NCBI RefSeq assembly: GCF_964355755.1
Contig: NC_092676.1
Span: 850,288-914,287, forward strand
From: Antedon mediterranea
Taxonomy: Eukaryota; Echinodermata; Crinoidea; Comatulida; Antedonidae
Direction of reading: 5' to 3'
Length of the DNA: 64,000 nt
The translations under genes were made by a program, and so were the position numbers. Under the pieces are notes generated by a model that saw nothing but the letters and a program-made list of their open reading frames with translations, ran no database searches and was not told where the DNA came from. Positions 1 through 64,000 of this stretch are shown one piece after another; position 1 is the stretch's first letter; each line of letters begins with the position of its first letter.

Positions 1-653
1 TATAACCTAATTACTTTAAACAGATCCTGCATTGCTAAATCTACTAGGCTAATCAAATTCCGCAAATCATCGTTTAAAGCGTTTGCATTTATTTATAGAT
101 ATTTTAACACACAAAACATGAACTTAATAAATATAACTTGAATATAACATCAAGGCATTTTGGTCAATAACCCGACAGCGAGTGATTTCGATAGATTTAT
201 CCTATCTCACAACATAATAATAGTTTAAACTAATTTTTACACCATGCGATATATATTCACCTTGCACAAAAGCAGGTCATTTTTAATTACATGTGTTTTT
301 TTGGTGTTAATTTTAAGGTTCGTAGACCAACCGTATAGAGCACATGTGTTAAAGTCACTCTGCTCCACAGATAGACTTCCGTCATCGAAGAGGAAAAGGA
401 AACAGTAATTTTGACCAAGTAGGTTACTTTAAAACCTGTAAGTGGTTTGGTAATTAAATGTCTGAAGAAAAAAGTCAAAAAACCGCAATTTAAGTTGGTT
501 CAAACACGACACAAGTTGGGTATTCTTTACCTAAAAGGAGCATATTGAGATGTGAAATGTGCAAAAAGTCACATTGGTGCAAACAACAACATTTTGTGCA
601 TGCAAATATTTTGCACATTTCCTGGCTCAACTGTAACAGAGCCTCTCAAAGGC
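1..653. other. gene-free AT-rich DNA
   Basis: I see no coding region, RNA gene or clear repeat here. The short open frames at 287-478 and 545-784 have no recognisable motif, and the latter runs into a palindromic repeat. Confidence 0.6.
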
Positions 654-775
654 CCCGTTTCTGCTGCCAAAAATATACCGTATATATACGGTATATTTTA
701 TATACGGTATATTTTTTGGCAGCAGAAATGGGTCTCATAAAAAATATACCGTATATATATATATACGGTATATAT
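654..775. repeat. inverted repeat (hairpin) plus second palindrome
   Basis: Arms at 654-685 and 701-732 are inverted copies of about 32 bp, differing by one substitution and one A in a homopolymer. Each arm reads CCC(A/G)TTTCTGCTGCCA followed by a short A run and ATATACCGTATA. TCTCAAA at 643-649 and TCTCATA at 733-739 could be remnants of a target-site duplication. A second palindrome built on ATACCGTATAT follows at 741-775. It looks like a tiny MITE or the end of one. No transposase is present and the family is unknown to me. Confidence 0.7.
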
Positions 776-3700
776 ACCGCATAAATATCCCCATCGTTTG
801 TGGATATTATACGGTATATTCCAAAATATATTTAGGAGGACTCGGATTTATGGCTTACAGTTACTGCAGTAGGCCTAACACTGAAACGGCCAAGTTCTTA
901 TCTATGGAATTGAATTCAGGGGCCTACAAACTTTTATTTTTCATACTAAATAATTATTTCTCTGCGTACACGAATTCTCAAAAACAATACGAACAAAAAT
1001 ATTCTTTATTTACTTATCTGTATTTCACCCGTTCTCTTTGTCATTCTTCAATAAACAACTTTTTAGCCTTTGATTGCTTTAAATTTCTATGTCTAGTCTT
1101 AATGCAAAACATCATCATGATAAACCACGCGGAATAATCATGTGTATTAAATTATATTGAATATTTGTAACGATAATGTTAATTGAAAATATTTATCTTT
1201 CAACACGTTTCAACCTTCTAAATTATACAATTTCATATCAATGTCAAATGTTTGCCCACTGACAGCTGCTGTCGTCAAACCATGTCAGCAATAAAACCTT
1301 CAAGATGTATTGTCCCCAAAAACATGAAAAATGAAGATGAATTAAATCAGACTTTGGATAGGTTATTTTAAAGTTTTAATAAAGTTAATCACTTTCGTAT
1401 AAAACAAAAATAAATGGTTAAATTTACCAAAATAGACATTGGCTGGAAGCCAACTATTCTTTCAGTTTCTTCAGGTAAATACATTTTGTATCAAACATTT
1501 TTTAGTCAAAATGGATAACTATTATGTGACATTAACATGGAATATTAACAACAAATATTTGCTAAGAATTCTTTTTTTAGGAGGAATACATCTGTAAGTT
1601 AGTCTAAGAATGTTGTTTGTGTTGTTTTTAAAAATGCTATGATTTTAAATTTTATATTTTAAGGTTGCACCGAGAAAGGGTTCGCAATTCTGAAATTTCT
1701 TTCTCGCTTTTTTATTTATCGTTTTGACTTAGCATTTTGCTTATAACATTTTTATTTGAATCTCCATTATTGAGATCCAGTCATGACTTATGCCCCGCCC
1801 ACATTGTCATTATCAATAATTTGCCTTTTGATTTATATATTTCAAGGTTTATAGGTTTTACATATTGATTTTCAACAGTTTTCAATATTTTTAATAATAT
1901 ATCAACCAATTTTTCATATTCGCATCATCATCATCTTCTAATACTGTACATAACCTCATTTGAGAATGTAACTAATAAATTCGCACTGCGCACATGTCTA
2001 TATAAAATATATTGCTACTGCGCATAGGAGGTATAATCATAGCAAGGACTGTGAAACAAGGCGCAGTATATTACGTGGGACTGTGATCCCAAAGCACAAA
2101 TACAACAGACATTAAGGTACCTATAGTATGGCACGTACAAGTACTCTAGGAACTAAAAATAGAAATTGATTACCAGTCTGTAAATTGAATAATTAATTTT
2201 AAATTTAACTGACCAAATCCAAGACCACTTCCTTATCAACTTCAAAGCAACTGTTCTTAAATTGTGAGTTTAAAAGGCGAAACACTTTGAGCAGGATAGG
2301 TTAATGACACATATGGTAGGCCCTTGGTTGGATTAGTACAAGTCCCCAGCGCCTCATACTAACGTCATCATTAATATCGTGTCTGTGATACTCAACCAAG
2401 CTTTTCTATTTCTTTTTAAAACGTGATTCGATTGTGAGAAATTGTTTCGCATTTTTCGAATTGAGTTGATAATTAACAATGATACAGTCCTTTTAAGTGT
2501 CCACTTTGTGTCATTTAAAACAGGGACATCTGATACAGGTCAACGCCCCTTGGCATGGACATAACGATGTAAATTTACTACAAAATAGAATAGTATTGAT
2601 TGTTCATATAATCCATTTTACCTTTAGACAGATATTTATTTCTCTAATGCATTAAAAAAAAATGTCAATATCATTATCTTTCATTTTATTTCGAGAGAAC
2701 AGAATATTCATTAAATCAACTCAATAGTTTGTAATATTATATTTCAAACAATGTTTACAGGATTTTAACATTTTAAATTGTTACGTTTGCTTGCAATATT
2801 GTATTTATATATACGTGCATTTGATACTGTATTTAAAAAAAGTATCTATATTATAACGTAATAAGAGTACTTGCTGTTTATATTATATAATATTTACATT
2901 ATTGACTTGTTTATTAACTGAAGGAGTTGGAAGTATATACTAACTTGTGTAAACTTTCTTTTTGTTTCGTCTGCCGATTAATGTCGTTATTCATTTAACA
3001 ATACATTTTATTTTTCAATGTTAACTTTTCTGGTAATGATAAAATATTATTGCTTAAAAAAAGTTATTTATTTTCCAAGTACAATAACAAGTAAGACAAG
3101 GTCATTCGTAGGTCAAGTTATTTAAAAAAAAAGAAATAATTTTGAGTGCGATTATCGCATTAGTTCCAATATACTGCGTCTGTCATAACTAAACTTGAGT
3201 CACAAATCCTTTATTTGGATTATGCCATATTGTATGTATTGTGGGTATGCTTGGAATCATATTAAAGTATGGGAGGCTAATCAGTGTATGGAACGCTTAG
3301 AGTGCATATTAATACACGTCGAGCAGATTAATGAATGATGCCATTACTAATATCATACTATACCTTTGATTGGTTTGTATGTCATTATATGAATTATTCC
3401 TTGAAATAGATTGGATGTCACTTAAATGTATATGGAACGCTTAAAAGACCAAAGTACCAACGTAGACAACGATACGATGAATAATTATCAGTATCGAAGC
3501 TTATTAGGCATATCATTAGGTTCTCCGATGAAGGTGCACTGATGGTCCTTTAGATTGGGGACTTTTGCCATATGCGCGGGCCTGGGTACACGTATAAGAA
3601 TAGGCCTAAACAACATGGGAAAGAGCAATTCACGTTACGTTCATGTCATCATCATTGCTAAATATTTGAGATAATATAAGTTCATGATGTGAACACTATC

Positions 3701-4008
3701 CACGAGAGTGAAATAATTGATGAGATAAACTAGGTTTACATAAAAATGTTCTGACAGAAATCGATAATATTTGCTTCTTGCTGATAATGGGTTTAATTAC
3801 AAATCTCTTTAGGATATTGAATGTAGCCTTTAGGTTGATTTCAAGTTTAATGTATACATATTAAAAGTATAATTAATTTAAAAGTCCAATATTTTCTAAT
3901 TATAATTAAACATCGACATATACATTATATTTTCTCATTAACGTTATTTGAGTTATCAATTTTTTTTATTATTTATAAAAGACGAAATAAATGAACCGAA
4001 ATGTCCCT
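776..4008. other. gene-free AT-rich DNA
   Basis: No convincing gene, RNA gene or long repeat is visible in this stretch. The open frame at 850-1137 has no recognisable domain and no exon context, and I treat it as chance. Confidence 0.55.
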
Positions 4009-4115
4009 GTTCAGACGTACGGAGATATGCTTTCGTATCGTACGCCGCGGCGTACAACTGAACAAGGAAAAGATTATCATTCGTTCGTACGAAAGCTGAA
4101 ATACGATACGAAAGC
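4009..4115. repeat. nested inverted repeat with 16-bp perfect palindrome
   Basis: The perfect palindrome GTACGCCGCGGCGTAC occupies 4040-4055. It is flanked by inverted segments: CCTGTTCAGACGTACG at about 4009 against CGTACAACTGAACAAGG at about 4051, and ATGCTTTCGTATCGTA at about 4027 against its inverse near 4100. The nested structure suggests a degraded MITE of a GTACG-rich family. A loosely similar block lies at 9296-9364. Confidence 0.5.
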
Positions 4116-4676
4116 ATTGCTACAATAATCAGTGTAAAATGATGTTACTGTCTGTAAGACAGACCTTAGAATTAATAAACCAAATGTAATATAAATATAT
4201 TAAATTAATAATAGTTAAGTTGAATTAAATACAAGTTATTTTGTGGATAATGTTTATTCCTTTTGGAGGAACGTTTCACCGACGTTGATTAATGTATAGT
4301 AGAAATTGAAAGTTGCATAATATATTGCATAACAACTGCACCGTATTTCTGGGAAAGATAAAAAAATAATTGAAATATATTTACTCAACCCCACAGTTGA
4401 TCGAAAAACACAAGTCGTTGTACGATAGTCGTAAGCCCGTTGAATTGATTTTAATGGATTTTGTATAAGCGAGTCTCAGGCGACGAATGAATCAATTTAT
4501 TTCTGATCTTCTTGTATCAAATGTTGTAATGATGTAATCCTGGCAAAGAGTTACGAGGAACACTAATCCATCAGGATTATTTCTCATTTCAATAAACGAA
4601 ATTGCATAAATTAATGATATTGACTTAGTAAATCAGTAAATGTAAATACGACACTTAAGATTGTTTGTGAAATAAT

Positions 4677-4723
4677 AAGCGACAGTTCAAATGACTCGTC
4701 GCTTGTGATTGGTCAAATTACAA
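4677..4723. mobile_element. fragment of MITE family A (core only)
   Basis: The central inverted core of family A is present: AGCGACAG, a spacer, then CGCTTGTGATTGGTCAAATT. The terminal arms with the TTGGTTCCCAC and GACGCAACGC motifs are missing, so this is an internal relic. Confidence 0.55.
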
Positions 4724-4965
4724 ATTTAAAAAAAATTTCCGTAACCTTGATATAATTCTAAAATGATTAAAGTGAACTGTGTTCATTGTTCTATTTTATT
4801 TTGTGTACATTTTAAAAATTGCATGGAATATAAAACGAGCAGATATTACAAAATTAAAAATAAATATTGACATTTAAATGAATTGGAATTCGAAAAGTGA
4901 CTCACAAATTACATAAAACCTTTACGAATTTGAAAAACACGACTGAAATAAAAAACAGTTTATAG

Positions 4966-5163
4966 AAACTATATGGTGAACTATGACTTATGAAACATTC
5001 ATCAGCGGTAGGTCTACAAACTATATGGTGTAGACTTAAACTATGACTTATTAGGCTATTATGAAACATTCATCAGCGGTAGGTCTACAAACTATATGGT
5101 GTAGACTTAAACTATGACTTATTAGGCTATTATGAAACATTCATCAGCGGTAGGTCTACAAAC
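4966..5163. repeat. 71-bp tandem repeat, about 2.8 copies
   Basis: Direct copies begin at 4981 (60 bp, lacking an 11-bp piece TTAGGCTATTA), 5041 and 5112. The last two are almost identical, so the duplication is recent. The unit contains CATCAGCGGTAGGTCTACAA. It has no coding potential. Confidence 0.85.
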
Positions 5164-5380
5164 CAGGGCATTGTGTTGTTACTAATTATAACCAACTCAT
5201 CATAATAAAAAAAACTGGAAACTAATAATCGACAAAAGTTTCTAATAATGCGGAAATCTTTCAAAGTATTAATGACAGCATGTCTTTGTTTTGCCTGTAC
5301 TTTAATGACTTTGCATTAGACATGCAAATGCTTCTTTCATCACATTTTAAACCCGGTAGTGTCATATTCCATATGGGTGA

Positions 5381-5690
5381 GTCAACGACCACACGGCAGT
5401 GTTACATCATTACGTTTTTTCTGATTTTTAAATTTCAACCGAAATAAAACCATAATTCTAGCAAAAAAATAAATAAAACTAGATCCATGCGAGGACCAAG
5501 GTTCATATTGGTGTGAAATTCAATTAATACGGTTTTTGTCAACGACCACACTGTGTTACATTATTGCGTTTATCTGATTTCAAATTTTAACCGTGATAAA
5601 ACTATATAGCAAAAAATAAATAAAACTAGCAGGGACCAAGGTTCATATTGGTGTGAAATGTAATGAATATGGTTTTGTGTTTATCTGCAT
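5381..5690. repeat. diverged tandem duplication (about 150 bp unit)
   Basis: Two diverged copies begin with GTCAACGACCACAC at 5381 and 5538. Both continue through TTACATxATTxCGTTT, AAATAAATAAAACTAG and GGACCAAGGTTCATATTGG. The second copy carries small deletions. The open frames on the - strand here cross the repeat and look spurious. Confidence 0.75.
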
Positions 5691-6460
5691 TGGTGAGCGG
5701 GTTTGGCGAATTTAGAAGATCAAGCGAGATAGGGATTATTGAGTAAGGGCTGACTGTACTTTCCCCAAGTCTGCAGTAATACTTCGAGGCTTTTCGGTGT
5801 TTGTCTGTATACAAACTCAAATATTACCCGTCTTTCAACTAATAGGCCTACTAAGTCAAAACTCCGTCTAGATCCCGGCGGAATCTGGACTGTACTTGGC
5901 AAATTCAAATCTTTAAAATGTTACAATTTTAAATCAAGCATTATGAGACGCCGCGATACGCCAAATGACGAAAAACGGCGCGCAAACATTGACAGTAACA
6001 TAAAACATCACGCAGTCGCATTGATAAAAAAATACGACTTACACAAACATTTTTCAATAAGGCGATTAGTTGACAATAATACCATAATTAAGTTAATAAA
6101 CTGATATAGCTACAAGCATTTGAATGTAATGTATCGTACGTCCTACGGCTACCAACAGATTGACATAGGCAGACTTAATTGCATTTGTATAATTACATTT
6201 ATTTAACCTCTCAGTCAACGACTCTATCTAACAGTTCTGATGGGATTATTCATTTTTATCTCCAGAGATGAACAGAGATTATTTGGATACTTTTTAGACA
6301 CAAATAAATGCCATGCCTATAGCGTGAAATTACGACATAAGCCTATGTTAGATGTAATAATAATTCTAATAAAAACACCCACATTACATGCGTTTTTCGT
6401 ATGGTGGTACTGGGGGAGAAAGAAACGAGTCACTAATCTTAACTTTGCAGTCCTTGATTA
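5691..6460. other. gene-free DNA
   Basis: I see no supported gene. The open frame at 6240-6512 runs into a MITE and has no recognisable domain. Confidence 0.5.
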
Positions 6461-6617
6461 CGGTCCCACTTGGACGCAACGCAATGACGTAGGCGCAATG
6501 CAAGTTAGTTGATCAATCACAAATGATATAGGATGATCGGTCACTCGTCTTGATTGGTCAAATTACTCGCGGTGGGTTTCGTCATTGCGTTTTGTCGAAT
6601 TTGGAACTAAGTTTGGA
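6461..6617. mobile_element. MITE family A copy (diverged)
   Basis: The copy starts with GGTCCCACTTGGACGCAACG, has GATCAATCACAAATGATA and TTGATTGGTCAAATTAC in the inverted core, and ends with GTCATTGCG and TTGGAACTAAGTTTGG. Arms are complementary with many substitutions. There is no internal open frame. Confidence 0.7.
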
Positions 6618-6799
6618 CCCATCATGATTATCAACATTATATTAAATGATAATCAAGTTAGTATCCTCGTTATCACCGACATTCATCATGTTGTTGATAC
6701 TTTTAAAAAATTATTAAAAACACATTTATTCATTAAGGCATATGGAAATCATGAGGTTTCTTAAAGTTCTAGAATTGTATAGTATACTTTTTCCTGACC

Positions 6800-7058
6800 A
6801 GCATTATCTTTGGGGTGCCTCTGTCTTGGTTGTTGTCTCTGAGCACCCGGTCGTCTGTGGCAAGCCAAATGTGTATCCTGTTCCTTTGTTTGGTCACCTA
6901 GGTAGCTAGGGGTCCGGGACCGCGACAGAACGAAAACGGATGGGGACCCTCCAAAGAAATTGCATTTTATTTGTCGGGCATTTGTATGATTTGTTTTATT
7001 TATTTTTTTTTTAATGTGCCTTGAGCACTCTTGAGTGGTATGTGCGCTATAAAAATCC

Positions 7059-7089
<31 letters not shown>
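6800..7089 (+). mobile_element. 3' end of a LINE/SINE with (TTA)n tail
   Basis: A moderately GC-rich block ends with TGTGCGCTATAAAAATCCTG and then about nine ATT units (7061-7089). The GCGCTATAAAA...(TTA)n ending is typical of 3' termini of CR1-like LINEs and SINEs that share their tails. No reverse-transcriptase coding is left, so this is either a heavily 5'-truncated LINE or a SINE. Confidence 0.55.
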
Positions 7090-7125
7090 GTTCGTTATTG
7101 ACTTATATTCAGCGCATAATGACGT

Positions 7126-7166
7126 CATACACGACCATGATGTATAATACATCATGGTCGTGTATG
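7126..7166. repeat. perfect hairpin, 19-bp arms, 3-nt loop
   Basis: CATACACGACCATGATGTA is followed by TAA and then its exact reverse complement, giving a 41-nt perfect inverted repeat. The lack of any mismatch suggests recent origin. It lies between a LINE tail and a MITE. Confidence 0.9.
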
Positions 7167-7167
7167 G

Positions 7168-7361
7168 TGTTGGACCCAACATAATTACGTACGCGAAAGC
7201 AATTTGAACAACCACTGTGATTGGATAAACAATCAGTGGTTGGATAAAATTGCGTTGTGTTAAACGTCGTTGTATTGGACGCAACGTAATTACGTACGCG
7301 CAACCAATTTTAACCGAAAAGTGATGAACCAGTGAGTTAACGTCCTCAGTGGGAACCAAGC
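7168..7361. mobile_element. MITE family A, rearranged composite copy
   Basis: The block has CCAACATAATTACGTACGCG at the left, an inverted core around CACTGTGATTGG and CAATCAGTGGTTGG, then a second partial element with GGACGCAACGTAATTACGTA, ending AGTGGGAACCAAGC at 7361. It appears to be two partial family-A elements fused. The - strand open frames 7000-7359 and 7109-7303 are readings through this element and the ATT tail. Confidence 0.65.
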
Positions 7362-8828
7362 CTCGGAATTAATTTTCTCAACATGCATACGTTTTATGTG
7401 TTTTAATAGTTATTTCTTGACAATAGTGAAAAAAAGTTTTGATAGTTTTACCATAAACTCTGCTGATAGGTTTAACGGGTAAAATATGAGACAGATGCAA
7501 GAGAATAACAATCTAGTTAATGAGCCTCAGAGGTCTCAGCAAAACTGCCTATTCAATCATACAACAATAATGACAATACCATCTAATATACAAACATTAC
7601 TATGTATTATCTTTACTCCGTACTTTAACAATATCCTAAAGTGTAATCCATCACCTTTATCATTCGTCCAACTACCTTTCTCCAAATGAACTCTCCACGG
7701 ATGATATCCCCCACTCATTACGGACTTTATTTTACGAGATACTATTAACATCACTGAAGATCTCACAGGGATGAAAGAAAAACGGCGCTGTAAATTAGTA
7801 TTGTGTTTTGTCGGTGATGAAACAACTTAACATTTATAATGATAACATTAATGATTATGAGCACGTGATGATAATGAGAATTTAATCTTTTGTCTCTCAA
7901 GATTTGGATACTTTTTCTTGAGCCTTGATTAACGAGTAAACAGAGTGTGTACATTAGCAGTGTACTGTTACTTGATTAGATATTCACATTGCGATATTAA
8001 TGAATCCTCCTAAGATCAAACTGTGATAATAATCTCACCAACTTTGATTAAGTCACGATATTAAATCAGAAAATAATAAACACGAGAACACAAGACACAA
8101 TTAATAATAGTAACTAGAGTGTTATTGTTGCAGCGTAGGTTTAGTGTATTGTGTCTCATTAGATCTGTTTTCTTTAAAACACACTAATGATGATATGTCA
8201 TGTATCGTCATCTTCTTCTCACATTAGACGTGATAGTGTGTCTAAATGCAATTTAGCCTTTACTATTAAGTTAAAAATAATACTATTGTTTGAAAACAAA
8301 GATCAGAATGAATATATCAATGCTGATCACGAAGAGAATGTTTGAATTCATAATCAGTACAGAATATCTTAAAGGAAAGACAATCATAACCTTACTGCTC
8401 GGATGACCTCTCGTTATCACGCGCCACGCAAATATTGAGTCTAACAGTCATTCTGTGCAACTTCTAACCACAATTCTGTAACTTTCATACCATTTGTAAC
8501 ATACAGTCAACTATGATTCTTTCTCAGTACAAAAAAAAAAAAACATATAATAACTACAACTATTTATTTATTTATTTATAGCCTATAGTATTTTTTTAAA
8601 ACCTTCTTTTCTCTTTCATATTCCTTTGTATGCTTGTTTATTATTCCACATTAAATATTTATTATGACTTTACCTTACATTAGGAAATAATATACATTGA
8701 TGACAGCCATGAAATAGAATCAGTCATCAATAAACTGATAATATAATTTAATGATTGAAAAAGAATCATATCGTAGAAAAATGATTGAATTGAAATATGT
8801 TTTGCATTATGCATTTTGCATGTACCTT
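7362..8828. other. gene-free DNA
   Basis: I find no gene, RNA gene or organised repeat. Short open frames at 7486-7689, 7557-7766 and 7763-7954 overlap on opposite strands and show no known motif. Confidence 0.5.
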
Positions 8829-8978
8829 AAGCTCTGTCTACACCATCAAATTATAGTTTGAATGTCCAAATATGGTAGTGATTTACCCATATATGTAGTG
8901 ATATGACATCATCATGTCCATATATAGGCACATCACATTTTTTGTTACATAAAGTTTGATAGTTTAGACAAAGCTTTA
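8829..8978. mobile_element. MITE family B copy
   Basis: Terminal inverted repeats are AAGCTCTGTCTACACCATCAA at the left and TTTGATAGTTTAGACAAAGC at the right. The interior is palindromic and built on CCATATATG, AGTGATATGACATCA and GCACATCACATTTTTTGT. Flanking TTA/TAA fits a TA or TTA target site. It is non-autonomous and without coding capacity. Confidence 0.85.
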
Positions 8979-9295
8979 AACATGGCACTCGTCTGATGAA
9001 TGTACAATGTTCCAACAACATTATGATTTTCTTTTAGTCTGATTGAACGACAAGGGGAAGGAAGAATTAAGTGTAAACGGACAACGAACTTCGAATTGTA
9101 AAAAGCGGAATTAGAACAACCAATACGATGCAGATATCGCACATGTTCTCATTTCCTTGTCAGTAATTTCTATACAAGATCATGTCTTGGTGTCGTCTGC
9201 TAGTGCATTTCGCGCCAAATTAAACTGATTGCAATTACAAAATCCTTGAACCAGTAGCAGTATTTAAATGTATGTATGATTTGTAAATAATAGCC

Positions 9296-9364
9296 TGTTT
9301 ACACGTACCACACAAGACATGGCGTACGCCTGGCGTAGTCTACCCCTGGCGTGTGAACGGGGTC
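9296..9364. repeat. possible palindromic relic
   Basis: CCTGTTTACACG at the left is loosely inverted as CGTGTGAACGGGG at the right, around a TGGCGTACGCCTGGCGTA centre. It may be related to the element at 4009-4115. The match is weak. Confidence 0.3.
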
Positions 9365-10200
9365 TCGCGCTTAAACTTAAGTGTTAACAATAATTTTGAT
9401 TTGGAGTTAGACTTGCTCAAACTCTTTGCCACAATTTAGCGTTTCACACTTTCGAGTTGTATTGCCAGCTGAAGTATGTATGAAACGCTATGTGTGTCAA
9501 ATATTTTACCAACATTAAGTCGAATCGCTGTCTAGGAACGTAGACTAAACAAGAAGAGGTACCATTTGGTTCATCGCTCTTTCCTTAGTCCACTCACCTC
9601 TATAGTATAGTGAGATATAATAGTACTGGTATGTCCTATGAACTATTTTTATTATGTTTATGGCATTTAGGATAGGTAGGCCTAACAGTACAATGGCCTA
9701 TTTCTGCATACTGCATGCCTACATACTCTTTCGTCATTAATCATGAAAACATTTACAGTTGATATTTAAAAGTAATAATAATTTCACCGTTGCAAAATGT
9801 ATTGAAAACATAATACTTGATGTGCAAGTCAACAACATGTTGCACTTATACTTATTAATACTTGACACATGGTAAAGTACGTCACCATTGGAAATACGAC
9901 CCAACACGATTAATACCCAACAATTAGCCTGATTGGTTCATGACGTAACGAATAAAGTTGTTGATAATAAAAATAGAGGATGATGAGTCATAATGGCTCT
10001 CAATAATGTTATTGATGAAGTGTGTATCATAAAATCTAGATCTAATAGTAATGTATAGATTTAGAAATAAATTTTCATTAACACTCAATTTACTCACAAT
10101 TAGACTATGCTGTATTGCACTTTGTATATTCCTAACAATACGACCGGCACTGATGATTCATGGCATTTTTCTATGTAATTAAAATATGTGTACATCATGA
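9365..10200. other. gene-free DNA
   Basis: I see no supported feature. The in-frame stop at 10198-10200 marks the upstream limit of the LINE reading frame that follows. Confidence 0.5.
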
Positions 10201-11400
10201 TATAACGATACACAGCACTATAATACATCCACCGCACTTCTTCAATTAACAAATGAAATTGTTGGGGCTTTCGAGAGGGGTGAATTTGCCATTGGTATTT
10301 TCATTGACCTCTCGAAGGCCTTTGATACAATTGATCACGATATTTTATTATATAAATTACATACTTATGGAATCCGTGGCCCTGTATATAATTTATTCAA
10401 AAGCTACCTTTCAAACCGCAAGCAATGCACTAAATTTAAACACACCCTTTCTGATTTTCTTCCTATTATTTGTGGAGTCCCTCAAGGTTCCCTGCTTGGA
10501 CCTCTATTATTTTTATTATACATAAATGATATCCATAATGCCTCAAATATGTTTTCTTTTCTGTTGTATGCTGATGACACAACCCTTATTTACACTGATA
10601 AAAATATAGATTCCCTTTTTAAAATATCAACCGAAAATCTACCCAAAATTTTAACATACTTTTCTGCAAACAAACTTTCTGTTAATCTAAAGAAGTGCTG
10701 TTGTATGGTGTTCAAAAATTCACAAATACCACTAAATACTAGTACTTTTAAACTAAAAATTAAAGATCAATTAATACCTATTGTTGAGAAAACTAAATTT
10801 CTTGGTGTTTATCTGGACTGTAAGCTAAATTGGAAACATCAGATTACTCAAGTCGAAAACAAAATATCCAAAAGTTCTGGTATCATATATAGATTATCAT
10901 CTTTCATCCCTCAAAACATACTCCGGATTCTTTACTGTTCACTAATCCTCCCTTACCTCACTTACTGTAATATTATTTGGGGTAATACATACCCGTCCTA
11001 CTTAAACAAACTGTTATTGATCCAAAAGAAAACCGTAAGATACATAGCAAATGCTTCTCCTTTATCCCATTCCAATCCTTTATTTTCTTCATTTGGTCTT
11101 CTTAAAATTCAGGATATTAACCATCTTCAACAAAGTGTTTTCCTCTATTCATGGCTAAACTCGATCCTGCCATCACACTTTGATGATTTATTTAGTTTCA
11201 ATCTTAATTTTCATAACCACAGTACTCGGAGCGCAAATCAAATACGTATTCCTTTTTTTAAAACTACTTCTTTTAAACATAGCATTAAGTTCACTGGTCC
11301 TAAACTTTGGGATAACGTACCAGTTAATATAAAAAGTGCTTTGTCTAAGAAGAGTTTCTCTTTTAAATTGAAACGGCACCTCTTATCTAGTTATGTTTAA
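10201..11400 (+). pseudogene. reverse transcriptase, N-terminally truncated
   Basis: This is the C-terminal part of a LINE ORF2. The frame is open without a stop from 10201 to the TAA ending at 11400, about 399 codons. No functional start is left: the first ATG in frame (10549) lies inside the catalytic domain. Motifs in order are QHYNTSTALL, FIDLSKAFDTIDHDIL (palm motif A), CGVPQGSLLGPLLF (motif B), YADD at 10567-10578 (the metal-binding motif C), then TKFLGVYLD, and a C-terminal GPKLWDNVP with a FKLKRHLL-like ending. That tail, without an RNase H domain, fits the CR1/L2/Jockey group. The intact frame suggests a fairly young insertion. It would once have copied its own RNA into DNA at the target site; the missing endonuclease makes it inactive. 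Confidence 0.9.
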
Positions 11401-11651
11401 TTATCCTTTCACTCATTGTAGATATTTAGTTTTTTCGGTACCCTGAATCTAAAAGTCTTCATTACTGTTTTTGTCCTGTTTCCGGTTCCCGTGTTGTCCT
11501 GTTTTTTTTTTTTTTCATTTTCTATGGGCTGCCTTATACAAGCTTTGCTTTTTAGGAATGTTGCCCCTCTTATTTTAATAATTTTTACTGTTAATTTTTA
11601 TTTTCTATGAAAGACAAGAGAAATAAATGTTACTTTGATTGATTGATTGAT
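10201..11651 (+). mobile_element. 5'-truncated CR1/L2/Jockey-like LINE
   Basis: The element starts within the reverse-transcriptase domain and runs to a 3' tail of GATT repeats (about 11637-11651), just after AAATAAATG. The 3' UTR is about 250 bp. 5' truncation and a short simple-repeat tail are hallmarks of target-primed reverse transcription. The endonuclease and ORF1 are absent, so the copy cannot move by itself. The 76-bp satellite begins five bases past the tail. Confidence 0.85.
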
Positions 11652-11655
11652 GAGC

Positions 11656-12380
11656 AGCCGGGTGTGGCAACAACCCCCGGGAATGTAATGTATACGGGGG
11701 ATCAACGTTTATCAATGTACGTAATTCATTAGCCGGGTGTGGAAACAACCCCCGGGGAATGTAATGTACATGGGGGATCGACGTTTAGAAATGTACGTAA
11801 TTCATTAGCCGGGTGTAGCAACACGCCCAGGGGAATGTAATGTAATCGGGGGATCGACGTTTAGCAATGTACGTAATTCATTAGCCGGGTGTGGCAACAA
11901 CCCCCGGGGAATGTAATGTAAACGGAGGATCGACGTTTAGCAATGTACCTAATTCATTAGCCGGGTGTGGCAACACGCCCAGGGAAATGTAATGTAAACG
12001 GGGGATCGACGTTTAGCAATGAACGTAATTCATTAGCCGGGTGTGGCAACACGCCCAGGGGAATGTAATGTAAACGGGGGATCGACGTTTAGCAATGTAC
12101 GTAATTCATTAGCCGGGTGTGGCAACACGCCCAGGGGAATGTAATGTAAACGGGGGATCGACGTTTAGCAATGAACGTAATTCTTTAGCCGGGTGTGGAA
12201 ACAAGTCCCGGGGAATGTAATGTAAACGGGGGATCGACGTTTGCCAATGTACGTAATTCTTTAGCCGGGTGTGGCAACAACCCCCGTGGAATGTAATGTA
12301 AACGGGGGATCAACGTTTAACAATGTACGTCCATTAGCCGGGTGTGGCAACAACCCCCCAATGTAGTGTAAACGGCAATG
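11656..12380. repeat. 76-bp satellite, about 10 tandem units
   Basis: AGCCGGGTGTGG recurs at 11656, 11731, 11807, 11883, 11959, 12035, 12111, 12187, 12263 and 12336, so the spacing is 75 or 76 bp with a shorter last interval. Each unit contains GGCAACAxxCCC, GGGAATGTAATGTAAACGGG, GGATCGACGTTTAGCAATG and TACGTAATTCATT. Units are highly similar, with two alternating variants (AACACGCCCAGG and AACAACCCCCGG). The array is much more GC-rich than its surroundings and abuts the LINE tail. Confidence 0.95.
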
Positions 12381-12580
12381 CATGTTTTAACAGTTGTAAC
12401 AATGTCAGTATTCATTCCTGATGTATTCTCTTACATGAATTAGGTTGATTGATTTAAAAAGCACGTGAGACGGATGCGTTGTGAATATAAATGCGTTGTT
12501 CATGTTAATGGGTGAAAGTGTACCCGTGTTCTTTAATAAAACTGATCACTTATATTAATTCAGTTCACCGACACGCCACA

Positions 12581-12734
12581 TACTATCTATTTCCGAAGTA
12601 TCATAGAGTATTTGGTAATACAGCATCACATGTGGTGCCTGTATCACGTAAGGTTGGGTTAAGGTTACTACTAGATAATGTGAAACACGTATTTACCAAA
12701 TATTCTTATGATACTCTGGAAATAGATACAGTAC
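12581..12734 (+). mobile_element. MITE family C copy
   Basis: Left arm TACTATCTATTTCCGAAGTA with TATTTGGTAATACAG is inverted at the right as TACCAAATATTC...GATACTCTGGAAATAGATACAGTA. A second copy lies in opposite orientation at 30443-30603, sharing ACAGCATCACA, GTGGTGCCTGTATCA and CTACTAGAT internally. Coding capacity is absent; the 12512-12751 open frame is the element itself. Confidence 0.75.
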
Positions 12735-12752
12735 CAAGAAGAATCACCTGAA

Positions 12753-13285
12753 AAACTCGTCATCAATACACAATATACATTTTTCCAATAAATACTGATA
12801 ACACTATAATCAAAAACAAGCAGGAGTTAGTTAATGGCCACCGATTTGAGACAAACAATACGATGAAAAAAAAAATCTGTTTAAATCGTGTGATCTACCT
12901 CAATGTGAGGATTGTTGTTTAATAAAAAACACTAACATGTATTTGTCACGCTACATCATGTTCTTCTGCAGGCTGGCAAGCTAGTTCAACAAATAAAAAA
13001 CATATTGAAATTAGTTTCATGTAAATTGTTTTCTTACACACAAAGCAGATGGCTGAGTTATTTGTAACAAGAGTGTGTAACAAATGCCAGTCGAGTCTGC
13101 AGCCACATAAAATCAACCAACTATACACTATTAAAAAATCATCAAGCGTTTCTCAATTTCTGTATGTAAACGAAATATATTATTTAAACGCCTCATTTCA
13201 AACAGTCCTCATAAATATTACAATTCAAATAAATTGAATGCCTTAAGTTGAACGACCGTCGGTTCTTTAGAATGTTTAATTGTTC
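12753..13285. other. gene-free DNA
   Basis: No supported feature. The short overlapping open frames at 12946-13128 and 13049-13237 lack any motif. Confidence 0.5.
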
Positions 13286-13350
13286 GCAATGCTGCGCTAT
13301 GCATCACAATGTATTGCAATGCTGCTCTATGCATCACAATGTATTGCAAT
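13286..13350. repeat. 30-bp direct repeat, two copies
   Basis: GCAATGCTGC(G/T)CTATGCATCA followed by CAATGTATT occurs twice in tandem (13286 and 13316), with a third partial GCAAT. Only one substitution separates the copies. Confidence 0.85.
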
Positions 13351-14340
13351 TTGAAATGACTAATTCCGATAGAAAAATAACACAAATGTCGCCGATTCAT
13401 CTCGTCTTAAATGACAATATACACCAAAAAGTGGCTGCAAATCAGTTGTACCTGTTCTAATTCATTGTTCACGTGACTGTTTGCCCAGATCGTATCGTCT
13501 GCTTTAGATTCAGACGAACAAAGCTAAGGATTTTCTAAGCTTAGCTCATCATACAATCTATCATCAATCAGGACTGTTTATCCAAAATTCAATTACAGTT
13601 TAACAATGAAAAACCCTGAACACAGTTCAATGTTCCATTATATTCTTTAATTAAATTACGATAGATCATTGTGTCGAAAGGCATGAAAGGATCACAATTA
13701 TATTTTAAGAGTAAGCCAAAATATCCACTGTCAATATTACCCTCCTTGACGCGCACGTGACGCCCTATAGAGTACGTATTATGTATGCCGATTAAACAGT
13801 AACGATTTATATACAATTCTTTTTCATTTCAATTATACCATTTTACGGTCGTCGCGCGCGCCCAACGCACAATTTTTTTCGGCGTCGGTCGTTTGCATCG
13901 TGTCGCTCAATTCAAAAACACTAATTTATTCCCGTGATTTCAAGAAAGGGATATTTTGAGTAAATATAGGCCTAAAAAGGGGTAAAACTGTGAGTAAATA
14001 TCTATCTTTAAAACTCCAAGTAGGTCATATTCAAACACATTTAAAGCACATCAGGCAGCGTTTATTAGGCGTTTACACCAGCAGTATGGTACTCACGATT
14101 GAATTAAAAATTAAATTAGATTTAATTTAATTTGAATACCGATAACTAGTGCAAGTCAGCGGCAGCATATGAACTGCTGTCCAGATGTTGACGAAAAAAG
14201 CTTTTTATAACGACGTTTGTTAGTTTAACAAATCAAAGTATTTCCTCTTACAAATTGAGTGTTTTTCTAGAATTTGCATTGTGCATTGGTGGATTTATTT
14301 CTTTCCAACATCTACTTCCTTTTTGGATAAACGAACATTA
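13351..14340. other. gene-free DNA
   Basis: I see nothing organised here beyond a CpG-rich patch near 13847-13905 (GTCGTCGCGCGCGCCCAACG). No coding evidence. Confidence 0.5.
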
Positions 14341-14520
14341 AAGCTTGGTTCCCACTAGAACGTAACGCAAGGACGTAAACGCAACGCAAGCGTTTTAACC
14401 AATGACAAGCGAAGTTATAGACATTTAGCAATCACAAGCGAATAAGCCATCGCTTGTGATTGGTCAATTCACTTGCGTTGCGTTACGTCCTTGCGTTGCG
14501 TCGCTAGTGAGAACCACGCT
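14341..14520. mobile_element. MITE family A, well-preserved copy
   Basis: This is one of the best copies. Left terminus AAAGCTTGGTTCCCACTAG, then GTAACGCAAGGACGTAAACG, CCAATGACAAGCGAAG; the right half mirrors it with CATCGCTTGTGATTGGTCAA, TTGCGTTGCGTTACGTCC and GCTAGTGAGAACCACGCT. The whole element folds back on itself. There is no open frame of note. Confidence 0.9.
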
Positions 14521-14640
14521 CCAAGCTCGGTTCCCACTAGGACGTAACGCAAGGACGTAGACGCAACGCAAGCGAGTTGACCAATCACAAACGACAGTTC
14601 GAATAATCCATCTCTGGAGATTGGTCAAATCATACGATTC
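14521..14640. mobile_element. MITE family A, right-truncated copy
   Basis: It begins at CCAAGCTCGGTTCCCACTAG directly after the previous copy and carries GTTGACCAATCACAAACGAC and a mutated core. The right arm is lost near 14640. Confidence 0.75.
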
Positions 14641-14667
14641 ATCAATACACTGACATTGGTCGATTTT

Positions 14668-14791
14668 TAAAGCTTAGTTCCCAACGCAACGCAAGCGCAA
14701 CGCGCCAATCACAGCGCAATAAATCATCAGTTATCGCGTCGTGATTGGTAAAATTACAAGTTGCGCTTACGTCTTTACGCTGGGTCCTTAG
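14668..14791. mobile_element. MITE family A, internally deleted copy
   Basis: AAAGCTTAGTTCCCAACGCA opens the element; GCGTCGTGATTGGTAAAATT and GCGCTTACGTCTTTACGC are the right half. It is the third family-A element in a 450-bp cluster. Confidence 0.75.
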
Positions 14792-14796
14792 ATACG

Positions 14797-16027
14797 TATT
14801 TAATAGTTCAATAGAGCTTTCTTCTAATATCACAACAATTCTTCTTCAAATCTTTGGATTTTTAATCTAATTTAAACACAAAACAATTTTCTAGGATGAA
14901 TTTGATATTCGGAATTTAAACCAAAAATGTCGACAGATATAAGAACGAACCTTCATGGTCTTGTATGATTGGCATCGTGTTATTGAATTAGTAAACTAAG
15001 CCTAGCACTTTAAACGAGTTTCAGAAAATTGTTTTTCAAATACAACATACTTTTCTATACGTTAATTTCCTTCGTATTTTTCCCATGAGATGAAAAAGGC
15101 TGCAATTTCTCGTCTGAGAATGGTATTAATTGCACAGTGCAATGTTACATAAAGAAAAGATGTTAGCTAGTGGATCGATATAAAGTACTTACTTAAGTAC
15201 TTACTTGATCGGTCACCATTCGACATTCATTAGTGTCTCAATTAACCTTAAAATGTATTTATTTTGTTATATCGGAATTAGATTAACGTAATAACATCCA
15301 AATGAATAAAGAGTGGTCATACGCACCCACACGTACGCACGTTAATAAATATTTAACTGAATTTATTAAGATCGTTATAATGAATATGCCTACAGCAATA
15401 CTTTCACGAAACGTCATTTCCACGATACGTTTAAATCTCCCTGACTACTAACGGGGTATAACTAATGCATTGCAATGTACCATTAGGATTGGCCGCTGGA
15501 TATTCATTTACATAACTTGAATTATGACCAATGTCTTTTAGATCATAAAACGAAACGCGATGAATAATTGTAAATCCAAAATTTACTTTATGAGACGGTG
15601 ATGATTTTTAAACATTTTTATGATTATCGGTTTTTTGGTAAATTGATATAGATGATGATAGACCATGAGGTGAATTTAACCATTCATTTTTTCATTTCAT
15701 TTTAGGACGACAAACTCACCAGTCGAAGCCCTTTCCACCTTTAAGTTATATATCAAGAATATAATTCAATAAAGAGCATTTAAGTAAAGTTAAATGTCAC
15801 CAATTAGAATGACAAGTAAGTAATTAGTAGATACAACACACGGGGTGAACAACCATCTATCTTTCGCATCCCTAACTCCACTGATGACATTTGCAATAAA
15901 AACTGAAATTGGAGTTTTCCTTTCATATTCTGAAATTGTGAGATAATTATCAAAAGTGCCGCGGTACAGTAGTAATTTGCTTTATATACACATTTCTACA
16001 AGCTTGATTTCTATTTGGACGCAACGT
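14797..16027. other. gene-free DNA
   Basis: No gene or organised repeat found. A short direct repeat of AAGTACTTACTT occurs near 15184-15206. Confidence 0.5.
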
Positions 16028-16178
16028 AAAGCTTGGTTCCCACTAGGACGTAACGCAAGGACGTAAACGCAACGCAAGCGAGTTGACCAATGACAAGCGA
16101 CAGTTTGAATAATCCATCGCATGTGATTGGACGTTGCGTTACGTCCTTGTGTTGCGTCCCTAGTGGAAACCAAGCATT
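16028..16178. mobile_element. MITE family A copy (first of a tandem pair)
   Basis: AAAGCTTGGTTCCCACTAGG at the left; CGTTGCGTTACGTCCTTGTG and GTGGAAACCAAGC at the right. The core has TTGACCAATGACAAGCGACA. A further GGACGCAACG fragment lies just upstream at 16017. Confidence 0.9.
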
Positions 16179-16320
16179 AGGACGGCGAGAGCGCAGCGCA
16201 ATGTGTCGACTAACAACCACGACGCGATGGATCACCCGAATTGTCACGTGCCATTGGTCAACTCACCTACGTTGTGCCTACGTCATTGCGTCGCGTCACA
16301 AGTGGGGACCAAGCTTTAAT
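16179..16320. mobile_element. MITE family A copy (second of a tandem pair)
   Basis: The left terminus is shortened (AGGACGGCGAGAGCGCAGCG). The right side is intact: CATTGGTCAACTCACCTACG, TACGTCATTGCGTCGCGTC, GGGGACCAAGCTTTAA. It abuts the first copy head to tail. Confidence 0.8.
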
Positions 16321-16679
16321 CTTCATTCAATTTTCCCTTCCTTTTCTGTAATCTGATTTCTTTTCTATTTTTCTCATAATGTTATGTCTGTGCAAAACCT
16401 CCGTGTAATTTGAAATGGCGAAATAAAATATGGCCAAATGATATATGATATGTAATGGTACAATATGATACGAAAAATATACGAAAGAAAGTTTATTATA
16501 TTCAATTCAATTAAATTTAGCAGAATATTTATATCTTTTTTTCATACAAAAACCAGTATCAGCCATATTGAAAAAGTATTCGTTTCACTTTCATGCTGAA
16601 ATTATTTCGTTTAAAAATAATTATTTGGATGTTGTCAAACAGGTAAAGGTGTGTTTTTAATTATCAAGGTAAATTATGA

Positions 16680-16830
16680 GGTGGTGCGATCCTTGGAGCG
16701 AAACCCGAGGCCCGATCAGTAAACCCGGTCAAGCACGCAGGAGCAATAGCCCAGGTGTTGGAGCACGAAAGGCACAAGGTCTTGTCTAACACCAACATCC
16801 GCTTTCCTAGCAGGGGGAAGTAAATAGTAT
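16680..16830. other. GC-rich block of unknown origin
   Basis: About 150 bp is clearly richer in G+C than the flanks, with GAAACCCGAGGCCCG, AAACCCGGTCAAGCACGC and CTAGCAGGGGGAAG. One - strand frame is open across it and reads plausibly as peptide, but I recognise no family. It could be an old transposon or SINE fragment, or a structured RNA. I cannot match it to any standard snRNA, 5S RNA or tRNA. Confidence 0.35.
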
Positions 16831-17711
16831 TCAGTGGCCCCATTTATCAAGATTTTATTCAACAATTCTGTATTTTGTCAGAGTTATTAAAGTTTGTCCG
16901 CAATCACCACGATAATCTTTTCCTGGTTTGTGCTGGAATCAACGTGGGTTCGGCGGAACCTTTTAAAGTGCAGTACAATTATGATATTACAGAACCGCAG
17001 AATGTATTAATATTATAATATACGTTACCAAGGACCCTGGATGTGGGTGTGTCTAATATACCGCCCTCTAAGTGACGCGCGAATTTGTATCATTCTCAAA
17101 TGTATAATGATATATATATACATTAATAATATAAAAGAGGTACTCTCCCTTTAAAGCAACTAGAAATATTGTTGTAGGCAATAATTAAAGAGAAACAATT
17201 ATTTTTGATTGAAACATGAATCCAAACTTCCCAAAACCTGCTTGTTTACGCGACGTGCCTGGTCAACGGGTCAGTTGTGGCGATCAACACGTCACATCAT
17301 TTGTTACGCTATAAGTGTTGATCTTGGTGGGTGGTCGCGTTAATTACTTCAATCACAAAATGAAGAACAAATCAGTAATTCATTTTCAAACGTTAAACTT
17401 GATAATGAACATAATTGGATGCTGACTGGGGACCACACAACAGGCGAATAGCGCGCCAACCAGCAGACTAGAAAACCGCATGTAACACTATAACTGTATT
17501 CCTGAACGGAATGTTTTAACGAGGTATGTTATGACATGAATTAAGAACATATTAAATGACGGCTTTTCTCGCACTTTCTGAATAATTGTCTATAAATTGT
17601 GTACAGTGTTGTAAACCATAAACGCGTTTTTGTTTGTAACGCGATGCACTGCGCGTGCGCAATTCAAGCGCAAAAAAGGTCATTTTTATCCGATCTTTGA
17701 TAAAAACGTAC
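16831..17711. other. gene-free DNA
   Basis: No supported feature. A CpG-containing stretch near 17637-17665 includes CTGCGCGTGCGCAATTC, which resembles an NRF-1 type site, but no gene start is evident. Confidence 0.45.
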
Positions 17712-17837
17712 TTAAGCTCTGTCTACACTATAAAAAAAAAGTGTGATGTGCTCAAATACGGTAGTGATAAGGCCATGTATGGGCACATCACTTTTCTTTG
17801 TCACATAAAGTTTGATAGTGTAGACAGAGCTGCTTTA
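17712..17837. mobile_element. MITE family B copy
   Basis: TTAAGCTCTGTCTACACTAT at the left is mirrored by AAGTTTGATAGTGTAGACAG and AGCTGCTTTA at the right. The left half is shortened by an A-rich deletion. It shares GTGATGTGC and GGGCACATCAC with the other family-B copies. Confidence 0.85.
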
Positions 17838-18429
17838 GATCAATAATAATATACGATACGATTGACCACGTAAACATGTGTGTACTTTCAAACATAATAT
17901 TATGGAAGTTGTAAAACCATATTGCTGTCATTTAAATGTATATAAAAGTCAACATTAAAGTGCAAATCTCATTTAATCATTCGTTTAAATAAATTTACCA
18001 ATTATTCCATCCATTTCTGCATTAACCTAAGCTGACTACCGGATACACGTTATTGGTCTACAGACATACAAATGAGTGTCTGCCATTTAACAACCTATTA
18101 CAAATACTATTTTAAGTCTACTTTGTGGTCTCACTTGCATATGTTTATGATTTTCAAATTTTATATTTCATTTTATGTCAGACAAAGTCACAAGTTACAA
18201 TTAAAATCCTTCAGTTTGCATCCTCAACAACACCCGGTATAATTCAATTTGGTTCCTGTCTGACAGAATTCATGATGTACTAATGTCATCCGATTGTGCA
18301 GACAGTTTGACAGTACCTCCATGTTTTGACGAAACGGCAACACAAAGGAAAACTCGCCTGCTAGACCATTCCGTCATTTGAGTCTATAGTCTAGCGGAAC
18401 GATAAAAATCCTGAGAAACATGAAATGTA

Positions 18430-18570
18430 TACGTTTGGTTTCCACTATGAACGTTACGTAGGACGTAACGTATGACGTATGGGGCAACCTAAGTAATTTG
18501 ACCAATGATAAGCGATAGATTATCCAAACTGTCGCCTACCAACATAGCTTGCTTTGCGTCCTGCTACTGT
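18430..18570. mobile_element. MITE family A, diverged copy
   Basis: TTTGGTTTCCACTATGAACG, GACGTAACGTATGACGTA, TTTGACCAATGATAAGCGAT and TTTGCGTCCTGCTA are family-A features with many substitutions. The right terminus is eroded. Confidence 0.65.
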
Positions 18571-19336
18571 TCATTTTTAACTAATTTCGTATTCCGTACA
18601 AACGTATGTGTGTTGCCGAAAAAACATAACGTAGTCCAACGTTCCAACCAGCCACTGAACTGAATACGGGCTCCATGTGAACAACGAGATTGAATTATAA
18701 CCATATGAGAAAACAAACACATTTTATCTAAAAGAAACCGACAACAAAAATTGGAGTTTCCACACAAAATTCTACTGACATAGAACTTTAAATAAATGTA
18801 GATATGTAAAGATCAGAATGAGTGTGTGTTGTTGTGGGTAACGTATTCATCACAGAATAACGCTTGAAAACATGCGCCGTAGGCGTTTATCAACATACCT
18901 GTTTTCAAAGGTGAGAAAAGTTTGTGGTGAAGAAAGTTGCTTTAGGGGTTGGAATTAAATCAGAAAAACATGGTGTTGCAGAAAAGAACACCCATGAGTT
19001 GAAATGAACAACTAGTAACAAATTGATTATAACTGCCATAATAATTTTGTTTCATAAAGAAATGGTCTATGAGAGTCGCCAACCTATCTGTCTTCTAAAT
19101 TAGATGCTGTATCCATTTAAGTTCATTTATAATGTAAGTGATTGTCACACGTTAAAGTATTTAAAAAAAGATATGTTTACATGTAGGCCAACTTTGACAG
19201 CGATTTTGTCGCAAAAGCATGTCGTCCTCGTTTTAACAATGAATAAATAATATGATATAGAACAGTATGCGTTCTTTATGATATACAGTCCAAAATATTA
19301 AAATGAGTCGCATTGTAATTAAAGTGGAATACGTTG
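18571..19336. other. gene-free DNA
   Basis: No gene or organised repeat is apparent. Confidence 0.5.
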
Positions 19337-19665
19337 ATGTTTTGTGTTAAATGTCTATAGATACTTTGTAATGTTTTTTTGCTGAATGTCTATAGACACT
19401 TTCCTGTTTTGTATTAAATGTATATATAAACTTTTTAATTGTTGTCTTGAATGTCTATATATACATGATACTGTTTTGTGTTAAATGTCTATATAGACTT
19501 TAGGCCTATAATATTAATTTTGTGTTGAATGTCTATATATACTATAGATACTTTTTATTTTCTTGTCTTGAATGTCTATATACTGTTTTGTGTTTAATGT
19601 CTATAGATACTTTATAATGTTTTGAGTCTAATGCCTATGTATATTTTGTAATGTCTAAATGTTTT
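19337..19665. repeat. degenerate tandem array (about 35-55 bp units)
   Basis: TTTTGTGTTAAATGTCTATA and variants (TTGAATGTCTATATATAC, TTTAATGTCTATAGATAC) recur about eight times with uneven spacing. It is an old, diverged tandem repeat without coding potential. Confidence 0.75.
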
Positions 19666-20245
19666 AATATTCAATGTTCCTTCTGTGTTATATTATCCAA
19701 TTACATATATATTAACAACAACCAATATTAAATGCAGATTAAGAATATTAAAAACATAAAACAATCCTAGTCAGATAAATGCCACGTGGTCTTTAAACGG
19801 GTTTAAAATACTCTTTACCAAAGATCGCCGTCTGCATTATTTCATAGCTGGCTGGGGTTGAAATAAGTACGGCAGGAAATCTTAACTTAAGTAGCTTGTT
19901 TTTTCTTAAAATCAAGCACATTTTATTAGATTAAATGTGTTGTATATCATTCCACACCGACATCTTCTAAAAGCCCTAATAGCAACGGACGCACACAGAA
20001 TGTATAAGCATTGGTTTGTTACCGTTGGACAGGTCATGCTGTGCATAGACGTATCTCTTTCGCCTACGAGGAAGTCAGCCCTGACGTTTATTGATCCACA
20101 TTGCCTATAATAAGATTATCAGTTTCAGATTTTGTCAACATCAAAATCACGTCCAGCTTAGGTAGCTAGTAGGCCTATCATTTCTCTTCGTTTATCAGTA
20201 TGCATAGAGAGACGTACACAAACTTGTTATCGTTATGAAAATTGA
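19666..20245. other. gene-free DNA
   Basis: No supported feature is visible. Confidence 0.5.
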
Positions 20246-20290
20246 ACGTGCGCGAATCACGTATGTGCGCATCACGCGTGCGCGCACCAC
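20246..20290. repeat. 15-bp CpG-rich tandem repeat, three copies
   Basis: ACGTGCGCGAATCAC, GTATGTGCGCATCAC and GCGTGCGCGCACCAC lie head to tail. The - strand open frame over this region (20178-20360) is a product of the repeat. Confidence 0.7.
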
Positions 20291-20974
20291 ATTGTACCTT
20301 TTTTTTGTAGATGGTGTTTCCATAATGTACATGACATGCGCATAGTCTACCGATGATCAAATTGCATTAAGCTAATAACATGACTATTGGGTAATACATA
20401 GAATTACTGCTGCTAATTCTACCCAATTTAGCTAGTACTATTGATTAACCTGTCTACTCCGTTCACTGCATGATTGTGTCTATTTCTCTGTAAATCTGTA
20501 ATGCTCGTTTTAACCACCGATCGATAAAATTGTTTCGCTTTAAAAGCCTTTACCATAGTTGATATCAATAAAAACACACGGTACAGACTGTAAAACGGTA
20601 TACGCTATATTAGGTATATGGATATGTAATTTAGCCAGTGTGTTAACATCTCATTTAAAATGTACAACGTTTTATAAAATTGTGGATTGCGTAGCCAACA
20701 TACTGTATAGGCATAATATATATGAATATGATAATTATTAATCAGGCCTCACCCAACAGGCTGGCGTCCGGAATATATAAGTTTGAGGAAGGATAGGAGG
20801 GGATGTTGTTGACTTTTAATTATCAAAACGTCGACACAAACAAAATAGTAAAGGAAATCGTAAAAATAAGATTTTCGGGTTCAACAGTAATAACAATCAA
20901 AATTTGTGTTAACAGACAGTTCATAACGTGCTAGTTACATTCTGTTAAATCTTAAAGTCCAGTTTTCATAGTTC
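20291..20974. other. gene-free DNA
   Basis: I see no gene or organised repeat. Confidence 0.45.
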
Positions 20975-21231
20975 AGCTTGCTTCCCCATATAGGACGCAA
21001 CGCAACGGCGCAATGAGTTGACTAATCACAAGCGACACAGATCCACCGGGCCGTGATTGGTCAAAATATTGCAATGCACGTACGTCGTTGCGTTGCGTCT
21101 ATAGTTGACGCAACGCAAGTACGTACGTGCAACGAAAGCGAATTGACCACAGTTCGAGTAATCCATCGGTTGTGATTGGTAAAATCACTTACGTAGCGTT
21201 GTGTTGCGTCGCTAGCGGAAACCAAGCTTAA
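20975..21231. mobile_element. two fused MITE family A copies
   Basis: First half: AGCTTGCTTCCCCATATAGG, GACTAATCACAAGCGACA, CGTGATTGGTCAAAATATTG and GTCGTTGCGTTGCGTCTATA. Second half: TTGACGCAACGCAAGTACGT, a core with CGGTTGTGATTGGTAAAATC, and GTTGCGTCGCTAGCGGAAAC ending CCAAGCTTAA. They share one junction near 21105. Confidence 0.85.
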
Positions 21232-21249
21232 TTGGGAACCAATCTTCAA

Positions 21250-22797
21250 GATATACCATAATGTTATACACATTCTTACTAGTGCAGCAGTCAAACATGA
21301 ATGATCGTCATCCACACATTTGCTAATCACTATCAATTATTGTGCCACACGAATTAACTCAATGGCGACTTTGTCTCTTTATCTCAGTTATTAATACGTT
21401 CCTAAAGAACACCAGACAATCTTCATCATCATTTGCAATGATCAATAGAAGTACTTAGGTGTATACTTTACAGTGTTGTTTACAAAAGACTTATTAAAAT
21501 CTGTTATTAATACTGCCACTAATACTCTACTATAAATTGCCTTATTAAAATACAAGGACATCGCCCTCTCACGCTTCTTAACGTCAGACAGAGAATTAAA
21601 AGTTAGAATAACATAGGTGGCAGCACAACTAACAAATAAAGATAAAATGGGAAACAACAGCTTCCAAAGAAAACTAAGATTCATCATCAGTTAATTCAAT
21701 CAGTATAATACAGTTAAAAGTAGGAATACTTCGCATATTACGCTGTACAGTTGTTATATACTCCCTATAAAACTGTATATTCAAAATCATCGTCATTTTG
21801 CAGTAGATTCAACATATAGGACCAAGATGTCCTTTTAGTAAATTGATTTGATTGATTTGTATGATATAAATAAATCAACTAAACATATACATTTAAAGAA
21901 CCAATAAGGTATTAGTATAAGGTAATTAGTAGGGGGCTTTTTATCTAATTCAAATTAAAGAAATAAGAAAAGAGAATGTTTCTCTCGAATTTGAAATGTT
22001 TATCAATTAAACTGTCGCCCTCTAATGGCAGTGAAACTTTTACAGACGGATAGGTGGCAGCATATTAAATTTAAAAACGTGTGGCAGACAAAGAAGTGTG
22101 TAACCAAGACAACACTGATCCTAACTGAGATAAGTCGATAAATAACACAAACTTCAAATTAATATGTAGGCCTAATTAATAATAGTTGCTTGTTTTTGTC
22201 AAGGTACTCGGGTATGTCTACTGTACTTACCAGACCGTTAAAAATGGTAGTGTTTATTTTAATAACTATAGGTCTAGCTAGTTACTTTCATTATTTGCGA
22301 GAAATAATATTTTTATCTACTTTTTGTGAGGCGGAACATGCGTCCCAATCAAGGGGTTAGGGATATATGTTTCCAGTGGACTGGCCTTACGCGCTATAAA
22401 TAATTATAAGTTTTAAATCTTTTAAAGATACGTGCGGAGATTCACGAAATTCGGTGGATCCTCCGTGACAAAACAGGGAGAGACATCCGGAGCCCAACTG
22501 TACAAACGTTTGTTATTCTGATCAAATTGCCTAAAATTACTTTTTATTAGCATTCAATAAATTATTGGCAGTATACTGAAGTTCAATGGGAAGTCATTAG
22601 GTATAGTGATAATAGAGTTGAAAGAGAGGTATAGCGGAACAATAAACACTCATCTCGTTTATCTACAATGTATCAGCGAAATTATGTTTATGAAAATTAG
22701 CTATTATTCACAGGAAGTTTATAAATATGAACTAATTAAGTACAATAAATGTATGGGTGGATATTAATATTGTTGTAAATCAGATTTATTAATATCC
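21250..22797. other. gene-free DNA
   Basis: Short open frames at 21061-21336 (MITE reading) and 21442-21687 carry no known motif. No exon signals with coding support were found. Confidence 0.45.
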
Positions 22798-22915
22798 GCT
22801 AGGACGTACCCAAATTCAAATAATTTAGACCCATTCAATATCTAACATTCTGTCGCTTGTGATTGGTCAACTTTACTTGCGCTTAAAATCCTTGTATATT
22901 GCATTGGGAACCAAG
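22798..22915. mobile_element. MITE family A, degraded copy
   Basis: CTAGGACGTACCCA at the left, CTGTCGCTTGTGATTGGTCA in the right core, and ATTGGGAACCAAG at the right end. The left core is lost. Confidence 0.7.
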
Positions 22916-23449
22916 ATGAGTTTTTGCTAAGGGATGAATATACATAAACTATGTATAGTTTGTTTTAACCTTTGTCAAAATTAAGCCACGATATAACTAG
23001 CTGGATGAATGACAATAGCCATATCCATTAAAATAAATACACTTATTTATTCACAGTAAAACAACAAACAATAACTAGTTTAAAAACTATTTATTGTTTA
23101 AAAACAATCTAAAACTTACATGAATTTATTGCGATTATTACAAGCTCGACTTACATAATGTAGTCTTAAAAGATTAATACAGTATTTATGGTGTCTTTGA
23201 ATTGAAGGTTTTAGTTGTTACTAGGATCTAATATTACAATGTGACAAATCATAAGCTATCACGTGTGCTGAACATAGACTGTAAGCATTATAACTGATGT
23301 GAAGGTTTAATGCCTTATTGGAGGAAAAGTGTGTAATTATACACACATAGCTCGAATTGTGTTATAACTCGATAATAATACGGTATAGAAACAAGTAAGT
23401 AGATTAACAATATAGAGTCATATAAATACCAGTGTAACAAGAAATTGCG
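22916..23449. other. gene-free DNA
   Basis: No supported feature is visible. Confidence 0.45.
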
Positions 23450-23660
23450 TGTTGTCACAGATAGAGATGACAGCTGCCAGGGAGGTGTCCTCCTATCCAC
23501 TTCTGGTTCGAATCTCTACGGGGTGTTGTGTACTTATACGTTTCCTGAGCTAGGCTAGACCAGAATTGTTCTGAAGCGATTAGAACTCGTTAGCCGTCCC
23601 AACAGGGACGCTTTTAAGCCGAATACTAATCCCGTGGCTCCAGCCATATATTTAGAAAGT
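23450..23660 (+). mobile_element. possible tRNA-derived SINE fragment
   Basis: GGTTCGAATCTCTACGGGG at about 23506 matches a pol III B box (GGTTCGANNCC) within two bases. The upstream GC-rich block could be a decayed A-box region and the downstream block the SINE body. No clean cloverleaf can be drawn, so it is not called a tRNA gene. Confidence 0.25.
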
Positions 23661-24302
23661 ATATTTCTAGTTAAGTATGAACAAGTAGGATATATGAGTG
23701 TTGGTTTAATAAGTTTAATCATCAATTATTATTCTTTCTCAATGCGTAGGTACAACGTGCTGAGAGAAATTATATACTAATGTAGGCCTTAATAACATTA
23801 CAATAATTATTTCTCAATAGTAATCTGCAATGCGATTTTGACTGCTCATGCGTATCCGTCAAAAGTCAATGTCTTCATTACGATTAAATACGCACTTTTC
23901 GCGCTTCATTGCACGTACTCTGTGGCGTTCCATACATTTTCTTATTAATTTAAATTACAAAATATTTATAGTAGGTCTATTTCTATGCAATCATATCTAT
24001 TATAAATGTTTATCATCATAACAGACATAAACCAGTTTCAACCTTTTGAAGTATCGTCTTTAGGGAACAAACTTAATATCTTAAGTCCTGGTATTCCAAA
24101 TAGGTATATGGAAAATTAATTTAGTACCCTTCAAGAAAGATCAAAGAAAACGCCAGTGCATCCGATACTTCATAGATAGAATAACACATCTCACTTCACC
24201 GTAAAGAAGGCATATATCAATAGAGTAAACATGTGTGGAGAGTCTCTCTTGAATTCATTCACTAATTCTATATAAACCAAGCGTAGAATCTTCAAGGATT
24301 CT
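23661..24302. other. gene-free DNA
   Basis: Nothing organised is seen. Confidence 0.45.
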
Positions 24303-24459
24303 AAAGCTCTGTCTACACTCTTAAACTTTATGTAATGTGTCCATATATGGACATGGTGATGTCATATCACTACCATATTTGAGCATATCATCACTGTCAT
24401 ATTTGGGCACATCACACTTGTTTTGTCAAACTAGTTTGATAGTGTAGACAAGGCTTTAA
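24303..24459. mobile_element. MITE family B copy
   Basis: AAAGCTCTGTCTACACTCTT at the left; AGTTTGATAGTGTAGACAAG and GCTTTA at the right. The interior has CCATATATGGACATGGTGAT, TCATATCACTACCATATTTG and GGGCACATCACACTTG. This is the fullest family-B copy in the window. Confidence 0.9.
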
Positions 24460-26030
24460 ACTGGTTGCACGATCAGTGTACAATTCATAGTTGATATCAA
24501 TTTAATGTATAGTACGTCAAGATCGTCATAAGTCTCATTAAAAATTAGAAATGCAGAATAAAAAAAAAGGTAGAGCTCAAATGGACATCTTTATTGTGGA
24601 AACGAAACACAGAGGGAAGTCTAAAAAACAAGTTAGATGAAAACTGTTTTAAGAGACCACAAATAAAAACATAAATTGGAAAAGAGCAGAACAGATGACA
24701 GAATCCGGGATGAAAAGGATAAAAACTACAATAAAATAATATTGTTAATCTATAAAAGATATGTTATAACTTTCTATATTCGACAACTTATGTTGAACCA
24801 TTTGACATAAAGTTAAAAGTATGTCCAGAGTTGAATTCATATACGTAGTAATATTATTTAAACGTGAAGTTATTGATGTTTGCTGCTCGTATTACTACAC
24901 TTTTTTTAACAGTTTAGTATATGCATAAAATGTAATTAAACACACAGACGATATTGCCATATTTTAATAATATTTTGAACAAATGGAAATAATACATAAT
25001 ATTTCTAGGCGAGACATCATTGCGTAAAATGTCTGGACAGTGAACCTACCCGCCTTCCTTCGGGAACAACTAATGTAATATCCGATAGATGTTACAAGGG
25101 GCTCACGGGCCTAGACTGATATTACAAGTTTACAACATTAAGGCCTCATCTATTTAAAGTGTAAATTAATCAATCATTTCATGGCAGACATACTTAATAC
25201 TTTTGTTTACATGTTGTATGACTTTTCTTTTTTTTTTATTGTAATGCGTAATAACGAATCGCGTTTTAAGAATGTGCGTCGCTAAGCAAAAGAGATGTTC
25301 AAATCATGTTACCGCTACAGCGTAAAGTCTGTCTCACTCATGATAAGTGTGAATTGTATATTTTGATTTTACTAATACAATAAATATGCAATACATGCTG
25401 ATTATTCAAAACTTATTATTTAATAATTAACTATTTCTATATCTTAATGATTGTCCTCGTCCTCGTTGTTCGTCTATTTTAATTACTCACATATTTTCAA
25501 TATAACGTATTGTATACTATTATTTATATTTATCAAAAAAATTACGAATGTATGTTCGATGGGAGCGACTACTAATATAGGACTAGGGTTATAAACCCAT
25601 TAATTGCTTGAATTTCTGATGTACGGAAGTAACAAATATGTTACTATGAGTTATTTTCAAATTAAGTTTCTCAGTCGATACGCAAGTCAATTATTAATTA
25701 CAGGATATCCGCTTTGTCTTCGACTTATTATTAGTCCCTATTAACCTATTTTTCATAAAGTTATCAGTTCAACATTTACAAAAACCTTAAATATGTCAGA
25801 CTTATCATAAGCATGCACATATTGAAGTAATCAGTTTAATAAATAGAAATGTAACTCGAGGAATTTATTATTACTGTATATATAATAATCCATTGTTCGT
25901 TTAATAAACTTTATACAACATCTCGTCATAATGTTATATTGCACTGTAGCACACATGGATATTAGGTTTGTAAGCACAAAGTAAAAGACACAGGGATTAT
26001 ATTAAGCGCGTGTGTCGCGTGGTTTAAACT
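24460..26030. other. gene-free DNA
   Basis: No gene or organised repeat could be supported. A small GC-rich hairpin CCGCCTTCCTTCGGGAAC lies near 25050. Confidence 0.45.
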
Positions 26031-26187
26031 TCCTGGTTTCCACTTAGACGCAACGAAAAGGCCTACGCGCAACGCAAGTTAATTGACCAATCGCAAGCGA
26101 CAATTTGGATGATCCAGCTCATCGTTATTGGTCAAATTACTTGCGTTTCGCGTACATCATTGCGCTGCGTCCAAGTGGGAGTTTTAT
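26031..26187. mobile_element. MITE family A copy
   Basis: TCCTGGTTTCCACTTAGACG, AATTGACCAATCGCAAGCGA, CATCGTTATTGGTCAAATTA, GCGCTGCGTCCAAGTGGGAG in order. Both arms are recognisable. The 26105-26356 open frame starts inside it and is spurious. Confidence 0.85.
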
Positions 26188-27111
26188 GGTACATTGTTTG
26201 GATTACGGTACACATAGATATGATTCGAACATTTTAACTTCCTCGTGTTCTAATTGTTTTAGCAACGTCATACAAAGTTTATTTTGTTTAATCATGCTTT
26301 ATCAACGTGTAAGCTATGTTAACACTGTTTCAATTAATTATTTCCATTTTTGTTAAAGTTCATCGATAAGTTGAGTGCCTCTGAATAATAAACGGAAATC
26401 ATACTAATGTTACGTACACGCATGGACAACTAATGGTGACTAAAAACATTAGAAATCACTAGAGCATAAAGTTGCTGAGGAACATGGGTACTGATATATT
26501 TATTTAGAATTAATTTCATAAAAAGTGTTGGGTTGGAAATTTGGAAGGAATCCAAACAAGTTACCATAAACAGAAAAAGCGAATGGAAAAGGTCTTATGC
26601 TTATGGGCCACATGACCCGAAGAGAAAGAAAAAGTTATTCACAAAGTTCAAATGTTTCAATTAATATAAAGACATAGATTTTTTATTTCAAAAAAATGAA
26701 AATAGATCGATCAAAAAGTCATTTGGAAAAGCGTGGAGATACATTTTAACAGAAAAAACACCAATGACATGATCTTCACCTGGTAAACACAATCATCATG
26801 TTGTTCAATAAAATGTCTTCATTAAGCAAGTTACTACAGGACATACAAGAATCAATTGTCAAGTAATGTCCGTTTCTCTATTTTGATGAACTTTGTTCTG
26901 ATTTACCAGTGAACCGTGTTGATTCGGGATTTTTACAAATCAATTTGTTCATATGGAGAAATTAGTTATTGTTGAATTGCAAACAGATACGATTATAATA
27001 GATTAGACGGATACAGCTTCACGTGATTAGAGAGGCGGTAGACAAACCCCAAATTAATGGATGTTAAACCATAATACATCCTCGTGATTAGAAAGATAAT
27101 TGAGATACAGA
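26188..27111. other. gene-free DNA
   Basis: No supported feature is visible. Confidence 0.45.
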
Positions 27112-27945
27112 TTTGAGTTTGCAAAACTTAAGCAAACTCTGAGTTTAGCAAACTTGAGCAAACTCGGAGTTAGCAAACTCGGAGTTAACAAAACTTGAGC
27201 AAACTCGGAGTTAGCAAACTTAAGCAAACTCTGAGTTAGCAAACTTGAGCAAACTTGGGCAAACTCTGAGTTAGCAAACTTTGAGTTAGCAAACTTGAGC
27301 AAACGCTGAGTTAGCAAACTTGAGCAAACTCTGATCAAACTTGGGCAAACTCTGAATTAGGAAACTTGAGCAAACTTTGAGTTAGCAAACTTAAGCAAAC
27401 TCTGAGTTAGCAAACTTAAGCAAACTCTGAGTTTGCAAACTTAAGTAAACTCTAAGTTAGTAAAGGTAAGCAAACTCTGAGTTTGCAAACTTGAGCAAAC
27501 TCTGAGTTTGCAAACTTGAGCAAACTTTGAGTTAGCAAACTTTGAGTTAGCAAACTTTGAGTTAGCAAACTTTGAGTTAGCAAACTTTGAGTTAGCAAAC
27601 TTTGAGTTAGCAAACTTTGAGTTAGCAAACTTTGGGTTAGCAAACTTTGAGTTAGCAAACTTTGAGTTAGCAAACTTTGAGTTAGCAAACTTTGAGTTAG
27701 CAAACTTTGAGTTAGCAAACTTTGAGTTAGCAAACTTTGAGTTAGCAAACTTTGAGTTGGTAAACTTGAGCAAACTTGAGTTAGCAAACTTAAGCAAACA
27801 CTGAGTTGGCAAACTTGAGCAAACTCTGAGTTAGCAAACTTAAGCAAAATCTTAATTAGCAAACTTGAGCAAACTCTTAATTAGCAAACTCGAGCAAACT
27901 CTTAAATGAGAAAACTTGAGCAAACTCTGAGTTTGCAAACAAAAA
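27112..27945. repeat. minisatellite based on GAGTTAGCAAACTTT
   Basis: The core (about 27526-27757) is 15-16 nearly identical 15-bp units of TTTGAGTTAGCAAAC. The flanks are longer, diverged units of about 25 bp made of TTGAGCAAACTCTGAG and TTAGCAAAC. Because 15 is a multiple of three, every - strand frame stays open (KFANS and SLLTQ repeats at 27054-27862); these are not genes. Homogenised centre and diverged edges are the usual picture for an expanding tandem array. Confidence 0.95.
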
Positions 27946-28411
27946 GTTTACAGTGTACAAAAGGCTTCAACATTTTTCATCTTGTCACGTGTCAAAATAA
28001 CCTATTTCTGAGTTTTATTTGCAGGTTGGTTTAAATTGATTATGTTATAGTTTATTATTACGTCCCCTTATTCTTATCAGAGACTGAAATAAGCTGGCCT
28101 GCGAGATAGTTTAGGAATAGGAAACACGAAGGTCTTATAATTGGTAACAGGCCACACTCTATCGACCGTTTTTTAATTTAGGTTTTTGGTTGATAAAAAA
28201 ACAAGCAACACTTCACTCGCAGTGTTTCTGTGTTAATGACGGACGTGAAATGTTATTATATTAAAATGAACTTTAGATCAAATTAATATTATGCAATAAT
28301 GCGTGAGTATTCAGCACAAACAGGATCTTTAAAATGTGAAAAGTTTAGTAACGCAAAGGGTATATGGATATTTGAGAATACTGTATGACAATAATACACA
28401 TTGGGGCTTAT
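27946..28411. other. gene-free DNA
   Basis: No supported feature is visible. Confidence 0.45.
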
Positions 28412-28527
28412 AAGCTTAATTCCCACTTGGACGCAACAATCAACGTATACGCAATAACCAATGTGACCAATCACAGGGGAACATTCTGATTGGTCAAATT
28501 ACCTGCGTAATTATTGCTTGGGAACTG
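28412..28527. mobile_element. MITE family A, short diverged copy
   Basis: AAGCTTAATTCCCACTTGGA and CGCAACAATCAACG at the left, TGTGACCAATCACAGG and TCTGATTGGTCAAATTACC in the core, TTGCTTGGGAACTG at the right. Confidence 0.75.
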
Positions 28528-28532
28528 TGAAT

Positions 28533-29750
28533 TTTCCTACTGTAAAATCGCATATTCTCATATCAGATTTGCCTTCTTTAAAAACACGGTTTTACTGCAG
28601 GAAACCAAATTAATCGCAATTTAGAATATTATTGCAATACATTAAACAGAGTAGTGTAATTTAGATACCACCTTTTTGTGGCGATGAATCACCTTAGATT
28701 GGACTTAATTTAACGGATATTTAAGGGATAGGGCTGAACACGTTAGCTTACCTCATTTAATATTTCCTAAATTGTTCTAATTCAGTTGCTTAATAAACTT
28801 GTTTGGTGATAAAGGAAATGTGATTTCCTGTTGTACCCGTAGATAAACGTATCACAGTTCATACATAGTAAGTGTTGCAGTAAATGACTATTTAAATGAC
28901 TATTGTGCATGCAAAAATATGAATATGACCAGAAAAACATATACAATACTATAATTGTAAGTAAGTGGGTAAGTTTTATTTATTGCTTTCTAAGACAATT
29001 TATAAAACAGCATAAAATATGAATGAAAATAAATACATAAAATAATACAAACATTAACAAAGGGTCTCTCCGTATATGTACTTACTTAGTTACCCACACA
29101 TTATGTTATGACTAAACAATATAATATTATTATATTTGAATGCTGCTTTTTCCTGGATAAATTTAAAAATAAAGACACGTATGTTCAATAGAACATGAAC
29201 CGGTGATTCTCTCATACTTTGACAAACATGCGAATATCCCTATAAATCGGAGGTAGACCAGTAATACGGAATAAACATGTTTCCAAAATGAGTTAAACAG
29301 TAAGAAAACAGAACCCAGTCAGTTTTAATTATATTATTATGTTCACAGACTATTTTTTAAAATTTCCCCCCCCCCCCCCCGTTTTTATCTGCTTTTTTAA
29401 AAGTCTTGAGTAAAATAGATTACTAGACTTCATGTTATTGAACTTGTTTTAGTCGTTAGCACAATTAGCTTTTAACTGTCTTAATTGAATAATCGTGTGT
29501 GGCATCCGAAGGGAGTTGAGATATAAGTACACCTACCTAGAGGATGCATGATACTCGAGTGTCACCGTTTTATATCAGACGGTCGAGGTAATGAAGTGAA
29601 ATACATGAAGGGTGGGTTATTTTGTATTTTCATTGTTCCTGTGTTATTATATGTAACGTGATAGGCTATGGTATGAACGTTAAATGACCCTTCATTTTCA
29701 CAACGCGCGCTCATGAGTTTCTGCGCGCGGAATGACGTTTCAAAATACAG
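28533..29750. other. gene-free DNA with a C15 run
   Basis: No gene is supported. A run of 15 C residues occupies 29366-29380, out of character with the AT-rich surroundings. The - strand frame at 29562-29798 has no recognisable domain. Confidence 0.5.
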
Positions 29751-29893
29751 TTTGGCTCCCACTCTAAGACGTAAGCGCAGCTTAAGTAATTTAACCAATC
29801 ACAATCGATTGATTATCCAAACGGTCGTTTGTGATTTGTTGACACACCTGCATTGCGTTTACGTCATTGCGCTTCGTCCTAGTGGGAACCAAG
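29751..29893. mobile_element. MITE family A copy
   Basis: TTTGGCTCCCACTCTAAGAC, AATTTAACCAATCACAATCG, GGTCGTTTGTGATTTG, TTTACGTCATTGCGCTTCG, AGTGGGAACCAAG. Both arms are present. Confidence 0.85.
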
Positions 29894-30442
29894 ATACGGA
29901 ACATTGTGGTTTAGTTAGGCTTACTGGTACACTAATACGGATATTTAATTGCGTTTAAAAGCATACATTTTTACTGTGGTAATAAATGTAAGTCTAATAT
30001 CATAATAATTCACATGTGCGGAAAACGAGGATTTAAAAAAATAGATTTAAATGATCCCCGAGGGGTAAATATACATTTACAAGTTGAAATCAATCCAACC
30101 AAGTCAAGGTCTTCTTGAATTTTAATCCACCTAATAAACATAATTATGTACGTGAACTTCTAGCGAAGAATATTACGTTGTTTTTGTGGGGTTTTTTTTG
30201 GATGTGGAAATCAGTCTCCGTTTTAAAAATCGTCATGAATTTGCTTTATTTCCTTTTACTTTGCATTGAGAAGATTGAATTTTGGTTAAATGTTACATAT
30301 TGACATTCATCTTCAATGTACTATGTATAAATATGGTATGTTGGTTTCATTAACATTTTACTACCATCTTGACATTATACAAAACTCTATACAAAACATA
30401 ATGAAGAATAAAAAAATATAACTTTGATTACCAGCCGATATA
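29894..30442. other. gene-free DNA
   Basis: The 30115-30303 frame has no known motif. Nothing else is visible. Confidence 0.45.
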
Positions 30443-30603
30443 TACTGTATCTAATTCCAAAGTATCATCGGCAAATATTTGGTAATAACATCACATGCAT
30501 TCACATCTAGTAGAAACTTAACCCTCATATGATACAGGCACCACATGACTGTGATGCTGTATTACCAACGTTTATTATTTGATACTTCAGAAATAGATAG
30601 TAT
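30443..30603 (-). mobile_element. MITE family C copy (opposite orientation)
   Basis: This is the inverse of the element at 12581-12734: read on the - strand it has ACTATCTATTTCTGAAGTAT, TTGGTAATACAGCATCACA, TGTGGTGCCTGTATCAT, TTTCTACTAGATG and TACCAAATATTTGCCGATGA. The shared interior, not just the ends, shows that they are one family. Confidence 0.75.
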
Positions 30604-30607
30604 GTGG

Positions 30608-33600
30608 AGATACAGCACTGGGAATCGGCTGCAATAAATAATATAGAATTAACTATATTCTGTAAGTAAAGTTTAATAGTGATTTTGGATTTAATTGGAT
30701 TGAACATACCTAAATATCACAGCAGGTATTTTAGAAGTTGAACGTCGAAAATATTCTGTAAGAAACAGGAAGCTGAACTGACTAAGATCAGCAGAGCTTC
30801 TAAATCAACACTCACTCACTCATACAGAAAGTTCTATAACCTTTTGCCATATTTTTTTTTGTCGTAGACGATGATTTAAATTATATTAAGAAAACGAAAC
30901 ATGCAGACGGTAGATTTGAGGAGCCAAAGAGATCAGTCCTGTAGACGTTACACTACCGTTAATTCTACAAGAGAAACAGTTTTGTTTCGCTTCAGTTCAC
31001 TAGATTGATGACATAATGTTGGTTGGGTGATAGAGATGTGAAAAGAACATTTTCCAGATTGTTAGTGTATGGAATTAGTGAATGTAAGAGTAGTCTGCAG
31101 AAAGACATAGTCCACGTGATCTTAGACAGATGCGCAATACTATTACATCATGATGCCAAGAAAGTGTTGACGAACATTATCCACAACCAATTTAAAGTCT
31201 CTAAAGCATGAGATTAAATATTTAAATGTTAATAATAAATTGCATTAAACAGCATTGTATACCATTGGTGTTGTTATTAATTTGATTCCTATAGAATACA
31301 CACACATTGCATATTTTTTTTAGAAATTAGATAGATCCAATCATATATATGTTATAGTATGATCTAATCTAAACTGACTAAAACAAAAATGAATGAAACG
31401 GAATATGGAGAATTAAATTAAATTAATTCTAAAATAAATGCATATGAATATGTCATGATTTAAGAAGTTTTGTCTGAATAAGGTATCTATGACTAAAGTC
31501 AGAATAGTGTGTAATGAATTATGCGTACTGTTTAATGGTGCGTCATCTTCAATTCAAACATCATCAACATGGGAAAAAAATGAATTACGACAGTTATGTG
31601 AAAACGAAAATCATCATGTCTAACTACCTTCAAAATTATTTAGATTCAATCAACAGTTATGGAATGAATTTTGCTAATTCATGTTTAGTTTTAATTGATG
31701 CATGTCAACCGATTCAAGACATTTAGAAATAGATAAGTTTACGTCTCAAGGTCAAGGAAAGTTTAGTTGCAACTTTGCATTTTTAATTTCTTATCCTCGT
31801 CTTGTGTTAAAATCTTAGTATGCATACACATTTCTAAGTCTTCCAATGAGATATAGGCCCAAAACAACATTCTTCGTAAGTATAAATTATAACTTCAGAC
31901 AATAGCTGCAAACAAGGACTTAAACCTCCCTTTTTAAAATCGCGATTATCAAATAATAAGAAATACTAATGGAGTTTTGTTACAATATAATATGTAAACA
32001 AACACATTATTATCATTACACTAAAATGTTATCTTTATTAATATAGGGCATATTTTGGAAGGATGACTTTGTTTGGTTTCCAACACTTTATTTTACAGTA
32101 CCTAGATGTTCCCTTAAGGACTTCCTGCGTTGCGATTACACAACAAGGTATAGCAGTCCCAATGGCTATCAAAACGAATCAAGAAATTACCAACAGAATA
32201 AAATAGAAATGAAATAGGGATTATTTAATAATGTAAATCTTGTACCTTAATAGAATTTAGACAATAGAAAAACTAGAACTGATAATAAACTCTTAAAATG
32301 TAAGTCATGTGTTCCAATCCCCAATACAACATATAAATACTAATTCTAATTGAATAATGAAAACCTTTGTGTGAATAATTTGTTTTACGAGTACTGCTTT
32401 TGAGCTAAAATCGACACAGATTACATTATTTTAACTCAAAACACATTTCAATTTTGCAATCTCATCTCATTCACCAATGTCACGGTTGTCTCCAATGATA
32501 TATATTTACTTTTTCTTTAAATTTACTTTAATAAATTACTAGTAATTATAGCTTTTGAACAAGACAATGATACCCAAACTATCATAAAAATAAGAAAATC
32601 TTTGAACCATTTGGCAGACATGACTAAGCAACTTCTAATTCCATACACAATATTTTGATATGTTTGAAATGCTCATTTATGACCTAAATATGTCATAAGG
32701 CAACTAAATATAACTTATAACAGCAAATTGTGGATTAATCATTGCAAGAACACTAAGTAATGTGTGTAAAGTCATTTATGTTATAGAAAATTACGAAAGA
32801 TACACGCTCCGGGCCGATTTTACCATTCCGGTCTATTTGATACCCAATGGGTATGCAAAACTTTGTATAACAAACAAACGTATACAAACGATATCTGTGT
32901 GCAGATGAAATAACAATAATATTTTGGAAATCATCTCGTTTGGATCCTAATATTTTAGAAGAGAATTTTTCCTTTTTTGTTGATCTAATCCAATATCTAC
33001 TTGAGAAAGAAAATTAAATGTTTGCAAAACGTCGTTGTAATTACAATTTTTAGTACTATCTATTGGATCAACAACAACCACAATTATCTTCTATAATAAT
33101 AGTTTTAATATTTAATATTACAGTGTTTCAACAACGCAATTCATAGTGTATCATTCATGATAGGTTTTTCGTTTGTCAGTCACAACAACTAATTGTAGTT
33201 GTAATACTTCCTATTTGTACCTCACGACCGACCATCAACCCTGTATTAAACACAGACTGCAATCTGACTTCTTCAGAAGCAAAATATGTAATTAATTTAC
33301 TTCAGACGTGTGCTCATGACTAATACATGGCCTACATTCGTATTATTATCCTTATACAACTGTATTTGTTTGGATAATGGTATCAATTATATAAATATTA
33401 AATAAAAGTACAATATTTGTGTTTTAAATTTATCATTATAAAAATTGTTTTGAATGTGTGCTTGTAGTAATTCAAATTTCAAGTTTACGCACCGTTATTT
33501 CATTTTACCAAGTTTAGCAACCTTATAGAGTTTTCTTTCAATCAAACTATTCTTATTGGTGGTTTCTTCAAAGAGAAAACAATGTACAAAAGTATCTCTT

Positions 33601-35385
33601 TATAAAACATTCCGACAATCAGCAATGATAAACAGAGACCAACATAGACTGAACAATTTCACAGATTAAAAAATATCAGGCTCAAATATAAAATGTTATC
33701 ATCTAAAAATCAATCTTAATTCACTTTTACTGTGAAAATAATTTTTAACAAATAATACCATTATGAATGATTGAATGAATAAAATAGATAATATTAATTA
33801 ATAGATTAAAACCACCTTACAATCACTATCTATACCTTGGTATGACTAATACTACATACCATTTAAAGATACATTCAAAATGTCTATTAACAAGACTATA
33901 TTATACCTGGACTTAATTGCAACTGAAACTAAAGGAAGTAAGCAGAATTGACTCAATAAATATCTGAAATTACTAGCAAACTTGTCCTTGATCAGTTAAA
34001 AGATTAAGACAGAAACCAACTTTCAACCACTTAACAACTTAAGCCTGAAATCAGCTTTCTCGACATTTCACTCGATTGGATGCAAGATATGTCTGAAGTG
34101 GTACTTTTACTTTTTCTTTACTTTGGTTCTACTTTTTCTGATGTCAATTCTAAATCCCAAGGCGACACAAATCGTGACCCGATGAAGGCAAGGTATATAT
34201 CAACTTGCCAGGCTATCGAATGGCTCGCTAGTAGTCATTATCATTAATTAAAGTACTGTATAAGCAATAAGCAACCATACACGGGTTTTTCTTTTCGAGT
34301 ATTATATAGAATGGAGAAATATTCAGCAATGAAACGTATTCAGAATTGGGTATAAAGGGGGGAACAGACACGTAATTAGTAAGACTTACCAATATAAGGT
34401 CTGTGTGTTTTCATAATGGAAATAATATGCAAGTACTTGAATGTATCCACAGTACCAGTAATAAACCAAGTGAATAAGCAATATACGGCTATAATCACTA
34501 TTTAGGGACACTTTGTTGAGTCCAAAATTTGTCCCTTAGCAGAGATTAAACGTTATTACATAATTAATATTAAATTTCTAAAGAAAGAAGTGAAATAAAG
34601 GTAAAGGTTTTATTTGTACAAAACAATGACGTTTAGCCGGCACGCGAACCTTCTTTTATTAATACCAGTAATATAATTCAATTAAACGGTACATCAACTC
34701 GAGTTTACCATGTACAAAAGTTATCATGGTGGTAATACAACAATATGTATGCCAACAATGTCTATACATTTGTATTGGTCGGTAATAATGTGACATCAGA
34801 CACGCATGCGCATATGTCTACACAGCGTATGTTTGTCTTGTCTGACGTGCATTTTAAAACATTACCAATAACAAAGACACCGAGTACGCATGCGTTTAGT
34901 GTATTCCGCGCCTATCTTTCGAATCGGATTTGTCGATTTCCCTAAAAGTTTCTAAAGAGGCGATGAAAACACTCTAAGGACAAGTACTTCTAGTCGGTGA
35001 ATTATAATAACTTTTTACGAGTTGGAATATTACATCAAAATGCATGGACTGAGCAACACATTGCGCATTTCCTACCTTATGTGCGGAAATTATAACTACT
35101 GAGATTAATTATATAGTTAGCTATTACTCTTAGTAACGGTTAAGGGGAGTGAATCGACTGGACGCTGTCTCTAAATGTTTTGAATAACAATGCCGAAGCA
35201 TAACTCTTCCTTGGCAACGAAATGGTTACTACCGTTAAAAAAGGAACAATTTGATTACAACCATAGGGAACAAGAGATTAAATCATTACGCGAATTGCTG
35301 TTACGTGATCAACAAACATTTTGACAATCAGTTGCTGTTACCGTATTGCTAATTGTGTTTTGCTGTAGGCCTACTATTTTTTAGA
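30608..35385. other. long gene-free interval upstream of the first Ig gene
   Basis: I see no supported gene in almost 5 kb. An exon-like frame at 31033-31211, followed by AATAAA near 31229, is discussed as a finding. The last few hundred bases before 35386 should hold the promoter and 5' UTR of the Ig gene; ATTGTGTTTTGCTGTAG just upstream of the ATG looks like a splice acceptor, so a 5'-UTR intron is possible. Confidence 0.4.
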
Positions 35386-38300
35386 ATGCAGGCTTGGAAA
35401 ATTATTGTATGCCTGACTGCAGGTATGTGTTGTTATAGTACAGCTATTCAGTTTATTGCTGAACCATTTGATACGATCGTTAATTACGGTGAAACTGTTG
35501 TGTTAAGATGTGCCTTGAAGGACCAGGGAGACAAACCGTTATACTGGCAAAATACGGACACACAACAGTTTATTAGTATGGACCATGAAATCGATCCTTA
35601 TCGATCATTTGGCAATAAAACACGTGAACGATTATCGATCATAGGAGACTCACGATACGGTGAATATAATTTACGTATTGACAATGTTACCAATCTTGAT
35701 TCGGGTTCGTACGCATGTTTATATTTTGATGTTTTCGGATATTATTCAAGACCGGCTGAAATTAAAGTGGTCAACCCACCAATGAAGGACTATCCGATGT
35801 GCATGATGAGTCCCACTACCCCTGCCGCTATCGGTGATGAAGTTGACCTGCTCTGTGTCAGTTCTGGTGGTAAACCTGCGCCTATACTATCATGGACCAG
35901 CGGTGGTAACCTGGTCCCATCGGTGTATGTATCTGGAGGAATAGGTGGTGTTACAAGTAATAAATATTCATTAATACTTAACGAAGATGATAGAGGAAAG
36001 GTGTTTACCTGCGAGGCAAGCCATGAAGCGTTTGCTGTACCAAAAACATGCACAATAATACCTATTGGTTTTAACATTCCAGTTTATTTGCGACCGAAAG
36101 TTAAATATGCGACCGAGGGGCGAAGAGCTACATTTGCATGTTATACAGACAAATCTCTTGAGCCTACGTTTCATTGGTATATTGGAAATAAGCGTCTTAA
36201 TAGCAATGACCCACGGGTAACACCAACGAAAGATGGCGTATCAAAACTAAAGTTGAGAAATCTTAGAATAAGTGACAACGGAACGAACGTTTATTGCGTC
36301 ATCACAAACCGTTTTGGAGCAAAGAAAAACGACAGTTCTTTATTACTTGTATTCCCATCCTATTATTCTGGTGGTAAAGGCACAGGTAAGGTAAACCTCC
36401 CAGAAACAGAATCATTTCCACCAAAAGATAATGGTGACAATTTACAACCTACAGTATTAAACCCAACAACAAAAAATACGAAATTGATTACAACGAAAGA
36501 CAATAGTCTATCGCCCACGACAAGTACACCAGCTACTCCAGGAACAACAGAACATACAACAATGTTCGATAAACTTATGTCCGTCAAAGATACACACTTA
36601 AGTGGTAGAACTACAATGGGAACAAAGCATTTTGTTGAAAATACGAGAGAAACACCAAAGGACCATAACACATTTGAATGGAAACCAAACATGACAACAT
36701 CTAACAATTTGTCAAACCAAAATAACGATATCATTGAAAATTCAATTGAGTCAACACAATCCCCTCATGAAGATCTTGAGACGGATGTCACACATAGAGG
36801 ACAGCAAACAAATAATGTTTATACATTAGATATTATAACGGAAGACCCGAATGAAATATGGGAAGCAACTGTGATTGCATCGATGAAAAATTACGTGTTT
36901 ACAACAGACGCAAGTGATAACGTTAACCACTTGAAATCATCACAACGTCCAATGGCATCGGCACCACCAACGACTTCAACAACAACTGACTCTGATGGTT
37001 TCAATCTAGAAACTCCTAATCAGAACCAGCCATCATCTTCAACATCCATTCAAACTCCCAAAGCATCTGATGAACAAACCGTTTCTCTCAAAATGGTAAC
37101 TAATAAGAATGTGCCTACGCCCTCTAATATTGACAACTTTAGCACTGGAGTAACCAAAACAGCAGCTACATCTATGCTATCAACATCTGGTACAGCAGCA
37201 GTAATTGATTCAGAGTCATTATCTCCATCAGTTAGTTCTCATTCAATTGAAACAAAGGATATTATAAATGAGACAACAAATTCACCTCATACTACTTTGC
37301 CTATAACCTCACCAGCTTCAACAGAAAATTTTACAATTGGTCTACAAACGTTTGTGAAAGAAGACGTAGTTCCTGTAAAGTTAGTAAATACAAACAAATG
37401 GAAGGTTCTCTCATCCACAGCATCTTATAGAATAAATTCAACTACAGAAAATATCGAAATTGAAGCCCAGAACTTTAATTACACTACTCCAAAAACAGAA
37501 GGACAAGCTACGAACTCTCCAACCACGAAAAGTGATATGGTAACTAGGGACGGTTATACAGTTAGAGAAGATACAAATATGGCGACAACTGTAAGTATGG
37601 CTACAGAGAAAATGAATAATATGTCAGCATCTACATCCGGAAAACCCTATGTTAGTGATTCTCCATTTTCTATGACAAATTCATCAACTGAACAAACCAA
37701 AATTCGCATTTCTAAAATTTATCATAGGAGTGATAAAATGAAGGCAACTGATGTAGGAAATACGCCCAGTTATGACAATTATCAGACAGACGCAATGATG
37801 CAATCTGAAAAGAGTGTTTCCGAGAAACCATATTTGGAAAATGTTTCCGAGAAACCATATCTGGATGATATAACAGATTTGGTATATAATATGCAAGACG
37901 CCAAAACGTCAACACAAATCAAAATTACTGATGAATCAATTACGTCAACAATTTCAACAGAAGAAACAACAGAAAATATTGAGCACGCACCTAATGAAAT
38001 AGAAATGACCAGCATAGCATCTGGAACAAACAAGCAAATACTTACTACAGCAATCAGACAACCCACCCACGTGTCTACAAAGGAAACAGTCGTCGCAAAA
38101 CAAACTACGTCACAAATCGTTACAAATCCTGTAACAAAACTAATCAGAACAATTATGAAATCAACAGAAAGAATAACATCAAGCAACTTACAAAACACGG
38201 ATATAAAAACTATTTCTCCACTATGGAAAACAGAAACACTTGTTGATGATACTAAAGACACTACAACTGTTGCAACTCCAGAAACAAGTGGTACAAAACG

Positions 38301-38994
38301 AACGACATTATTTCATACGGAGGATCAAACTCTTTCTACAGTCCAACCTATCGAACAAATACAAACTACAAAATTGAATAGTGATACGACAATAAACATA
38401 CGTTCTATAGAGAATAATAGACGCCGAATTTCAACACCAAGTATAAATGATGTTCACACAACAATATCGCAATCGCACAAAACTCATAATGCACATTTTT
38501 CTACAACTTTGGAACCTACAAGTGACCAAAAACAGACAACGTCGTCAATTATTAATGATCATGTTGATACTATAAGGAAACCTGATCCTACGTTACACCC
38601 AAAAGTGATTCCGTTTGGAGAAAATATTGATACAATTCCTGTTGTTAGAGTAACAACTATTATAAAAGATGTTAACAAACAAACAACGCCGGACTTGTCT
38701 AAACCTGGTTTAACAAATTCTGATGATTCTGTACCAAATACTCCTGAAACTTTATTAAAAACTTTGAAATCAAACAAAACACCCAGACAATTAGACGATC
38801 CGACCATTTTGAATGCTGACGATGAAATCAAAACAGCAACTGTTCGTAGAAATGCTAAAATCATAATGGCGGCAATTGTAGGAATGGCCGTTCTTAGTGC
38901 ATTTATTTTGACTATTTTTTCAATTCTTATCAAATGTTTTAGTAAAAGCAGAAATGGTGTATATAATCATAATCATCCTCATCGATGGAGCTGA
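35386..38994 (+). CDS. single-exon three-Ig-domain membrane protein with long mucin-like stalk
   Basis: An intact 1202-codon frame encodes a type I membrane protein. I place the start at the ATG at 35386, since the open frame extends upstream only through a TTG. Residues 1-20 form a signal peptide (MQAWKIIVCLTAGMCCYSTA). Ig1 (about 22-130) is V-like, with Cys42, Trp54, Cys111 and DSGSYAC. Ig2 (131-228) has Cys157, Trp170, Cys209 and an extra pair, Cys139 and Cys222, as in the second domain of CTX-family proteins (CAR, ESAM, JAM-like). Ig3 (235-325) has Cys252, Trp264, Cys304. N-glycosylation sequons occur at NKT77-79, NVT100-102 and NGT298-300. Residues 326-1153 are a Thr/Ser-rich, probably O-glycosylated stalk. 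A transmembrane helix (1159-1182) precedes a 20-residue tail ending HNHPHRWS with no ITIM or ITAM. A role in cell adhesion or recognition at the cell surface is inferred. The paralog 14 kb downstream on the same strand has the same architecture. A gene this long without introns is unusual for an animal Ig receptor. Confidence 0.93.
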   Translation: MQAWKIIVCLTAGMCCYSTAIQFIAEPFDTIVNYGETVVLRCALKDQGDKPLYWQNTDTQQFISMDHEIDPYRSFGNKTRERLSIIGDSRYGEYNLRIDNVTNLDSGSYACLYFDVFGYYSRPAEIKVVNPPMKDYPMCMMSPTTPAAIGDEVDLLCVSSGGKPAPILSWTSGGNLVPSVYVSGGIGGVTSNKYSLILNEDDRGKVFTCEASHEAFAVPKTCTIIPIGFNIPVYLRPKVKYATEGRRATFACYTDKSLEPTFHWYIGNKRLNSNDPRVTPTKDGVSKLKLRNLRISDNGTNVYCVITNRFGAKKNDSSLLLVFPSYYSGGKGTGKVNLPETESFPPKDNGDNLQPTVLNPTTKNTKLITTKDNSLSPTTSTPATPGTTEHTTMFDKLMSVKDTHLSGRTTMGTKHFVENTRETPKDHNTFEWKPNMTTSNNLSNQNNDIIENSIESTQSPHEDLETDVTHRGQQTNNVYTLDIITEDPNEIWEATVIASMKNYVFTTDASDNVNHLKSSQRPMASAPPTTSTTTDSDGFNLETPNQNQPSSSTSIQTPKASDEQTVSLKMVTNKNVPTPSNIDNFSTGVTKTAATSMLSTSGTAAVIDSESLSPSVSSHSIETKDIINETTNSPHTTLPITSPASTENFTIGLQTFVKEDVVPVKLVNTNKWKVLSSTASYRINSTTENIEIEAQNFNYTTPKTEGQATNSPTTKSDMVTRDGYTVREDTNMATTVSMATEKMNNMSASTSGKPYVSDSPFSMTNSSTEQTKIRISKIYHRSDKMKATDVGNTPSYDNYQTDAMMQSEKSVSEKPYLENVSEKPYLDDITDLVYNMQDAKTSTQIKITDESITSTISTEETTENIEHAPNEIEMTSIASGTNKQILTTAIRQPTHVSTKETVVAKQTTSQIVTNPVTKLIRTIMKSTERITSSNLQNTDIKTISPLWKTETLVDDTKDTTTVATPETSGTKRTTLFHTEDQTLSTVQPIEQIQTTKLNSDTTINIRSIENNRRRISTPSINDVHTTISQSHKTHNAHFSTTLEPTSDQKQTTSSIINDHVDTIRKPDPTLHPKVIPFGENIDTIPVVRVTTIIKDVNKQTTPDLSKPGLTNSDDSVPNTPETLLKTLKSNKTPRQLDDPTILNADDEIKTATVRRNAKIIMAAIVGMAVLSAFILTIFSILIKCFSKSRNGVYNHNHPHRWS

Positions 38995-41003
38995 TTGGTG
39001 TATGTAAATGAACAGTATTGTAAATGTATATATAGTATTGCCATATATCAAAGAAGTGTACATAAATAACGTTTCATTATCAATTTATAAAAACAAAAGA
39101 ATGAGTTACTTGTAAATATGACTTTCGTCCTTTACTTTACTATTAATTTAGAGCTACTAATGGAGTACCGTACAAACACAAATACTATTTTAAACAAGTT
39201 TCAAATAATTGTAGGTCATAAAAACTGTACCAACATGTATATAATGTGATTGAGTTGCTTCAGTTTTCGTCTTTCACGGTAAAATTATTATCTAAAAAAA
39301 GACTGCTTGTATATGGACGAAACAAAAGAAAAACTAGGAATGTCTCATCTTATTCAGGAAACTAAAGGTAATCCTTAAGTTGACCAACAGGGAGGGTGAG
39401 GCAGTATTTTGTGACTCATTTACTCTAATACATTAAAAACACAATGACTCACTTATTATATTTTAAGTAATCTCAATTATTGAATAACCTGTTTATAATA
39501 CAAATTTAAAGCAATTATGTTAATTTTATTTGAAACATGATGCTGTATATCATAATTAATTCAATTAATTAATTTCAATTACTAGAACATTTGATAAATT
39601 AATTTATAATAATTTCTTGTATATAAAGGTGTTTTATCAATTAAATTTTAATTTCAATTAAGCTATATGAAAAATAAATAATAAAGTATGCCTTATTGCC
39701 TATAGCAAAATATCACGTGACTGGTAGGATAATACTTGTAAAATGTTTCTTCTTCAAAGTACTACATGTTCATTATTGTTTAATTCAGCTGTTTTCTATG
39801 ATTGATGCTTTATTTTGTGTGTGGAATACATTAAACGGTAGAAAACGTGTATGTAACGTCTCATTTGTTTTTATCTCGTCATATTTAGCAAGTTTTCTCT
39901 TCGGACGGAGATGAAGTATACGGTAATTTCATAAACGATATTTCTTTCTTAACGAATAATCATTCGCCCGGTATACACCGTTTCTTATCGAGACAGTATT
40001 TAGTCGTTCTTCCTCTTCCGAAACGAAAGATCACTAATAAACTTTTCTATCGAAACGAGTAGAGACAGAATGAGCTAAATAAATATAATAACCCCAAAAA
40101 CATAAAATAAAGAAATTTGTTACATATGAATTAAATTCATAAGTTACAGTTTCTTAATTTTTTTTATCCTAAATTGTAGAGTTTTTTTTTGTAAATCAAC
40201 CAGCGAAAAATCTATTAGTGCTGTACAAATATACACACAGCACAGTTTACATTATGACAATATTTTGTTTTTCTTACCTCAGTTACGTTTTGTGAGAGCA
40301 CCCTCTATTGAATTTCACCCAACTTTTTCAAACTCTAGAGGGCTAGACAACTTTTATTGAAATGAAGTACCACGATAGTTTTATATTATTCGAAAAAAAC
40401 AAGTAATTTTGTTCTTCATAACGGAGTTTTCTTGTATACCGCCCTCATTATCTAAAAAAACTAATAATGGCGGAGCTAGTGACATTTCTGTTCAAGAGTA
40501 GGTCTACTGTTAAAGTGGTGCATTAACCAATTGGTTAACACATGCAGCATGTAACCAATAAAATAGGTAACCAAAAAAATAAGCATGTGACATAATAGTC
40601 TATTCATTTAAAAAAAGGTTAAAATAACAGTGTGGTGTGTAAAATAACTCAATTGTTGCAAAATATTACAAAACTTATTAAATAAAAAATATAGTAAATA
40701 AATTTGTAAATAAGAGCAACACAATCTGTTCTTACAATCAAATGCTCAAATGTAACGGTCAATTAAAAATAATATTTCAAAAATAAAAAAAATTATTTCA
40801 ATGCACGTTAAAAGAAGTTACTACAATGTTTTAAAGGGTATTTAAAAACCTTTTAAAAGATAGTCATAAAACCTTGGAAACTAAGAATTAAAATTAGCTC
40901 AGAAAATGTATATCATATGCTTTGCGGAAGAAGCGTCTTGCTGGAGAGGAAGTACCCTATTTAACGCGCGAGATTAATAATCATTTGGCTCACAGCATGC
41001 ATA
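38995..41003. other. 3' flank of first Ig gene; otherwise gene-free
   Basis: The 3' UTR of the Ig gene should lie here. AAATAAATAATAAAGT at 39672-39686 is the first strong poly(A) signal. No other gene is supported; the 39696-39914 frame lacks motifs. Confidence 0.45.
39673..39685 (+). terminator. candidate poly(A) signals of the first Ig gene
   Basis: Two AATAAA hexamers lie at 39673 and 39680, about 680 bp after the stop codon. No closer canonical AATAAA was found, so a 3' UTR of roughly 0.7 kb is inferred. Confidence 0.4.
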
Positions 41004-41086
41004 TTCTCACTAGCGTACACACCGTACGCGCAGGCAATTTGACCAATCAGAATCGCTTGCGTTGCGTCCTTGTGGAAATAAAGCTT
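41004..41086. mobile_element. MITE family A, right-half fragment
   Basis: TTTGACCAATCAGAATCGCT, TGCGTTGCGTCCTTGTGGAA and ATAAAGCTTA remain. The left arm is reduced to CTCACTAGCG. Confidence 0.6.
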
Positions 41087-44000
41087 ACGTGTTTCTTTGA
41101 TAGGTTTGTTAGGCTAAATTAATATTCTCGATTTAATACAAACGCATACTGTATGCATCAAGGTAGCATTTTACTTTCTAGATAAGATAGCTCTAGCGAT
41201 TTTTTCAGTGCATTTCATCCAATTACTCCACCACTTCGCGTACGCCTACTCACAATGTTGGTTGATGTCTTTCCAAGTTACGCTTGAAAAGCAGTATTTC
41301 AAACCCAATTAAAATCAACAAAATAACACAAGTGTTTCCAATTTTTAAATCTCTATTTAATAAATATAATTTATATAATTTATAATTTTGGTGTCTAAAA
41401 TATCGTACTGACTCTGATAATTACGGTCAACAATTGTAATAGACAAAACTGTGAAAATGACGTGGCCGTCTGGTGGCAAGCATAGACCCACATCTGTTAG
41501 TCTGGTACTGGCAAGAGAAGCAGGCTGATGGATGCTGTAGCTGGGCCCTTAGTAGTGACTCATAACCCGCGTTGTACTGCAATGAAATTTTGTCAGATCA
41601 TACGAATAATCTGATTCTCAATGGTAACTTCTGTGCGTGGTCAATTATTGAAGCCATTGACCAAAGTACCAGTTAGCCCTGTCGCGATTTTCTATACAAC
41701 GGTACTAGAGGTCAATAATAAATTGTCTACAATGGCCTATTGTAATCTTATTACTAAATGACTAGTACAAAGTGTAACAGTGCGAATAAAATCCATAGTC
41801 GCCAACATCCTCAAATTCGAGAAAGTTTATACGTATTGCACCGTAGGTCCATTACATGCTAAATGTTTTGAAGTTACAGTAGCGGTGTATCGTTTTCACG
41901 ACGCGCCACGCGGTTACGCGACTATCGAGCAAAAAATCATTAAACGCATGCTCATATTTTTTTAGCCTACGCACAATTTAAATAGGCCCACAGTAACACA
42001 ATTACAGAGAAAAGTTTCATGTTTACTCAAACTAATTTCTGTTATATATGATGGGTCAATAAAAATTACTATGATTATACTCATGGCTGTGAGTAATGTT
42101 TTAGGATATTAAAACCCAACCTAACCTATTCCAGATATATTATTATGACTTAGCTGTGCGAATGTAGTATCGTATTTATAGACAACTTTAGTTTTTGTAA
42201 GATACTAAATTCCATCTAACCTATTTTAAAAAGGTCAAGTTGATATTACAATCTGCACACCTTTTGTAGACATAAGTCATCACATTTTGTTGCACTTTCA
42301 CATTTGTTTCTGTCACGCAAAATGTGAATCAAGGCTCGCACAATCTGAGGTGTGTTTTAGAAACTAGGCTGCTAAATTTAACTCGTAACAAGTTATTAAA
42401 GTCTGTGGTTCTACAGGTTATTGGACGAGTTAGATGACCCCTGTAAATGGGATTTTAAAATGAGTTTACTCCGATAGGTACAATGTGTAAAATTAAACGT
42501 ACTCCTAAACAAATAAACAGCACATCAGAAAGGAGCGAACATGATTTTGTTTAAATTGTCTTGGCACTGTTTATAAGAAATTTGGAAATTCCATATTACG
42601 AATAGAATTCTAAGAAGCAAGTAAACCCACCCACATTGTCTATTAAAATCTGACATAAAGACAGAAGAGTAGAATAAAAACGGGAAACTATGTTCATATT
42701 CCCCAATCATTACATTTGGTATTGCTTCTTAGTATATTGGAAACTTTCCAACACAATCTTTTCAAATCTATGGCTGTTAAATGTTAAACTATTATTCTAC
42801 AACAAAATACGTTTATATAGAATGTCCCTCTCCTAACAAAAACCTAAAGTAAGATAGCTGATTTTTGTTCTCTTTTGTGAGGTTCACTCACCTTTATTTC
42901 CATTTCAAAACATAACTGTTACATAACTTTGTTTATGTTTCCAGTCTTTTGATGTTTTTGTATATATTATATTTATTTAATTTGTGTTAATGTATAGTAG
43001 GCTTACGTCCAACCTAACCTTTCCACCTGATTGCACATTTTTGTAGACATCGAAGTTTTTACAAAAGTGTTTTTAGCCGATAATGTTTTGTAGTTTTCAT
43101 ACCATACTCTTTACATTAAATGTGGTGCTCTTTTCCTGTGCATTATAATGAACGATTTCCGGTTGCAATGCCGAAGAAAGTAGGCCTACACTGAAAAGCA
43201 ACCCACTATCGTCATAAAGCTGGTTAGATACAAAAAACACATCTTAGAATAATAATATTTATTTACAATCCATATTACATACAATTATATATTTTGCTGG
43301 AAATGATATTTATTTATTTCAGTGGCGAATAATTTCGACTTAACTTTTTTAGAATAAACAAAATTACAAACGGTCACCGCAGAAGTATCACCTAACACGT
43401 CATTGCTGGGAACGAAATTGATTTTTTCTTTGAAAAATACTAGCGCTAACTGATAATGCAATAACTATTTCGCAAATCAGTGAAAGTTTGAGATTATAAC
43501 CTTCAAAATAACCAAACACGAAACTAAAATTTAAAAAATAAACACTATAAAAAAATGAAACCGGTTTTTACCAGATAGTTAATAGTATCAGATTATTAGA
43601 ATCAAAACACAACTCAGAGTAAATGGCAAAATAATGGACAGTATTAAATATACGTTTTGTTTACTGATTAGCAACATTTGATGAAATTACAACTCATCTT
43701 AGCTAATCAGTCGGATGTTTATAAGCACATGTGCTTACATCTAATGTATGTATCCTCTAGATATACCTTAGAGGGACATTCATTAATATTCAGTAATTTA
43801 TACAGTTCCTACTTACGTTTTCCTCTTCTTCTTCCTGTAGCTTCTGATACCTGCAGAGCGTTTACTGGTCATCTTCAATTAGTTCTTAAAAGAGATACAA
43901 AGTGTTAATAATTGTCAGTCTAAAACGCTGCCTTGTATTAAGTGGTTCGTTATCTTTATATGAGTGGTGATTGAGACTAATGATTCGAAACAAATGGAAA

Positions 44001-46672
44001 GTATCTGTACCCTTACAAGTTAGAAACTACTTTGTACACATCAACGCATGGTTTATATCTCAGAATAGTTCTTTCAAAATGATCAATCTGGTGTGAACTA
44101 TACGTACATTTGTGAAAATTAATTATTACAATTTTTACTTCGTTTTTGAAATAAAAACCAGTTATTTCGAATAATATATAATTTAATTCAGCTACAGAGA
44201 GAAACTTTAATTATTATTGCCGAAATGTTAAAAACTGGCTTAGATCTTTTTTTCTTAAAATAACTTCAACAGTGTCAAAGTTTTTTAAGTTCAAACACTG
44301 AAGAAACAGTAAAAATATGTTTAAATTCAATTAAGTGCGCGATGTGAACATTGTCATATAACTTTAAACAATCCAAAACATTGAATATTTCTTTCTCAAG
44401 ATAACTCCACTTCACTTTAGCAATTAATTTAATTAGTTATTATAAAAATGTTTTCATTTTCTGACAATTGTTGTCATATGTATAACAATTGATATATTGG
44501 TACTCTCTAGTACACTCACCGATTTGTTCTTTTAATGCCTGACAAATATGCATGATCTTAAAGTTACAACCTTATCATATTTACAGAAGGCGAGCGGGTG
44601 TACAATTATATAACCAATAGTGCATTATATTCTTCAGAGAGTCAGACACAAGAATGTTTCACGTAAGAATAATTTAATCTCCATCAACTAAAGACTTTAT
44701 CATTCTATGTCTGCTGTCATGAGACATAGTTCCCACAGGGTAGTTTTCAAGTGACTAATACTATACTTTTTTATTGGTGAACTATGATTCATAATATATT
44801 ACCGATTTCAAACTGTATAAAATTCGTATTTAGCGCTATAATTTAGAAATACACTTATTCACTTCTTTTTTATATCTGTTTTTACTATTATTGAATGTTT
44901 TATTGAACTTGTATTCTAAAGAGATGTCAAGTAAGATGTTTCACTTCATAATCACAGGGATAGAGTGATAAAATCCTACGTTTAACAAATGTCTGCTTGA
45001 TCACTCAACTAGGGTGAAAATGTTTGGTAGCAATCGTCTCATTAGAAACGTCATGGCATGAGTTCGATTTAGTCACGTTGATATAAATCTACATATAGTA
45101 AACTTATGCTTATTTTAAAATCACAGAAAAACTTTGAAATGTTGTCATATTGTCAAAGTGATCGAATGAACTAAACTATAAGACTGACTAGCCAGATTAA
45201 GTATTCACTGACTAAGGATTACCCACATTAGGCATGTATATACAGATGCCATTACGCGATAAATTAATTGATTTGAAACATGGATAATTTCATAAATTTG
45301 AGACAACGACGAAGTGAACAGTTTAAGACAAATTAATGTGGGAGGTTGAATAAATGCTTTTGCAAAAGTTTAAATCTTTACTGAACTATGTGCATTTACT
45401 TTGTTGAACCAATACAACTAATTCATTCAATGTTAATAATATCGGAATGATGTCTTTGCTCTTTTAATTGATACAATATTTCGAGCTATAGTCATCGCTT
45501 ATCATTTCCAAAATATGTCAGCGACATTGAATTCCTGAAAAAAATCTTTGCATATTTTCGTTTCTAATGTTTTAGGCTTAACAAGGATGCGATAAGCATG
45601 TACACAATTACAGCCTAAGTCATTAATTATTGTTCTTAATTGTTGATTAGTTTGTGCTTACTATCAGTAAAGCAGGTCTAAAGATACAGATATGTTTGGA
45701 TATCTGAAGGATATCAAGAAATCATAGATAACTCTACGATGATGATTATTTTGTCGAATGAGCTGATTTAGTAATTAATTTGTGCGGAACTAATTCCATA
45801 TTCGTCGGTTTTAAGGAAATTCTTTAATTGGATAAATTGTCGGTATTGCTATGAATGTCTTAGTGGTGTGAGAAAGTAAACCTTATTTTTGTAGAGTCAT
45901 TTAAATATGGAGATTTAATTTCAATGTTTATCCACTCTATTTTATTTCGTCAGTGATAAAATGTGTAACGAAGGAACAACGAATAATGTTTTTTTTTCTT
46001 TAGATAATGATTTTTAATAATGAATATTGAAACGATACTTCATAGAAGATTTTTTCCAAGAAGTTTATGGAGACTTGGTCTTTCTAGAGTAAGAGTTAAA
46101 ATGAATACCTGTAATAACAAACTATGTATAATGTAGGCAATCTGACCGTAGAATTGAGTAATTTAAAAATGAATTTCTTAGTTGAGGAATATATTTCACT
46201 GAATCAAAAGATCACAAGTATAGTTATTAATATAAATATCATTCGTCAAAGCAAGCATATGTGTTCCATTAACTTTAGGGAAGTTAGGTTTAAATCTATC
46301 AACATCGACTTAAAAGGAGCCTAAAGTAGTTATATTGAAAGTAGTTCGAAGCCTTGCTAGTGCATTACCATAATATAGAGACATATCACTTATTTTCACA
46401 GGCTACAGTTCTGTATACAACATCTAACCAGTTACATACATGTATACAATGTATCTACAACATGTTCTGTTCCTTTTAACTGTTGTTATAGTATACAGTA
46501 ATAGTCTTTTACGTTAGCGAAACTTACTTTAGCGAAACTTATACTTTAGCGATACATAAAATTATTCAATGTCACAAAATGATGACCACGGTTTCTTTTG
46601 ATATTTTTTTTAATTGAGCAAAGTCATGACTACCGTAAAATTGTTGTCAGAAACAATATAAGTTATATAACT
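41087..46672. other. long gene-free interval between the Ig paralogs
   Basis: No gene could be supported in 5.5 kb. A moderately GC-rich patch at about 41460-41580 (GGCCGTCTGGTGGCAAGC) may be an old SINE or transposon piece. Short frames at 41780-41965, 42525-42710, 43678-43908 and 46124-46324 have no motif. I saw no degenerate Ig-domain copy here. Confidence 0.4.
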
Positions 46673-46774
46673 TACGTCCTTGTAACATACAGTACGTAGA
46701 ACAGCCAGGTATTTTGACCAATCACAAGTAATGTATTATCCGAACACTTTGTCATTGGTCATTGATACCCACTA
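46673..46774. mobile_element. possible highly diverged MITE family A copy
   Basis: TTACGTCCTTGTAACA, TTTGACCAATCACAAGTAAT and TTTGTCATTGGTCATTGATA resemble the family-A arms and inverted core. The termini are not recognisable. Confidence 0.4.
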
Positions 46775-47110
46775 TGCGCGCGCGTGTGTTTATGTCAACT
46801 TACGACGCTTCGAAGTACTTGGTCACCATAGAGTAAAGAACGGAGGGTGTCACTAACGATTAAAATCTATGTAAATAGTGAAATACAGTCTCTACCTAAC
46901 ACAGAAAAAATGAGAGATTAATCGATTGACGAACCGGGGGTATGATTCATTTGTAAGTTAATCCACCGGGAACATAGACGTTCTCTTTGCTGTGTAATCA
47001 ACGGCCTTGCAGTAGTGTAGGGTGAGACACAAGGGAAAACAATTGCACGCGTCAAGAACAGTGATTCAAATATACTTTTCATACAATTCAAATTAATATA
47101 AAAAAAAAAA

Positions 47111-47191
47111 GTCCACCCGATAAAGTCGAAAGAAATGAGTCTACCCACTGAACAAAAAAAATGGAATGACAAGTCAAGTATTTTAACATTA
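47111..47191 (+). repeat. isolated unit of the 47.5-kb diverged repeat
   Basis: CGAAAGAAATGAGTCTACCC, AATGGAATGACAAGTCAAGT and ATTTTAACATTAATTTT match units of the array at 47560-48030. Confidence 0.6.
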
Positions 47192-47559
47192 ATTTTTATC
47201 TGAAACTTAAATTGACATTCCTACAAGTGGTATTCAATCAAAGTATAAGCCCCAACATTTAGGTAATGTAATATTACATAATCTAATTTGTCGTAGTAGT
47301 ATTCATTGCTATGGGACTTTACGTTTTACTTTTCATATTTAGAGCAACATTGCGTGCAGATATTTTATTATGGAATAGAAAGTAGAAACATTAATGTAAT
47401 TGTACAGAGATGTATTTAAAAGGGGTGTTTCTTTATTAAAGGTAAAAACGATTAATATAAAACAAAATCAACTAAAAAATAATTATAAACACAAGAAAAA
47501 CTTGCTCCTGCTCCTTATATTTGATAAATGAATACATAATTCTAACCATAGTATGGATT

Positions 47560-48030
47560 GATTAGCCAAAAGAAACGAGTACAAAAAAATCTGCTTAATT
47601 TAGTCATGCACTTAAGTCCTACTCTAGCCAAAAGAAACAAGAATTTATTTATATTAGTTTATCATGTTTTGTTAGTTCTATTGTGCCAAAAAAAAAAAAC
47701 AAGTATGCAAATTGCAAAAAGAAAAACGGAATGAAAAGTGTTTTATCATTTGGTATTCCGAAAGAAAAAAGTCTACCAATTAGGGAAAAAAATTGGCAAG
47801 TAAAGTATTTTACGATTAATGATATTAGTTATAGTCTAGTCAAAAGAAACAAGTCTACCAACAAGGAAAAAATGGCAATTGAAGTATTTTACCATTACTG
47901 TTAATATTGGTATGCATTTAAGTTACACTCTAGCCAAAAGAAAGAAGTATACCAATTGCACAAAAATGGAATGAAAAAGTTAAGTATTTTAACATTAGCT
48001 ATTTTGTTGTCATGCATCATTGCTAAGTCC
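47560..48030 (+). repeat. diverged tandem repeat (about 60-115 bp units)
   Basis: CTAGCCAAAAGAAACAAGT-like starts recur near 47567, 47625, 47675, 47836 and 47931. Most units continue with TCTACCAATTxxxxAAAAAA, TGGAATGAAAAGT and AAGTATTTTAACATTA. Unit length varies and copies are diverged. The 47683-47904 frame is a reading through two units. Confidence 0.7.
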
Positions 48031-48189
48031 TACTTCAGGATGCTGTGGCTTCTGTCAACTATGGACCTTTGATTGATCAACGAAAGTTTGAAAAGGAATA
48101 AACAACGGAGACAAGAGAGGAAACATCAGCCAAAAATAAATTGAGGATTAACACCTTCTTGAAAATACCCCAAATTAATTAATACATTA

Positions 48190-48320
48190 ATCAATCAATC
48201 CATCATTACGTTTTATTTGACACACTAGTAGAAGTTCTCCTCACGGCATTCAAAACATATAAAGCAGGATCGGTTCAATATGCTGTTTTTTAAAGTTGTA
48301 TAGCGGTTTTTCTTCTCCAT
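48190..48320 (-). mobile_element. possible 3' end of an antisense LINE
   Basis: TAATCAATCAATCCATCATT followed by ACGTTTTATTTGAC is, on the - strand, an AATAAA-containing 3' end with a GATT-type tail like that of the LINE at 10201-11651. No coding remains. Confidence 0.35.
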
Positions 48321-48575
48321 TTATTTCTCTCTTTTGATACGGTTTAGCAAGGATAGGAGAAAGAAAAAGAAGCAAACTTCAAAAAAGATGAAAAAACGGC
48401 CTTCAATGGAAATACGTTTTAAGAGTTGTTTTAGATGTGTATTAAAACAAGTAAACGGTAACAAATATAATGAATGTATAGTTGATAACTAAGCACTTAT
48501 TAGTTGAACAATGTATCAATGCCATCCTGATTTGTAAGTACCAGACTTAAGTACCAGACTTGACTTAAGTTGTAA

Positions 48576-50084
48576 TTCGTTTCGTTTCGTTTATTAAACA
48601 ATTCTCTACACATACAAAAAAATACAAGATGTTACATAGTAAAAAGCATGTCTAAAAGGAAGCCTAGATAAGTTTTTTGTTACAAACAAATAAACTTTAA
48701 GCCTAGACTCCCTGCAGTAGCACACAAAATAACAATGGTTGGGACAAATGAAAAACCATATATACCAATATAAAAAAACAAAACAAAAATTAATAAAAAT
48801 AATAAAGTGAAAATAGAAACCCCAAAAAGAAAAAAGCGAAACACCGGACAGACAAGGACTTAAATCAGTCGAGCTCATAAAAAGACATTAAAAAAAACAT
48901 TAGTAAAGAAAGATTTACCAGCATTTTATTTATTTATGAATTAATCGTCATATGCAGTGATCAGTGCTTGTTTAAGATTTAGTTTGAAACTAGCAATTGA
49001 TGGTTTGTTAAAACGAGAGAGAAAGGTAGTGAATGCCATAATTTGGGACCACAGAATAGAATTGAGTGACGTCTCAGATTTGAAATAGTTAATAAAGAAG
49101 AAGTATAGGTTTGGGCGAATCTTGTATTGTGACTATGATAGGGTTTAGAAAACAGAGAAGCGATTTGGGAAGGCAAGGAACTCTGATGTGAGCGGAACAT
49201 AAAGAGGCAAATTTGAAGTTTTTTAAGGTCGTAAACATTTAAAACGTTATACTTATAAAACAAGGATTTGGTATGAGATTTGAAAGAAGTGGAAGCGCAA
49301 AGTCTTAATGCTCTTTTTTGAAGTCTAAAAATGTTATCAATGTGTGTTGTTTCGTAACTGTCCCATGGAGATAAGTTAAGAAATTTATCAACAGTGGTGG
49401 CCCGGGAAATATTGCAATATGAGATATAAGGCAAAACTAAAGTGTTATAAAGAATTAATAATATATTAGAAGGAAGGGATGATTTTAATTTATTTACAAT
49501 AGCTATGTTTCTCGCGATAATGTTACAGATTCGATATATGTGGGGCTTCCATGTAAAATTAGAGTCAATTGTTACACCTAAAAATTTAGTTTCATTGAGA
49601 CGCATGATTTTGTTATGATCAATGTGTAAACGATGGCCATCGGAAAATATAGATTTGAGTCCAAACAAAATATAATTTGTCTTAGAAATATTAAGGGACA
49701 ATTTATTGAGTTTAAACCAATTAGTAACTTTAACAAGTTAGGAGTTAATAATTTGATATAGAGATGTCTTGTTGCTGTGGGAATACAATATATTCGAATC
49801 ATCAGCAAAAAGAATAAATTTTAAAAGTTTAGAGGAATTTGGCAAGTCATTCCAGTAAAGTAAGAAAAGAAGAGGGCCTAATATAGAACCCTGGGATACA
49901 CCACAGAGCACACGTGACAGTTTTGAGTTAGCTAAATTAAAGTTAGTAAACTGTTGTCTATTGGATAGATAGTTTGAAATCAGTTTAAGAGAAAGGCCTT
50001 TGACACCTTAAGTGTATAATTTTTTTTCAAGTATATTATGGTTTATGGTGTCAAAGGCCTTGCTTAAGTCTAAAAAGACAGTTT
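48576..50084 (-). mobile_element. decayed antisense LINE, 5'-truncated
   Basis: On the - strand the element runs from the palm motif of the reverse transcriptase to a tail of AAACGAAACGAAACG (48576-48598 on +). The 3' UTR covers about 48600-48940. It differs in sequence and tail type from the element at 10.2 kb, so it is a separate family of the same broad CR1/L2/Jockey-like group. Confidence 0.8.
48941..50084 (-). pseudogene. reverse transcriptase pseudogene
   Basis: Reading leftward: FLDLSKAFDTINHNIL, CGVSQGSILGPLLF, FADD in place of YADD near 49800-49810, TKFLGVTIDSNFTWKPH, and GPKLWHSLPF. Two in-frame TAA codons interrupt it, at 50008-50010 and 49738-49740. A frameshift near 49020 moves the C-terminal part into another frame that ends at 48941. 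The 5' part (endonuclease and early RT) is missing. A perfect 15-bp inverted repeat (AAGGCCTTTGACACC at 49993-50007 and its inverse at 50047-50061) lies within the RT. It is dead and older than the LINE at 10201. Confidence 0.88.
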
Positions 50085-52716
50085 ACATTTTCTACACTTA
50101 CTTCAAAACAATGAATACAAGTGAATAATGTTAAAACCACTTCATGTTTTAAAAAACCAATGTGGACCATCGAAAAAATTAGCGCCTCCAATGATCTGAG
50201 GAAAAATAATTGAATATTCATTCAATAATGAATGAAATGTGTCAGACATATTACCTAACAATTTACGAATTTAAATAAAACTATCTAAACTGTACTATTT
50301 AGTTATCAAACGGTTTGATTCTTAGCTGAGACGGCTGCCACGTCACTATACCGTAATGGATCATGATTACACAATAAACATTGATATAATCTTGTAATTC
50401 TTGTACATAACGAGGAGTGTAGAATACGATAGTAGATCTTGAATGATCTTTTTATAGAACTGATTTTTAAGGAGCCAGGTACACAATCCCCGTCGAATCC
50501 CCCGGGAATCAGGATATAATACAGTTTATACGTCTGCGCATGCGTAGTTATAATTGAATTGCGACTAGAATGGGGGTTATCGTAAAATTCCTTATTTTAC
50601 GCCCTGTAGACATGTGATCCCGAGGCGTTTACTAGCAATGATATGTAGATGACTTTGGACAAGTTAGGCTGAAATATGCTTGTTAATTAACCATTTAGTA
50701 GATATAATCATGCAGTCACGTGACGTCATTCTGACAAGACGATGTAGGTCATCAAGAAGAAAAAAATGTGATTTTGTCAACTAACAATTTAGGAACATTA
50801 TGTTAACAATTTTTCTGTTTTTAATACATCTCAGAGCAAACATAATGTTAATGTATATTTTATATGCAAATGACAATAAATGGAAGTAATTTTCCACTGA
50901 TGAATGAAAAAGAAAGTAATAACCAATAAAATGACTACGTAAGTTGCTGAAAATAGTGTATGCTTACTTTGGGAAAAAGAATTTCTGAAGCCTGGGATAT
51001 ATCCTGTGTTCTATCAATAAATTTACAAAAAAAGTTTTCATAATATTCTTTTTAAAAGAAGACCTGGAACTGACATTTGTGACCTCTTTAATATTTAACA
51101 TAATGATGCATCGTTTTCGGATTAAGTTCACTGAATGACTCTCACGCACCTAGATGTCATCTTTTGTATAACTTTCTTGGCTTTAATAATCTTTGTATTA
51201 GTCACTTTCCCGTACCCTTCACTCTGGACAGTTTATTACCGTAATAATAAATCAATAATCTACAGTATTTCTTTATTTCAATTTATCTACATACAGTATT
51301 AAAAACTAAAACACAATTTATAACGTCTGATATCTGATCGCAATAGGCATTACACGGGTTATGGCGTCCACAAAGACCGATACTCTTGTAAAAACAGTAA
51401 TTGTGAATAGTTCATGAACCACCAATCAAGAAGAAGATAATAACATAGCTGAAAAGAACTGACATTAACAAACTTGAAGAGAACAATGCATGGTTTAATA
51501 AAATTTAAATTATGTTTAATTTGCAAGAGTGTACATGAAAACTAACAATTCTTGCCAAAGGTTATCGGAAGGTGCGAACGTACGTCATACAAAAGGTAAG
51601 TGCTTTCTCCAATACATTTTTACTAATCGTACCATCAGTTCAAGTATAGGCTGCCTTAAAAGACTTACAATGGTATTATTGGATAAGAAAAGTAATTTAA
51701 TCAGAAACAATCAAAACCTTGATTTAGTGTCGCAAAACAAAACTTTCACAAAGAAACGAAATAAGTTCAAAGATGCGAAATATAATGTATTTTTTCCAGA
51801 TCGTCGGTCAGTGCACTGATGTGAATGATGCTGGGAAGTTTCCAGAAGAAACAATTTAAAAAGACTGAAAAAAGAAAAACTTGACGCAACGCCAAAATGA
51901 CCTTAAACATGTTATTACATTTGAAGGCATTTGACTTTGCTTCAAACATGTACAGTATAAATTATCAGGGACTTTCCTGAGTGTTATAAAGTATGCTTAA
52001 ATATTATTATCGCACAATATAAAATAAAGACTGAGATTACAACAGTGAAAACATAATATAACTGCGTTGTGACAATGATTGGGTTCATGAACCAAACCCA
52101 TTGAGTGGATACAATAGACCTTCTAATCCAGGTAAATTACTAGGTCCGAACGCATCCTACAGTATGTTTGACACTATATGTATTTTGGAGTGATAAAAAC
52201 ATAATTATAGAGTTTATAGAATCTATAATATTATTCATTCTTAGTAGGCTCTATTTTATGAAATTAATCACACTGTAGAACGTTGGTTTATTAACTTACA
52301 ATTACACTAACACACAAATGTTCTAAAGACGACTTCAATTTAATACAACAATGAATGATTTCACACCCACCGCCAAATTTGAGTTTAAACCGTCTTATAT
52401 TTAAAATGTCAAAGAGACTGAATAAATAGCAAACAGCTGTATACCAACACATAAAATCAAATCGACGCATTTGTCTTCAGGTCAGTCAGATATTTCCAAT
52501 TAGAAACTTTGAAATGATGTCATGGGGTTTTATCCAATGAACCAGTCATAGGAAGTAAACCTAATTGACGGGAAAACACGAAACATTCATAAAGGCACTG
52601 GCATACAGAGTGCGTCAAACACTGACGAAACCTGCGTGCAGTCAATACTTACGCGGGCAGGGAGCACATTTCAAGATATTGTATTTTAAAGCTAACACAC
52701 TCTAGGTATTTTAATC
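50085..52716. other. gene-free interval upstream of the second Ig gene
   Basis: No gene is supported. The 51529-51819 frame has no known domain. GTCTGCGCATGCGTAGTT near 50530 resembles an NRF-1 type site but no gene start follows. The promoter of the second Ig gene should lie in the last few hundred bases; CATTCATAAAGGCACTGG near 52584 could be a weak TATA-like element. Confidence 0.4.
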
Positions 52717-54456
52717 ATGGAACTTAACTTGATTTTGGTGTTGTTTACATTTGGCTTGGCCAGTGGGTTCGAATTTGTAATTGAACCAAAAAGCATAACA
52801 GCTTTGAAAGGTGAAGATGTGTTGTTATCCTGTTCGGTGACGGGAGTTTCTGATCGTGGGACAATATTTTGGCAGCGAGTGAACACTGGACGATATATTA
52901 GTATGGACTATGTTGTAGATCCATATGATATGTTTGGAGATGACATGAAAGATAGGTATAGAATCATCGGCGAGCCGTCTGTTGGTGAGTACTCATTGTA
53001 CATAACCAATGTTAAGAGGTCAGACATTGGCAGATACGCTTGTTTATATAACGAGCCATCTGGTTTAAAGACAATCAGTCGTCATGCCACGCTAAGTGTA
53101 CTAGTACCACCAGGTCCCCAGTATCCAAGATGTCGAGTTGAGCCCGAGGGAGCGGTTGTTGGCGCCGCTGTTGATCTAATCTGCGACTCAGAAGGTGGGC
53201 TTCCACCAGCAACTCTGACATGGTTCCGTGGTAATGAGATTTTAGATGGAAATTATGGTAAATCAGGAGCAATGACAGAGAATCGTTACCGAAAAGTATT
53301 ACAAGCCACCGATCGTGGAGTAGAATTTGTTTGTGAAGCCTCGGGAATCGCGATTGGAAATACTTTGCGTACTTGCTCATTAACTCCGTTAGGTCTTGAC
53401 ATTTCTGTTCAAATAAAGCCACAAATTAAAGTTGCGAATGAAGGTTCTAGAGCAACGTTTACATGCATTGCACCAGGTGATATGAACAATTATGACGTGT
53501 ACTGGTCACTCGGCGAAGAAGAAATACATTTGGAAGATCCAAGACTATCATTTAGAGATGGTCATCCTCGATTAAGAATAGATCCTGTCAAATTGAGTGA
53601 TCATGGCAAAATGGTTGCATGCATAGTATATGACTTTCATGGTTTTCGGGGCAATGCCTCATCTGTACTATTTGTTACTAAAACCGAAATAGAACAACCT
53701 TCTAAAAATACAATTGTATTCGAGATGGAACCAGCGTCTGAAATACCTACTAAAATAAGTGTAGTTGCATCGGTTGAAGGAGCTGCTAATGGTGTGTTCA
53801 CAGCAGATCTGCCCGCTGCTGACCAGGCTACCGCTGGAAATCCTAACTCCGGTAGTGTTAATCCTTCTGTTTCACCAAAAGCAGGTAAAGAAATGGTAAC
53901 AACTAAAACTGATTCACCATCGCCCTCACCAGGTGCTGAAAAAAATAATCCATCGATGATATTTACTAATCACTTTGCAATGCCAACTGTCGGTGACAAT
54001 GCAGAAAATGCAACCACACCACCACCAATTAACCGAGGTGACACCCCAAACCAGAACATCCAACCAACAGAGATCTCAACTGAAACAAATCAGACCGCTA
54101 ACCCAATGATGGAAACAACAGCATATGTTACTGATGAACTCAACGCGAACGAAGTAGAATTACCTGAACTACAGAGTGACGTTCATGCAGAAGATGACGT
54201 CGAAGCAACTGAAGAAAATGTTAACGAAGTAAACGATGACGCGCCAGTAGTTGTCGATACTCCTGCAGACAACAAGAATGAAACTAACAAAGTAGCAAAT
54301 AATTTAGAAGGTACAGATACCGATACTGTAGCAGACGAAAATGAAGAAACAGCTGTAAGTGGACAAACCATTCGAATTAGGATCATCTGCAGTGTGCTTG
54401 CAGTTGGAGTAGTTTTAATAGGTTTTGGATTTTGGAGATTTAGCAAGACACGATAA
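52717..54456 (+). CDS. single-exon three-Ig-domain membrane protein, paralog of the 35-kb gene
   Basis: An uninterrupted 579-codon frame begins at ATG 52717. Residues 1-17 are a signal peptide (MELNLILVLFTFGLASG). Ig1 (18-130) has Cys39, Trp52, Cys109; Ig2 (131-228) has Cys156, Trp169, Cys206 plus the extra pair Cys139 and Cys220; Ig3 (233-321) has Cys250, Trp263, Cys302. Domain order, cysteines and the Ig1 signature ISMDxxxDPYxxFG match the upstream paralog. The stalk (about 322-551) is Pro/Thr-rich at first and Glu/Asp-rich near the membrane, and much shorter than the paralog's. A transmembrane helix (about 556-573) is followed by only six residues, RFSKTR. The protein probably works outside the cell as an adhesion or recognition molecule, or signals through a partner; no signalling motif is present. 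The nearest known families are the CTX/JAM group for domains 1-2, but no orthologue can be assigned. Confidence 0.93.
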   Translation: MELNLILVLFTFGLASGFEFVIEPKSITALKGEDVLLSCSVTGVSDRGTIFWQRVNTGRYISMDYVVDPYDMFGDDMKDRYRIIGEPSVGEYSLYITNVKRSDIGRYACLYNEPSGLKTISRHATLSVLVPPGPQYPRCRVEPEGAVVGAAVDLICDSEGGLPPATLTWFRGNEILDGNYGKSGAMTENRYRKVLQATDRGVEFVCEASGIAIGNTLRTCSLTPLGLDISVQIKPQIKVANEGSRATFTCIAPGDMNNYDVYWSLGEEEIHLEDPRLSFRDGHPRLRIDPVKLSDHGKMVACIVYDFHGFRGNASSVLFVTKTEIEQPSKNTIVFEMEPASEIPTKISVVASVEGAANGVFTADLPAADQATAGNPNSGSVNPSVSPKAGKEMVTTKTDSPSPSPGAEKNNPSMIFTNHFAMPTVGDNAENATTPPPINRGDTPNQNIQPTEISTETNQTANPMMETTAYVTDELNANEVELPELQSDVHAEDDVEATEENVNEVNDDAPVVVDTPADNKNETNKVANNLEGTDTDTVADENEETAVSGQTIRIRIICSVLAVGVVLIGFGFWRFSKTR

Positions 54457-54566
54457 TGTAATTTGTCAAAACCATTACGATAATGGTTGATGTATGTGGT
54501 GTAACAGTGCTGATGAATTTTAACTTAGTGCAAACTATATTCAACACAGTGCAAGATTATATGCAT

Positions 54567-54669
54567 TAGGCTTGGTTCCAACTTGGACGCAACGCAATTT
54601 TACCACCACGACGCGATGTGCCGTTGCACCTACGTTACTGCGTTGCGTCTAAGTGGAAACCAAGCTTTA
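54567..54669. mobile_element. MITE family A, short copy in 3' flank of second Ig gene
   Basis: TTAGGCTTGGTTCCAACTTG and GACGCAACGCAATTTTACC at the left mirror TACTGCGTTGCGTCTAAGTG and GAAACCAAGCTTTAA at the right. The core is deleted, leaving a compact stem. It lies between the stop codon and the first poly(A) signal, so it is probably transcribed as part of the 3' UTR. Confidence 0.9.
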
Positions 54670-54719
54670 AAGTTGTCTTTACGTGATATCAATTTACTGT
54701 ACAAAAGTTTATTTTTTAG

Positions 54720-54725
54720 AATAAA
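54720..54725 (+). terminator. candidate poly(A) signal of the second Ig gene
   Basis: AATAAA occurs about 265 bp after the stop codon, just past the MITE. Confidence 0.5.
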
Positions 54726-56610
54726 AGACGCCTCAGAAAGTCCAAAAAAAGTTTCCTAATGTGATAAATATTAATACAAATTTTGATTATTTGGTGCCCA
54801 CTATTTTATTATGGTATGTCGGTCGGTCCATTTTTATTTTGGCGGGATTTTCTAGCCTTTGTCCATGGGTCTTTGTACATTGTCCGTCCGAAATACTGTA
54901 AGACTTGCATTAAATAATTCGTTATTTTTTCAAATACAATCAACAATGTATAGTGATAACTTTATTATAATGTATGTGTTATAAAATTAACTAAACACCA
55001 TTGATCTGGTAAAGTTGTGTTTCGTAATTTTGATGATATATTACTCATATTTTTTATAATGCAATACTCTACTCTGTGTATAATAAAATTATTTAGTTAG
55101 AATTATAATACTTACTACTTTTATTTTCTGTAATTTTGTATTATTGTGTTTTCATTAATTATTACGTTTATCGTTGATTCGGATGTTGTTATAAGTTTAT
55201 AAATAAACTATATTTAATTATTTTGATAGGATAAGTGAACATTTAATTTTAATATTGAGAGTATCGATATATAGCTGTGTAATATATCAACTTCACGAAT
55301 AAAACACAAAATTGAACAATCTGTATACGTCATTTATGTATTATCTTTTGACATTACAGTACAACATCGCGCGTTGAGCGACATAAAGTCGACGCGCGCG
55401 TGTAAAAAGGTATTATCAACGCACACCTTAGAATTGAGAATGATTCATTTTTCCGTTTCTTCTTGTATAGGCCTACTTCCTGTGTAGAGCCTCAACAATT
55501 CAGGGTTGTAAGTTAACAATTGCTTTAGATTAAATTTCTAGATGATGATCAGTGTTTATTAACTTCACATTGTCTTTTGACGTATTATTCGGTTTTTTAC
55601 TTTCAAATTTCCAGAAAGGAAACGCGAATAGTCTCCAGTGAAAACTAGAACAAAAGTGAAATTGACTTGCAGATACATAACTCAAATAGTTCATCAAAAT
55701 GAAATGTTTATTTTATACTAATTACACATTAGTGTAACTTATAACACAACTTAACAAAAAGAAACAGCTTCGATCAGCGCTTAGATGATATCTTCATTTA
55801 ACCAAAGGTAACCTTTGTAATGTTTTATTCATGAATCACATAAATTAAAACATGAGTCAACAATATGAAACATTATATCATTAATGTCGTATTTTGTAAT
55901 GTATAGCATAAAGTGATAGTCAGGTGACGGGGAACTGCACATCAAACACACTTACTTGTACCTATGTAACCTTTTACTTTGTAAATGTAATTAAATGCAA
56001 TAGGCCTATAATAATGATGTTTCAGTTACAAAAGTAATCAATAAAATATAAAATTAGAATCAAAGGATTTTGAACCAAGACTATAGTTTCTGTAAACCTC
56101 ATATTATCTAGATTACCTTACTTTTATTCAATCATTATATAATATTACATTGCACAATTTAAGCTAAATATTTATTTTCCACATTTTATACCAATCATTG
56201 AAAACTATAAATATTGAATCTATCAGAAAATGACAGAATGTACATGCAGAGTCCAGATGATTCGGAATAATTGATGTTGACATTTTGTCTTTATGATGTG
56301 TCCTGCTTTTATTGTGAATGACACCTGACCATAAAATGATGAATGTGCTGAGGTTTGACAGATACTGATTGTTAGACCTTAGGCCTAATGATTCTTAAAT
56401 TGAAAGTAAAATAATGCAGACCAGCAGTAGGCCTAGTAATAATAATTATATTATTTTTAGGCGAGGCTAAATGTAGGTCTAGGCTAGTGCCTATTTATAG
56501 CCACAATACGTGAAAAGAATTTTTTTAAATAGGTAGGAAAAGAACACCAGGGCTAGGACTTCCTACCCTCTCCCATTAGATATCATGGTAGACTGCCTAT
56601 GCTTGAGACA
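54726..56610. other. gene-free DNA
   Basis: No coding region is supported. The octamer TAGGCCTA is clustered at 55468, 56001, 56390, 56428 and 56663. Confidence 0.45.
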
Positions 56611-56783
56611 TCAGTCCAAGTCGCCCTGCTCCTCGTCCTCGATGATGGCTCTAAAATAAATAGTAGGCCTAGGAATAAGGCCACATGTGCCTACTGGTAT
56701 AAAGACAGGAGATATGGAATTTCTGAAAATAAGGTAATGTATACTAAAGCAATGTCTTTATAGTGTAATAAATAAATACTTAC
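56611..56783 (-). other. possible small exon and intron on the - strand
   Basis: On the - strand, GGTG|GTAAGTATTT (donor at 56783) and TATTTATTTTAG|AGCC (acceptor at 56651) would bound a 133-bp intron, like the 137- and 165-bp introns of the gene at 62-64 kb. The exon after the acceptor reads AIIEDEEQGDLD then stop (56611). Joining it to the proposed upstream exon in that frame makes a stop at the junction, so coding is doubtful; a non-coding transcript is possible. Confidence 0.2.
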
Positions 56784-57688
56784 CACCAAAACAGATGATA
56801 AAATCCAAAATTAAATAACGTAACGTAAGTACGACGCGCAGACTACCTACTACAGACGGCTTCTTATGACACAGCGCCCCCAACCACTACCAAATATCTT
56901 TAAATCTTTGTTGAAATTAATTAACTTTTTAAAAACCAATTAGGGAGTCGATTTTTTCATTTTCAAAGGAATAAAAAAATACCGGCTAGTATGAATCCAT
57001 TTGATATGTCACTGTTTTTTAATCCTTTATAATTAGTTCACTTTGCACTCGTGTCTGTTTCACTACCGTTTTAATCCAGGGGGATATTGAACAGGAACTA
57101 TTCAGCATAATGATGGACATTAACTAAAACTAAACAACTAACTTACCACCAACCAACTAACATTATACGTGTTGGCCTAACTATTGAGCATCGGCAGTTA
57201 TATAAAGTTTCGTCCACAGCCTCAACTGTCATCATTACTAGATTTAAACACTCTTGTTTAAGTATCGGCATTTATAGCGTTTTTCTGGTTTTTGTTTTGT
57301 GTTTTTTTTTAATCCGTTCTCAGAGTCGACGATGTACGGAATCCGGAACACTATTCCCAGTTTCATGATTTTTTTTTATCTCCGGCCAATGAACCGAACA
57401 TTTTTTTCCTTGATGTAAATCTAAAATCTTAGTATCGAGTTAAACCTAATCCCCTAAATCAGGCTTTCTTAACGTTGCTTAGGATTACAGTAATACTTAA
57501 TGCATGATACCTTGTGCTAATTTTAGAAGTTAAGTTGTGGTAAGGACTTCCTAAAATAATCTAATTATAATTATTATATTCACTTGAGAGCATTATAGGC
57601 CGACCGCGTGCTTTACATGATGATGCTTTTGTATAGGTCTACCATTGAATTAATAAAAAATGCTGTATAATTATTTTTGTTAGGTAAC
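56784..57688. other. gene-free DNA
   Basis: Apart from the splice-donor-like site noted at its left edge, nothing is supported. Confidence 0.45.
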
Positions 57689-57841
57689 GCTATTTCCACT
57701 ATAGAACGCAAGGCACGGACGTAAGCGCAAACGCAAGCGACTTGACCGATGACAAGCGACAGTTTCGGATGATCATTCGATCGTAGTGTAGCTCACGTTG
57801 CGCTTAACGTCGTTGAGTTGCGTCCTAGTTGGGAACCAAGC
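57689..57841. mobile_element. MITE family A copy
   Basis: TATTTCCACTATAGAACGCA, GACTTGACCGATGACAAGCG, GTTGCGCTTAACGTCGTTGA and TCCTAGTTGGGAACCAAGC are in order. The right core ATTGG is mutated. Confidence 0.8.
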
Positions 57842-59032
57842 AACACACGATTGTTGTATACGATTGATGATCCAACATCGGTCTATCATTCGGTAAGCAC
57901 TGTTCTTTGGCTGATTTTGACGTATCACTATAATGTTGGTTGCTTCCTACAATCCCCAATAGAATGGGTACGAATTACAGATCACATGGTACTATATTCA
58001 CCTTTTGAACTCTATGTAATATGGTACATGTGGTTTTCATGTTCCTTTTCAGGCAAAAACAGGCAAAAGAGTTAGCAGTTTTCAAATTGTAAAGCATAAA
58101 TAATTACAACAAACAGTTCATTTTTTGTTTGTCACAAACCACTTAAAATGAATCTTCCCATCCGATAATCGTACAGTAGAGACAAAACTGCAGGAATTTG
58201 CAGTTTGGTTGCTATTTCATGAACTGATAAGAGTCATCCCTTTTCCATTGTTAGCTTGCGCATGCATCTTACGCGCGCGTGCCAATGTGGTTGAAGCACA
58301 CACAGTTTTCACATTTACATCTAATGTCAAAATCTTACAGAATTAAAGTCACTATTGCTACAGTATTCGTTAACAGATCGTACGGAAGATGTCATTAAGA
58401 TTTTAGTAGACAGATCATCGTTCACACAGGATAAGGTAATTACCTTAAAAACCCAATATAAAATGATGGACATATTCCTTCCCGCTTGCCCTCTGGCACG
58501 CCCCTATTCACAACATCTTTAACATTTCCTAAATCAACCCGGTCTGTTGTCTGCACGCAACAAAATACGCTAGCGTTAAATTTTATTGCCAAGTGATCGA
58601 ATTATCAAGTAATTGTTCTTGACTTTTAAAACGTCTAATAGATGTCATATTTCTTACACAACAAATGATGTTAATGTCTACCACTATTTGATCATCTATG
58701 ATAGTTTGTTGTCTGAAAGCACTTTCAGACATAAAAAAAAACATCTTAACACAGCTGTTACCTTTCTTAAAAATTAATTTTATGTCAACAAAATTATTCA
58801 AAACGAAACTTTAAAACAATTATCTTAATACATTCTCTTCAGATTTACTGTAAATTAAGCATGAAATATCAATAAAGTTATAGACATATCAAAATCGTAT
58901 AACGACTTTTTATATTTAATTTAGCAAGTCATTGCAACCCGTTTAGTTATGCTATAGGCATAGAGTGGCATAATGCAATGTCAATTGAGTTGTGTATAAA
59001 AGACACATTAGGTTTGGTTCTCATTAAAGCTT
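57842..59032. other. gene-free DNA
   Basis: Frames at 57818-58075 and 58583-58801 have no motif. CpG-rich TTGCGCATGCATC and ACGCGCGCGTGCC near 58256-58285 are isolated. Confidence 0.45.
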
Positions 59033-59160
59033 GGTTCCCACTAGGACGTGCAAGCGAGTTGACCAATCACAAGCGATGGATTATTCAAACTGTCGCTTGC
59101 CTCAAAGGTCAACTTGCGTCTTGCGTCGCGTATACGCCGATGCGTTGCGTGGTGGTCTCT
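59033..59160. mobile_element. MITE family A copy (first of tandem pair)
   Basis: TTAAAGCTTGGTTCCCACTA, then a deletion to GCAAGCGAGTTGACCAATCA, CAAACTGTCGCTTGCC and TTGCGTCTTGCGTCGCG. A fragment TTAGGTTTGGTTCTCATTA precedes it at 59008. Confidence 0.85.
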
Positions 59161-59345
59161 AAAGCGTGGTTCCCACTAGCGACGCAACGCAAGGACGTAA
59201 CGCAACACAAGTGAATTGACCTATCACAAGCGATGTCTTATTCGCTTGTTATTGCTAACTGTTTATAACTTCGCTTGTCATTGGTTAAAACGCTTGCGTT
59301 GCGTTTACGTCGTTGCGTTACGTTTCTAATGGGAACCAAGCTTTA
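59161..59345. mobile_element. MITE family A copy (second of tandem pair), near full length
   Basis: AAAGCGTGGTTCCCACTAGC, GACGCAACGCAAGGACGTAA, TATCACAAGCGATG, then CGCTTGTCATTGGTTAAAAC, TTGCGTTGCGTTTACGTCG and AATGGGAACCAAGCTTTA. Its middle section (GCTAACTGTTTATAACTTCG) matches that of the 14341 copy in reverse, marking a subfamily. Confidence 0.9.
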
Positions 59346-60972
59346 GTGGCACTTTTCGGTTACTTTGGGCCACACACAATTATGCTGAATCAGTTTATTT
59401 CAGCAAACATTGAAACGAAAATACCGTTTTAAACTTTGAAACCCTCAAAGGGAATGTTTAATTAGTTGGAAGAACTGTAGAAAACTGATAATGTTCGAGG
59501 TGGCATTTTAGTTTAAATTAATATTACGACAATTAACAAATCCCACGTTCGTTTTGTGATTCTGGGATATTTTGAAGGTTTCCGTGAAAGTATGAATTGT
59601 TTCGAACTAGCTCCTTGAGAGATTGCGAGATAATGAGTAGGGTTATGTTATGAGCCAACTAACACATTTGTTAACAATTAACATCTTCAACACTAGGTTT
59701 TAGCATTTTTAAACCGATGGGCAAAACCTATATAATTGTGGTATTATTAATTAATCTTGACCTTCATAATGTATATTGGTCAACGATAAGCATAAGTAAA
59801 TCAATAAAAATAAGTTAAACCATAGACCATAGTTCCTTTACAAGTTATACCAAAGGTCATCAAACTAAACTACATTATCCCTTAAATAATCACGAATATA
59901 GAAATATATTTTAATGAATGGTAGTAAGACAAAACAGGGTTGGGGTCGCCGTATCAGATTCCTTATCTAACTAAACTAAAACTGAACTGCAGATTTACTT
60001 ACAGTATTTAAGTTCCTATACCTGAACTTAGATTCTAGAAAAAAAAACATACACGTTAACAAATTCCTTCAACAAGAACAATCTTAAGTATAATAATATT
60101 TGTATAAAATGTTTTTTTTTTTACAAAAATGTAAACAGCTCTAAACAACATGATATATTAACTGAAAGACTAATTAATGCATATTCATGTGGAGAACAAA
60201 TACAGGAAATTTAATTATTATTTTTAGCATGTAATGGCCATAATTGGGTATTAATAAGATTATGAATCATCTTCTGTTGCACACCATACTTAAAAGCATA
60301 ATTGAAGGTCGTTTCTACGACGAAACTTTTTTTAACAACAAAATGAAAAGTTTTCATCTTAAAATATCTACTAATAATATTTAGAAAAATATATATTATT
60401 TGAGTGTATTGATCTTAAAATTTACCAAACAAATTAAGATTATTTTAACAAGTGGTTGACTAGAATATTTACTGCTTTATCAACTTTTATATTGAATTCT
60501 CACATCTTATCTTTTATTTAGAAGTCATGATGAAAAAAAATCTAAGCCTAAGAAGAGAAACTAACTTTCTTAAACCAGAACTTCTTCCCTGCTTAAATTA
60601 AGCTTTAGTATATAAAAAATAGATCTATAATTTCTATGAACCTCATTTAATAGACGACTCCTTATCCATATTAGTTAAAAAAAAACGTTTTCTCTATGTT
60701 AAAAAAGCAATGGTAAATGTACTCATCTACATGATATCATCCAGTGCCTAATTGTCATATTTTGTATAACAAAAAAAAATGTATTATGACTGTTATCAAA
60801 CAGTGATTTATTATTACGTAACAAATGATCTTTTTCCGGCAGCACAGACCTAAATTCAATTGTCGAACCGTTATACCTTTTAAACAAGGTATTGTAACCT
60901 TCTCTTTGCACGCATGCGCACACAATAATAAGTAATAGTTATATATTATTATTTGTTTTGGTTTTCTGCTTC
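59346..60972. other. gene-free DNA
   Basis: No supported feature is visible. Confidence 0.45.
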
Positions 60973-61075
60973 TAAAGCTCCGTCTACACTATCAAACTCT
61001 ATGTGACAAAAAATGTGATGTGCCCATGGACATACTTTTTTGTCAAACTAGTTTGATAGTGTAGACAGAACATTA
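60973..61075. mobile_element. MITE family B, internally deleted copy
   Basis: TAAAGCTCCGTCTACACTAT and CAAACTCTATGTGACAAAAA at the left; TTTGTCAAACTAGTTTGATA and GTGTAGACAGAACATTA at the right. Only GTGATGTGCCCATGGACATA is left of the interior. Confidence 0.9.
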
Positions 61076-61785
61076 GTAATACAATCATATTTGCACAATA
61101 CAATCTAATGTTATGTAAATAGAACAGCTGAATAGAAACCAAATAAGTTAATATTATTAGTGGTACTTTGAAATTCAGAAGATCAAGGATAAAACTGTCG
61201 CCACCATTTGATGAATCATCTTATACTTTAGATGATAACAAATTAAAGATACCGCAATCAAGGATCATGTCAAACATAAAGGCTGCAGTACTTGGAACGT
61301 TTACAAATCACCAATTTTTTGTAGCAAAAAAAACCCATAAAAATAAACACAACATGAAGTCACACACACTTATCTCAAATTATCTTAAAACTACCATACC
61401 AAACAATAGACTTTTTCGTAAAATGTGAAGTTAAATTGATACACATGAATGGCCGGTGCTATGTATCTTCTTTTTAGACTTTACTGCTTTTGAAGTATTT
61501 TCAATCATTTATTAACTGGTAATTACGTCATCGGTTTTGAGATTTATAAACCTGCACATGCTGTACGAAATATGTTGATGCTGAGGGCGCAAATCACATG
61601 AATTAAGTCTAATCTTGAGAATACAATTCAAAGAAATATGACATTTTCTTGATAGACATGAACTAGTTTAGTAAGTTTTGACGTTACAAAAACACATGCA
61701 CAGTTGTTCATTAGGCAAGCCATAAAATAGATATTATAATTTATCTATGGGCAAGAAAAATGAACTTTTCTTAGTTTATCGATCT
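61076..61785. other. gene-free DNA downstream of the PAM2-like gene
   Basis: The open frame at 61168-61428 starts from TTG and lacks motifs. Nothing else is supported. Confidence 0.4.
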
Positions 61786-61791
61786 TTTATT
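61786..61791 (-). terminator. candidate poly(A) signal of the PAM2-like gene
   Basis: TTTATT on the + strand reads AATAAA on the - strand, about 140 bp past the stop codon at 61932-61934. Confidence 0.5.
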
Positions 61792-61931
61792 ATTATTGAC
61801 ATATTACAATATATAATATGTGTTTCATATGGTCTGGTAGTATGTTTAATATACAGCTGGGACTGAACTTAACGTTCATCGGAAGGTACTCTCGTAGTTA
61901 TGTTTGTTGAAGATTACCAATCCAATAATAT

Positions 61932-64000
61932 TCACTTATTCCTTGGAATAAACTCAGGAACCATGGACGGTGACTTAAAGCGGTCCATAAGTGATGCTGT
62001 TGGTCTAGGTACAGTGGATTGGGGTGGTTGTAAAGGTGGTATAGTAGATTGTGGTGGTTGATGAGCATTCGCGATGTTTCGTGCCAACTGTTCCTGATAT
62101 TGCAGCAACTGAGATTGTTCAGCGTTAGGTTGTACTTGTGATACACCACCCGCCATCATTTGATACATTCTGTTATTTCATGTAAAGAAAACAATGACGT
62201 CATTTATATTAAACCAATAATTTGTAAGCCCTATCTCACAAATAAAAAAGTAATGTAAAAGACAAAATGGAAACACGCAACATTTTTCAATAAAGAAGAT
62301 ACTCACAGATGGTTATGATAAGGATGCAACAAATTTGGATCTTGCATTCTTGAAACATTGCCTGCTTGCTGCCGGTTGGTCATCTCCAGATGATGTTGTT
62401 GATAAATCGCGTGCATAAACGCTACGTAATCCTGATTCTCTTGTTGCATCTGAGCTTGTTGGTGGTAAAACATTGAGTTGTTGTTGGCGTGCATTTGAAA
62501 CATATATTGGTTATGTACCTGCTGTTGAGTGGTTGAGATATTTTGTATCGTAGGCCCACCTCCTCTGTAAACTGGCTGGTGAGCAGAAATTATCGGTTGA
62601 TGATGCCTGTTAAGTTGTGCCAAACCAGATGGAGGCTGCAGTCCAATACGAGGAAGAGGCTGTGTGTGGTCAGTAACAGTTTGACCAAGTGTGCCACATC
62701 TTTTATCAGGTTCTGGACATTGCTGTTGGTGGGAAAAGTCACTTTCAACTGCCTGTTTTGTTGTAACTGGACCATTAAGTTGTGTGTGGTCAATGTCTTT
62801 ATTTTCATTTAGTAATGCACTGTCATTAAACTTACAGGCGCTATTAAATATTTCAGAGAGCTTTGGATCCTCTCTTTTCTGCAAATTTCTAGAATCTTGG
62901 AAAAAAGAAGGAACGTCTTGTTTTTCCTCTGTAAGATTGGACGACGCAGCAACATCAGTAGTGACATTCCTTGGAACAAACTCTTTTGCCATCGCAGTTA
63001 ACTTTGTTTTCGGTTGTTCTTCGTGTTTTTCGTTAGTCATTTTATTTTCTAGATGTATCGCATTATCTAGCAATTCGTTAACGGCAACATTGTGGTTTTC
63101 TGTTATCTCTCCAGTATTGTCTTTACCGTTGTTTTCTATTTGTGTTATTTCCAATTGCTGTTTAGCATTACCTGGTACAAACGGCTTAGCTATAACAAAG
63201 TTTTCTAGATTGACTTTTAATCCCATAGGTGGTTCTGTTACATGTATTTCCAGCTCCGTATTCTTTATTTCTTTATCTAGTAATTTTGGAGGAGATTTTC
63301 TAACACTTTCTAGCTTAATATTTTGATCCACAATTACATTAATGGTACCTGGTGAACCTGAGGGTGACTTTGGTCTTTTTCCATAATAATTCAACTTTGT
63401 CTTTGGAATGTTGGGAGACATATCTGTTGGTATTTTGATCAAAAAGTTCGTGTTCTGTCGATCATATTCGGCAATGAGTTTCGAAAGATCTACCTTCTTC
63501 TTAGCCTTTGATACTGTCTCTGCTTCTTCTTGATCACATGTGCTTCTGATGTAGGCATTTTCGTACTGAGGTTTTACAAAATCAATTTCGAATGGCCCAC
63601 GTAATAAACCCTCCTTCTAATATGATAAATTGTGTAACAAACAAACGTTAAACAGTTTAATAATCTTATCGTTTCTTATTACATTAAAAGAAAAATATAT
63701 TTCAAAGAATATATTTTAGAAAAGCTTTTTATGTATTTATTGTTAATGCTTGGATAATTGAAAAACACGAACATTAATTACCTCCATGGACTCTTCGAGA
63801 GAGCACCACTCAACACTACTTGAAGACGTTTCCGATCGAGGACTGCCGCGGTCACAAAACCGCCTTCGACGTCGGTTCAAAAAGACCGCATGTATCTTTT
63901 TCCATGATCTTAATGGCCTGTCCTGTTGATATCTGTTATCGGGTCCAGACGGACTTGGTACAATGTCGTGTTCGGTCAGTACTGTATTGATGGTGTCGAC
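61932..64000 (-). CDS. 3' part of a multi-exon gene, protein with three PAM2-like motifs
   Basis: Three - strand exons are visible: 64000-63782 (continuing off the window), 63616-62307 and 62169-61932 with the stop. The introns are 63781-63617 (GTAATT...TTAG, phase 0) and 62306-62170 (GTGAGT...ACAG, phase 2); the frame stays open through all joints, giving about 587 residues. No start is in the window. The first exon has a basic stretch (LNRRRRRF) and a Ser-rich patch. The large exon is charged, mostly disordered, and turns Q/H-rich near its end (PEDKRC-like region to NSMFYHQQAQMQQ). Three related motifs occur: AKPFVPGN (63169-63193), LTAMAKEFVPRN (62964-62999) and VPEFIPRN at the very C-terminus (61938-61961). 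They resemble PAM2, the peptide that docks on the MLLE domain of poly(A)-binding protein in PAIP, Tob, Ataxin-2 and eRF3. A cytoplasmic role in mRNA translation or stability is inferred. I could not assign it to a named family. Confidence 0.82.
62170..62306 (-). other. intron of the PAM2-like gene
   Basis: 137 bp; donor CATCT|GTGAGTATC and acceptor AAATAACAG|AATG on the - strand. It splits a Leu codon (CT|A). Confidence 0.85.
63617..63781 (-). other. intron of the PAM2-like gene
   Basis: 165 bp; donor CATGGAG|GTAATTAATG and acceptor TTATCATATTAG|AAGG on the - strand, phase 0. Confidence 0.8.

Follow-up and report, generated by a model that had tools for sequence, protein, structure and literature searches.

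The window, a 64,000-nucleotide stretch of the Antedon mediterranea genome (NC_092676.1, positions 850,288 to 914,287), contains two long intronless genes, both on the + strand with all of their features. Positions are those of the window unless a chromosome is named. Gene 1 (35386–38994) encodes 1202 aa in a frame that stays open without a stop. Briefly, the protein consists of an N-terminal hydrophobic segment, three Ig domains, a stalk, one transmembrane (TM) helix and a 20-aa tail. Domain 1 (35452–35778) is V-like, with Pfam V-set and ig matches and borders set by the family alignment. Domain 2 (35779–36072) is recognised in the same alignment; it is C2-like and carries the additional pair of cysteines characteristic of the family (YPxC ... 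KTC; C2* hereafter). Domain 3 (36073–36351) is an I-set/Ig_3 domain according to Pfam and the family alignment. The stalk of 816 aa is Ser/Thr-rich (29% S+T) with 11 N-glycosylation sequons, and the TM helix (38869–38931) was located with a hydropathy window. For the whole protein, Pfam Ig_3 scored above cut-off at 1.3e-18. Given the base composition of the window, and taking codons as independent, a frame of this length is expected by chance at ~1e-41 per start.

Gene 2 (52717–54456) opens with an ATG at 52717 and encodes 579 aa, again in a frame without a stop. The order of parts is an N-terminal hydrophobic segment, three Ig domains, a stalk of 206 aa (18% S+T), one TM helix and a 7-aa tail. 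Domain 1 (52774–53109; Pfam, borders from the family alignment) is V-like, domain 2 (53110–53397; family alignment) is C2-like with the extra cysteine pair and domain 3 (53398–53676; Pfam and family alignment) is Ig_3. The hydropathy window places the TM helix at 54370–54432, with two arginines at its outer edge. Ig_3 scored above cut-off at 4.8e-23 for the whole protein and the chance frame length, calculated as for gene 1, is ~1e-20 per start. Hence, open frames, Pfam and hydropathy agree with a first-pass annotation, made from the letters of the window, that proposed two same-strand single-frame genes with this architecture. In both genes the signal peptide is a reading of hydropathy alone, and "intronless" describes the coding part, a single frame.

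Pfam found three Ig_3 stretches in each protein at E up to 0.1, together with V-set and I-set matches. Only Ig families were found in the window genes, so the Sushi domain is absent by this search. For L001, Pfam returned Ig families and a sub-threshold CD34 match. We modelled the two window ectodomains alone using AlphaFold. The best of five models had a pLDDT of 65.6 (others 38–54; pTM 0.35). The 50 listed Foldseek matches were tandem-Ig proteins and antibodies, with query-normalised TM-scores of 0.20–0.31. The models point to an Ig fold and to nothing further. A common intron 5' of the ATG was considered and rejected. Acceptor-like sequences are present ahead of the ATG in each window gene, but only 6 of 58 genes fall below 0.05 against shuffles. 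Among these 58 genes, all with enough upstream sequence, 3' splice sites were not clearly enriched upstream of the ATG (mean acceptor score -0.28 close to the ATG, -0.49 at more distant upstream positions).

According to the annotation, the window also held a third Ig locus with ordinary splicing. We found no other convincing Ig locus using domain profiles, an F-strand motif and V-set candidates. Profiles of the three domains gave a few matches in window frames (E 0.03–0.75), which were inspected and dismissed. Neither the F-strand motif nor the best 150 of 790 genome-wide V-set candidates identified a convincing locus. The fragment 'EDQGSYWC' (5473–5574) has no Ig context around it and was rejected.

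The window genes are 36–39% identical across the ectodomain. In the genome, the best match of each is the other (38% identity), and the two pair in the tree with an SH-aLRT of 90. Since they are each other's nearest relatives, they go back to a duplication, and an old one. Describing them as a pair was nonetheless too narrow. They are half of a cluster of four genes on the same strand, itself one of many, in which tails measure 465 aa (C7:807612), 15 aa (C7:839931) and, for the window genes, 20 and 7 aa. The suggestion of a larger cluster was borne out by three protein searches of the genome, which identified 177 places in chromosomal clusters; the largest hold 53, 22 and 21. Of these places, 172 lie in open frames of at least 300 aa and 4 carry a stop. 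Broken copies lie at C7:6.33 and 6.42 Mb. As a control we scored 150 of 1551 candidates for PF13927 in the same genome. The median frame was 122 aa and 21 of the 150 reached at least 300 aa. Ordinary Ig domains of this genome lie in one-domain exons. Hence, the premise that Ig genes usually have introns holds here, where spliced Ig genes are the rule elsewhere.

We read 63 family frames in full. Eight near-invariant cysteines, two of them the additional pair in domain 2, are common to 60 ectodomains (58–60 of 60) at a median identity of 24%. The extra domain 2 pair, whose pairing is predicted, occurs in 60 of 60. CTX/CAR/JAM-like V-C2 proteins have a V domain followed by a C2 domain with an extra disulfide, to which the Antedon cysteine pair may be comparable. 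For the domain 2 profile, no best stretch among the 60 matches listed of 892 spans both extra cysteines. In a tree of 44 rows, 43 of them family rows, members group by chromosome, and a branch with support of 99 sets the C3 rows, together with one C10 row, apart from the others.

A spliced gene at C8:8753015–8759016 has the order V-V-V-C2*-I-TM. Nine open pieces were read as exons, and phase-1 donor candidates were seen by eye at six of the nine. Its final three Ig domains and TM helix follow the order seen in the family, and the extra cysteine pair in domain 2 is shared; the gene differs in having two additional V domains and exons. Because of its three V domains, and its long branch inside the tree without support, we consider it a relative and not a proven parent. 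That the V-C2*-I-TM order also occurs in a spliced gene supports a loss of introns through retrocopying. Most likely, a spliced V-C2*-I-TM gene would have lost all introns at once in this way. Such a retrocopy may have seeded several chromosomes, each seed then growing by tandem duplication. No retroposition scar, such as a poly-A tract or target-site duplication, was noticed. The proposal of a retrocopied ancestor that later duplicated is supported, by the C8 relative, the clusters and the old duplication of the window genes, but not proven; the direction of change is inferred.

Two arrays on C3 indicate how members may have diversified. In both, domain 1 is old and diverse, whereas the TM helix and tail hardly differ, even at synonymous positions. 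Hence, C3 array members are mosaic genes. Synonymous difference in domain 1 exceeded that in TM plus tail at p<0.001 for 82 of 105 and 21 of 28 pairs and the reverse was never seen, though pairs are not independent. Identity changes in steps within the frame. Some pairs of the younger array also resemble each other in their flanks, as expected from plain recent duplication. We suggest that ectopic gene conversion or unequal exchange within the uninterrupted frame keeps TM helix and tail alike and leaves domain 1 diverse. In one array, domain 3 may be kept alike in the same way.

Mean dN/dS was below 1 in every Ig domain of both arrays. Hence, diversifying selection on domain 1 is unsupported at the domain level (mean dN/dS 0.20 and 0.41 for the two arrays, 0.34 and 0.39 for close pairs). 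Pairs with saturated distances were left out, so that 87 of 105 were kept for domain 1, for example. Single pairs with dN > dS numbered 0 to 2 per Ig domain and array, up to 12 for the signal peptide and up to 15 for the stalk. In the short stalk of the C3:18.77 array mean dN exceeded dS, with very few synonymous changes. Mean dN/dS in the tails of the arrays was well below 1, as in the Ig domains. These values and the long frames at 172 of 177 places make a reading of the frames as processed pseudogenes or artefacts of assembly very improbable, despite the 4 places with a stop and the fragments on C7. Taken together, we favour, at a probability of roughly 0.6, the reading that the window genes belong to a large and old family of V-C2*-I type I membrane proteins with intronless genes, which arose by retrocopy, spread and underwent conversion in the C3 arrays.

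We then considered the tails. Among 40 non-redundant tails, 17 contained 25 ITIM-like motifs ([IVLS]xYxx[ILV]) against 12.5 expected; a few of these adjoin the TM helix. YxxI/L/V motifs numbered 81 against 47 expected in the same 40 tails, and T-x-Y-x-x-V/I motifs were also in excess. The tails of both window genes lack tyrosine motifs of the kinds tested. Hence, the ITIM-like motifs of ITIM-bearing paired receptors are matched by the family but not by the two window genes. A scan for charged TM helices flagged 1 of 63 frames, gene 2, for the edge arginines only (residues 2 and 4 of the 21 in the hydropathy window). We read these as probably outside the membrane. No short-tailed member shows a clear charge at the centre of its TM helix. 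Long-tailed members might signal via tyrosine motifs read by SH2 proteins. The short-tailed window genes would then be ligands, adhesion partners or co-receptors, not signal transducers. Family members may be surface recognition proteins that bind partners in trans via domain 1, and perhaps domain 2.

Judging from sequence, cell–cell recognition in an echinoderm is the most likely setting, whether for immunity or self recognition or for kirrelL-type adhesion and fusion. Ettensohn and Dey (2017) reportedly place kirrelL in a family of intronless genes closely related to one another. It resembles the window genes (coding part) in being an intronless gene for an Ig-domain membrane protein. A published account describes it as needed for skeletogenic cell fusion, present in a crinoid too and without introns in all echinoderms examined, and already suggests retrotransposition (PMC8903837). 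Hence, the idea that the receptors are specific to this lineage holds only partly. The Antedon genes could be developmental adhesion or fusion molecules of the skeletogenic lineage, expanded here, with no immune role. Listed solved-structure matches to domains 1–2 include the Roughest, SYG and Kirrel ectodomains, and the stalks and short tails of the window genes suit adhesion. However, copy number, dense arrays, mosaics and tyrosine-motif tails exceed the apparent needs of a fusion protein, and the passages on kirrelL mention no family of such size, no such tails and no mosaic arrays (PMC8903837). We therefore regard a purely developmental role as rather unlikely. Wiring molecules following the logic of Dpr/DIP, SYG or DSCAM are more doubtful still. 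Domain-level similarity to DIP, SYG, DSCAM and Robo exists but is generic to Ig domains, as 926 distinct chain sequences pass 1e-10 in the solved-structure search, and mosaic tandem arrays would be unusual for wiring genes.

Hydractinia Alr proteins are Ig-type receptors encoded in a cluster, and sea urchin Sp185/333 proteins are not known to have Ig domains. Sp185/333 (SpTransformer) is an echinoderm immune family, clustered as here, of >40 genes shorter than 2 kb, for which a diversification mechanism has been proposed, but with two exons (PMC3091723). In Botryllus, FcoRs combine V and C2 Ig domains with long tails bearing Y-x-x-I/L/V, ITIM and hemITAM motifs, and each is co-expressed with a fester partner in which no signalling domain is known (PMC12065747). 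These are likewise clustered, diverse Ig membrane receptors. They differ, on that description, in having Sushi domains, several alternatively spliced fester exons and a tunicate locus, whereas the Antedon family lacks Sushi domains and introns. Hydractinia candidate allorecognition genes carry ITIM/ITAM motifs in the same account (PMC12065747); the ITIM-type motifs are shared, but the animal is a cnidarian. By analogy with Alr, fester/FcoR and vertebrate paired receptors, the family could be an immune or self-recognition repertoire of long-tailed (inhibitory or activating) and short-tailed receptors. Clusters, birth and death evident in broken copies, mosaic ectodomains on conserved tail cassettes, the excess of ITIM-like and T-x-Y-x-x-V/I motifs and the mixing of long and short tails in one C7 cluster are consistent with this. 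Conversely, no positive selection is seen at the domain level and the short-tailed forms have no clear mid-TM charge for adaptor pairing. We find such a repertoire plausible, at somewhat less than even odds, and an immune or allorecognition role of the window genes themselves possible. More tentatively still, this animal may hold a germline repertoire of ~170 or more intronless three-Ig receptors. Absence of introns would let gene conversion span the whole frame, joining old, diverse binding domains to a few homogenised TM–tail cassettes, some ITIM-like, in an immune or self-recognition system built from retrogenes.

A literature search covering titles and abstract openings of top-ranked open-licence PMC papers found no large intronless echinoderm Ig receptor family with tyrosine-motif tails. 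The kind is known, kirrelL being a published intronless Ig gene; family size, tails and mosaicism look new. Large clustered mosaic Ig families with such tails provide the raw material from which immune and allorecognition systems are made. Since nearly the whole family found is intronless and one spliced relative lies in the same genome, its origin, spread and mode of diversification are readable from DNA. Echinoderm biologists gain candidate recognition receptors that can be put to the test, and kirrelL, known so far in the literature surveyed as a skeletal cell-fusion gene (PMC8903837), gains a wider context.

The assembly has 11 large contigs. Crinoids are reported to have n = 11. The majority of echinoderms, across all five classes, have 36–46 diploid chromosomes according to one review (PMC3308324), more than the 11 contigs here, which argues against that number for crinoids or makes the animal here an exception. 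A homeobox cluster in the same genome has 12 genes, including posterior ones. These we take to be Hox9/10 and 11/13a-c, and the cluster would suit an echinoderm, perhaps a crinoid. A search for COX1 gave no match. KirrelL is expressed in skeletogenic cells under Alx1/Ets1. Using an Alx1-like palindrome motif, we counted 16 palindromes in the window against 7.8 expected, with 0 of 100 shuffles as high. However, the palindrome closest to gene 1 lies 702 bases upstream, and for gene 2 the distance is 4.9 kb, again upstream.

Gene 1 (window 35386-38994, + strand) is open for 1202 codons and gene 2 (52717-54456, + strand) for 579. Chance frames of these lengths are unexpected under the base composition of the window. 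Both proteins score above cut-off for Pfam Ig_3, with matches to three stretches of each. Both proteins have an N-terminal hydrophobic segment, by hydropathy alone a putative signal peptide, and end in the order stalk, transmembrane (TM) helix and tail. The gene 1 stalk spans 816 residues (29% Ser+Thr, 11 N-glycosylation sequons) and that of gene 2 spans 206 (18% Ser+Thr). Their tails have 20 and 7 residues, respectively. The two single-frame three-Ig receptor genes proposed by the first-pass annotation are borne out. The third, spliced Ig locus that it placed in the window could not be upheld.

We searched the genome containing the window (354 Mb, 18 contigs) for the family. The gene 2 ectodomain gave at least 124 matches, many ending before domain 3, and 123 fell within frames open for 300 aa or more. 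Union with two further queries produced at least 177 places on eight chromosomes, including 96 on C3, 32 on C7, which carries the window, and 29 on C11; this is likely a lower bound, yet a few places are fragments of one broken gene. Frames of at least 300 aa were found at 172 of the 177 places (median 476 aa) and a stop lay inside four. In all, 63 frames were inspected whole; the remaining places are called intronless from frame length. Genes 1 and 2 sit in a cluster of four same-strand genes (C7:807612-903966). Larger clusters occur at C3:18.70-18.91 Mb (53 places), C3:11.73-11.90 Mb (22) and C11:15.81-16.13 Mb (21). The "pair" of the first-pass annotation was too modest in scale. In the C3:11.87 Mb array, gene spacing is 1.6-1.8 kb, with 113-332 bases from stop to next ATG; three larger gaps contain genes cut at the borders of the analysed segments. 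Broken or interrupted copies lie at C7:6327067-6330539 and C7:6415631-6420362. In these, domain 1 occupies one frame and domains 2-3 another, 3.7 kb away in one case. An intronless relative of 1048 aa (C11:2110200-2113900) has a 221-aa tail and more than three Ig domains, with V-set matched in three stretches.

In this genome, Ig domains typically occupy one exon each, and the receptor family departs from that rule: the best 150 of 1551 PF13927 candidates lie in open frames with a median length of 122 aa, and 21 of the 150 reach 300 aa. The best 150 of 790 V-set candidates were likewise divided between long frames and frames with one domain. One-domain Ig frames fill two large regions, C8:0.38-2.3 Mb and C8:4.7-6.1 Mb. 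The latter includes V-set exons in tandem, about 1.1 kb apart (C8:5122566-5140872; 18 matches, most with identical scores). Another multi-copy long-frame type, of 1342-1377 aa, occurs at C9:22129000-22134000 and seven other places; in a 753-aa part of one copy, Pfam recognised two Ig domains and nothing else.

Across 60 aligned ectodomains, median pairwise identity is 24%. Eight cysteines are near-invariant, each present in 58-60 of the 60. Domains 1 and 3 have one pair each, and domain 2 has two: the canonical pair and an extra one, marked by YPxC near the domain start and RxCSxxP near its end. In this extra pair, domain 2 may resemble the C2 domain of CTX/CAR-type proteins. Among the matches listed, the nearest solved structures by sequence were varied Ig proteins (Robo, DSCAM, SYG-2, DCC, titin, Roughest and Kirrel).

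A spliced relative was found at C8:8753015-8759016 (- strand). Its nine open pieces cover three V domains, of which the third is split, a domain 2 that carries the extra cysteines, a domain 3 that is also split, a TM segment and a tail. Phase 1 consensus donor candidates were seen by eye at six of the nine pieces. Searching with its domain-2 exon gave ten matches at E <=0.01. One of them is the exon itself, in a 135-aa frame; the remaining nine fall at loci of the intronless family, in frames that span 273-1213 aa. The simplest reading, which we infer from sequence, is that a gene of this V-C2-I-TM build, with the extra domain-2 cysteines, would have lost all introns at once by retrocopying. 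We built a tree of 43 family members and the spliced gene by a quick method that leaves many branches weak; the position of the spliced gene is without support. C3 members, with one C10 row among them, fall on one side of a branch with support of 99. Members on C7 and C11 clustered beyond every shuffle, and genes 1 and 2 are sisters (SH-aLRT 90). The pattern fits early dispersal to several chromosomes, then local growth.

Array genes are mosaic. With saturated pairs excluded, mean dS in the C3:18.77 Mb array (8 genes) was 1.18, 0.95 and 0.20 for domains 1 to 3, and 0.10 for TM plus tail. Corresponding values for the C3:11.87 Mb array (15 genes) were 1.31, 0.85, 0.69 and 0.30. Synonymous difference was greater in domain 1 than in TM plus tail (p<0.001) for 21 of 28 and 82 of 105 pairs, respectively, and never the reverse; the pairs are non-independent. 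Within frames, identity jumps from about 50% to 90-100%, as between L010_1 and L010_2, whose flanks are 41% (upstream) and 46% (downstream) identical. Protein constraint alone is insufficient for this step, because synonymous sites show the same step. Events within the frame, either gene conversion or unequal exchange, can account for it. Flanks of L053_4 and L054_1 are 95% identical upstream versus 53% downstream. For L009_2/L009_3 and L050_4/L050_5, both flanks are 88-95% alike, as expected of recent plain duplication. Positive selection is without support at the domain level, since mean dN/dS is below 1 for every Ig domain in both arrays.

Tail length in 63 frames ranges from 0 to 465 residues (median 89). 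Motifs were counted in 40 non-redundant, though mutually related, tails and in 500 shuffles. None of the shuffles matched the counts for ITIM-like motifs (25, in 17 of 40 tails, versus 12.5), YxxI/L/V (81 versus 47) or PxxP (53 versus 32). About 2% were as high for T-x-Y-x-x-V/I (6 versus 2.0) and for YxN (27 versus 17.8). YxxM matched expectation in these tails. A few motifs adjoin the TM helix. The excess is no proof of signalling. Tails are short in genes 1 and 2 and their neighbour at C7:839931. In the fourth member of the window cluster, C7:807612, the tail reaches 465 residues and contains eleven YxxI/L/V motifs.

We rate intronless echinoderm-type Ig receptors as already known; what is found here is their large number, tyrosine-motif tails and mosaic arrays. 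A 2017 study reportedly placed kirrelL in a family whose closely related members lack introns. The present receptors may be relatives of kirrelL. KirrelL is described as an Ig-domain membrane protein that skeletogenic cells of the sea urchin need in order to fuse, its gene as intronless in all echinoderms examined there, and a retrotransposition origin is proposed (PMC8903837). The same source reports that kirrelL upstream DNA from other classes, feather star included, was active in sea urchin embryos, with strong skeletogenic-cell expression for five of six species (PMC8903837). Self recognition in tunicates and cnidarians has been linked to diverse receptors that carry ITIM and ITAM-like motifs (PMC12065747). 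These have a logic in common with the present family but a different gene structure. Throughout, a function for the family is something we infer.

The genome has eleven large contigs (22-41 Mb), with CCCTAA repeats at one contig end; feather stars are reported to have n = 11. At C2:7.83-8.21 Mb, 12 homeoboxes form an ordered cluster in which one is inverted relative to the rest; they are presumably ambulacrarian Hox1 to 11/13c, four of them posterior genes. Hox4 is described as present in crinoids and starfish and absent from sea urchin (PMC3308324). Against n = 11, the same source gives 36-46 diploid chromosomes for most echinoderms, in studies from all five classes (PMC3308324). Chromosome numbers of 22, 23 and 20 are given for a sea star, sea cucumber and brittle star, respectively (PMC11310086). 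On these features the genome would be that of an echinoderm or a near relative, perhaps a crinoid.

The window also contains LINE-type reverse transcriptase frames at 10201-11400 (+ strand; RVT_1 match) and, between genes 1 and 2, at 48979-49737 (- strand; recognised by eye). Tandem repeat arrays occupy 11656-12358 (76-base unit, 9.3 copies) and 27131-27940 (15/25-base AGCAAACT unit). A large open frame of 437 aa (62303-63616, - strand) has a PAM2-like motif slightly below the Pfam cut-off (18.9 versus 20 bits).
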